From the NCBI GenBank assembly GCA_003058525.1, contig QBVD01000014.1, positions 1 to 39,388 of the forward strand: 39,388 nt of DNA, read 5' to 3'. Made by a program: the position numbers and the translations under genes. The stretch comes from a gamma proteobacterium symbiont of Ctena orbiculata (GTDB lineage: Bacteria; Pseudomonadota; Gammaproteobacteria; Chromatiales; Chromatiaceae). Below, piece after piece: positions 1-39,388 of the stretch (its first letter is position 1; every line of letters begins with the position of its first letter). Under the pieces are notes generated by a model. That model saw only the letters and a program-made list of their open reading frames with translations. It did no database searches and was not told the DNA's origin.

Positions 1-399
1 CAACATCAGCTAAAAGCAATTGAAGCAATATTCCTTGCTGCAAAGAAAGAAAAACTATCTTCTGCTCAGATAAGTGAGCGGGTGCAGAGTGAAGTACCTG
101 AGCTTCAATCTATTAGTGACTGGATGCCAAAAACGCGGATGGAGCTATATACGTTTATTGGTATCGTGCTTGCGTTAATTACGTATATTTCAACCACGAC
201 GTTTAATTTTATAGACTCTAATAACAACGTATCTGAGAAAACTGTAAAAGAACTGGTTGATAAAGCTGTTCAGGATCAAGTTAAGACTCAAAAACCAGCA
301 CAAAAGCAAAAAAGAAAAAAATTGGTAGAAACGAACCATGCCCATGTGGCAGTGGAAAAAAATATAAAAAATGTTGTCTCATACAAATATAAAACATAA
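1..399 (+). CDS. Partial cassette gene: small protein with one membrane segment, function unknown
   Basis: The frame is open from the first base of the window, so the true start lies to the left. A GTG at 82 is an internal codon in the same frame and need not be the start. The visible 132 residues begin with a helical, lysine-rich stretch, followed by one hydrophobic segment (roughly [18 protein letters not shown]) and a lysine/glutamine-rich tail that is probably cytoplasmic or periplasmic. I do not recognise a family. The stop codon (397-399) lies inside the left end of an attC site, which is the usual layout of an integron cassette gene. The stretch is AT-rich compared with the housekeeping genes further right, as expected for a mobile cassette. 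Real coding is likely because the frame stays open and is followed by attC; function is open. Confidence 0.6.
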
Positions 400-469
400 C
401 AATCGCATTCACGCGGATAATTTGCTCTGCTGCGCGCCGCAAATTTCCCGGTGATGCGGGGCGTTATGC
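394..469 (+). other. Integron attC recombination site 1
   Basis: The left core ACATAAC (394-400) and right core GTTATGC (463-469) are inversely matched at their conserved TAAC/GTTA parts. Between them the arms pair imperfectly (CGCATTCACGCGG against CCGGTGATGCGG), and the middle holds ATTTGC/GCAAAT. This is the attC architecture, with cores of type RYYYAAC and GTTRRRY. The orientation puts the cassette gene to the left and recombination at the G/TT of 463-465. Confidence 0.8.
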
Positions 470-484
470 GAAAGGGAAACGTAG

Positions 485-862
485 ATGAGCCCTAATGTCT
501 ATTCTTCTTTAGGTAACAAATATAATTCTAAGAAGCTCAATCTGTGGCTTGTTGCATTAGTTGCTTTTCTTGTTGTTACGGGTACAGCTGTCTTTTCTGA
601 GAAAATAAATACAATAATTCCATTTCAAGTGCCATTTGGAATCGCTTTAATAATACTAATTCTGGCATGGGGAATACTTTTAGCTGTTTATTGGTACGGT
701 CCAGAAGGGAAGCTCGAACCTAGAAAAATAGCATCGTATGAAGGTGTCAAGCGAAAGTTGGGTGGTTTTATGTCATGGTATGGTTCAATATTTCTTACGT
801 TATGGTTCCTCTCAGGAATTACCATCCTTCCGTGGTTTCTGATAGTGCAGGCGCAAAGTTGA
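485..862 (+). CDS. Cassette gene: three-helix membrane protein, function unknown
   Basis: This is a 125-residue protein with three predicted membrane helices, at about residues 20-38, 51-70 and 100-121, joined by short polar loops. The second loop is basic (around residues 75-92). There is no signal peptide beyond the first helix and no catalytic motif that I can see. The ATG at 485 lies 16 bases after the end of attC 1, and a second attC begins 11 bases after the stop, so the gene fills a typical one-gene cassette. No promoter is evident; expression would depend on upstream transcription or on an unrecognised weak promoter. I do not recognise the family. Small multi-helix proteins of this kind are common in cassette arrays. 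Confidence 0.65.
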   Translation: MSPNVYSSLGNKYNSKKLNLWLVALVAFLVVTGTAVFSEKINTIIPFQVPFGIALIILILAWGILLAVYWYGPEGKLEPRKIASYEGVKRKLGGFMSWYGSIFLTLWFLSGITILPWFLIVQAQS

Positions 863-872
863 AGGCTGTTGC

Positions 873-938
873 GCATAACCAGGTCTGACATTGGACGCAG
901 TCGCGTACGCGACTGCACCGCTGAAGGCAACGTTAGGA
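873..938 (+). other. Integron attC recombination site 2
   Basis: The left core is GCATAAC (873-879) and the right core GTTAGGA (932-938). The centre forms a perfect hairpin, GCAGTCGCG / CGCGACTGC, and the arms between core and hairpin pair poorly. At 66 bp it is a short attC. It sits directly between two plus-strand cassette genes. Confidence 0.75.
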
Positions 939-949
939 GTGATTATTTA

Positions 950-1186
950 GTGTCAATAATCAACTCTGAAAATGGATGCGAATATTGCCAAAAGTTTTGG
1001 ACTCATCCATTTATGGATAATCGCGATGAGATAATAATAACCCGATGCGAACCATCAGTAAGAAGAACATCAAGCTTAAAGCAATGTACAAAATGTGGAA
1101 CTTTTTGGGAGTATCACCCTGGTTCATATCCAAACACTCTTACAAAGGAAGAAGCTTTTGAATATTTTGGGTTTAAAAAATCCTAA
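950..1186 (+). CDS. Cassette gene: small zinc-ribbon-like protein
   Basis: The frame is open from 869, but the first 60 bases of it lie inside attC 2. The likely start is therefore the GTG at 950, preceded by GGAG (937-940) right at the cassette junction, giving 78 residues. Two cysteine pairs, CEYC near the N terminus and CTKCG near the middle, are separated by about 35 residues, and a further lone cysteine lies between them. This suggests a zinc-ribbon or treble-clef fold. A conserved-looking aromatic stretch (GTFWEYHPGSYP) follows the second pair. The stop codon overlaps the left end of attC 3. No enzyme motif is visible. Possible roles are nucleic-acid or protein binding, but the sequence alone does not decide. 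Confidence 0.6.
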   Translation: MSIINSENGCEYCQKFWTHPFMDNRDEIIITRCEPSVRRTSSLKQCTKCGTFWEYHPGSYPNTLTKEEAFEYFGFKKS

Positions 1187-1282
1187 CAAGTCGTTTAACT
1201 ATGCAGGTTTTTCAAACCTGCCGGACTCTCAAAAGCGGCGCTTCGCTCTGCTTTTTCGAGCCCGTTAACTCAATCGTTGGGC
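1181..1282 (+). other. Integron attC recombination site 3
   Basis: The left core is TCCTAAC (1181-1187) followed by AAGTCGTTTAAC. The right end is GTTAACTCAATC followed by the core GTTGGGC (1276-1282). The ends strongly resemble classical 59-base elements (TAACAAGTCGTT... ...TTAACTCAA-CGTT). The interior carries two hairpins, CAGG...CCTG near 1204-1220 and AAAAGC...GCTTTTT near 1231-1256. Confidence 0.85.
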
Positions 1283-1306
1283 TGAAAAAATGCATCGGGG
1301 ATAATC

Positions 1307-2029
1307 TTGAAGGTTTTAACAAGAAAAGCAAAATCGCTATGGCTGCTTCCTACTATTGGTTTTTTTGTGATCCTCGTTTTGTATTACCTGTGGGCAATAT
1401 TCGATGCCAGGAGTAACACGCAGTCTTATGTTGCTGCGGCGTATAGCAAGTGGGGCGATACCGTTGATGTTTCAGAAGTGGGTTCAGAACGAATAGGTTT
1501 GTTGCTTGCGGTTGAAGATCCCACGTTCTTTAAACACCGCGGGGTTGATCTCGGTACGCCTGGGGCTGGGATGACTACTTTGACCCAAGGTTTAGTCAAA
1601 CTTCTTTACTTCCCTAATGGGTTCAAACAAGGGCTTGCTAAGATCCGTCAGACCTTGATCGCACAGCATGCCCTTGACGCACTTGTGAGCAAGAATGAGC
1701 AACTGCGGTTGTTTTTGAACATTGCATACTTTGGGACAGAAAATGGGAAGCCCATACACGGGTTTGATTCTGCTTCAAAGATTTACTTTGGCAAGGGCAT
1801 ATCGGAACTTACAAATCAGGAATTCCTTTCTCTGATTGCGATGTTTATAGGGCCGAACAATCTGAAACCGGGCACTGACGAGAATCGGCGTAGGGTTGAG
1901 TCAATCCAAGCATTTCTGGCCGGGAAAATTATTCCAGCCAGTGTGTTGGATGTAGAATACGAGGGAAAGCGTAGCGGCAATTTTGCAGAAGAAGCGCTTA
2001 TGGTTTTCCTTCGGTTTTTAACGGTATAG
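1307..2029 (+). CDS. Cassette gene: divergent GT51 peptidoglycan glycosyltransferase (MtgA/PBP1-type domain)
   Basis: This 240-residue protein has a single N-terminal membrane anchor (about 12-31) and a GT51 glycosyltransferase domain. GT51 enzymes polymerise lipid II into glycan strands at the outer face of the inner membrane. Motif 1 is present as VEDPTFFKHRGVD with catalytic Glu at about residue 70. Motif 2 appears as AGMTTLTQG, where the family usually has GGSTITQQ. Motif 3 ends in SKNEQLRLFLNIAYFG, and motifs 4 and 5 follow (FDSASKIYFGK, ELTNQEFLSLIA). By hand alignment the second catalytic Glu of motif 3 falls on Thr116, so activity may be altered. The start is TTG at 1307 with GGGGAT five bases upstream; an ATG at 1291 is quickly stopped. 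It is bounded by attC sites 3 and 4. There is no transpeptidase domain, as in monofunctional MtgA. Confidence 0.75.
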   Translation: MKVLTRKAKSLWLLPTIGFFVILVLYYLWAIFDARSNTQSYVAAAYSKWGDTVDVSEVGSERIGLLLAVEDPTFFKHRGVDLGTPGAGMTTLTQGLVKLLYFPNGFKQGLAKIRQTLIAQHALDALVSKNEQLRLFLNIAYFGTENGKPIHGFDSASKIYFGKGISELTNQEFLSLIAMFIGPNNLKPGTDENRRRVESIQAFLAGKIIPASVLDVEYEGKRSGNFAEEALMVFLRFLTV

Positions 2030-2058
2030 GTCACTGATTTCACAGTGCGGGCGTTGCC

Positions 2059-2181
2059 GCCCAACAAACGCCTCCACCTGACCGGGCTTGGCGGCGGTTT
2101 TTTTGGATTGAGGTTTTAAATGAACGACATAACTTTTAACAACATATGCTTCACGCCCGGCCGGTGAGGCTGCCGTTATGC
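2059..2181 (+). other. Integron attC recombination site 4
   Basis: The left core is GCCCAAC (2059-2065) and the right core GTTATGC (2175-2181). The outer arms match imperfectly: AACGCCTCCACCTGACCGGGC on the left pairs with GCCCGGCCGGTGAGGC on the right. At 123 bp it is long, comparable to the larger repeat type of chromosomal superintegrons. The central part is unpaired and AT-rich. Confidence 0.8.
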
Positions 2182-2212
2182 CCAAAAGCACTCCATCTCT
2201 AAAAATCCCATA

Positions 2213-2241
2213 TTGACGAAACTAAACACGTGACGTATATT
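2213..2241 (+). promoter_or_regulatory. Sigma-70 promoter of the toxin-antitoxin cassette
   Basis: A TTGACG -35 box (2213-2218, 5/6) and a TATATT -10 box (2236-2241, 5/6) are separated by exactly 17 bases and lie 32 bases before the antitoxin start. The promoter lies within the cassette, so the pair can be expressed at any position in the array. Confidence 0.7.
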
Positions 2242-2262
2242 CATTACAAATATATACGTCAC
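2230..2262. promoter_or_regulatory. Palindromic operator of the toxin-antitoxin operon
   Basis: Perfect inverted arms GTGACGTATAT (2230-2240) and ATATACGTCAC (2252-2262) are separated by 11 bases, so the arm centres are 22 bp apart, two helical turns. The left arm covers the -10 box. This fits autorepression by a dimeric ribbon-helix-helix antitoxin, alone or with its toxin; that role is inferred. Confidence 0.7.
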
Positions 2263-2272
2263 AGGTGTCGCC

Positions 2273-2503
2273 ATGCAAAGCAAGTTAACCCTTCGACTAG
2301 ACGAATCCCTGATAAAACAGGCAAAAATCTTTGCAAAACAACATGATAAGTCATTATCTCAGGTTGTAGCCGACTATTTTCAACTGCTTACAAAAGGAGT
2401 GGAAAGTCCCGAACCTCCTCAAATTACCAAATCATTAATTGGTGTAATAAAGGATGTTGATGAAGATGATTATAAAAGGCATTTAGAGGAAAAATACCTT
2501 TGA
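2273..2503 (+). CDS. Antitoxin of a type II system, ribbon-helix-helix (DUF6364-like)
   Basis: This 76-residue protein begins with a short basic beta strand (KLTLRLDESLIKQAK) followed by two helices (FAKQHDKSLSQVVADYFQLL), the pattern of a ribbon-helix-helix DNA-binding domain as in DUF6364-type antitoxins. The acidic C-terminal part (about 45-76, rich in Asp and Glu) would wrap the toxin. The ATG at 2273 follows the operator by 10 bases; AGGTG (2263-2267) may serve as ribosome binding site. The stop codon overlaps the toxin start. The expected role is to neutralise the PIN toxin and repress the operon at the 2230-2262 palindrome. Together with the toxin it occupies one cassette between attC 4 and a broken attC. 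Confidence 0.8.
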   Translation: MQSKLTLRLDESLIKQAKIFAKQHDKSLSQVVADYFQLLTKGVESPEPPQITKSLIGVIKDVDEDDYKRHLEEKYL

Positions 2504-2925
2504 AGATCTTATTCGATACAAATGTGATCCTTGATGTTTTATTAGCCAGAAAGGAGTTTGTCCAAGTTTCGGCTAGACTTGTAGGTATGGTTGAAAGCAA
2601 AACGATTGAAGGGTGTTTATGCGCAACAACAATAACTACCCTAGATTATTTAATCTCAAAAGCACTGACGAAAAATCAGGCTAAAATTGAAATAAAAAAA
2701 ATATTGGAGCTTTTTTATATAGCTGAAGTGAATACGAAAGTGTTGGAGTTTTCCGTTAATTCGACATTTTCTGATTTTGAGGATGCCGTTCAATACTATT
2801 CTGGTGAATGCTGTGAAGTTGATGGCATAGTCACTCGAAATACAAAAGATTATAAAAATACTAAGTTGCCAGTCTATACGCCTGATGAGCTTTTAGGGAT
2901 TATGGCAAGTCAACTAATGAATTAG
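2500..2925 (+). CDS. PIN-domain toxin (VapC-type ribonuclease)
   Basis: This is a 141-residue PIN domain, the fold of VapC-type toxins, which are Mg-dependent RNases that cut tRNA or rRNA. The N-terminal FDTNVILDVLL carries the first metal-binding Asp (residue 6). The later FEDAVQYY (Asp95) and VDGIVTRNTKDY (Asp108 and following) supply the remaining acidic residues. The start codon is TTG at 2500, which overlaps the antitoxin TGA (2501-2503), so translation is probably coupled. The length is normal for the family and the frame is intact, so the pair is likely functional. In cassette arrays such pairs are thought to stabilise the array against loss. The stop is followed directly by the left half of an attC. 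Confidence 0.85.
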   Translation: MKILFDTNVILDVLLARKEFVQVSARLVGMVESKTIEGCLCATTITTLDYLISKALTKNQAKIEIKKILELFYIAEVNTKVLEFSVNSTFSDFEDAVQYYSGECCEVDGIVTRNTKDYKNTKLPVYTPDELLGIMASQLMN

Positions 2926-2952
2926 GCATAACAAGACAAATTAACTCGGACC
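2926..2952 (+). other. Left half of a fifth attC site, cut off
   Basis: GCATAAC (2926-2932) followed by AAGACAAATTAACTCGGACC has the form of the left arm of an attC. The expected right half (GGTCCGAGT... GTTRRRY) is not found downstream. Transposon-like sequence begins instead, leading into an IS3-type transposase fragment. Confidence 0.55.
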
Positions 2953-3014
2953 TGGGCTTCCTTCACTTTACCGGATACTCCTATACTTTAAATTAAAGCA
3001 GCTAGGAGAGATCC

Positions 3015-3233
3015 ATGTCCAAGACGAATTTCACCCAAGAATTCAAAGAAGAGGCGGTCAAACAAGTATTGGATCGAGGCTATACAGTACCTGATGTAGC
3101 CAAGCGATTAGGCGTCTCAGCCCAAAGCTTATACAAATGGCTGAAGGCCTATGGAAAACTAGATTGCCCTGTGATAGTAGTAAGGCAGTACGGCATAAAC
3201 GTAGATGTCGATGGCGAAGATCTCCGTCAGTAA
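3015..3233 (+). pseudogene. IS3-family transposase OrfA fragment
   Basis: The first 50 residues are a typical IS3/IS911 OrfA helix-turn-helix (FTQEFKEEAVKQVLDRG, then VAKRLGVSAQSLYKWLK). The ATG at 3015 has a good ribosome binding site (AGGAG at 3004-3008). After about residue 50 the family resemblance ends and the frame runs on for 22 unrelated residues. OrfA is normally about 90-110 residues and is followed by OrfB with the DDE catalytic core; neither the rest of OrfA nor any OrfB is present. I also find no right inverted repeat. This is therefore a broken insertion sequence, and its arrival or decay probably removed the end of the cassette array. Confidence 0.75.
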
Positions 3234-3328
3234 CTTCATCCGTACCGTGGGAAGTCTGAAAGTTTGCGATGGGTGTCCTGATCAGCCGATTAATCTAGCC
3301 TGGAATAACCTTGATTAAATTCTGAAAA

Positions 3329-3856
3329 TCAATGCAGTTTATCTCCCAGACGATTTTTATCTTGATCATACAAACCGGTCAGGACCGCAAAGCCGTCATC
3401 GTTGACACTCAGTTCGCCAAAATGTGCGTTGGAGTAAGTCTCCCATTCTCCTTCCTGAAAAAAGTAGGCGTCGCTGGCAAGCCGTACTGATTCTCCTCGC
3501 TTTCGGAAACGCAGCAGGTGCTGGGTTTCTGTGAGTTGCTGCCCCTCGTAGAGGCTCACAAAGCTGGCTTCCCCTGTCGGGTCGAGATTCACAATGATAT
3601 TTCCATCGTCAATCTTGGCGGATTTTGCGGCCTGTGCGACCTCACCGGTCATGGCATATCGCAACGCCATGTAGTCACCTTGTAAAAGTGAGCGAGGGTC
3701 ACGTGGTGCGAGTCTTAGCAGCAGGGTGTCGCCATTATTGACAATGCTCTCTTTGATGATGATCTGGCTGTTGACGATGAGGAGTATCAATAGCGTCACA
3801 ACAGCCATGATGGTGAGGCGGGTCTTATCAGATAAGCCGATGATTGTATTAAGCAT
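3329..3856 (-). CDS. GDYXXLXY-family membrane-anchored protein
   Basis: This 175-residue protein has one N-terminal membrane helix (about residues 8-28) and an extracytoplasmic domain that contains the family signature GDYMALRY. Its biochemical role is unknown. The frame opens at 3877, but the start at 3856 is preferred: it has GGGAG seven bases upstream and overlaps the stop of the preceding gene by eight bases. It is the last gene of a three-gene operon with DUF2157 and DUF4401 membrane proteins, the same set found together in many bacteria, suggesting one envelope complex. No terminator with a T run is visible after the stop. Confidence 0.8.
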   Translation of the reverse strand: MLNTIIGLSDKTRLTIMAVVTLLILLIVNSQIIIKESIVNNGDTLLLRLAPRDPRSLLQGDYMALRYAMTGEVAQAAKSAKIDDGNIIVNLDPTGEASFVSLYEGQQLTETQHLLRFRKRGESVRLASDAYFFQEGEWETYSNAHFGELSVNDDGFAVLTGLYDQDKNRLGDKLH

Positions 3857-4946
3857 GGTCAGCTCCCTGCCGCTCATCTGTCAGGATGACTTTGAGGATG
3901 ATCCAGCGAGATAGCAATAGGGTGATACCGGTGGCGACCAGTGTGATCGATTTCGTTAGCAGACTGACTTCTATACCGTAGAAGAAGGCAGTTAGGAATA
4001 GGATAAAAAAACCGATACCGGCCCCGGTGAAAGTTACCCTGCTGGAGTGAGCGCCAAGTAGCATGACGATAAGTCCAAGCAAGAGTCCCGGCGCATACCA
4101 GGCACAGGCGATAATGACTATCATGATGCCATACAGTAATAGAAATGACTTTCTGTCTTCCGTACCTGCAACGACAGGCCAGATCAATCTACCGAGATAT
4201 ATAAAAAGCAGACCCAATAGAATCGTTGAGATCCAGGGTCGGGGATAGAACAAAAAGTCTGCTTCCAGTTCTGGCAGCAGATATACGGTAGAGAGCAACA
4301 GAGTGCCAAAGGCGCTCAGCATCAATCCACTCATCAAGGGGTGTAGTAATTCACTGTGCCTGCCTGCAACAAGTGTCGGCATTCGGTTGTGCAGCATGAT
4401 CAATATGCCGGTGAGTGCTGGACCGAGGAGGGGTACAAGTGCATTTGCCTCCCAGTGGTACAACAACGTGGTCAATGAACCGGTGGCGAGCAGCACCATG
4501 ATGACACGATGAATACGATCCGGAAAAAGAAAAAACAGGGCTGAGCTTATTACCAGAGCGAAGCCAAGAAAAATCTCGAACTCCCCATGCCCTGCGATAT
4601 CAGCAAAGCCGTAGGCAACCAATGCCTGGCCGGCCAGGCTGGAAGCCAGTGCGCATTGAACCAGAAAGTCTCTGTCGGATCGTTGACGGACGAGAATTGC
4701 ACACACGATCAATGCCGCACCGATGAAGATATAACCACCATCAAACATCAGGGTGATACTGGCTATGAACCCGATTAACAAAAGGCTGGCGAGCCAGGCC
4801 CCGAACCCCACCATCGTTCGGATATACCAGGGTTGCGGGTTGGGTCTGTTTTCCAAATAATCGAGTGCGTCATCCTCTGTGCTGAGTAGATTCTCCGCCC
4901 GCAAGTTGTTCACGATATGGTTCAGGGTAACGGTTGATCCGCTCAT
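3849..4946 (-). CDS. DUF4401 integral membrane protein
   Basis: This 365-residue protein has a short soluble N terminus (about 45 residues) and then around ten hydrophobic helices through to the C terminus, as in DUF4401. No catalytic motif is visible and the molecular function is not known. The ATG at 4946-4944 makes an ATGA overlap with the stop of the upstream DUF2157 gene and has GGGAGA upstream. The longer frame starting at 4985 would overlap the neighbour by over 40 bases and is less likely. The 3' end overlaps the GDYXXLXY gene. The tight overlaps imply one transcript and coupled translation of three proteins that probably sit together in the inner membrane. Confidence 0.8.
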   Translation of the reverse strand: MSGSTVTLNHIVNNLRAENLLSTEDDALDYLENRPNPQPWYIRTMVGFGAWLASLLLIGFIASITLMFDGGYIFIGAALIVCAILVRQRSDRDFLVQCALASSLAGQALVAYGFADIAGHGEFEIFLGFALVISSALFFLFPDRIHRVIMVLLATGSLTTLLYHWEANALVPLLGPALTGILIMLHNRMPTLVAGRHSELLHPLMSGLMLSAFGTLLLSTVYLLPELEADFLFYPRPWISTILLGLLFIYLGRLIWPVVAGTEDRKSFLLLYGIMIVIIACAWYAPGLLLGLIVMLLGAHSSRVTFTGAGIGFFILFLTAFFYGIEVSLLTKSITLVATGITLLLSRWIILKVILTDERQGADHA

Positions 4947-5989
4947 GATCTTGTCTCCCAGCGCAGCGCAATCTGACGCAACCACCAGGCGGCACTCGCG
5001 ACCTGGGCAATAAGCAGAAGGGCGAGAAAGAGCAGGCTGCCTGAACCAGACATCATATGACGGATGAAGAACGCAGTGATCACCATAATTACGCCAAGCA
5101 GGCTACAGGTAAGAATGAACAAATCATGTCGTCGATACTGGTAGTAGTAGAGAGCAGCACCTGTTGCGATGAGTAGCAGAGTGGGGGAGACCACGCTCAA
5201 TCTGGTCTGTTCCTCAAAACCGGCTGCGACGATGATGACCAGTGTGGGCAGGAGGACCGTGCTGAAAGCGATAAATGCGATCACCCGTGGGAACAGTATT
5301 CCCCGCATCCAGCTGACGCCGCGGTATGAGCCGACCTCCCAGATGAGTAGGGCGATGACATTCAGTACAAAAAGATAGCTGGCCAGGGTGGAATCCATCA
5401 CTGTAGTACCCAGCCATACCAGCGGGCCGAGCAGTTGCGATAACTGCCACCAGCCATCCGGTGGGTGCAGGACCTGTGTGTAGTACATGATGAGGGTCAG
5501 ATTCAGGAGGATCTGCAGCAACATCCAGATACCCGTCTGACGGCCAATGATTGCCCAAGGGAGGATCAGCAGTGCCCAGGTGAGAAACAGGCCATAGGGG
5601 TCTGCACCAGTCTGGTAGGCCTGTCCAAACACTGCCAACAGTGTGCCGGTGAGAATCGCAGCTGCCAGCAGGCTGACCCTGCCGGCAATGGTGTCGAGGC
5701 CGAAACGCCAGGCCAGTACCGCTGCGCCCACGATACCACCCTCGACCAGGGCGAACTTTGTTAAGTGACTGAGATCGGCCCAGTTCCAGGCAAAGAAGGC
5801 TAGGATACCGGCGACGATCAACAAGGCGCCGAGAGCAATCAGGAAGCGATCGATGTGACGCAGCCAGCTGGTTTGATCGGGTACCAGACCTGCAAGTGTC
5901 ATCGCCCGTCGATAGGCAGCTTCGCTTAGCTTCAGTTGCTGCGCCAGCTCCTGTACGTTCGCGTAATCAGCGATGATCTCCTTATGCAT
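4943..5989 (-). CDS. DUF2157 integral membrane protein
   Basis: This is a 348-residue protein. The first 45 residues are soluble and helical (LAQQLKLSEAAYRRAMTLAG), as is typical for DUF2157, followed by nine or ten membrane helices starting with FLIALGALLIVAGILAFFAW. The function of the family is unknown. It is the first gene of the operon. The ATG at 5989 has an excellent AAAGGAG seven bases upstream, so the start is secure. Its stop overlaps the DUF4401 start (ATGA). The 500-base non-coding stretch upstream must contain the promoter. Confidence 0.85.
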   Translation of the reverse strand: MHKEIIADYANVQELAQQLKLSEAAYRRAMTLAGLVPDQTSWLRHIDRFLIALGALLIVAGILAFFAWNWADLSHLTKFALVEGGIVGAAVLAWRFGLDTIAGRVSLLAAAILTGTLLAVFGQAYQTGADPYGLFLTWALLILPWAIIGRQTGIWMLLQILLNLTLIMYYTQVLHPPDGWWQLSQLLGPLVWLGTTVMDSTLASYLFVLNVIALLIWEVGSYRGVSWMRGILFPRVIAFIAFSTVLLPTLVIIVAAGFEEQTRLSVVSPTLLLIATGAALYYYQYRRHDLFILTCSLLGVIMVITAFFIRHMMSGSGSLLFLALLLIAQVASAAWWLRQIALRWETRS

Positions 5990-6522
5990 TTAAACTCCTT
6001 TACACCCAGGGTCGCTAGATAGGGTGCGGCCCAGCCGCACCAAAAGCCATGGCTTAAAGACCTATTTATATCGACTGTAACAAAGCAGGTGTTGCTCCGT
6101 AAAGTCAGTCAGGTAAGTGTGTGCTTGTATTAATACACATATCTTGTCAGGGGCAATGTAGTAATTTACGGGTGTCCCATCTTACTCCCTGTTGTTAAGC
6201 TGGCAAACAGGTGAACTGCGTTGCGTGTCTTCGGCGCTCCGCTTGGAGATCTGGCTGCCACGCAGCCAGACACCCGTTACCAAGGTCTAAGCGTAACGAG
6301 TCAGCCAAAAAAGCGGGCATCCGGACTTCCCCAAATTGATACCCTATCTGGAATTACCGGTGTCAAACAATAAAAATGATTATTCAATTAATCCGAATAT
6401 CAACGCGCCACTAAAGATATGTAACCCGAGATTTACGGCAAGTAACCTAGTGCAGGAGGTATTATTAAAAAAGACAAGTCCTTTGTATTATTATCAGGAC
6501 GATATTTGCGTATTCTGCTGAC
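5990..6522. other. Intergenic stretch with a structured palindromic element
   Basis: I see no convincing gene here; a 61-codon plus-strand frame ending at 6521 has no ribosome binding site and no family resemblance. The centre (6225-6297) is unusually rich in inverted repeats: GTGT (6225-6228) with ACAC (6270-6273), CTCC/GGAG around GCTT (6237-6248), a perfect 8-bp hairpin CTGGCTGC-CAC-GCAGCCAG (6251-6269), and GTTAC/GTAAC (6276-6297). The two outer genes point away from each other, so both promoters must lie here. Confidence 0.5.
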
Positions 6523-6996
6523 ATGTTGAATATTGAACTACTGGCTGACCATCCTGATGCTATTCCTATCCTCAAGGATCTGTTCGAGTCGGAATGGGAA
6601 CCCTATTACGGAAGATCCGGCCCGGGTGATGCGGAAGCGGATTTGAGGCGCTCTGCCAATCGAAGTCAGCTGCCGATTGCGGTGGTTGCCGTTGAAAATG
6701 GCACTTTCTGTGGAACGGCTGCATTGAAAATGGAGTCGGTGACCACCTATCAAGACTATTCACCATGGCTTGCCGCTCTCGTTGTCGCTCCGGCCTATCG
6801 CAATCGGGGGATTGGCGTGCAGCTGATCATTAAAATAGAACAGCTGGCCAAATCGCTTGGATACAGGGAAATCTACGTTGGCACCGGTAAATCATCGGGT
6901 ATGTCCGAAGCTACGCTGAAGAAAAGAGGCTGGAAGTTTTTGGATAAGAGCGATTATTTTGTTTCTGAAGTATGCGTGTATGTAAAAAGACTATAA
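6523..6996 (+). CDS. GNAT-family N-acetyltransferase
   Basis: This 157-residue protein has the GNAT fold, which transfers acetyl from acetyl-CoA to an amine. The acetyl-CoA pyrophosphate-binding motif is visible as YRNRGIG (about residues 91-97) after the strand WLAALVVAPA. The C-terminal part EATLKKRGWKFLDKSDYF is typical of the family's final strands. The substrate cannot be predicted. The ATG at 6523 has no clear Shine-Dalgarno sequence. The gene stands alone, divergent from the DUF2157 operon and convergent with the lipoprotein gene at 7046. Confidence 0.8.
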   Translation: MLNIELLADHPDAIPILKDLFESEWEPYYGRSGPGDAEADLRRSANRSQLPIAVVAVENGTFCGTAALKMESVTTYQDYSPWLAALVVAPAYRNRGIGVQLIIKIEQLAKSLGYREIYVGTGKSSGMSEATLKKRGWKFLDKSDYFVSEVCVYVKRL

Positions 6997-7045
6997 TTCC
7001 TGCCGGCCCTCTTACTGAGAAATTGCCCAGGTCACGTCACTATTT

Positions 7046-7435
7046 CTATTTCTCCATGCACTGCTCGATGACGATTCGGTTATAGGCCGCAGCGTATTCC
7101 GATGCGCGTTGAATGAGTTTCAGGTGGGTGTCGCCAAACACGGTGTCGGTGGAGCCATCCAGATAGCGGATACCACAGATACTCTTGGCCTTGGAGATCA
7201 ATGCCGGTTCTATGCCGGGCAGAATGGTTGTACGGGAAGCCATGGCCATCAAGCGTTTGTCACCCTTGCCCAGTGCCTCAGCCGCACTTTTGTCCGGATT
7301 GGCGTCCTTTACCCACAACAGCGACTCAACCGCTTTTTTCTCTTCAGGTGAGAGTTGACTCATATCGATACCCTCCACCTCCTGGCAAGCGGTGAATACG
7401 AGTGCGAGAACTAGCAGCAATATGGTTGATTTCAC
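7046..7435 (-). CDS. Small predicted lipoprotein, function unknown
   Basis: This 129-residue protein has a type II signal peptide (STILLLVLALVFTAC), with a lipobox ending in Cys16, so the mature protein should be lipid-anchored and face the periplasm. The mature part is largely helical with a second cysteine in SICGIRYLDG and a third near the C terminus (IEQCMEK), which might form a disulfide. I do not recognise a family. The start is GTG at 7435, overlapping the rhombosortase stop as GTGA, with GAGGAG upstream, so the two genes are translated from one message. Coupling to a rhomboid-type protease may be functional or coincidental; the protein has no GlyGly-CTERM tail. Confidence 0.7.
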   Translation of the reverse strand: MKSTILLLVLALVFTACQEVEGIDMSQLSPEEKKAVESLLWVKDANPDKSAAEALGKGDKRLMAMASRTTILPGIEPALISKAKSICGIRYLDGSTDTVFGDTHLKLIQRASEYAAAYNRIVIEQCMEK

Positions 7436-8028
7436 CCGGTCTCCTCAGCTACGAGTTTTAACACGACAGGCTCCAGGCTCCATAGTATGACGCCGGTGAC
7501 CGCGCCGTAAAGATGGGCGTCGACGATTACGCTTCCCGCGGCCAACGATTCACTGCCCGGCAACGGGCCCTGCCACTGTTCCCAGATCAGCTTTATGACG
7601 ACAGAGACCAGGATCAGCAGCGAAACTGCGGGTTGCTCCCTCAGCTGACTCAATATACCCCAACACAATAGTCCATGCAGCATACCGGAAAGGCCTCTAT
7701 ACCAAGCGACTTCCGGGGAGAATAGCCAGAGCCCGGCGCTGGTACCCAGAATCAGCAGAAAAAGCAGGGTCAGGCAGCGTTGTGGCGGTTGTGTTTTCGG
7801 GAACAGGGCCAGGATGAGCCAGAAACCGGCCAGGTTCATGATCAGATGCCCCCAGCCAAGGTGGGTCAGGTGGGCGCTGAAAACACGCCACAACTCACCA
7901 TCGGCGATGTGGATACGATGGTACTGCAGCTTGATTGCGATGGTTTCCGGCAGTATGGCGATCAGCACACAGACAAGGCTGAAAATCACTGCACAGATAT
8001 GTCGCAAAAGGATGGGGCCAGCCTTCAC
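7432..8028 (-). CDS. rrtA: Rhombosortase-type rhomboid intramembrane protease
   Basis: This 198-residue protein is nearly all membrane helices. Rhomboid hallmarks are visible: HLGWGHLIMN (about residues 56-65), the catalytic serine in GLSGMLHG (Ser114), and the histidine of the dyad in VDAHLYGAVTG (His172). The short length and compact form match rhombosortase, which cleaves proteins bearing a C-terminal GlyGly-CTERM tail before surface delivery through the type II pathway. The start is GTG at 8028, six bases after the moeB stop, and the stop overlaps the lipoprotein start. No protein with a GlyGly-CTERM tail is encoded in this window, so substrates must lie elsewhere. A generic rhomboid is the alternative; the symbol is given at moderate confidence. 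Confidence 0.75.
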   Translation of the reverse strand: MKAGPILLRHICAVIFSLVCVLIAILPETIAIKLQYHRIHIADGELWRVFSAHLTHLGWGHLIMNLAGFWLILALFPKTQPPQRCLTLLFLLILGTSAGLWLFSPEVAWYRGLSGMLHGLLCWGILSQLREQPAVSLLILVSVVIKLIWEQWQGPLPGSESLAAGSVIVDAHLYGAVTGVILWSLEPVVLKLVAEETG

Positions 8029-8034
8029 CCCTGA

Positions 8035-8781
8035 TCAACCTGCCGTTCCGCAAACCGGGCAGGCGGGATCGGCGGTGAGGCGCAGGGTGCGCCACTCCAT
8101 CTCAAGGGCATCCAATAGCAGCAGCCTGCCAGACAACGTCTTGCCGGCCCCGGTCAGCTGCTTGATGGCTTCAATGGCCTGCAGGCTGCCGATCACGCCG
8201 ACCAGCGGGGCGAGCACACCGTTTGCGGAACAGGTCTCATCCATCTCTCCCTCATCCGGATAGAGGCAGTGGTAGCACGGCCCTCCCGGCTCGCCGGTGA
8301 AGACACTGATCTGGCCCTCCATGCGAATCGCGGCGCCGGATACCAGGGGTGTTCCCGTCTCGTAACAGGCCTTGTTGATGGTGAAACGGGTTGCGAAGTT
8401 GTCGGTGCCGTCGAGTACAAGGTCGGCCTTTTCTATCTGCTGCCTTAGGTCGGCTTCATCCAGTTGTTTGGGTATGGTCTCCACCCGGCATTCCGGATTC
8501 AGGGCCAACAGGGATTCACGGGCCGAATCCACCTTCAATTCACCGATGCGGGCGGTAGTATGCACGATTTGCCGTTGCAGATTGGTCAGATCGACCTGGT
8601 CGAAGTCTACCAGCACCAGGGTTCCCACACCCGCTGCGGCCAGATACATGGCGGCCGGGGAGCCGAGTCCGCCCAGGCCGACGATGAGTATCCGGGCATT
8701 GAGGAGTCTCTCCTGCCCTTCGATGCCGATTGAGGGAAGCATGATCTGTCGGCTGTAACGCAGCAATTGGTCATCGTTCAT
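8035..8781 (-). CDS. moeB: Molybdopterin-synthase adenylyltransferase MoeB (ThiF/HesA family)
   Basis: This 248-residue E1-like enzyme adenylates the C terminus of a ubiquitin-like sulfur carrier (MoaD) for molybdopterin synthesis. The nucleotide-binding loop VGLGGLGSP (about 34-42), the DLTNLQRQ segment, and DGTDNFATR (124-132) are all intact. Two zinc-binding pairs are present (Cys169/Cys172 and Cys241/Cys244), and the conserved Cys184 lies in DETCSANG. In several Pseudomonas-like genomes moeB follows hemA-prfA-prmC, as here. ThiF is the main alternative, since the families are hard to separate and some proteins serve both pathways; the neighbourhood favours MoeB. It is followed at six bases by the rhombosortase gene. 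Confidence 0.85.
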   Translation of the reverse strand: MNDDQLLRYSRQIMLPSIGIEGQERLLNARILIVGLGGLGSPAAMYLAAAGVGTLVLVDFDQVDLTNLQRQIVHTTARIGELKVDSARESLLALNPECRVETIPKQLDEADLRQQIEKADLVLDGTDNFATRFTINKACYETGTPLVSGAAIRMEGQISVFTGEPGGPCYHCLYPDEGEMDETCSANGVLAPLVGVIGSLQAIEAIKQLTGAGKTLSGRLLLLDALEMEWRTLRLTADPACPVCGTAG

Positions 8782-8871
8782 TGTGAATGGGTCCAGGCTC
8801 TAGTGTGGCAGCTGAATAGTTACAGGGATATAGACCATCTGTCGAGTCCGAAAGTATAAAATCCGGATCGG

Positions 8872-9282
8872 TCAGAGGTATTTACGCCAATGTTCCGGGC
8901 GCTGATCCCGTAGTTTATGATTCATGCGTTGATACCGGTCGGCGAAGATCATGCGGGTGCATTTGGAGTCGCTTCGGTTGCAACCCAGATTGACCCGTTC
9001 GGTCTCTTCCGTGTAGTGATAGAGGGCGCGTTTGAGTCGATAGAGCAGGCGGTTGTCGATATGCAGACCCATTGTCGTCAACCCTGTCTCTATCTGCTCC
9101 AGGGAGACCTCTATTAGCTGATAGCTGACATGTAGATGGGTTGCGGAGTAGGGAGTGGCGTTCAGAATACCCTCCACATCCGCAAGCAGCAAAGCCGCAG
9201 TCGCAGCCTGATTGGGGTCCGGGTGGAGTTCGGCAAAGTGAATGTCCCGGTTTTTCACTAAGTCGTGAGGGTTGTCACCCAT
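8872..9282 (-). CDS. Hypothetical protein, possibly HMA-like ferredoxin fold
   Basis: This 136-residue protein lies between prmC and moeB. The frame can be extended to a TTG at 9291, but the ATG at 9282, nine bases after AGGA, is the better start. The middle section (ADVEGILNATPY, then THLHVSYQLIEVSLEQIETGLTTMG) has the strand-helix-strand rhythm of heavy-metal-associated-like domains (a strand with VEGI, then H-V-S-Y, then a helix ending in a glycine), but lacks the metal-binding CxxC. The C terminus (DRYQRMNHKLRDQRPEHWRKYL) is strongly basic and aromatic. I do not recognise a named family; the fold suggestion is inference only. Confidence 0.65.
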   Translation of the reverse strand: MGDNPHDLVKNRDIHFAELHPDPNQAATAALLLADVEGILNATPYSATHLHVSYQLIEVSLEQIETGLTTMGLHIDNRLLYRLKRALYHYTEETERVNLGCNRSDSKCTRMIFADRYQRMNHKLRDQRPEHWRKYL

Positions 9283-9468
9283 ACATGGCAATCCTAACTA
9301 ATGCGCTGAAATAATCAAGCAGGCGGACTGGACGCCGCCATACCTCAAAGCGTCTCGTCCCCGCTCTACGCCTAGTTACGAAAGAGATTTACATACCAGC
9401 GCTCATCGTCGCAGATCCATGCCAATCATTTGATCAGAGGGTACGGTTTGGCTCGCCGCGCCGTTTAT

Positions 9469-10386
9469 CTAATCATTTTGATCTTGACCAATGAGATGGC
9501 TGAGGGTCAGGTACCAGTTGTGTCCGTCCTTCTCGATACCTAATAGCTGAGCTTCAGTGACTCGAGGGTGTCCGGAAAGGTCCGGATGGGTCGCTATGTG
9601 GGTGAAACCTGCGGATTGCAGCAGGTTTTGCACCGCATCCGCCTGTTGATAGCCATGCTCCAACAGGAGCCAGCCATTTGGTTTCAGATAGCCGGCGCTG
9701 ACCTGGCGAATGATGGTTCTGATGGCATTCAAACCATCACTACCCGAGACCAAAGCCTGCTCCGGTTCCCGTGGCAAACCCCCCTGGTGGAGATGCTGAT
9801 CACCGGCCTCGATGTAGGGGGGATTGCTTACGATCAGGTCATAGGTTTCATCTGCCGGCAGTGCCTCGCACCAGTTGCCATGGAGGAAGGTGATCCGGTC
9901 AATCCCTAGCCGTTGGCTGTTCTCTCTGGCTTGCGCAAGCGCCTCGGCTGAAATATCGGTGGCAACCATCCCCGCATCCGGCAGTTCGCGTGCCAGCGCC
10001 AGGGCAATGGCGCCGCTACCGGTGCCTAGGTCAACAATCCTTGGCCGGGATATATGCTGGAGGTGATGGAGTGAGCGCTCCACCAGCAACTCCGTTTCGG
10101 GGCGGGGTATGAGGGTGTCGGGATTGACCTCCAGCGACAGGGACCAGAACTCCCGCGTTCCCGTAATGTAGGCGATCGGTTCATGAGACAGCCGCCGTTC
10201 CACCAGCTTCGTGTATTGTTGATACTGATCGGAGGGGAGTTCCAATTCCGGCCAGGCATACAGATAGCTGCGCGGTTTATCGAGGATGTGGCATAACAGC
10301 AGGGCTGCCTCCAGCTCGGGATTTGTATCCGGAAGTGTGCTGAGGGCCTGTTGTGCCGTTTGCAGAGCCTGCTGCAGGGTGGTCAT
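9469..10386 (-). CDS. prmC: Release-factor glutamine methyltransferase PrmC
   Basis: This 305-residue protein methylates the glutamine of the GGQ motif in peptide release factors, using S-adenosylmethionine. It has the N-terminal helical domain, the SAM-binding motif DLGTGSGAIALALA (about 119-132) and the catalytic NPPY (188-191). It is about 25 residues longer than the E. coli protein because of a C-terminal tail (GHNWYLTLSHLIGQ) of unknown meaning. The ATG at 10386 lies 17 bases after prfA, its substrate's gene, within the hemA-prfA-prmC operon. This pairing of enzyme and substrate is widely conserved. Confidence 0.95.
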   Translation of the reverse strand: MTTLQQALQTAQQALSTLPDTNPELEAALLLCHILDKPRSYLYAWPELELPSDQYQQYTKLVERRLSHEPIAYITGTREFWSLSLEVNPDTLIPRPETELLVERSLHHLQHISRPRIVDLGTGSGAIALALARELPDAGMVATDISAEALAQARENSQRLGIDRITFLHGNWCEALPADETYDLIVSNPPYIEAGDQHLHQGGLPREPEQALVSGSDGLNAIRTIIRQVSAGYLKPNGWLLLEHGYQQADAVQNLLQSAGFTHIATHPDLSGHPRVTEAQLLGIEKDGHNWYLTLSHLIGQDQND

Positions 10387-10403
10387 GGCGTGTCCCGGCC
10401 GTT

Positions 10404-11483
10404 TCAGGCTTCGCCCATGGCGGCCAGGGCCTCCACCTGCTGTTCGCGCAGCAGGGGTTCTATGACCTGGTCCAGGGATCCGGTCATCACCTCATCCAGC
10501 TTGTAGAGGGTCAGATTGATACGGTGGTCTGTGAGTCGGTTCTGAGGAAAGTTGTAGGTACGGATGCGTTCCGAGCGGTCGCCGCTGCCGACCTGTAGTT
10601 TACGTGAGCTGGCCTGCTCGTTGACGATCTTTTCCTGGGCCTGGGAGAGCAGCTTCGCCTGTAATAGTGACATGGCCCTGGCCTTGTTCTTGTGCTGGGA
10701 GCGTTCGTCCTGACACTCCACCACGATGCCGCTGGGCAGGTGGGTCAGGCGTACCGCAGAGTCGGTCTTGTTGACATGCTGTCCGCCGGCGCCGGAGGCG
10801 CGAAAGGTGTCGATGCGCAGGTCGCTGCTGTTGATATCCACATCGTCAACCTCCTCCGCCTCGGGCAGGATCGCCACGGTACAGGCGGAGGTGTGAATGC
10901 GTCCCTGGGATTCCGTCTCCGGAACCCGCTGCACGCGATGGGTCCCCGATTCGAACTTCAGGCGGGAGTAGACGGCATTGCCGCTGATACGGCATACCAC
11001 CTCCTTGTAGCCGCCATGTTCGCCCGGGCTCTCACTGATGGTTTCGGTCTGCCACTGCTGGGTCTCCGCATAGCGCAGATACATGCGGTAGAGGTCGCTG
11101 GCAAACAGCGCCGCCTCGGCGCCGCCGGTACCGGCACGGACCTCGAGAAAAACATTGCGCTGATCGTTCGGATCGGCAGGTATCAGAAGCAGTTGCAGTT
11201 CCGGCTCCAGGCGTTCCTTGGTCTCCTGTGCCGCGGCCAGCTCCTCCTTGGCGAGCGGCGCCATTTCAGGGTCGTCCATCATCTCCTGGGCGGCCGCTAC
11301 ATCCCCTTCCGCATCCACGTAGCCCTTATAGGCCTCAACCACCGGCTCCAATTGGGCATACTCCCGCCCCAGATCGCGAAACTGATTCTGATCGCTCTGG
11401 ATTTCCGGATCGGCGAGGAGTGCGGTGATCTCTTCGAAGCGCTCTGCGATCCGGTCCAACTTGCCGCGCAGTGAAGGCTTCAT
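10404..11483 (-). CDS. prfA: Peptide chain release factor 1
   Basis: This 359-residue protein is RF1, which reads UAA and UAG stop codons and triggers peptide release. The tripeptide anticodon PxT appears as PET (188-190) and the catalytic GGQ as [10 protein letters not shown] (GGQ at 233-235). The length is normal. The ATG at 11483-11481 overlaps the hemA stop (ATGA), so translation is coupled. All RF1 regions are intact with no frameshift, and the order hemA-prfA-prmC is the usual gammaproteobacterial one. Confidence 0.97.
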
Positions 11484-12748
11484 GATTTGTTTTCTGATTT
11501 ATTGAGCTGAAAAAGCGTATTCGCCGCTTCGAGCAACTCCACCTGTCCATTGAATCCGGCCTGACGCATCTGGGCGCTGGGGTTGTGCAATAATTTGTTG
11601 GTGAGGGTATGCGCCATGAATTGCATCGCCTCCTCGGGAGACTTGCCCTTGGCAAGCTGCTGCAGGGCCTTCTGCATCACTTCATCCCGCAACCGTTCGG
11701 CATAGCTGCGATAATCCTGTATCAAGCCCACTGCATCCAGAGAGCGCAGCCACCCCATATATTCCCCAACATAGTGATCGATGATCTCTTCCGCCTGTTC
11801 GGCTGCTTCCTCCCTGGAACGCATGTTCTCCTGGATCACCTCATCCAGATCATCCACCGTGTAGAGATAGATATCGCTCAGATCCGCCACTTCCGGCTCG
11901 ATATCCCGAGGCACGGCGATATCGACCATGAAGATCGGGCTGTGCCTGCGCTCCTTGAGGGCGCTTTCGACACTGCCCTTTCCCAGTACCGGCAGGGGAC
12001 TGGCGGTGGAGGAGATCACGATATCCGCCTCGGCCAGGTGTCTGCTCAATTCGGTCAGGGCAATGGCATAGCCGTCGAACTGTGCCGCCAGGTTGTGTGC
12101 CCTCTCCACGGTGCGGTTGGCGACGATGATCCGCCCGATTCCGTGCTGATTGAGATGACGGGCAGCCAGTTCGATGGTCTCGCCCGCACCGATCAGCAGG
12201 GCTGTCTGCTTCGACAGATCGCTGAATATCTGCTTGGCCAGGCTGACCGCTGCAAACGCTACCGATACCGGGCTGTTGCCGATCGCGGTATCGGTACGGA
12301 TCTGTTTCGCGGCGGAGAAGGCATGCTGGAAGAGTTTGAACAACATTTTCCCGGTGGTTCCGGCATCGGTGGCGGTCTGGAAGGCGGCTTTGACCTGTCC
12401 CAGGATCTGCGGTTCGCCCAGTATCAGTGAATCCAGGCCACAGGATACCCGCAGCAGGTGTTTGACGGCATCCAGCCCGAAATGGCTGTAGAGATAAGGG
12501 GAGACACGATCCTCACCGATGCCGTGAAAGCGGCTGATCCAATCAGCCAAAGGCTCATGGTCCTTTTGATTGATGGAGCAGTAGACCTCGGTGCGATTGC
12601 AGGTGGAGAGTATGACTGTCTCCTCGACTGCCGGATTTTCCTGCAGGCTGCGCAAGGCGCCGACGATGATATCGGGCCCAAAGGTGACCTTCTCGCGGAT
12701 GTCCACGGGGGCGGTTTTGTGGTTGAGTCCTAGTGCGATTATCGACAT
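11480..12748 (-). CDS. hemA: Glutamyl-tRNA reductase
   Basis: This 422-residue protein reduces glutamyl-tRNA to glutamate-1-semialdehyde, the first committed step of tetrapyrrole synthesis. The N terminus [20 protein letters not shown] is the family start, and the catalytic cysteine lies in [10 protein letters not shown]. The NADPH-binding segment ([16 protein letters not shown]) and the C-terminal dimerisation helix region follow. The frame reaches a TTG at 12775, but the ATG at 12748 matches the conserved N terminus. It has a plausible promoter at 12788-12816 and a short leader. It is the first gene of an operon with prfA and prmC. Confidence 0.96.
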
Positions 12749-13095
12749 CCGATACCGGGGGTAGTTTCTAAACAAAAAGGAAATTTTGTTATATCAAGGA
12801 GTTGAATTCAAGTTAAAATCAATTCTCCCGTTCTCTGCAGTCTCAGAATTGCGCTCTTTTGAACAGTTCGGAATTAAGCAGATCTTAATCTTTGACGTCC
12901 ATGATTGACAGGTACTAAATGATCGGAGATTACAACTGAGGATGACAAATAAGGTTAACCCCGATTGCTAAATGACCGGGTTCTCTGTTATTAATGTGGC
13001 ATCAAAACAATAATACGCTGAATAAGAAATACCTAATTCAATAATATTTAGGGCGGATCTATCCCACAAGAACCGTCCATTACAGGAGGATCACT
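12749..13095. other. Divergent intergenic region between hemA and the LolA-like gene
   Basis: This 347-base AT-rich region has no gene. It contains the predicted hemA promoter and a strong ribosome binding site (AGGAGG at 13084-13089) for the plus-strand gene at 13096. I could not identify a convincing plus-strand promoter; TGGCAT near 12998 lacks the second element of a sigma-54 site. Confidence 0.5.
12788..12816 (-). promoter_or_regulatory. Predicted sigma-70 promoter of hemA
   Basis: On the minus strand TTAACT (12816-12811) and TATAAC (12793-12788) are separated by 17 bases. The -10 box matches 5/6 and the -35 box 4/6. Transcription would start near 12781, leaving a leader of about 33 bases before the hemA ATG. 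Confidence 0.5.
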
Positions 13096-14073
13096 ATGCA
13101 GGTGCAAAAGTTCGTATCCGCGGCAATCACCGGCGGTTTACTATTTTCCAGCAGTGCCATAGCGGGGGTGGCTAAAGATCTGCCGTTGCCCAGTGGCACG
13201 CCGGACGCCGACACGATTGCGGATCAGGTCTATTTCGTCAACCATTTCTATGCCCTGAAGAATTTCGGTATCACCAACAACAACAAGGATCCGAAACGGA
13301 GTAACCGGGCGATTCCCGGCAAGATCACGGTCATCGTCAATAAATCGGCCGGCAGCAAGCCGACCACCATCACCGTAGAGCGCTATCTGAATAACGAATA
13401 CGGCGATGGCTCCACCAACGCGCAGGACATCGCTATCTTTCGCTCCGGTAAGCTGAAAGGCACCGGCATGCTGATCACTGACTATGTCGATGACAGCAAG
13501 AGCCAGTCCTACTCTATCTGGTTGCCGGCGCTTCGCAAGATACGCCGTTTTGCGGAACCGGCCCACGACGATGCCTGGGGCGGCACCGACTTCACTTTCG
13601 GTGACGTGACCCTGCGCAAGCCCAAGGACGAGACCCATGAGCTGTTGGGTACTGAAACCTTCAATGATTGTCTTGGCGCCATCGATAAGGCGGAATCGAA
13701 GAACAAGTATCTGCCCAACCCGCCAGATGCGGCCTGTGACCACAAGGGTAAAGAGGTCTACAAGCTGAAGAGTACCACCAAGCGCGAGAACTGGTGGTAC
13801 GACCATCGTGTGAGCTATGTCGATGCCAAGACCTTCGCCGACTATCGAACCGAATATTTCAAAGGGGATGAGAAGGTTAAAGTAATCGATCGTGACTGGA
13901 GATCTCTGGATACGGATGATCCACGTGCCCAATTCTGGGGTTACTGGTACGGTAAGACCTTTTCAACAGGTCATGAAACCTGGGCAGTGATCCCCAAGGA
14001 GATCGTACAGTATGACCAGGGATGGCAGTCCGATTTTTGGTCAGAGAAGACCTTGAGAAAAATAAAACGCTAA
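13096..14073 (+). CDS. LolA-like outer-membrane lipoprotein-sorting family protein (PF17131-type), periplasmic
   Basis: This 325-residue protein has a cleavable signal peptide (hydrophobic core about 9-22, ending SSAIAG). The central section, with SQSYSIWLPALRKIRRFAEP and DDAWGGTDFTFGDV, is the characteristic core of the LolA-like family found with RND and ABC exporters, which are thought to carry lipids or lipoproteins across the periplasm. Two cysteines (FNDCLGA, DAACDHKG) may form a disulfide. AGGAGG lies seven bases before the ATG, so the start is secure. It heads a three-gene plus-strand cluster with a DUF1302 outer-membrane protein and an MMPL transporter, ended by a terminator at 19416. 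Periplasmic carrier is inferred, and the cargo is unknown. Confidence 0.8.
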   Translation: MQVQKFVSAAITGGLLFSSSAIAGVAKDLPLPSGTPDADTIADQVYFVNHFYALKNFGITNNNKDPKRSNRAIPGKITVIVNKSAGSKPTTITVERYLNNEYGDGSTNAQDIAIFRSGKLKGTGMLITDYVDDSKSQSYSIWLPALRKIRRFAEPAHDDAWGGTDFTFGDVTLRKPKDETHELLGTETFNDCLGAIDKAESKNKYLPNPPDAACDHKGKEVYKLKSTTKRENWWYDHRVSYVDAKTFADYRTEYFKGDEKVKVIDRDWRSLDTDDPRAQFWGYWYGKTFSTGHETWAVIPKEIVQYDQGWQSDFWSEKTLRKIKR

Positions 14074-14082
14074 ACATAAAAC

Positions 14083-14109
14083 GGGTGTGCCCGCTGTGCG
14101 GGCGCACCC
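14083..14109 (+). other. Intercistronic hairpin after the LolA-like gene
   Basis: GGGTGTGCCCGC (14083-14094), a TGT loop and GCGGGCGCACCC (14098-14109) form a 12-bp stem with one G-T pair. No T run follows, so it is unlikely to be a simple terminator. It may protect the upstream message or set the expression ratio between genes. Confidence 0.6.
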
Positions 14110-14215
14110 AACAAAAACCGGCTTGCCTGGAATTGGCGGCCATACACATCATCGAATCCGGCAAAGAGTGACAATGAGGGCTGCCGGCTATCGTTGAACC
14201 CGGGAGGAACCATTC

Positions 14216-16444
14216 ATGTTCAAACGCTGTAAGATGCATCAATCGATCCTGCTTGCCTTGATTTTACCCAGTGTCGCCATGGCTGAAGTCGAGATTACTG
14301 GTTATCTGAAAAACGAAACATCCGTCTTTACACGCGATGGCCAGGTGACCGGCGAGGCGGATACGATGGTCGATGAGAGAGGCCATGAGAAGGGGGATTT
14401 ACTGAAATTCGAAAACTCCGCCCGAGTTTTCATGAATGGTTACCTGGGTGAAGAGAGTTCCTGGCATGCCGATCTGAATTTTATCTATGACTCAGAAGGG
14501 GTCAATGACACCTACAAGGGTCATGAGCTTTATTCCCAGCACGATTACGTAAGAGAGCTCTATGTGGATACTTCCCTGTTTGGCTGGGATCTGCGCTTGG
14601 GCAAACAGCAGGTCGTTTGGGGTACGGCCGACGGCATCAAGCTGCTGGATATCATCAATCCCACCGATTTCCGCGAACTGAATCAGAATGCCATGGAGGA
14701 CTCGCGGATTCCGATCTGGATGATCAATGCGGAGCGCAATATCGGCGATAACAGCAATATACAGCTTATTGTCTCGCAAGTGGAAGAGAACAAGATCCCC
14801 GGTCTCAATCCCGATGGCGATGCCGGTCATCCCTTCCTGATGAAGGGGGTCGAGACGATCAGCGGACAGGTGAACGGCTTTTTCAATGTCGCACCAGCGC
14901 TAAGTAATGTGGCGGCCACGTTCAATGGTGCCGCGATGGGCGGTGGCTTTACCGGCGGCATGATGCTACCCGTGGGTTTGAATCTGTTCGCCGGCCTGAC
15001 CGTAGACGGATTTGCCGGTAACTTCTGGGATGCGGTAACCACACCGGGATTGTTGAATCCGACGGTGCCCACCGACCCGGTAGCTGCACCCGGTTGGTTC
15101 CTGTTGAACGCCTTTACCCAGTTCGGCTTCACTGGTCAGCCCGGTTTTCCCGCAGGTCTCAACGATCCTAATGGTAACTTCGGCACCACCAACCTGATGC
15201 CGATTACCGCTTTCAACGCCCCGCCGACGCCGGCTGATGTAACCTGGCAGCCGGGGGAGGCAAGCTCAGCCTTCGAATTCATGTCGAATGCGACCTTCGC
15301 CACATTCAACACCTTCACCAGCTTCAGTCCGACGGCGCCGACCGGCCTGACCGGCACCACCAGCGAATGGGTGCGCGACTATCCGGATGACAGCGACGTG
15401 AATGCCGGTTTCCGTTTTCGCAACTCTACCGACGGCGGCCTCAACTGGTCCTTCAACTACTTCCACCACTATGGCGCCAATCCGGATCTCGATCTCAGCT
15501 GGCGAAATGCTGCCGGGGATGAGTTGACTGTGCAACGTGCTCCGACCCTGTTTTTCGATACCAACGGTACGCCTGGACCACAGCAGAACGATACCTTCAT
15601 CCCCGATGTGGCGACCAGTTTGACTCGTGACGAAGCCAGGGCAAACTGGGACATGGGCAATGCCACCACGATTCTGGTCCACGATGGAACCGGTTCCACC
15701 TACTATGGTGCGTTGGATCCAAGCGCCGTGTTGCCGGCATTGGCTGACGGCAGTCCATTCAATGAGCCGCCGGCGATGGGTGCGGGTGCACCGATCTTGC
15801 GCTTCACCGAGACACTGCATCGGGTCAACAGCGTGGGCGCCTCCTTCGACTATGCCCTCGATATGGGCGATATCCCGCTGGTGCTCAGAGGCGAGTTCCT
15901 CTATGACGAGGGAGACAAGCAGCCGGTTATCGATAAGTTTCTGCTTTCGATCGGCGATCTGTCCAATGCACTGAAAATGGAGGATGCCGACTACTTCAAG
16001 TATGTTCTGGGGGCGGATATCACAGTGGCCACCAATCTGCTTGTCAGCGGTCAGTTTATCCAGTTCCGCAATCTCGATTTTGTGGATGAGAAAGACACCT
16101 GTATGACCCAGACCGGCGTGATGGTGGATTGCAGCCGCTATACCGCGGATTTCCCCACCATGAGTCTCAGCAATGGCCTGATGAAAGGGTATGAGGACAA
16201 GGAGTTCTACTCGCTCTTTTTCTCCAAGCCCTTCGGTGATTCCCAGGAACACCGCTGGAACAATATCTTTATCTACGAAGAGGGTGGCGGCAAATGGAAC
16301 CGTCTCGATGTCGAGTACACCTTTACCGACACCATTCTCGGCTCAGTGGAGTGGAACAATTACTGGGGTGATGAAAACACCACCTTCGGTCAGTTCGAGA
16401 ATAGCTCCAACTTCCAGGTCGGTCTGAAGTGGATATTCGAATAA
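14216..16444 (+). CDS. DUF1302 family outer-membrane protein
   Basis: This 742-residue protein has a signal peptide (LLALILPSVAMA, then EVEIT) and alternating strands rich in aromatic and polar residues throughout. It ends in Phe-Glu, with strands such as NFQVGLKWIFE that are typical of a beta barrel C terminus. The early section (LYVDTSLFGWDLRLGKQQVV, then WGTADGIKLLDIINPTD) is the DUF1302 signature. The family is often linked to uptake or export of hydrophobic compounds beside RND-type transporters. A glycine- and proline-rich insertion at about 220-400 is unusual and could be surface-exposed. GGAGG (14202-14206) precedes the ATG. It is probably the outer-membrane part of the system formed with the LolA-like protein and the MMPL transporter. 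Confidence 0.8.
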   Translation: MFKRCKMHQSILLALILPSVAMAEVEITGYLKNETSVFTRDGQVTGEADTMVDERGHEKGDLLKFENSARVFMNGYLGEESSWHADLNFIYDSEGVNDTYKGHELYSQHDYVRELYVDTSLFGWDLRLGKQQVVWGTADGIKLLDIINPTDFRELNQNAMEDSRIPIWMINAERNIGDNSNIQLIVSQVEENKIPGLNPDGDAGHPFLMKGVETISGQVNGFFNVAPALSNVAATFNGAAMGGGFTGGMMLPVGLNLFAGLTVDGFAGNFWDAVTTPGLLNPTVPTDPVAAPGWFLLNAFTQFGFTGQPGFPAGLNDPNGNFGTTNLMPITAFNAPPTPADVTWQPGEASSAFEFMSNATFATFNTFTSFSPTAPTGLTGTTSEWVRDYPDDSDVNAGFRFRNSTDGGLNWSFNYFHHYGANPDLDLSWRNAAGDELTVQRAPTLFFDTNGTPGPQQNDTFIPDVATSLTRDEARANWDMGNATTILVHDGTGSTYYGALDPSAVLPALADGSPFNEPPAMGAGAPILRFTETLHRVNSVGASFDYALDMGDIPLVLRGEFLYDEGDKQPVIDKFLLSIGDLSNALKMEDADYFKYVLGADITVATNLLVSGQFIQFRNLDFVDEKDTCMTQTGVMVDCSRYTADFPTMSLSNGLMKGYEDKEFYSLFFSKPFGDSQEHRWNNIFIYEEGGGKWNRLDVEYTFTDTILGSVEWNNYWGDENTTFGQFENSSNFQVGLKWIFE

Positions 16445-16487
16445 CGCCAAAAACCACCGACCAACGTCGAGCATCTTAACCAAGAGA

Positions 16488-16514
16488 GGATGTCCGGTGA
16501 GATACCGGGCATCC
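16488..16514 (+). other. Intercistronic hairpin before the RND gene
   Basis: GGATGTCCGGT (16488-16498), a GAGAT loop and ACCGGGCATCC (16504-16514) form an 11-bp stem with one G-T pair. As with the hairpin at 14083, no T run follows. Confidence 0.6.
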
Positions 16515-16547
16515 CTCATCAAACAGCGCTTTCACGGGGATTGAGCC

Positions 16548-19373
16548 ATGAGTGGTTCTGAGTCAACCAATGGATCAGGAAATCGATGGGCTGAGGGTTA
16601 TGCGGACTTTGTCATCAAATTCCGCTGGCCGTTGATGCTGATTTTGCTGGTGGTCACCATCGTGGCCGCCCTGCAGATCAAACATCTGGATATGCGCAAT
16701 GATCCGGATACACTGCTGCCTCCAAGCAATCGCTACGTAGCGACCAACCTGTATGCCGAATACAATTTCGGTATGGGTAATCTGATGGTCTTTACCCTGC
16801 GCATCAATGAGGGGGATGTGTATAAGGGGTGGTTCGTCAACAAGGTCCAGGAGATACACAATCGGCTGGTCTCCCTGGAGAAGGCGCGGGAATCGAATTT
16901 TATCGATATCGCGGCGAAGAAGATAAAGTATATGGGGGCGGATGAGAACGGCCTGGTGTTCAAACGCCTGATACCGACGGAAGGGATCAGCAGTGATCCT
17001 GGTATCGCGGAACAGCAGCTGGTGTTTCTCAAAGAGGGCATCGAGACGAACCCCGTTATCGGCCCGATGTTGGTCGGATTTGAGGATGCCGAAGGGAATA
17101 AATGTGAATTTCAGGAGAAGGACGAGAAAAACTGTACTGCCAAGTCGCTCTATATCATCGGCGACTATACCGATGAGGTAAAAGAGATCTACCTGCCCTG
17201 GGTAAGGGAGGTCAGGGCGATGATGGATGAGTATGGTCAGGATGACCGTTTCGAATTGCTGGTGGCGGGTGAGCCCTACTTCCTGGCTTGGATGCTGGCG
17301 GATCTGGTCAACAAGTGGTGGTTGTTCGTCATCTCATTCGCCATCGTGATTGCCGCGCTCTGGTTTGAGTTCCGCAACTGGCGCGGTTCCCTGTTTCCGA
17401 TCATCGGTGTCAGTGCAACGATTGTGCTGACATTGGGATTGATGGGATTCTCTGCCTTCAAGCTGACTACCATGATGGTATTGACACCGATGCTGTTACT
17501 GGCGATCGGTATCGGACACTCGGTCCAGGTGACCCGGCGTTTCATGCAGGAGCAGGCCGATTCGGGGGATTGTGAATCGGCCGCCAGGGTCGCGATCTCC
17601 CATACCATTGTCCCGGCCACCCTTTCGATCGTAACCGATATGGTCGGCTTTGCGACCCTCGCTACAGTGGATATCTCATTCTACAAGGCATACGCCTACT
17701 TCGGCATGTTCGGCATGCTGACCTTGCTGTTTACCACCACCACCCTGATTCCGCTGCTGATGATGACCTTCCCCTGCAGCCGGACGGATATGGGTGAGGG
17801 GCATGAGCAATCGTGGGAAACCAAGGTGGGTGGGGTGATCACCGGTATGTTGAATGGTCCCGGCAAGGCGATTCCGATCCTTTTTGTGATCGCAATATTC
17901 GCCTGGTCTATCTACTATACCGAAATCGGCCGGGGTATTTCGGGCCTGATGGCCGGTGAGGCCGGCAGAGCCGATCCGGAGGTGGCTCGCATACAGGACG
18001 AGTTCGATATCATGCCGGGGGTTGAAAAGGGTATCAATTACTCCCGCGCCGCGTTCAAGGAAAAATCGATCACCATCCAGCATATCGAACGGTTGAATAC
18101 GATCATGCCCGGAGTGATATCGGTATCGATCCCGGTACGCGGCAAGGAACCCGTTGTCGAGCTATGCGTGGATACCTATTTTTCTGAAGATATCTACGAT
18201 ATCGAGGATCCATTGGAAAAGGTTGCCGCCTGTGAAAAGGCGAAGGCTGAATTGGGCTGTTGGGATCCCGACCCTTGTGGCGCCCAGGGTATCTTCAACG
18301 AGGCTGATGTGCTTGCCGACATCGAGGCGATGGAGGAGTGGATGCGCGCCCACCCGTTCATCGGCTTTACCGGCTCCTATGCGCAATACATTCGCTTGGT
18401 GAATATGCTGCTGACGGCGGAACCGGGTGAACAGCCGGATATCGGCGATCTCTATATCCCCACTTCCAAGAAACTGCGTTCCATCGATCCCGACGATGAC
18501 AGGGGCGGTGACGATATCGTTCAGCTCTACAACGGCCTGCTCGAAACCATGACCGAGGAGGGCGACATGGACTCCTTCGTCATGAAGAACTGGAATGAAG
18601 GGGTGGTGATGGGATTCATCAATACCATGGATCCGATAGAGGCCCATGTGGTTACCATGGACATCCAGCAATATATCGAGGAACACAAGAACGATCCCGG
18701 TTTCAGCAAAGTCAACTTCGGTCTGCGCTCCGGTCCGGTCGAAGACCTTTCCGGTGACAGCAACGAGCTGTCTGTCGATGGCACGGACTATGTCAGACCC
18801 GGCGTGGGTGGCTTCCTTGGCGCCACCGAGGCCACCCGCGAGGTGGCGGTGGACAACTGGCTCACCGGGCCTCTGCTGACGGCAGCGGCTGTATTTCTCA
18901 TCGCCGCATTGATATTCCGCTCCGTTGTTGTCCCGGTAATCCTCATGGTGCTGTTGTTCATCACCTTATTTGCCCAGTACGGTCTTGGCGGTTATATGAC
19001 CAGTATCCAGAACTGGTCGGGCAACCTGGCCTTCCATCTCCAGGTGGCGCTGAGTATCGCCATGGGGCTTGGTATCGACTACGGCATCTATATGATGTCG
19101 AGACTTAAAGAGGAGATGGTGGCAACCGCGGGGGATTGGCAGCAGTCATTGGTCAATACCTTGAATACAACCGGCTCGGCGGTAATCATTTCCGTGATCG
19201 TGCTACTCGGTTGTTTCATACCCTTGCTGAATACCGATCTTGCCAACACCTGGGGCTTGGGGGTCTATATCAGCCAGGCCTTGTTGATCGACGTGGTCAC
19301 CGCCCTCACGATCCTGCCGATGATGGTTGCATGGCTGAAACCCAGATTTGTTTTCGGTAGATATAAAAACTAA
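16548..19373 (+). CDS. MMPL/RND superfamily exporter (HAE3-like)
   Basis: This 941-residue inner-membrane transporter has the RND layout: one helix near 27-45, a large periplasmic loop, a block of five helices, a second large loop (about 460-775) and a second six-helix block. The GIGIGHSVQV segment in the first block (about 320) and GLGIDYGIYMMSRLKEE in the second (about 842) are the matching transmembrane motifs carrying the polar residues of this family. Cysteines in both loops (for example CEKAKAELGC) may form disulfides. The HAE3 branch includes lipid and hopanoid transporters. The ATG at 16548 follows GGGGA. With the LolA-like and DUF1302 proteins it probably moves a hydrophobic molecule to the outer membrane; the direction and cargo are inferred. 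Confidence 0.85.
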   Translation: MSGSESTNGSGNRWAEGYADFVIKFRWPLMLILLVVTIVAALQIKHLDMRNDPDTLLPPSNRYVATNLYAEYNFGMGNLMVFTLRINEGDVYKGWFVNKVQEIHNRLVSLEKARESNFIDIAAKKIKYMGADENGLVFKRLIPTEGISSDPGIAEQQLVFLKEGIETNPVIGPMLVGFEDAEGNKCEFQEKDEKNCTAKSLYIIGDYTDEVKEIYLPWVREVRAMMDEYGQDDRFELLVAGEPYFLAWMLADLVNKWWLFVISFAIVIAALWFEFRNWRGSLFPIIGVSATIVLTLGLMGFSAFKLTTMMVLTPMLLLAIGIGHSVQVTRRFMQEQADSGDCESAARVAISHTIVPATLSIVTDMVGFATLATVDISFYKAYAYFGMFGMLTLLFTTTTLIPLLMMTFPCSRTDMGEGHEQSWETKVGGVITGMLNGPGKAIPILFVIAIFAWSIYYTEIGRGISGLMAGEAGRADPEVARIQDEFDIMPGVEKGINYSRAAFKEKSITIQHIERLNTIMPGVISVSIPVRGKEPVVELCVDTYFSEDIYDIEDPLEKVAACEKAKAELGCWDPDPCGAQGIFNEADVLADIEAMEEWMRAHPFIGFTGSYAQYIRLVNMLLTAEPGEQPDIGDLYIPTSKKLRSIDPDDDRGGDDIVQLYNGLLETMTEEGDMDSFVMKNWNEGVVMGFINTMDPIEAHVVTMDIQQYIEEHKNDPGFSKVNFGLRSGPVEDLSGDSNELSVDGTDYVRPGVGGFLGATEATREVAVDNWLTGPLLTAAAVFLIAALIFRSVVVPVILMVLLFITLFAQYGLGGYMTSIQNWSGNLAFHLQVALSIAMGLGIDYGIYMMSRLKEEMVATAGDWQQSLVNTLNTTGSAVIISVIVLLGCFIPLLNTDLANTWGLGVYISQALLIDVVTALTILPMMVAWLKPRFVFGRYKN

Positions 19374-19383
19374 AAAAGACCCA

Positions 19384-19410
19384 CTGTACTGAATCGCAGA
19401 TTCAGTACAG
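19384..19410. repeat. Perfect 12-bp inverted repeat
   Basis: CTGTACTGAATC (19384-19395), GCA and GATTCAGTACAG (19399-19410) form a perfect stem just before the terminator hairpin. It may assist termination or protect the transcript end. Confidence 0.75.
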
Positions 19411-19415
19411 GCTAC

Positions 19416-19441
19416 AGCCGGCGTTTAACGCCGGCTTTTTT
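19416..19441 (+). terminator. Rho-independent terminator of the RND cluster
   Basis: GCCGGCG, TTTAA, CGCCGGC (19417-19435) is followed by a run of six T. It lies 43 bases after the transporter stop and closes the three-gene cluster. This is the best terminator in the window. Confidence 0.9.
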
Positions 19442-19462
19442 ATTGGCCTGATGGGATAGTGT

Positions 19463-19726
19463 GTGAGATTGAATTTCAGTAGATCGGATAGGGGGCTTTT
19501 ACTCTACCCTGAATTGATTGACACTCCCATCTTATTCCTGAACATGGACCTGCGCATCCACTGGAGCGGCATAAATGGTATCTTCCTGGTTGTCGATATT
19601 TTGAAGGAGATCTCGGGCATGATTAAGGAGATCAGCGACCTTAACCAGATAGTGACCGCCACTGCCAGTGAACAGAATATCGTCGCCCGGGAAATCAGCG
19701 CTAACATTCTCTCAGTGGGAGACTGA
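19463..19726 (+). pseudogene. Remnant of a methyl-accepting chemotaxis protein C terminus
   Basis: This 87-codon frame has no chemoreceptor sensor or adaptation region. Residues about 46-82 (VDILKEISGMIKEISDLNQ, then TATASEQNIVAREISANI) closely follow the pattern of the C-terminal signalling helix of chemoreceptors, where IxDMNxQIATAxEEQ and VAxEINxNI are usual. The upstream codons do not extend this match, and the frame stops shortly after it. The most likely reading is a decayed leftover of a chemoreceptor gene at the edge of the signalling locus. A small functional coiled-coil protein is possible but less likely, since no good ribosome binding site precedes it. Confidence 0.5.
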
Positions 19727-19748
19727 GAGGTGTATCGGCTTGTCTTTA

Positions 19749-22700
19749 TCAACCCTCTGAGTGTTTAAGGAATAGGCTGGAAATGTGCTGGCAGTATTTG
19801 TTGTAATCAAAATCCCTATAGAATGATTGAAACTGATCGACCGGCATGGGCGGGGCGAAGAGGAAGCCTTGGATGATACTGCAGTGATCCTGTCTGTTTC
19901 TCAACATATCCAGTTGCTGGTGGTTCTCAACCCCTTCGGCGACAACCTTCATGTTAAGACTCTTTGCCATCGCGATAATAGCCATAACCAGGGCCTCGTC
20001 CTCACTATTAACATTCATATCGGCAATGAAGGCGCGATCGATCTTGAGTATGTCCACGGGAAATCGCTTCAGATAGCTTAATGAAGAGTAACCGGTACCG
20101 AAGTCATCAACAGCGACACTGATTCCCAGCTCCTTGGCAAATGTGAGCCATTCCAGCGATTCTGCTGTATTTTCCATCATCAGGCTCTCGGTGATTTCAA
20201 ATGTCATATGGGTGGGAGGGGCGCCCGTCTCGATAATCGTCTCCTTGATAAAATCTTTGTCCACGGCGTGCCGATTGCGATAGGCGGACAGGTTGATGGA
20301 AATTGTCATGTGGGCAAGGTCGGTGTTTCTCCATTCAGCCAGCTGCATGGCTGCATGATGGATCACCCATTCACTCAATGGGCGGATCAGGCCTGTCTCT
20401 TCACAGATAGGAATAAATTTGTCAGGTGGAATACGCCCATGTTCGGGGTGGTTCCAGCGAATTAATGCTTCCGTACCGACAATCATGCAGCGTTGATAGT
20501 CCACCAGAGGTTGATAGTAGAGTTCGAACTGCTCCCCGCTGATTGCTTTGCGCAGGTCAGCCTCCAAACGGACATGTTGCTGTATTGCGGTATTCAGCTC
20601 TTCGCTGAAGAATCGATAGGTCTCTCTGCCGCTGTATTTCGCCTGGTACATGGCCAGATCGGCATTGCGTAGCAGGGTGTCAGCCTCGCGTCCGTCATCG
20701 GGGTATTCCGCGATGCCGATGCTGGCGCCTATGTGCACCTCTCGTTCCTTTATCATGAATGTTTTGCCGAGAGCAGTGATGATCTTCTGTGCTAAAACAG
20801 CAAGGTCATCATCACGCTTGATGTTGTGCAGCAGCAGGCTGAACTCGTCACCCGCATGGCGGGCCAGTGTATCGGTTTCTCGAATAAGGCTGCTGATACG
20901 ACCGGCGACGAGCTGCAATAAGAGATCCCCTGCATCGTGGCCGAGACTGTCATTGACCGACTTGAAGCGGTCCAGATCGATAAAGAAAAGTGCAAAACGC
21001 TCATGGTAGCGGCTGCCGCGATTGATCGCCTGTTGCAGTCGCTCGAGAAAAAGTGTGCGGTTCGGCAGACCGGTTAATCCGTCATAATAGGCTTGCCGGT
21101 GAATCTGTTCCTCCGCTTTCTTCTCTTCAGTGATATCGTTTGAGATGCCGGCGTAATGGGTGATATTCCCCTTGCCGTCACGAATGGAGAAAATGGAGAG
21201 ATCGAAAATCCGGTTCGTACCGCTTTTAGTCCTGTTGTTAATCTCTCCTTTCCATCTGCCGGTATTGTCTATGGACTGCCACATCATGCGGTAGAAGGAG
21301 TTGTCGGTCAGGTGAGAGCGTAAGATGGATGGTTTTTTCCCGATTAATTCGTCTGGCTGATAACCGGTCAGGCGCGTAAAAGCAGGGTTGACGCGTTGGA
21401 TAATCACGTTGTTGTCGGTCACGAGGATACCTTCAGACGCGGTGTCGAATACCTCACTTGCCAAAATCATCTCCTGATAGGCAAGGCGCTGCTCTGTCAA
21501 ATCACTAAGCGATGCGGTGAAATGAAGTTCATTGCCGATGGAAAACCGTGATAAGGTTATTTGAAGTGGAAACTCCTTGTTGTCGGCGTGCTTGGCGGTG
21601 TACTCGTCAGTTTGTGGGTCCTCTTCTGACGCTATAGGTTGTGTCAACTGTTGCATCCTGGCTATGAGACGAATGGCGTCATGCGAAGAGGTCAAAAGAT
21701 CTGATATGGCGCTCGATTGAAGTTCGTTCAAGGTGAGCCCGAACATTGATTCGGCACTAGGATTGGCCTCGAGAATCCGACCGGTTGAATCCAACATCAT
21801 GATGCCGTCGGCAACCGATTCCAACAGCGACCGGTTTCGCATTTCACTCTCAGTGATGCGATTCTGTTGTCGAGCGGCCTGTGTTCTATGGCGTGCGATT
21901 ACATAGAAAGTGATTAGGATAATCAGAAACAACGGTATACCGATTAACAGCAGAGGGTGTAAGATCCCGGCTTTGACAGTTTCCAGCTCTGTCGCCTCTA
22001 TATGTGAGACGACGGTCCACGGGTACCCGCTGCTATAGATGACATTTTCATAGACATGGCGATTGCCTTGAGTGATATTGAGTAGATAGGGTTGTGTCTT
22101 GAGCGAGGTCAACATGCCGTGCTCTGTGATTTGTTGCGTATAGTCCGCACTATTGATCTGATGCCATGCATTCGGTAGGTTCTTGGCCAGTGAAAGGTCA
22201 TTGTCGAACATGAATCCCCAGCGCATGGAAGGGTCATGGTGGTAGAGCCAGAATCCCTCGTCATTGAGCAGCGCGATATTACCGAGGCGGTCTTTATATT
22301 GCGCGACGAACTCATTCAGCATCGCTTCCGCCAGGTAATTGATCACTAAAAAGCCGATTGGCTCATCCAACCCGTTTAAAACCGGGGTCGTTAGCCTGAT
22401 GGTCGGTTTGACGGGTGTCTCGATCCTGCCGTGCTCTTTATTCAGATCGAGGGGCGAGATATAGATCTCCTTGGGACTCAGGTTTCTCGCCTCGTAGAAA
22501 TAGTAACGGTTCGATTTGTCTTGCAGTTCTCTGTGCGGGGTGGTTTGTGGTCCTTCTGAACCCCGGTTGACTCTGATCCTCTCCATTCCCCTGTTGTCAA
22601 GAAAACGGATTTGATCATAGCGTTCCTTGATTGCAATTTGGTTCGTGAAATTTTCAGTAATCGCAATCGCTGCTTGCTGGTTGTCTTGCCCTGGTCTCCA

Positions 22701-22931
22701 TTGTTTCAACCCCTCGCTTTGAGTGAGAAGTAAAATATCTGTTATCGGCTCATGAAAAATATTGATGAGCGTCGATGATGCCAATCTGACGTTGTGCTCC
22801 TGTTGGAGCTCGAGCTGCTCGAATCTTGTATCAAGCTGCCACAAATAGACGAGGTAAATTACTAGGAACAGAACGACAGACCAAGGAGCAGCCAGCCTGA
22901 AAAATATTCTTGATAAGGTTTGTGCGGTCAC
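19749..22931 (-). CDS. Membrane-bound dCache-PAS-PAS-GGDEF-EAL c-di-GMP enzyme
   Basis: This 1060-residue protein has a membrane helix at about 13-32, a periplasmic Cache-type sensor (35-320), a second helix (323-345), PAS domains (about 362-480 and 490-605), GGDEF (610-775) and EAL (785-1045). The GGDEF signature is AGDEF (693-697), an accepted active form, and the inhibitory site RETD (684-687) is kept. The EAL domain has EALIRW (821-826), FEITES, DDFGTGYSS, DILKID and VAEGVE, so phosphodiesterase activity is likely. Either or both activities could operate. The start is GTG at 22931. Its sensor is clearly related to that of the orphan Cache-PAS protein at 26509, and it is divergent from the ODP-kinase operon, so the genes probably share one signalling circuit. 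Confidence 0.9.
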   Translation of the reverse strand: MTAQTLSRIFFRLAAPWSVVLFLVIYLVYLWQLDTRFEQLELQQEHNVRLASSTLINIFHEPITDILLLTQSEGLKQWRPGQDNQQAAIAITENFTNQIAIKERYDQIRFLDNRGMERIRVNRGSEGPQTTPHRELQDKSNRYYFYEARNLSPKEIYISPLDLNKEHGRIETPVKPTIRLTTPVLNGLDEPIGFLVINYLAEAMLNEFVAQYKDRLGNIALLNDEGFWLYHHDPSMRWGFMFDNDLSLAKNLPNAWHQINSADYTQQITEHGMLTSLKTQPYLLNITQGNRHVYENVIYSSGYPWTVVSHIEATELETVKAGILHPLLLIGIPLFLIILITFYVIARHRTQAARQQNRITESEMRNRSLLESVADGIMMLDSTGRILEANPSAESMFGLTLNELQSSAISDLLTSSHDAIRLIARMQQLTQPIASEEDPQTDEYTAKHADNKEFPLQITLSRFSIGNELHFTASLSDLTEQRLAYQEMILASEVFDTASEGILVTDNNVIIQRVNPAFTRLTGYQPDELIGKKPSILRSHLTDNSFYRMMWQSIDNTGRWKGEINNRTKSGTNRIFDLSIFSIRDGKGNITHYAGISNDITEEKKAEEQIHRQAYYDGLTGLPNRTLFLERLQQAINRGSRYHERFALFFIDLDRFKSVNDSLGHDAGDLLLQLVAGRISSLIRETDTLARHAGDEFSLLLHNIKRDDDLAVLAQKIITALGKTFMIKEREVHIGASIGIAEYPDDGREADTLLRNADLAMYQAKYSGRETYRFFSEELNTAIQQHVRLEADLRKAISGEQFELYYQPLVDYQRCMIVGTEALIRWNHPEHGRIPPDKFIPICEETGLIRPLSEWVIHHAAMQLAEWRNTDLAHMTISINLSAYRNRHAVDKDFIKETIIETGAPPTHMTFEITESLMMENTAESLEWLTFAKELGISVAVDDFGTGYSSLSYLKRFPVDILKIDRAFIADMNVNSEDEALVMAIIAMAKSLNMKVVAEGVENHQQLDMLRNRQDHCSIIQGFLFAPPMPVDQFQSFYRDFDYNKYCQHISSLFLKHSEG

Positions 22932-23225
22932 GCAATTACCCGGGAAGTAGATTCATCCCTGAGTTATTTGCAATATAACGCCTTGATGATACATGTAGCT
23001 TTACTGTCGGCAACTAGCTTTTTTTCTTTACAGAAATTTGACTGGATTAAGCGCATTGGCCTTGATTTAGGAAATATTTTATAACTTTCGGTATTGCTTG
23101 AGAATTAATTTCCTATCTCTGCTTCAGTGAATTTCCCCTGAGCCGACAACAGTATAGGCGTTGTGTAGATGAGCTGTCGGTTCTCCTATTTCGTCTATAT
23201 TTTGATGGTAATTCGGGGTTGAGTA
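22932..23225. other. Divergent intergenic region of the c-di-GMP locus
   Basis: This AT-rich 294-base region lies between the GGDEF-EAL gene and the ODP operon and must hold both promoters. TGTCGG/CCGACA sequences recur (near 23007, 23142 and 23176) and could be a regulator's half-sites, but spacing is irregular. An antisense frame covering 23124-23615 is a shadow of the ODP gene. Confidence 0.4.
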
Positions 23226-24014
23226 ATGAAAGGAAATCATATTGCGGAATATCGGGATGTCGACCCCGATACTGAGAACCCTGTGCTTCTCTATTGCGAT
23301 GAAGTGCATGAAATCTACTGGTTGGGTATTCCCGAGCACACTGCGTTTCGTAGCAATATCTACCTGATAAAGTCCGGCGATGAAGCGATAATCATTGACC
23401 CGGGACATCAGGCATACTTTGAAAAGACCAGGGAACGCGTAGCCCAGGTAATGGACCCTGAAATGGTCAGTGGCCTCATCATCTGCCACCAGGATCCAGA
23501 TGTTGCGGCATCGATGCCGCAATGGCTGGAAGTTAATCCGAAGATGGCAATCCTCACCACGCCGCGAACGCAAGTCCTTCTGCCCTACTACGGAGTAGGC
23601 GAATATCGCTGGCATGATGTGGTTGAAGAGCCTTCATTCACTTTCAAAAGTGGAAAGAGAATCCATTTTACCGAGGCGCCCTATCTACATTTTGCAGGCG
23701 CATTTACCAGTTTCGATGAATCGAGCGGGTTCCTGTTTTCCGGTGATATATGGGCGGCCATCCAGCTTGAATGGCGCTTGATTGTGGATGATTTCGAAGC
23801 GCATGAGTCGGTACTGGATTTGTTTCATGTGGATTATATGGCTTCAAATATCGCTTGTCGCGGTTATATTGAAAAGATCCGCCAGTACCGGATAAATGCC
23901 ATATTGCCACAACATGGTTCGATTATTGATTCGAATAATGTTGACCATGCCTTGCACTATCTTGAGTCTCTGGTGTGCGGCACTGACATCATTTATCCGT
24001 ATTTGTCGACGTAA
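23226..24014 (+). CDS. ODP: oxygen-binding diiron protein of metallo-beta-lactamase fold
   Basis: This 262-residue soluble protein has the metallo-beta-lactamase fold of flavodiiron proteins but no flavodoxin domain. All six expected iron ligands can be placed: His88-x-Asp90-x-Asp92 (HQDPD), His155 (APYLHFAG), Asp174 (FSGDIW) and His230 (LPQHGS). Spacings of 67 and 19 residues between His88-His155 and His155-Asp174 equal those of flavodiiron enzymes as I recall them. The change of Glu to Asp at position 90 fits the sensor-type ODP group. A member of that group works as an iron/oxygen sensor in Treponema chemotaxis. It heads a four-gene operon; its stop overlaps the kinase start by one base (TAATG). 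Oxygen or peroxide sensing feeding the kinase is inferred. Confidence 0.85.
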   Translation: MKGNHIAEYRDVDPDTENPVLLYCDEVHEIYWLGIPEHTAFRSNIYLIKSGDEAIIIDPGHQAYFEKTRERVAQVMDPEMVSGLIICHQDPDVAASMPQWLEVNPKMAILTTPRTQVLLPYYGVGEYRWHDVVEEPSFTFKSGKRIHFTEAPYLHFAGAFTSFDESSGFLFSGDIWAAIQLEWRLIVDDFEAHESVLDLFHVDYMASNIACRGYIEKIRQYRINAILPQHGSIIDSNNVDHALHYLESLVCGTDIIYPYLST

Positions 24015-24964
24015 TGGTCATTGACACCGATAACAGAATTGAGGCGCTTGAACAGCAGCTCAAGTTGTTTAAGGAATCGTCACGGCAAAGCGATCTAGTG
24101 CGCAAACGTTACCAGGATGCGCTCTCGATCCTTAAGCAGAAGGACTTGGAATTAAAGCAGAGTAAAAAGTTGATCGAGAAGGACCTCGAAATGTTGAAAG
24201 CAATGCAGCAGCAGTTGGTTGAAAAGGAGAAATTAGCGGCATTGGGGTCGCTCGTAGCCGGTGTGGCACATGAGGTAAATACACCGATTGGTGTCGCTAT
24301 GACATCGATATCTGCCTGCAGTGAAGAGATCAGGCAGTTGAAAAAGTCGTATGAGGCTGAAGAGCTTTCCGAAAGTGATATGGATGCGTTTTTTGAAACT
24401 GTTGACGAGTCGATGCGTCTGGCTAAGACGGGTCTCGATCAGGCGGCAAGGTTGATAAGCAGTTTTAAAATGATATCGGTCGATCAGAATATCGACGATA
24501 TTCGGACGATCGATGTGTGCGATTACCTGCGGGATATCATCCGTACTTTTAAGAATCAATTGAAGAAAACAAAGATACAAGTGGAACTGGATTGTCCACA
24601 ACAAATGATGGTAAAGACTTATCCTGGATCGCTGTCGCAAATTATGAATAATCTGCTTTCAAATGTTATCAATCACGCTTATGAGCCGGAGCAATCCGGT
24701 ATCGTTCATATTCAAATCGAGCAAAAAGGGAATCGCCTGAACTTGGTGTTCGAGGACTATGGCAAGGGTATGGACGAGTCATTGAAAGAGAGTATTTTTC
24801 AACCATTTATAACCACGGCGCGAAACAGGGGCGGTAGCGGTCTTGGACTCAATATTGTTTATAATTTAGTTGCCCAGCGCTTTGGCGGCGAGATTGAGGT
24901 CGAGAGCAAACCGGGAAAGGGAAGTCGCTTTAAAATATCGTTAGTGGTGGAAACATTGGAATAG
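24014..24964 (+). CDS. Soluble sensor-less histidine kinase
   Basis: This 316-residue protein has a coiled coil (about 8-72), then the H box LVAGVAHEVNTPIG with phospho-acceptor His86. The catalytic domain follows: N box NNLLSNVINHA (212-222), G1 EDYGKGMD (247-254), F box and G2 GGSGLGLNIVY (273-283). No membrane helix and no sensor domain are present, so its input must come from a partner; the translationally coupled ODP upstream and the Cache-PAS protein at 26509 are the obvious candidates. Its output is probably the REC domain of the next gene, six bases downstream. The H-box type (HEVNTPIG) is common among kinases that pair with c-di-GMP response regulators. Confidence 0.9.
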   Translation: MVIDTDNRIEALEQQLKLFKESSRQSDLVRKRYQDALSILKQKDLELKQSKKLIEKDLEMLKAMQQQLVEKEKLAALGSLVAGVAHEVNTPIGVAMTSISACSEEIRQLKKSYEAEELSESDMDAFFETVDESMRLAKTGLDQAARLISSFKMISVDQNIDDIRTIDVCDYLRDIIRTFKNQLKKTKIQVELDCPQQMMVKTYPGSLSQIMNNLLSNVINHAYEPEQSGIVHIQIEQKGNRLNLVFEDYGKGMDESLKESIFQPFITTARNRGGSGLGLNIVYNLVAQRFGGEIEVESKPGKGSRFKISLVVETLE

Positions 24965-24970
24965 CAAGCG

Positions 24971-26476
24971 ATGGCTAAACTGTTTTTTGCTAAAAAATCA
25001 AAAAAGAAGAGGCTTTCTGAAATAGGATGGAAGATTCTCATTGTCGATGATGACAAGAGTGTACACCAGGTTACAGAACTTGCCTTGAAGCACTTTGATT
25101 ATAAGGGACGCAAACTTAGTTTTATCTCCGCTTATTCGGGTCAGGAAGCGATGGAAATTGCGCGCAAGGAGCGTGATATTGCAATCGTTTTGCTTGATGT
25201 GGTGATGGAGACTGAGAATGCAGGTTTCGACGTGGTCGAGTACATCAGGAATATCCTAGGCAACAACCATATGAGGATCATCCTGCGAACCGGACAGCCC
25301 GGGTATGCGCCTGAGCGATATGTGATCGACCACTACGACATCAACGATTATAAGGAGAAGACTGAACTTACCCAGGAAAAGCTTTATACGGCTGTACGCA
25401 TGGGACTGAAGTCATATGAGTTTATCAGTATACTGAACAGTCAGAAAAGATCGTTGGAGTATATCGTTCAGGCCGCTCCAGCGATATTCAAAATCACCTC
25501 GCTTGAAGACTTTTTCCGCTCCATATTGAATGCCATTATCGATTTGCTGGGTATCTCCGAGGGTCACAGTAAAGTGGATTCACTCACTGGTTTCATTGCT
25601 TACCCGATAACAGAGGATGGCGAGTACAAGATCTGTTATGGAATAAACAATCAGGGGAACTGGGAGGAGGATGAAGAAAAGATTGCCGTAATGCTCCACA
25701 GGCTCCATCCTCAGCTCGACAGTATTCAAGGTGTATTCAACGTGGAAGAGGGGACGTTTGCCATACCGATAAAGGATAAGAATGAGATCGTAGCTGCAAT
25801 ATTGCTGGAAAATCTTGGGCATATCAGTGAACATGCCAAACGTTTGTTGAACATTCTTTCTATGCAGGCAAGCTCTGCATTCAAGAATATCGATCTGTTT
25901 GAGCTGATATCGAGAGAGCATCAGGAGACGATTAATCTTCTCGCGGTTGCTTCTGAATATAAGGATGAAAACACGGGAGAGCATATCAGGAGAATTGAAA
26001 TGATAACCTGTATGCTTGCACAAGAACTTGGTATGAACAAGGAAGATGCTGTGCAGATGGGGCAGGCATCGACACTGCACGATATCGGCAAACTATCGGT
26101 GCCTGACAGTGTTCTGCAAAAGCCGGGTAAGTTGACCCATGAGGAGTTCGATGCAATAAAGTTACATACAGTTAATGGAGAGAAAATACTTGCGGGTCAC
26201 GGACATTTCAAATTAGCCAGTGAAATCGCAAGAACACATCATGAGCACTATGATGGATCAGGTTATCCAAACGGCCTTGCCGGGGATGAAATACCGCTAA
26301 GTGGCAGGATAACTGCATTGGCGGATGTTTATGATGCGCTATCCAATGAAAGGCCTTATAAAGACGCCTGGCCGAATGAGGAGGTAATGGGTCTCATACG
26401 AAGTGAGCGGGGAAAACACTTCGATCCCGATGTTGTAGATGCTTTTTTCAGACTTGTGGAAAAAGATGTTTTATGA
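24971..26476 (+). CDS. Response regulator REC-DUF3369-HD-GYP (c-di-GMP phosphodiesterase)
   Basis: This 501-residue protein has an N-terminal receiver (20-145: acidic DDD at 26-28, phospho-acceptor Asp76 in IVLLDVVM, Lys near 128-130), a DUF3369 domain (about 150-310) and HD-GYP (about 318-495). In HD-GYP, HDIGKLSVPD (His370-Asp371), HHEHYDGSGYP with GYP at 431-433, and ALADVYDAL are intact, so it should hydrolyse c-di-GMP. DUF3369 is a GAF-like domain of unknown ligand. The ATG is six bases after the kinase stop. The expected role is lowering c-di-GMP on phosphorylation by the adjacent kinase, in opposition to the GGDEF activity at 19749. Confidence 0.92.
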   Translation: MAKLFFAKKSKKKRLSEIGWKILIVDDDKSVHQVTELALKHFDYKGRKLSFISAYSGQEAMEIARKERDIAIVLLDVVMETENAGFDVVEYIRNILGNNHMRIILRTGQPGYAPERYVIDHYDINDYKEKTELTQEKLYTAVRMGLKSYEFISILNSQKRSLEYIVQAAPAIFKITSLEDFFRSILNAIIDLLGISEGHSKVDSLTGFIAYPITEDGEYKICYGINNQGNWEEDEEKIAVMLHRLHPQLDSIQGVFNVEEGTFAIPIKDKNEIVAAILLENLGHISEHAKRLLNILSMQASSAFKNIDLFELISREHQETINLLAVASEYKDENTGEHIRRIEMITCMLAQELGMNKEDAVQMGQASTLHDIGKLSVPDSVLQKPGKLTHEEFDAIKLHTVNGEKILAGHGHFKLASEIARTHHEHYDGSGYPNGLAGDEIPLSGRITALADVYDALSNERPYKDAWPNEEVMGLIRSERGKHFDPDVVDAFFRLVEKDVL

Positions 26477-26508
26477 ATTGTATCTTTGCCAATTAATGGA
26501 TTAAGAAA

Positions 26509-27984
26509 GTGAAACGATCACTTATTCGTAAATACGGTAGAATATTTGCCTTGATGTTCGTGCCACCGGTTGCGCTGCTTTTTGGCGTATCCGCCTGGCT
26601 TTATAACACAGATATCGAAAATGGAGCAGTACTAACAAGACAATCGGAGATGCTGAGCCTGAATCAGAGCAAGAGCGTGTTCGAGCAATTGCTGCAAGGT
26701 GCTATACAGGACCTCATGTTTATCGCCGCTGTCGATGATCTTCGTCAGCTTGCAATTCCATCCGCGAGTGATCGATACACTGAGCTTTTGGCGCTTGATT
26801 TTAAGTCAATGGCAGAGAAAAAAGGGCAATTTGACCAGATCCGGTATCTCAATGCCGAGGGAAAGGAGGTGGTAAGGGTTAACTATCGAAACGGAATGGG
26901 TGTCATCGTTCCTGATACTGAATTGCAGGACAAAGGTGGGAGGTACTATTTCACGGAAACAATGAGTAAGGGCCGTGATGAGGTCTTCGTGTCTCCGCTT
27001 GATCTCAACATGGAGCATGGCGAAATAGAGATGCCATTCAAGCCGATGATACGTTTGGCGACGCCTGTCTTTGATGCTTCCGGCAACAAGCGAGGCATGG
27101 TGATAATCAACTATCTTGCCGATAAACTGATCAATTTGCTTGATCAGGGCTTATCGCCTTCGAGCAGTCAGATGTTGCTTAACAAAGAAGGGTATTGGCT
27201 GAAAGGAGAAACAAAAGCCGATGAATGGGGCTTCATGTTTCCGGACAAGAAGGGACTTAAGATATCAAACCGCTACGCTGATGCCTGGAAGCAGATGACA
27301 AGTGCCGATTCGGGACAGTTCACGACAGCTGATGGTTTGTTCAGCTATACAACAGTGGAACCTGAAAAGTTGCTCGATAAATTGGATCTAAAAAAAGAGA
27401 CAATCAACAGCGCAGTAGCCGGTACTGTTCACTGGAAACTTGTACGTTTCATCACAGACGCCGAACTCGATAAACCGGCCATTACATTAGGCAAGCGGTA
27501 TCTTGCAGTGAATGCCTTGCTGGTTTCGATCTTGGGTGTCGTGGCTCTACTGTTGAGTCGTGCTAAATTGTTCAAGATTGATGCGCAACAGCAGCTGCAT
27601 GAAAAGGAAGAGAGAATCAGTGAGATCGTGAATAGTGCCTTTGACGCAATTATCACTATAAATGAACGTGGTGTTATTGAAACCTTCAATCCGGCTGCAT
27701 GCACAATGTTCGGTTACCTTGTGGATGAGATAATTGGGGAAAAGGTCAACATCTTAATGGCCTCCCCGGATCGTGAATACCATGACCTGCATATCCTGAA
27801 CTATATCGATACCGGTGTTGGTAAGTTTGTGGGAAAGCCTGGGCGTGTGACAGGTGTAAAGAGTGATGGAACGACGATACAGATAGAAATCTGCATCGGT
27901 GCAAAGAAGATAAAGGATCACTGGCTATTCACGGCAATCTGTAGACAATACCAAGAGGAACAAAGACAAGTTGAAGTAGGTTAA
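26509..27984 (+). CDS. Orphan Cache-PAS sensor protein, FixL-like PAS, no output domain
   Basis: This 491-residue protein has a membrane helix (11-31), a periplasmic Cache-type domain (about 35-325), a second helix (331-350) and one cytoplasmic PAS domain (367-480), then ends. No kinase, GGDEF or methyl-accepting domain follows. The PAS is strikingly FixL-like (VNILMASPDREYHDLHILNY, then GRVTGVKSDGT): His425 aligns with the haem-binding His200 of FixL and Arg446 with the distal Arg220, so haem and oxygen binding is possible. The positions of FixL Arg206 and His214 are not kept. The start is GTG at 26509 with a weak ribosome binding site, 33 bases after the HD-GYP gene. It presumably signals by contact with the soluble kinase; this is inference. 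Confidence 0.85.
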   Translation: MKRSLIRKYGRIFALMFVPPVALLFGVSAWLYNTDIENGAVLTRQSEMLSLNQSKSVFEQLLQGAIQDLMFIAAVDDLRQLAIPSASDRYTELLALDFKSMAEKKGQFDQIRYLNAEGKEVVRVNYRNGMGVIVPDTELQDKGGRYYFTETMSKGRDEVFVSPLDLNMEHGEIEMPFKPMIRLATPVFDASGNKRGMVIINYLADKLINLLDQGLSPSSSQMLLNKEGYWLKGETKADEWGFMFPDKKGLKISNRYADAWKQMTSADSGQFTTADGLFSYTTVEPEKLLDKLDLKKETINSAVAGTVHWKLVRFITDAELDKPAITLGKRYLAVNALLVSILGVVALLLSRAKLFKIDAQQQLHEKEERISEIVNSAFDAIITINERGVIETFNPAACTMFGYLVDEIIGEKVNILMASPDREYHDLHILNYIDTGVGKFVGKPGRVTGVKSDGTTIQIEICIGAKKIKDHWLFTAICRQYQEEQRQVEVG

Positions 27985-28043
27985 ACTTAAGCACAGGATT
28001 TGAACCTTGAGGTATAATCGATCTGCTTCACCAATATGCATCA

Positions 28044-28874
28044 TTACCGGGGTTTGATCTTCTTTTTGTTGGCGCGAACCTTCCTTTTTTGATATAGCAA
28101 CTTTCTCAGACGCTCCTTGAGCGGGAGATGGCTGACCGGACAACTTGATGCCAAAGATTGAGGTGTCTTCGGTACCTCTTCCCAGGAATCGACGATCTGG
28201 CCATCAGCCAGTTTGATCAGACGACCAGCGGCTCTCTTTACGTCAGGATCGTGTGAGGAGATGAGGAATGTTGTACCAAGTCTTTGGTTTAGTTCATGCA
28301 TCAAGTTGATCAAGTGTCTACCGGTCATGCTGTCAAGGTTTGCCGTAGGCTCATCGGCAAGTATCAGCTTGGGGCCGGAAGCAAGTGCACGGGCAACAGC
28401 GACACGTTGTTGCTGGCCGCCGGATAACTGGTCCGGCCGACGATACCCGAGATGACCAATCTCCACTTCATGCAACCAGTGATTCGCTATATCCAAACTC
28501 TCCTTCCGGCTCTTACCCTGTAATTGACAGACGTAAGCGACATTTTCACGGGCGGTGAATACACGAATGAGATTATAGGCCTGAAATACAAAGCCGATAT
28601 TGCGTAAGCGAAATTGTGTACGCTGATCCCTGTTCATGTTGAGAATATCATGCCCAAGGACCTCAACATTTCCGTTGTCAGCGGATTCCAGTGCACCGAT
28701 GATGTTTAGTAGCGTACTCTTACCGGATCCGGACCGTCCTGCAACCACTGCGAATTCACCGGGCTTGATATCGAGATTGATGCCGTGGAGTGCGGGAAAA
28801 GGCATGGTGCCGACCCAATAGCACTTATGCAGTTCACGGATACCGATGATCGGTGATTCCTGGTACTTGACCAT
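28044..28874 (-). CDS. ABC transporter ATPase (LolD/MacB-type)
   Basis: This 276-residue ATPase has Walker A GRSGSGKS (46-53), the Q loop in FVFQAYN, the signature LSGGQQQR (150-157), Walker B LILADE (170-175), and the H loop in SSHDPDV. These are the features of the MacB/LolD group that drives FtsX-type permeases. An extra C-terminal tail of about 45 residues ends in a strongly basic stretch (KRKVRANKKKIKPR) not usual for LolD. It lies 142 bases downstream of the second permease on the same strand, so it is probably part of that operon or a closely following unit. A LolCDE-type transporter extracting a lipid or lipoprotein is the likeliest role; the substrate is unknown. Confidence 0.88.
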   Translation of the reverse strand: MVKYQESPIIGIRELHKCYWVGTMPFPALHGINLDIKPGEFAVVAGRSGSGKSTLLNIIGALESADNGNVEVLGHDILNMNRDQRTQFRLRNIGFVFQAYNLIRVFTARENVAYVCQLQGKSRKESLDIANHWLHEVEIGHLGYRRPDQLSGGQQQRVAVARALASGPKLILADEPTANLDSMTGRHLINLMHELNQRLGTTFLISSHDPDVKRAAGRLIKLADGQIVDSWEEVPKTPQSLASSCPVSHLPLKERLRKLLYQKRKVRANKKKIKPR

Positions 28875-29016
28875 AAGTTATATCGAGCCTTGTATCAGGT
28901 GTTTTGACAGGTGATAAAGCTGTCTCCCACTGGGGAGGTATAAGAAAAGCAGTCCTCTTGTATTTCGAAATGTGGTTGAATCTAACAGCATAAGTTGTGT
29001 GTCGTATAATCAAGGG

Positions 29017-30267
29017 TTATTGAATGCGCAGTGCCTGACTTAGAGATAAGTGGGTAGCTCTCCATGCAGGGTAGATGCCTGCCAGCAGTGCCGCAATAAG
29101 TGTCGCACCGAGAATTTTTACTGCAGAGCCCTGAGTCAATTGCGGATGTATGATTGGGTCCATATAAAAAAACTCGAATGCATTCGCGAAATGTGTCAGA
29201 TTTATACCGCTGTCGGCTAGTGCGTAGACGATCGAGCTTCCCGCCAAATAACCTAGAATCGCTCCAATGAATATCAGCATGACGGCTTCCAACAGCAGCA
29301 TGGAGAAGACTTGTGATCTCTTGGTTCCGATGGCAACGATGACACCCAATTCCTTTTGTCTCTCATGCAGGGATATCAGCATGGTATTCAGGATCTCAAT
29401 CAGTACCAGGATGATGACCACCAGAAGAACTACAAAACCGTAGGCATCACTGAACTCAAGCCACTGCTTAACCATAGGATCCAGTTCCTGCCATTGCATG
29501 ATTTCATATTTCCTCTCAGAAAGCTGTTGAGCAAACAGGCGATAAAGGGTGTCGGTATTGTCATGTATATCTGCACGGATGACGATATCTGTGACAGAAT
29601 CCTCCATCTGCAGCCATTGTTGTGCGCTGTTCAGGGTGATCAGAGCCAGGCTTCTGTCTATTTGTGGTGCGCCGGTTTCGAGAATGCCGCGCAGAAAAAA
29701 GACCTCCGAGGTCATTTCGCCATTCAAGCGTTGTACCATCAAGATGACCCTATCGCCGAGTTCCGCACCAAGATTCTGCGCGACAGTATGTCCGAGTACC
29801 AGATCGTGGCTCATCCCCGGTCTCAGCCATACACCTTCAGTGACACGTTGATCCATGGAAGTGACCCATGTCTCCTGCTCCGGGTCGGTTGCCATGATCT
29901 GCAGGCCTACACTGCTGCCTCCCACGGAAGCCAGACCTGAGGTGCGGATGCGTTGTGTCCAACCTACGATTTCCGGGTAACCCTGCATCAATCTTGAAAT
30001 CTCTTCAGGTTCCAGAATCCGGTCATTGAGATTCTGTGATGCTTCAAAGCCCTTGGCGTGGATCTGCAGGTGTCCGGTATAGCTGAGGATGAAATTAGTC
30101 TTCATCTGGCTCAACCAGCCGTCGTTCAAGGCGCTGAGGAGGGTCAATGTGGCAATGCCGAAGCTCATCGTCAGCAAGGTGATCAAGGTGCGGCGTCGGT
30201 TACGCAGAAGATTGCGTGATGCCAGTTGTAAATAGGTGAGCAGATTGAGGCGGTATGATTCAGCCAT
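29017..30267 (-). CDS. FtsX/MacB-type ABC permease 2
   Basis: This 416-residue permease has an N-terminal helix (about 20-45, after the basic NLLRNRRRT), a periplasmic MacB-like domain (45-275) and three C-terminal helices (about 280-300, 325-350 and 380-405) forming the FtsX core. NTMLISLHERQKELGVIVAI is the family's coupling-helix motif, and GIYPAWRATHLSLSQALR is the usual end. The start overlaps the end of permease 1 by eight bases, so the two are translated together and probably form a heterodimer, as LolC and LolE do. Role: mechanotransmission or extrusion of an envelope substrate. Confidence 0.87.
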   Translation of the reverse strand: MAESYRLNLLTYLQLASRNLLRNRRRTLITLLTMSFGIATLTLLSALNDGWLSQMKTNFILSYTGHLQIHAKGFEASQNLNDRILEPEEISRLMQGYPEIVGWTQRIRTSGLASVGGSSVGLQIMATDPEQETWVTSMDQRVTEGVWLRPGMSHDLVLGHTVAQNLGAELGDRVILMVQRLNGEMTSEVFFLRGILETGAPQIDRSLALITLNSAQQWLQMEDSVTDIVIRADIHDNTDTLYRLFAQQLSERKYEIMQWQELDPMVKQWLEFSDAYGFVVLLVVIILVLIEILNTMLISLHERQKELGVIVAIGTKRSQVFSMLLLEAVMLIFIGAILGYLAGSSIVYALADSGINLTHFANAFEFFYMDPIIHPQLTQGSAVKILGATLIAALLAGIYPAWRATHLSLSQALRIQ

Positions 30268-31504
30268 TTCTTATCGCCTCGACTGGTTGCAGCAAGCTGG
30301 CACGCCAGGCGGGATAAATCCCCGCAATCAACGATGCGATAAAAATAATACCACTGGTAATGCCCAGGTGATCGAGTTTGAGATGGGGGTGGATCAGCGG
30401 ATCAACATAGAAGCGAGACGTGGAACCGAGCAGGATCGAAAGATCGATACCGTAGAGGCCGGTGATAAATACGCTGGCATATCCCAGAATAATGCCGAAG
30501 ATTATGCCTGCAATGCCTATTACCGCCGCTTCAATCAGTAGCATCCCGGCTATCTGATAACCTGTCGTGCCGATCGCCATCAAAACGCCGAACTCCCTGG
30601 TCCTTTCCAGCATGGAAATCAGCATGGTATTCAGTTCGCCAGCCAGAACGATGAACAACACCACACCGAGAAAAAGATAGAGAAAACCATTATGCAGAGT
30701 CACCCATTCTTTCATAACGGGAAACATCGTGTACCAGGGCATAACCTCCAGTGATTCGTCTTGCAGGGAGTGCTCGAGTTCTGAAACCAGGGAAGGAATA
30801 TTTCCCTCATCACTGCTGATAACAAAAGTGGTTACCTGGTCGTTTAAATCCATCATCTCCTGAAGTGTTGCAAGACTGGTGATCGCCATGCCTTTATCCA
30901 ATCCCATTTCACCGCTGGTGATGATACCGACCAGGGTGAAAGACTCCGCCACCATTGCGCCGTAGCGATCGTACCCGATAATGATTACTTCATCGCCAAG
31001 TCTGATCTGCAGGTTGTTGGCCGTGGTGGCGCCCAGAATCAGCGCATATTCATCTTCCGGCGCCAGGAAGCGGCCTATGCCGATCCGTTTGGCAAGTTCG
31101 GTGACCCGTCCCTCACGGACAGGATCCATGCCGATAAGCATCACTCCCTGGGTGGTGAAATCGGAAGCGGCCAGACCAAAACTTTCAAGGCGCATACTGT
31201 AGTCAGATATACCGGCCTGATGCAGTGAATCGACGACCCTGCCTGGATTGGTGATGGACTTTGACAGTTCGGGATGCTGAAAAAAACCCTCGCGATGGAT
31301 CTGTATGGAGCCGATGATGGCCTTCTGAAAGTTCCCCAGCATATTGCGATGCAGGCCCTCGTTGAATCCCCAGAGAAAGATCAGCGAGGCTAGGCCTACT
31401 GCAATTGCCCCGATGGTCAAGAGCGTTCGTCGTCTGTGTGTGAGCAGATTTCTCAGCGCCACAGTCAGGATGGTGTGGACGACTGTTGTGGTCGACAGGC
31501 TCAT
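30260..31504 (-). CDS. FtsX/MacB-type ABC permease 1
   Basis: This 414-residue permease is homologous to its neighbour: basic N terminus with NLLTHRRRTLLTIGAIAVG, first helix at about 25-45, periplasmic MacB-like domain, then three helices with the coupling motif NTMLISMLERTREFGVLMAI and the ending GIYPAWRASLLQPVEAIR. The two permeases differ enough in sequence to be specialised partners. The upstream LolA-like gene ends about 80 bases before. It is part of the LolA-like, permease, permease, ATPase series on the minus strand. Confidence 0.87.
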   Translation of the reverse strand: MSLSTTTVVHTILTVALRNLLTHRRRTLLTIGAIAVGLASLIFLWGFNEGLHRNMLGNFQKAIIGSIQIHREGFFQHPELSKSITNPGRVVDSLHQAGISDYSMRLESFGLAASDFTTQGVMLIGMDPVREGRVTELAKRIGIGRFLAPEDEYALILGATTANNLQIRLGDEVIIIGYDRYGAMVAESFTLVGIITSGEMGLDKGMAITSLATLQEMMDLNDQVTTFVISSDEGNIPSLVSELEHSLQDESLEVMPWYTMFPVMKEWVTLHNGFLYLFLGVVLFIVLAGELNTMLISMLERTREFGVLMAIGTTGYQIAGMLLIEAAVIGIAGIIFGIILGYASVFITGLYGIDLSILLGSTSRFYVDPLIHPHLKLDHLGITSGIIFIASLIAGIYPAWRASLLQPVEAIRNG

Positions 31505-31585
31505 CAGCTCCCCAGGAAGAAATAAAAGAGATCCCTGCGATCAAGGATATAGCATAATCGGAAATACTTTCGAAGCGATGTTGCG

Positions 31586-32344
31586 CTATTTTCTCTTGGC
31601 CGGGTTAAAGATATCGTCCGCCAGTGGGACATTGAATTGGATTGATTTCAATGTGATGACGGTTCTTTTGCCAGGTTGATCTTGGGGTGCCATGGTCCAG
31701 CGGGTTGGGATGAGTCGACCGTCCATAATCCTGATCTGGTCAAAAGTCATGCGTCGGTTTGCCATTTTCTCGCATTGATATTCCATCTCCAACGGAATGC
31801 CATTGGCGCGGATGCGCTGGATCAACCGTTTCCAGGTCACCGCAGCTGTGGCAGATGGGGTTGATTCGATTGTCACAATAGCCTGTTCACCCACCCCTTC
31901 ACGGGTAACGATACGGTGACTGTATTGATCGACCAGCGAATCTGTCTCCAGCAGGTCCTGATTAAGGAAATCGGAACCCATCCAGGGATCTTGCATCATT
32001 GCCGGTGAGATATTGATCTGTCTGCGAAGTTTGGGCAGGTACATGGAGAGGATATTGTTGACCTTGAGGTAGACAGTACCCTTTGTTTTGCGCGGGGAGA
32101 GGATTTCCATGCGGAAGCGGTTGTTGTCGATGTCATCGTGACTGCGGAATGACATCGTGCGTTGCCAGTCAGGCCGAATAATATCGACCTGATACTCAGC
32201 GACGGTGCCGCTGGAACGCATCAATGTTTCGGTCTTTCTCAGCAGATCGACAGCCTCCTGTTCGGTCTCACCCGCCAGGCTCCCGCTGCTGCAGATGATC
32301 AGGAACCACAAAGCCTGAATTAATCCTTTCATGAAAAAACTCAC
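31586..32344 (-). CDS. LolA-like outer-membrane lipoprotein-sorting family protein (PF17131-type), ABC-linked
   Basis: This 252-residue periplasmic protein has a signal peptide (about 5-24, ending SGSLAGET). The core KGTVYLKVNNILSMYLPKLR followed by ISPAMMQDPWMGSDFLNQDL is a clear signature of the LolA-like family (PF17131). It is shorter than the paralogue at 13096 and associated with FtsX-type permeases instead of an MMPL transporter. It is the first gene of the series; AGGAG lies 11 bases before the ATG, and an AT-rich promoter region precedes it. It would receive the substrate from the two permeases and carry it across the periplasm. True LolA is smaller (about 200 residues), so this is a relative and not LolA itself. 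Confidence 0.85.
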   Translation of the reverse strand: MSFFMKGLIQALWFLIICSSGSLAGETEQEAVDLLRKTETLMRSSGTVAEYQVDIIRPDWQRTMSFRSHDDIDNNRFRMEILSPRKTKGTVYLKVNNILSMYLPKLRRQINISPAMMQDPWMGSDFLNQDLLETDSLVDQYSHRIVTREGVGEQAIVTIESTPSATAAVTWKRLIQRIRANGIPLEMEYQCEKMANRRMTFDQIRIMDGRLIPTRWTMAPQDQPGKRTVITLKSIQFNVPLADDIFNPAKRK

Positions 32345-32351
32345 TCCTGAA

Positions 32352-32404
32352 GTCGGATATATATGTTAGATTATAAGTAATTATTAATATAATACCAGTC
32401 CGAC
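32352..32404 (-). promoter_or_regulatory. Candidate promoter region with flanking inverted repeat
   Basis: A perfect TATAAT (32375-32370, minus strand) lies 26 bases before the LolA-like ATG; the -35 position (CTGGTA) is poor. GTCGGA (32352-32357) and TCCGAC (32399-32404) flank it as inverted half-sites, suggesting a regulator. The evidence is modest. Confidence 0.35.
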
Positions 32405-32477
32405 ATTTTTTTCATGATAGATGAGGTGCTCTGCTCGGGTATCCGTCACATTTTTTCCGATGCGGCAGGAGTGACTG

Positions 32478-33062
32478 CTAACGGCTGCCGTGCAGGCGAT
32501 TCATCACTTTGCTCAATTCACCTTTTACGACTTCATTGAGACATTCGATGGCATCATCGATGGCGCCGTCGATCGCTTCACGGTCAATTTTTGATGGGCG
32601 TCCCAAGACATAGTCGACCACCATGTTTCGGTCGTTGGGATGGTCGATACCGATACGCAGACGATGGAAATCCCTGCTGCCAAGGGCGCTCATGATGTCC
32701 CTTAAACCGTTGTGGCCTGCATGTCCGCCGCCTGTTTTGAGGCGTACCTGCCCCGGTTCCAGGTCAAGTTCATCGTGTACCACAAGTATTTCGCTGGGAG
32801 ATATACGGAAATAGTTGGCCAGACTGGAAACCGCCTGACCGCTTCGGTTCATATAGGTTATGGGTTTTAAGAGGCGTACCTCTTTCCCGGCAATATTCAG
32901 CTTGCACGCCAATCCGTGGTGGCGCGACTCATTGCGAAAGGGTTGATTGTGTTGCCGGGCCAGCCTATCCACAAACCAGAAACCTGCATTGTGGCGGGTT
33001 TCCTCATGGTCTGGTCCGGGGTTCCCCAGGCCGACGATAAGTTTGATGGGGTGGTGTACCAC
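32478..33062 (-). CDS. pth: Peptidyl-tRNA hydrolase
   Basis: This 194-residue enzyme frees tRNA from peptidyl-tRNA that has dropped off the ribosome. The N-terminal IVGLGNPGPDHEETRHNAG contains the catalytic-site Asn and the catalytic His in RHNAG. KPITYMNRSG and the later VHDELDLEPGQVRLK and GGHAGHNGLR motifs are all intact. The start is GTG at 33062, as no ATG fits nearby; the ribosome binding site is weak. It lies downstream of rplY on the same strand, the usual prs-rplY-pth order. Confidence 0.96.
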   Translation of the reverse strand: MVHHPIKLIVGLGNPGPDHEETRHNAGFWFVDRLARQHNQPFRNESRHHGLACKLNIAGKEVRLLKPITYMNRSGQAVSSLANYFRISPSEILVVHDELDLEPGQVRLKTGGGHAGHNGLRDIMSALGSRDFHRLRIGIDHPNDRNMVVDYVLGRPSKIDREAIDGAIDDAIECLNEVVKGELSKVMNRLHGSR

Positions 33063-33129
33063 TATACTATTCGCTTGACCGGTCCACTACTGCAATGCGG
33101 CAGAGTAGGGTGCCGGTCGTGTGCGAACA

Positions 33130-33151
33130 GGGGGGATGTTTAAGTCCCCCC
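33130..33151. other. Hairpin between rplY and pth
   Basis: GGGGGGA (33130-33136), an 8-base loop and TCCCCCC (33145-33151) make a strong 7-bp stem just after the rplY stop. No T run follows on either strand, so it may be a processing or partial attenuation element and not a full terminator. Confidence 0.5.
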
Positions 33152-33162
33152 TTCGACCTGAG

Positions 33163-33804
33163 TTATTCCGCCGGTTCCTCGTCACCCTCACCGGCCTCTT
33201 CTTCTTCTTCTTCCCTCGGTTCGACTTCGGTAGCGTGAGCCGTGTGGATGGTGAGCACGATTGGATCCTCATTGCCTTCATGGGTGATCAGATCGACGCC
33301 ATCGGGCAGTTTCACTTCGGAAGCGTGCAGTATTGTGCCCATCTCCAGGTTGGTCAGATCGACCTCGATGAACTCCGGCAGGTCCTTAGGCAGACAGGTG
33401 ATCTCCATATCACTCATTACATGACTCGCCTGGCCACCAGCCTTGATACCGGGAGAGGCCGATTCGTTGATAAAATGGATCGGGACATGCAAACGGATCT
33501 TCTCGTCCGCCTGGATCCGTTGAAAATCCACATGCAGAAGGAAAGGCTTGGCCGGGTGGCGTTGCAGATCCTTAAGCACCACCTGTTCAGTCTTTCCGCC
33601 GAGTTTCAGGTTTAAAAGGTTTGCATAGAACCCTTCGTTCGCCAGTGAATGAACAAGTTCATTGTGGGGGACACTGATCATGGTCGGATCCTTGTGGGCA
33701 CCGTACACGATGCCAGGCACCAGGCCGGAACGACGCAGGCGGCGGCTCGCACCTTTCCCTGAATCGCTCCGAGATTGAGCGTTAATTTCAAAATTGGCAG
33801 ACAT
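33163..33804 (-). CDS. rplY: Ribosomal protein bL25, long (Ctc/TL5) form
   Basis: This 213-residue protein binds 5S rRNA in the large subunit. The N-terminal L25 domain (SGKGASRRLRRSGLVPGIVYG) is followed by the C-terminal TL5 beta domain (from about residue 95) and a very acidic tail (EPREEEEEEAGEGDEEPAE). The frame opens at 33882, but the ATG at 33804 with GGAG six bases upstream matches the family N terminus (MSANFEI). It is longer than E. coli L25 (94 residues), as in Pseudomonas. It sits between prs and pth. Confidence 0.95.
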   Translation of the reverse strand: MSANFEINAQSRSDSGKGASRRLRRSGLVPGIVYGAHKDPTMISVPHNELVHSLANEGFYANLLNLKLGGKTEQVVLKDLQRHPAKPFLLHVDFQRIQADEKIRLHVPIHFINESASPGIKAGGQASHVMSDMEITCLPKDLPEFIEVDLTNLEMGTILHASEVKLPDGVDLITHEGNEDPIVLTIHTAHATEVEPREEEEEEAGEGDEEPAE

Positions 33805-34151
33805 GGCAGACTCCGTATCTGTGGTTTTCTGTGTGTGGATGCGTCGTTTCGCGACCAAAGCGACGCGATTTCGCTGAATCACAGCGGACGCGCGATTCTA
33901 ACAGAATTTGCTTTTATTTCCAGCCCCGTCTGCGAGTACAGGTTCTTGGTGATCGGTCATGATTGTCTCTACGGTGAAAGGTGGCTGTCTTTTGGAAAGG
34001 CAAATGAATGGAAAGCCGGCGAGGTTGTCGAAACGGCGATTCAAGGGCGCTTAGTCTATGACCGCCAGGATCTGTTGCACTTGTCAGCGCCTATTAAATG
34101 GACTGATTTGCCTCTGAGGACCATGTGACGCTTGAATTGTGTGGTGCATGG
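33805..34151. other. Intergenic region between prs and rplY
   Basis: No minus-strand gene is visible in these 347 bases. A plus-strand frame stays open from inside rplY (antisense) to 34128; its last 60 codons could start at a GTG near 33950 but have only a weak ribosome binding site and no family I recognise. The rplY promoter should lie here if rplY is not read through from prs. Confidence 0.4.
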
Positions 34152-35105
34152 TCAGTCGATGAACAGAGAGCTGACGGACTCCTCATTCGAAATGCGGCGC
34201 ATCGTCTCCGCAAGCAGTTCCGCAATGCTCACCTGGCGGATGGGTGTGCAGAGTTTGGCATCTTCGGAGAGAGGAATCGTATTCGTTACCACCAGTTCAT
34301 CCAGCTGGGAGTTGCTGAGATTGGAGACGGCAGGTCCGGAGAGTACCGGGTGTGTACAATAGGCCACCACCTTGGCTGCACCGTGCTCTTTCAGGGCAGT
34401 GGCGGCCTGACAGAGAGTCCCCGCGGTATCCACCAGGTCATCGATAAGAATACAACTGCGTCCCTCCACATTGCCGATAATATTCATTATCTTGGCTTCA
34501 TTGGGCCTGGGTCGGCGTTTGTCGATGATCGCCAATTCCGCATCATCCAACCTTTTTGCCAACGCCCGTGCCCTGACTACGCCACCTACATCGGGAGAAA
34601 CGACGACGATATCCGGGTGTTTTTGACGCCATACATCGCCCAGCAGGATCGGGGATGCGTAGACATTGTCAACCGGGATGTCGAAGAAGCCCTGGATCTG
34701 GTCGGCATGCAGGTCCACGGTCAACACCCGGTCAGCGCCCGCAGCACCGATCATCTTGGCTGCCAGTCGGGCGGTTATCGGCACGCGTGCGGAGCGGGGG
34801 CGCCTATCCTGTCGCGCATAACCGAAGTAGGGGATCACTGCTGTGATGCGTTTGGCGGATGACCAGCGCATGGCATCGATCATCACCAACAGCTCCATCA
34901 GGTTTTCATTGGTTGGCGCTGAGGTGGGCTGGACGATGAAGACATCGCGACCACGTACGTTCTCATGGATCTCCGCCATGACTTCGCCGTCGCTGAAGCG
35001 ACCGACATGCATTTTTCCAAGTGGGAGGCTGAGGTGAGCTACGATTTCACCGCTCAGTTCCGGGTTGGCGTTTCCGGAAAAGACCATCATGGCAGTGGCA
35101 GGCAC
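34152..35105 (-). CDS. prs: Ribose-phosphate pyrophosphokinase
   Basis: This 317-residue enzyme makes PRPP from ribose-5-phosphate and ATP, for nucleotide, His and Trp synthesis. [16 protein letters not shown] is the family N terminus. The ATP flexible loop ([18 protein letters not shown]) and the PRPP-binding [12 protein letters not shown] and [13 protein letters not shown] motifs are intact. The frame reaches a TTG at 35126; the GTG at 35105 with AAGGGG upstream gives the family length (about 315) and is preferred. tRNA-Gln lies 40 bases upstream, as in Pseudomonas. Confidence 0.95.
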
Positions 35106-35145
35106 GGTTTTGATCCCCTTTATCAAACAGTGGATTGCTATGAAA

Positions 35146-35220
35146 TGGCTGGGGCGGCAGGATTCGAACCTACGAATGCTGGGATCAAAACCCAGTGCCT
35201 TACCGCTTGGCGACGCCCCA
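35146..35220 (-). tRNA. tRNA-Gln (anticodon TTG)
   Basis: The 75-nt cloverleaf reads on the minus strand. Acceptor TGGGGCG pairs with CGCCCCA, the anticodon arm is CTGGG-TTTTGAT-CCCAG with anticodon TTG, and the T arm is GTAGG-TTCGAAT-CCTGC. Discriminator G and an encoded CCA end it. It lies between ispE and prs. Confidence 0.97.
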
Positions 35221-35221
35221 A

Positions 35222-36091
35222 TTAACTCAGTTCGGGTTGGAGTAACTCCAATAGCGGGGAACGGTTGATCCCGCGCGCAACAAAACCATTCAGACTCGCC
35301 GGCTTCCTTTGAAGCAGGTTGCGAGCCAACCGCTGATCAGCAAAGGCGGCGAATACACAGGCGCCGGTGCCGGTAAGCCGGGCATCTGCAAACTGGTTCA
35401 GCCAATCCAATGCTTCCGCCACTTCAGGGTGGCGTCTGCGTACCACGGGTAGACAATCGTTCCGACAATCACCCTGCAGAAAGGCGCGTATTTTGATCCG
35501 GGGTGAGTGGCGTGTCAAATCAGGTTGGTTGAATACCTCTGCGGTGGAGACGTGACATGGCGGTTGCAATACCAGATACCACTTCTCCGGGAGATCGATA
35601 TCGGTCAATTCCTCACCGATACCTTCAGCCCATGCTGCATGGCCATGGATGAATATGGGCACATCCGCGCCAAGGGTCAGGGCGAGTTTTGTTAACTCCG
35701 ACTGGTTGAGCGAGAGTCCCCACAACCGATTGAGGGCCATCAATGTCGTTGCTGCATCCGAACTGCCCCCGCCAAGTCCACCACCCATGGGGAGGTGTTT
35801 TTCCAATGTGATTTCAGCGCCTTGATCTGAACCGCTGGTCAATTGCAGTAGTCGGGCCGCGCGATAAATGAGGTTATCCGCCGGTGAAATACCACTTGCA
35901 TCGTCATGTAGAATGATCTGGCTGTCATCACGTCTTTTGATGTGGAGCCGGTCATGAATATCGAGAAATTGGAATACGGTCTGCAGTTGATGATAGCCAT
36001 CACTGCGCCTGCCGGTGATACGCAGCATCAGGTTCAGTTTCGCAGGTGCAAGATAGACGGAGCTTTGGTCAGACCTACTGCGTACCGACAT
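35222..36091 (-). CDS. ispE: 4-diphosphocytidyl-2-C-methyl-D-erythritol kinase
   Basis: This 289-residue GHMP kinase phosphorylates CDP-ME in the MEP isoprenoid pathway. The N-terminal [20 protein letters not shown] holds the substrate-binding residues, and [15 protein letters not shown] (about 100-114) is the GHMP ATP-binding loop. The C-terminal [12 protein letters not shown] completes the fold. The ATG at 36091 is eight bases after the TPR gene stop. In Pseudomonas lolB stands between these two genes; here it is absent. The gene ends one base before tRNA-Gln begins. Confidence 0.95.
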
Positions 36092-36099
36092 GGGAAGAG

Positions 36100-37833
36100 T
36101 CAGTTGTTGACGCCCAGGCGCCTCATGACCGGATTGATAAACCGATTACCGGGATCGCGCTCATTGGCTGCATTCCACACCTCAATGGCGCGCTGTTGCT
36201 GACCTAAATGCCATAATACCTCTCCCAGATGGGAAGCGATTTCTGCATCGGGGCTGATTGTGGCAGCCTTGTTGAGGAACTCCAGAGCAGATTCCAGGTT
36301 GCCCATGCGAAATTCGACCCATCCCATGCTGTCGAGTATGGCGGGACTCTCAGGTTTCAATGCCAGGGCCTGCGCTATGTAATCTTTGGCCTCTTCCAGA
36401 CGATCAGTCTGATCGGCAAGGGTATAGCCGAGAGCGTTCAAAGCATCGGCGTGTTTCGGCTGGGACGCGAGGATTTTACGCAGATCATTCTCCAGCAGAT
36501 CGATCCGTTTCAAATCGGCCGCATTCAAACCCCGGGCATAGAGCAGGTCTGTGTTGTCCTCAAACAAATCCAGGGCTTTGGTATATATCTGATGGGCGGT
36601 CTCATAATCCCTCGCCTCGCGCATCAGCTCAGCTTCTATGATATAGAATCTTACCTCGTGTGCGCTCTGGGTGATGCGAAGCCGTTGCAGTGTTTCACGG
36701 GCCTGATTCAGGTTTCCCTGGTCAGCCAGAATTTTGGCGATTCGAATCTGTGCATCGATTACATTTTTTCCTTCCACCCGGCTATACCAGTCCAATGCCT
36801 GCCCTGGTTCCTCCTCCTCCTCGGCGATCATCCCCAGGTAGAAGCTGGCCTGGTTGCGCTTCTTCCTTTTATCGACCAGTGATTTCAGATAAGTCTTTGC
36901 TTCTTGATATCGTTCCTGCTGTAGATTGATGATACCAAGGGAAAAGGCGATGTCGCTGTCATCGGGAGCCTGTTCATAGAGAGATTGATAAATGCCGAGA
37001 GCCGCTTCTGTCTTATTCATTTCAAGCAGCAATCTGGCGTATGCTTTTCCCAATTGAGTATTTTCAGGTGCATTGAGATATGCCTGCTCGATAAACGCCA
37101 GTCCCTGCTCTTTTTGCTCCATTGAGATGATGGTTTGTGTTTTGAGCACCAGACTTTGGGTGGATGCTGGATCGAGTGCGAGGGAGCGATCGATGTAGTT
37201 CAGTGCGAGATTGTTCTGTTTGGCGCGATTGGCGGTCAAGGCGAGGGCGTAAAACGCCTTCGGGTCCTGGCTCTCTTCATTGACGAGCTGCTGCATGATG
37301 AGTAGCGCCTGATCAGGCGCTGCAGACTTTTCGGCAATGGCGGCTGCCTGGAGGTATCCGGAATGCCCATGACTGTTTGCGATTTCTACCACTTTTTGCA
37401 GGTTTTGAATCGCCTTATTAAGCTCACCCTTGCGAATATAAAGGACTGATGCGATCTGGCGGGCCTTGAGAGAGTTTGGTGAGATTTCAACCCACAGCGT
37501 TGCTGCCTCCAGTGCGGCGTCCGGCATATTTGACTGTAGACCAAGACCTGTCGCACGTTCCGCGGCACCCTCATCCCGAGACTCCTTGGCAGCCTGGAAT
37601 GCGTGCTCGAAGGCAAGTTTGCCGTGTCCTCGCTGGGCGGCGATTTCACCGGTGAGGGTGTTGTAGATCAGATCCCTGCTGAGACCATCTGTGGCATAGG
37701 TCTGCGGAGTCCGTTTTATCGCTTCATCCGTTGTGACCGGAAGTCCCGATGTGCTGGTCGGATTGTTGGCGCAAGCGGAGAGCAGCAGGCTCGGTACAAT
37801 CAGAAGTTGCTTAATTTGCTGGTTGATATGCAT
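36100..37833 (-). CDS. TPR-repeat lipoprotein upstream of ispE
   Basis: This 577-residue protein starts with a lipoprotein signal peptide (LLIVPSLLLSAC, lipid Cys at about residue 21) and consists of at least ten tetratricopeptide repeats, for example ALNYIDRSLALDPASTQSLV and ALEFLNKAATISPDAEIASH. It matches in place and form the conserved TPR protein that precedes lolB-ispE in Pseudomonas (the PA4667-type gene). It presumably acts as a scaffold for envelope protein complexes, but its exact job is unknown. The ATG at 37833 has no clear ribosome binding site. It starts an operon with ispE, tRNA-Gln and perhaps prs. Confidence 0.85.
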   Translation of the reverse strand: MHINQQIKQLLIVPSLLLSACANNPTSTSGLPVTTDEAIKRTPQTYATDGLSRDLIYNTLTGEIAAQRGHGKLAFEHAFQAAKESRDEGAAERATGLGLQSNMPDAALEAATLWVEISPNSLKARQIASVLYIRKGELNKAIQNLQKVVEIANSHGHSGYLQAAAIAEKSAAPDQALLIMQQLVNEESQDPKAFYALALTANRAKQNNLALNYIDRSLALDPASTQSLVLKTQTIISMEQKEQGLAFIEQAYLNAPENTQLGKAYARLLLEMNKTEAALGIYQSLYEQAPDDSDIAFSLGIINLQQERYQEAKTYLKSLVDKRKKRNQASFYLGMIAEEEEEPGQALDWYSRVEGKNVIDAQIRIAKILADQGNLNQARETLQRLRITQSAHEVRFYIIEAELMREARDYETAHQIYTKALDLFEDNTDLLYARGLNAADLKRIDLLENDLRKILASQPKHADALNALGYTLADQTDRLEEAKDYIAQALALKPESPAILDSMGWVEFRMGNLESALEFLNKAATISPDAEIASHLGEVLWHLGQQQRAIEVWNAANERDPGNRFINPVMRRLGVNN

Positions 37834-38061
37834 ATGTTTAGTAGTAATAAAGGTAATTCGCGCTCACTGCAAGTGTTCTCTCGCGCTTCCGGCGCCTTGT
37901 GTCTGTGTCGTCAAACCGTAGTTTGAAGTACATCAAGCAGGCAGGCTGCGATTGCCACACCGGATGCCCAGCTGGAATCCCGTTACGAGGATCTATCATA
38001 TCGACATGGTTACGCCATATCGGGCCTATGCAATAGACAAAAAATTGTTTGGAATGTTGTA

Positions 38062-38090
38062 TTGACTTTGCTCGGTCTAGGCGTCAGAAT
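38062..38090 (+). promoter_or_regulatory. Promoter of the tRNA-tuf operon
   Basis: TTGACT (38062-38067, 5/6) and CAGAAT (38085-38090, 4/6) are separated by 17 bases, 15 bases before tRNA-Tyr. The following GC-rich discriminator (GCCCGGC) is typical of stable-RNA promoters under stringent control. Confidence 0.7.
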
Positions 38091-38105
38091 GCCCGGCTCT
38101 CGCTT

Positions 38106-38190
38106 GGAGGGGTTCCCGAGTGGCCAAAGGGATCAGACTGTAAATCTGACGGCTCCGCCTTCGGAGGTTCGAATCCTCCCCCCTCCACCA
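38106..38190 (+). tRNA. tRNA-Tyr (anticodon GTA)
   Basis: An 85-nt class II tRNA: acceptor GGAGGGG pairs with CCCCTCC, the anticodon stem-loop CAGACTGTAAATCTG gives anticodon GTA, a long variable arm (CGGCTCCGCCTTCG) follows, and the T arm is GAGG-TTCGAAT-CCTC. CCA is encoded. Its last 19 bases recur downstream in the tandem repeat. Confidence 0.97.
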
Positions 38191-38698
38191 GGTGAAATCG
38201 GGAAATTGGCGGTATTGACCAGGTGACTCGAGGTGTCCCCCAGACTATTTTTCAGGGGGAGGATGCGGACCGATAAGAGGTTCGACGAAGGCGCTGAAAG
38301 CGGCTTCGAACAACGCGCAAGGCGCGTTGGCCCGGAGGGCGGAAAGCCAGAGGCTTGGAGTAATCCTCCCCCCTCCACCAGGTGAAATCGGGAAATTGGC
38401 GGTATTGACCAGGTGACTCGAGGTGTCCTCCAGACTATTTTTCAGGGGGAGGATGCGGACCGATAAGAGGTTCGACGAAGGCGCTGAAAGCGGCTTCGAA
38501 CAACGCGCAAGGCGCGTTGGCCCGGAGGGCGGAAAGCCAGAGGCTTGGAGTAATCCTCCCCCCTCCACTAGGTGAAATCGGGAAATTGGCGGTATTGACC
38601 AGGTGACTCGAGGTGTCCTCCAGACTGCTTTTCAGCGGGAGGATGCGGACCGATAAGAGGTTCGACGAAGGCGCTGAAAGCGGCTTCGAACAATGCGT
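38172..38698 (+). repeat. 190-bp tandem repeats each ending in the tRNA-Tyr 3' end
   Basis: Two full 190-bp units (38191-38380 and 38381-38570) and a partial third (38571 to about 38698) follow the tRNA. Units 1 and 2 differ at almost no position. Each full unit ends with the final 19 bases of tRNA-Tyr (38362-38380; 38552-38570, where CCA has become CTA). Each unit also has a CAACGCGC / GCGCGTTG hairpin, changed in the partial third copy (CAATGCGTC). Antisense frames across the repeat are shadows. This parallels the repeats behind E. coli tyrT. Confidence 0.9.
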
Positions 38699-38708
38699 CA
38701 AGGCGTTG

Positions 38709-38753
38709 ACGGAGAGGTAAACAGGAGGCCGTGAACAACCTCCGGCCTCTCCG
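38709..38753 (+). other. Inverted repeat between the tandem repeats and tRNA-Gly
   Basis: GGAGAGG (38711-38717) pairs with CCTCTCC near 38745-38752, with an inner GGAGG/CCTCC pair. It is likely an RNA processing or stabilising hairpin in the tRNA precursor; no T run follows. Confidence 0.5.
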
Positions 38754-38805
38754 GCTAAGAAAATTAGGGTTAGCGGTTGTGGTGAGCGAAGCGTCGCTTG
38801 GCTGC

Positions 38806-38879
38806 GCGGGTGTAGTTCAATGGTAGAACTTCAGCCTTCCAAGCTGAATACGTGGGTTCGATTCCCATCACCCGCTCCA
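38806..38879 (+). tRNA. tRNA-Gly (anticodon TCC)
   Basis: A 74-nt tRNA: acceptor GCGGGTG pairs with CACCCGC, the anticodon stem-loop CAGCCTTCCAAGCTG gives anticodon TCC, and the T arm is GTGGG-TTCGATT-CCCAT. CCA is encoded. It stands in the place of glyT in the E. coli tufB operon. Confidence 0.97.
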
Positions 38880-38997
38880 ATATGATTCTGTACTTCATTG
38901 TGCAGGTAGCGGCAGTGCTGTGGTTGCAGTGCTGCCGCACGTTGTGATCCCGGCGGGCTTGCCCCTGAGGGTGGCAAGGGATTGTACGGAGAATTTT

Positions 38998-39073
38998 GCC
39001 CAGATAGCTCAGTTGGTAGAGCACACCCTTGGTAAGGGTGAGGTCGGCAGTTCAAATCTGCTTCTGGGCTCCA
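38998..39073 (+). tRNA. tRNA-Thr (anticodon GGT)
   Basis: A 76-nt tRNA: acceptor GCCCAGA pairs with TCTGGGC, the anticodon arm is CACCC-TTGGTAA-GGGTG with anticodon GGT, and the T arm is GGCAG-TTCAAAT-CTGCT. CCA is encoded. It is the last tRNA before tuf. Confidence 0.97.
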
Positions 39074-39138
39074 TTTGACGACGGCGTGCGGAAGCGCGCG
39101 AATTTATCTTTATACAATAGAGAACCTGGAGAGCACTC

Positions 39139-39388
39139 ATGTCCAAGGAAAAATTCGAACGCACAAAGCCGCATGTCAATGTGGGCACGATTGGTCACGT
39201 AGACCACGGCAAGACCACGCTGACGGCGGCCATCACCACGGTACAAGCGGCCAAGTTTGGCGGCGAGCAACGTGCCTTTGACCAGATTGACAACGCGCCG
39301 GAGGAGAAAGAGCGCGGCATCACGATTGCGACCTCGCACGTGGAGTACGAGTCGGAGACGCGCCACTATGCGCACGTGGACTGTCCGG
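39139..39388 (+). CDS. tuf: Elongation factor Tu, N-terminal part
   Basis: The gene runs off the right edge; 83 residues are visible. [20 protein letters not shown] is the EF-Tu start, followed by the P loop GHVDHGKTT, the effector region [17 protein letters not shown] and the beginning of the switch II DCPG. EF-Tu carries aminoacyl-tRNA to the ribosome. The ATG at 39139 is preceded by CTGGAGAG. Placement directly after tRNA-Tyr-Gly-Thr identifies it as the tufB-type copy of the tRNA operon. Confidence 0.97.

Follow-up and report, generated by a model that had tools for sequence, protein, structure and literature searches.

The window analysed here is the whole stretch of 39,388 nucleotides, from a genome near Candidatus Thiodiazotropha, and it contains four plus-strand genes arranged as an operon (Table 1). 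The stop codon of the ODP gene and the start codon of the kinase gene overlap by 1 base (TAATG), and the next two gaps, kinase to regulator and regulator to Cache-PAS gene, are 6 and 32 bases, respectively. The open reading frame coordinates agree with the first-pass annotation, which had described four plus-strand genes with these spacings; all four are intact. The promoter and terminator scan, which took in the divergent intergenic region, gave 10 and 4 matches, as against 9.9 and 4.2 expected from shuffled sequences. The divergent GGDEF-EAL gene was considered as a fifth operon member and rejected, as it is gained and lost separately: it is found without the operon in G018 and G020 (a broken copy in G012), and the operon is found without it at the site in G004 and G008. 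It was left out because each occurs without the other.

Table 1. Coordinates of the operon genes and adjoining features within the window
Feature	Position	Strand	Remarks
ODP	23226..24014	+	262 aa, stand-alone, putative di-iron, metallo-beta-lactamase-fold sensor; Pfam, PDB match, aligned ligands
Histidine kinase	24014..24964	+	316 aa, soluble; Pfam, motifs, hydropathy
REC-DUF3369-HD-GYP response regulator	24971..26476	+	501 aa; Pfam, motifs
Cache-PAS membrane protein without output domain	26509..27984	+	491 aa, GTG start; Pfam, alignment, hydropathy
Cache-PAS-PAS-GGDEF-EAL gene, divergent from the operon	19749..22931	-	Pfam; neighbour at the same variable site
Divergent intergenic region, presumed site of the operon promoter	22932..23225	.	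GC 38.8%

The ODP protein matched Pfam PF19583 with 197.2 bits (cut-off 27.2), and its closest solved structures were 6qrq (E 5.8e-38) and 6qnm (E 5.6e-33), both ODPs of the Treponema/Thermotoga type. All six diiron ligand positions are filled, as had been claimed: alignment and motif placement gave H88, D90, D92, H155, D174 and H230, with HQDPD at 88 supplying the His, Asp and Asp, and the letters HDDHDH stand at these positions in 90 of 93 aligned ODPs. The alignment to 6qrq supports the identification of the six positions as the di-iron ligands. The second ligand is Asp; in flavodiiron proteins it is usually Glu. The protein shows no membrane-like stretch by hydropathy. ODP belongs to the flavodiiron reductase superfamily, with weak matches to flavorubredoxin (NO reductase) models, and the operon encodes no other obvious membrane sensor than Cache-PAS. 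Both points would fit an ODP with an enzymatic role, as a scavenger of O2 or NO or as a hydrolase, that is simply co-expressed with a two-component system whose true sensor is Cache-PAS. We hold this to be distinctly unlikely, because Pfam found only ODP and Lactamase_B on the protein, with no flavodoxin or rubredoxin domain attached, because ODP occurs as a fusion with the kinase in one genome and with GGDEF domains in most of its close relatives (both described below), and because Cache-PAS is missing at the G019 locus, where ODP, kinase and regulator are retained.

The kinase matched HATPase_c with 83.5 bits and HisKA with 21.2 bits, the latter under the cut-off of 26.9; it carries the motif AHEVNT at 85, together with the N and G boxes. 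About 75 residues lie ahead of the HisKA box. Pfam found no sensor domain in the kinase and hydropathy no membrane-like stretch, which bears out its earlier description as lacking both. Its H-E-x-x-T motif suggests that the protein may have both kinase and phosphatase activity. In the sister species G004, ODP and kinase form a single continuous open reading frame of 580 residues, and in G006 the contig with the kinase begins inside the ODP C-terminus and reads across the same junction. A sensor-less kinase downstream of ODP is also present in L117, L182 and L185. The proposal that ODP is an input to the kinase is supported by the fusion, by the G006 junction and by the partner counts of the relatives. 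The fusion and the partner counts also speak against a chance arrangement of the genes. The natural fusion also offers a single-polypeptide construct for direct measurement of the signal step.

The regulator matched Response_reg (33.8 bits), DUF3369 (64.9 bits) and HD_5 (127.2 bits), all above cut-off, and is free of membrane-like stretches by hydropathy. Its motifs are VDDDK at 25, LLDVVM at 74, LHDIGK at 369 and HHEHYDGSGYP at 423; the phospho-acceptor Asp is conserved, and both HD and GYP motifs could be placed in the sequence, confirming that the HD-GYP domain is intact. Assignment to the NosR family (NF053512) was rejected, the score being 146.4 bits against a cut-off of 400, with a match mostly to the HD-GYP part. 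The operon order and the intact residues support the line from kinase through REC to HD-GYP that the first-pass annotation had drawn, although adjacency of kinase and regulator genes is no proof of phosphotransfer between their products. We consider it reasonably probable that the operon encodes a two-component system with an auxiliary sensor and with c-di-GMP hydrolysis as its final step, ODP being the sensor and the kinase and HD-GYP regulator the relay. The cytoplasmic ODP would use its di-iron site to bind Fe(II) and O2 (or some related redox signal) and would touch the coiled N-terminal part of the kinase directly. This contact would switch the kinase from autokinase to phosphatase activity or back, phosphate would pass from the kinase to REC in the DUF3369-HD-GYP regulator, and REC phosphorylation would alter the predicted c-di-GMP phosphodiesterase activity of the regulator.

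The place of the fourth protein in this system is less certain. Pfam identified HK_sensor_dom_bact (PF21623, 99 bits) and PAS (40.4 bits), with dCache_1 at 39.4 bits under its cut-off of 45, in agreement with the earlier view of a sensor without output domain, and hydropathy gave two membrane-like stretches. The PAS domain is closest to the heme-PAS of FixL, and His425 aligns with the FixL heme ligand, a His in 7 of 7 orthologues. The heme-ligating residue of BjFixL is His200 (PMC10765370). Where BjFixL has its distal arginine (Arg220) and its propionate arginine (Arg206), the 7 orthologues all have Gly and Asn, with an Arg one place later. An AlphaFold2 model of Cache-PAS from a three-row alignment had a mean pLDDT of 35.9. 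The gene diverges fastest in the operon (66% identity between the window and G008, against 93% for the regulator); this and its absence from the G019 locus would suit a working unit of ODP, kinase and HD-GYP alone, in which case Cache-PAS would be an accessory remnant or would work with other Cache proteins, for example the divergent GGDEF-EAL protein, with which it has a common sensor family at 29-30% identity. We think this unlikely. Cache-PAS adjoins the operon in G002, G004, G005, G006, G008 and G016, which are all the other genomes whose site is readable past the regulator, and it is under constraint (dN/dS 0.21 and 0.10). It also persists in three genomes whose site lacks the divergent gene (G008, G004 and G006), and the Cache family common to the two proteins is an unspecific feature: the genome of the window has four further matches to it. 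Within the ODP-kinase-regulator system, Cache-PAS, which the first-pass annotation had proposed as a second trans-acting input, is probably, if tentatively, a co-receptor in the membrane or a protein that modulates the same output.

The operon is present in 7-8 of the 22 genus genomes, and in 4 of the 7 other genus genomes inspected the flanking genes adjoin without it; the whole block either occupies a single site or is missing from it. At 45.3%, its GC content is below that of the window (51.1%), and at third codon positions GC is 0.48-0.53 in the operon genes as compared with 0.67-0.70 in three upstream genes. The ODP gene of G002 carries an in-frame TAG, and therefore ODP may be dispensable or decaying there; in G016 no ODP was found in the assembly and the PAS end is truncated, and the own genome of the window holds a cyclase-paired ODP paralogue that is broken. 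The patchy distribution, low GC and broken copies would fit a decaying mobile signalling cassette of the symbiont lineage, with no present function. Such an explanation is very improbable, because all four genes in the window are intact, dN/dS of the operon genes was 0.03-0.21 in nine window comparisons (six others were saturated in dS), and gene order is maintained between species even where dS is high or saturated.

The design itself has been described before. The first-pass annotation had called a split sensor unusual, a statement that finds no support in that form in view of NosP-NosK-NosR (PMC12570481), HnoX-HnoK-HnoB (PMC8846402) and the Treponema ODP (PMC7666581, PMC6978683), so far as the available parts of these articles go. 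The Burkholderia NosP-NosK-NosR system consists of a FIST-domain NO sensor, a sensor-less kinase and a REC-HD-GYP regulator; as in the present operon, a separate cytoplasmic sensor, a soluble kinase without recognised sensory domain and a REC-HD-GYP regulator are encoded in a single operon, and NosK has a phosphatase motif H-E-x-x-T/N that is comparable to the one found here (PMC12570481, in part). The differences are that NosP is a heme FIST protein whereas the sensor here is an MBL-fold di-iron ODP, and that NosR has HG-GTP whereas the present regulator has DUF3369 with intact HD and GYP motifs (same passages of PMC12570481); the Cache-PAS gene is additional here. In the NosP systems covered by those passages, the sign of the response varies between species. 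HnoX-HnoK-HnoB/HnoD of Shewanella likewise joins an auxiliary gas sensor, a kinase and a c-di-GMP phosphodiesterase regulator (PMC8846402, in part). Its H-NOX is a heme NO sensor, in contrast to ODP. The main regulator of that system is of the EAL type, as against HD-GYP here. In the Treponema system of Muok et al. (2019), by the passages available, ODP is an auxiliary subunit of a cytoplasmic chemoreceptor without sensing modules (PMC7666581, PMC6978683). The sensor family is the same and is again auxiliary to a signalling protein without its own sensor, but the output there is CheA chemotaxis, while here it is a two-component line to HD-GYP. Muok 2019, as recounted in part of PMC7319448, describes groups of ODPs that share an operon with signal transduction genes or are fused to them; the GGDEF fusions counted below fit these groups, and that account, in the part available, names neither c-di-GMP domains nor an ODP-kinase-HD-GYP operon. 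Hemerythrin (Bhr) DGC and HD-GYP proteins also tie non-heme di-iron O2/redox sensing to c-di-GMP enzymes (PMC8846402, in part), but through an unrelated fold, a cis fusion and no kinase step, unlike the separate ODP and kinase here. The layout of auxiliary sensor, kinase and c-di-GMP output, which most likely applies here with ODP as the O2/Fe(II) sensor, is a known one; the present operon resembles the nitric-oxide circuits and differs from them in its sensor. An MBL-fold di-iron sensor was not found in the available passages of a survey of inputs to c-di-GMP signalling from 2022 (PMC8846402), and published functional work on ODP concerns chemotaxis only, as far as the literature passages tell.

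The first-pass annotation had said that rarity of the four genes together elsewhere would refute its reading, and this is partly the case: the full combination of four genes was seen in the genus only, with none in 188 non-genus genomes, while ODP recurs widely with c-di-GMP enzymes or kinases. Among relatives outside the genus but within the same family (E <= 3.2e-29, a line chosen by eye after 15 of the 43 loci had already been viewed), 34 of 43 are fused to GGDEF and the other 9 have a same-strand GGDEF, GGDEF-EAL or kinase gene next, against a background of 21 of 418 non-adjacent open reading frames of the same loci. GG[DE]EF is kept in all 37 fused GGDEF domains. A further 24 weaker non-genus family rows fall outside this count, and the 8 examined comprised one GGDEF fusion, one ODP-kinase-REC operon and six without partner. 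In the phylum search, 15 of the 16 non-own rows at at least 49% identity (49-57%), read in larger loci, had a partner (kinase 10, PAS-HD-GYP 3, GGDEF 2). At class level, 28 of the 38 rows examined, from 56 non-genus rows, had no c-di-GMP or kinase partner (in G301 the contig ends at ODP), and some distant ODPs adjoin cheR or cheB. We rejected the idea that c-di-GMP sensing is common to all ODPs: with so many partnerless rows at class level and among the weaker family rows, the c-di-GMP link is implied for the close ODP clade only.

A broader and more doubtful possibility is that ODP serves as a largely overlooked plug-in O2/Fe(II) input of c-di-GMP networks in Pseudomonadota. A single clade would have exchanged one output for another: cyclases, whether fused or separate, hybrid kinases, HD-GYP enzymes and a relay from kinase to HD-GYP. 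In the present operon two sensors of oxygen type that differ in chemistry, the cytoplasmic ODP with its di-iron site and the Cache/FixL-like heme-PAS in the membrane, would report to one phosphodiesterase. If true, the same signal could drive c-di-GMP up in one lineage and down in a second. If ODP controls the kinase and its relatives control their fused GGDEF domains, they would form an oxygen/iron input class for biofilm and motility that is testable with small soluble proteins; for sulfur-oxidising clam symbionts at the oxic-sulfidic border, this might be a way in which oxygen bears on attachment or dispersal. In the trees, the rows nearest the operon clade are cyclase-paired, at weak forks (90/28; 89/71 and 87/81).

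The four plus-strand genes described by the first-pass annotation were confirmed as ORFs (see table), with a one-base overlap between the ODP (MBL-fold di-iron sensor family, PF19583) and the kinase, 6 bases between the kinase and the REC-DUF3369-HD-GYP regulator and 32 bases between the regulator and the Cache-PAS gene. The motifs of the window copies were intact by motif check, and hydropathy placed membrane stretches in the Cache-PAS protein only, in agreement with the earlier reading of the kinase as having no membrane part. The PDB structures nearest to the window ODP were the solved ODPs 6qrq and 6qnm. The GC content of the operon was 45.3% against 51.1% for the window, and third-position GC was 0.48-0.53, compared with 0.67-0.70 for three genes upstream of it. 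The source genome comprises 4.74 Mb in 112 contigs.

Genes of the operon and its flanks in the window
Feature	Coordinates	Strand	Remark
MMPL gene	16548-19373		flanks operon
ODP	23226-24014	+	intact ORF, Pfam match
Histidine kinase	24014-24964	+	intact ORF, Pfam match; HisKA under its cut-off
REC-DUF3369-HD-GYP	24971-26476	+	intact ORF, Pfam match
Cache-PAS	26509-27984	+	intact ORF, Pfam match; dCache_1 under its cut-off
ABC gene	28044-28874		flanks operon

The strongest sequence evidence here that the ODP and the kinase act together is a natural fusion of the neighbouring genes. In genome G004 a single 580-residue ORF (L041:8743-10485) contains both. The kinase-bearing contig of G006 starts in the ODP C-terminus and crosses the G004-type junction without a stop, in protein and DNA, and the remainder of its ODP lies at the end of another contig. 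That two genomes share this junction makes an assembly error unlikely. The two genes are in different frames in the window, and in G019 the ODP stop is followed directly by the kinase start, with nothing between.

The kinase was 94% identical to that of the nearest named record, Candidatus Thiodiazotropha endolucinida (L055), so that the source genome most likely belongs to Ca. Thiodiazotropha, a genus of sulfur-oxidising symbionts of clams (lifestyle in part from PMC11171427). An orthologous ODP occupied the operon site in 7 of 22 genus genomes (the window's own G000, G002, G004, G005, G006, G008 and G019), and the regulator was present at at least 80% identity in 8 of 22, namely these seven and G016. 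The window, G005 and G008 show the order ODP, kinase, regulator, Cache-PAS with every gene intact; G002 has the full order with a TAG inside the ODP, G004 has it with the fused ODP and kinase, and in G006 the operon is split across two contigs. The G019 locus lacks the Cache-PAS gene but contains an additional copy of the regulator, along with part of a kinase gene. The G016 contig starts inside the regulator and holds the regulator end and a shortened Cache-PAS gene; a search of that assembly for a close ODP found none. The co-occurrence of the four families that the first-pass annotation had proposed to look for was seen in several genus genomes, but no copy of the exact set was found in the 188 non-genus genomes of the order search, an incomplete sample with one genome per species. 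Regulator relatives in 15 non-genus genomes (E <= 1e-60) were 33-41% identical, and in non-genus genomes with both such a relative and an ODP row in the family search the two places were never neighbours.

The operon appears to come and go as one unit, at a place in the genome that is a hotspot of signalling genes. This site was inspected in 7 of the 14 or 15 operon-less genomes. In G001, G003, G007 and G013 the MMPL and ABC genes are direct neighbours: their BLAST hits lie 78-217 bases apart, and both the ODP operon and the divergent GGDEF-EAL gene are absent. G018 and G020 have a GGDEF-EAL orthologue (55-61%) beside the ABC gene and G012 has pieces of one, all without the ODP operon. The divergent GGDEF-EAL gene is gained or lost independently of the operon. 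G004 and G006 carry an ORF between MMPL and ODP that was labelled methyltransferase-like by eye from its sequence. Another signalling cluster, in which a large hybrid kinase is accompanied by REC-HD-GYP and by more kinase genes, is present at the site in G018, G012 and G020 (L287, L288, L289). The hotspot sits between two envelope transport clusters, LolA-like and MMPL genes (13096-19373) on one side and, on the other (28044-32344), a MacB/FtsX-type exporter together with a further LolA-like protein. A 742-residue protein encoded between the LolA-like and MMPL genes (14216-16444) is conserved in the genus and had no Pfam match.

The family-wide ODP search covered 194 genomes, and 43 non-genus rows with E <= 3.2e-29, a line set by eye after 15 of the 43 loci had been seen, were classified. 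Thirty-four were ODP-GGDEF fusions, and nine had a separate ODP followed on the same strand by a GGDEF, GGDEF-EAL or hybrid kinase gene, eight of these pairs overlapping or within 10 bases and one 208 bases apart. As background, such domains occurred in 21 of 418 non-adjacent ORFs across all 81 family and class loci. GG[DE]EF was kept in all 37 fused GGDEF domains (34 from the family set, 3 from the class set). Six of eight weaker family rows examined had no partner, and of 38 class-level rows examined out of 56 non-genus rows, 28 had none, 7 were followed by a partner gene and 3 were fused. Two class-level ODP loci neighboured cheR, one of them cheB too, as expected for chemotaxis ODPs. Among 16 non-own rows (49-57% identity) read from a phylum-wide search of 398 genomes, the partner was a kinase in ten (seven downstream, three upstream of the ODP), PAS-HD-GYP in three (L275, L277, L278) and GGDEF in two (L179 separate, L269 fused); in the last (G752) the ODP lay at a contig edge. 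By these counts, the closest relatives of the window ODP have a strong link with kinases and c-di-GMP enzymes, some of them paired directly with HD-GYP, a link that more distant ODPs do not share.

In the ODP-GGDEF fusions (L105-L112, L118-L120 and others) about 190 residues lie between the domains; in the fusions that were scanned, L107 among them, Pfam matched nothing in this stretch, which may be an undescribed transmitter domain. Some fusions are extended at the N-terminus to more than 1600 residues. The kinase precedes the ODP at L274, L276 and L279 in three phylum genomes; at L274 and L279 another kinase gene and one for a REC protein also lie upstream. At L185:9928-11565 (G503) a GAF-HD-GYP gene stands tail to tail with an ODP-hybrid kinase pair, a further neighbourhood of ODP, kinase and HD-GYP. 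A second, 54% identical ODP ahead of a PAS-GGDEF gene (contig C71, L036:9385-11256) is broken in the window's genome and intact in G005 (L047), of the same species, so one cell lineage pairs ODPs both with a cyclase and, via a kinase, with a phosphodiesterase.

When 93 ODPs were placed in a tree, the window ODP fell within a clade of 60 rows (100/100), nearly all of them with a signalling partner that is either fused or adjacent. The exceptions are G018, where the nearby kinase is on the opposite strand, and the G008 paralogue, where the partner gene amounts to a PAS stub. One clade (100/100) unites the five operon ODPs. A smaller tree mixed cyclase-, kinase- and HD-GYP-paired ODPs in a 28-row clade (95/85) and placed the operon clade beside cyclase-paired ODPs with weak support. 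Long branches separating the two main groups were flagged by the tree software. ODPs have clearly exchanged partners, in whichever direction.

According to the available text of PMC12570481, in NosP-NosK-NosR a separate sensor alters how a kinase without a sensor of its own autophosphorylates, this kinase passes phosphate to a REC-HD-GYP protein, and the sign of the response differs between species; in Treponema the ODP is an auxiliary subunit of a receptor without sensing modules (PMC7666581 and PMC6978683, in part). The H-E-V-N-T carried by the kinase fits the phosphatase motif quoted in the accessible part of PMC12570481. By analogy with both systems, the ODP would control the kinase/phosphatase balance of the kinase, which would in turn set HD-GYP activity with either sign. 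Two-component systems for c-di-GMP that use an auxiliary gas sensor are already known, and the earlier view of the split sensor design as unusual is not supported as stated. Muok et al. 2019, as told in the available text of PMC7319448, reported ODPs that share operons with signalling genes or are fused to them. Our partial literature library yielded no published description of an ODP-kinase-HD-GYP operon; the first-pass annotation likewise knew of no described system of this make-up.

The PAS domain of the Cache-PAS protein had its best PDB match in FixL (E 3.4e-18), for which the roles of the heme-ligand His, Arg206 and Arg220 are given in the accessible part of PMC10765370. The His aligned with the FixL ligand is kept in 7 of 7 orthologues, so heme binding is possible; Asn and Gly in the places of Arg206 and Arg220, however, make FixL-like binding of O2 doubtful. 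The Cache region and its counterpart in the divergent GGDEF-EAL gene are related (29-30% identity), but the window's genome has four further matches of this kind.
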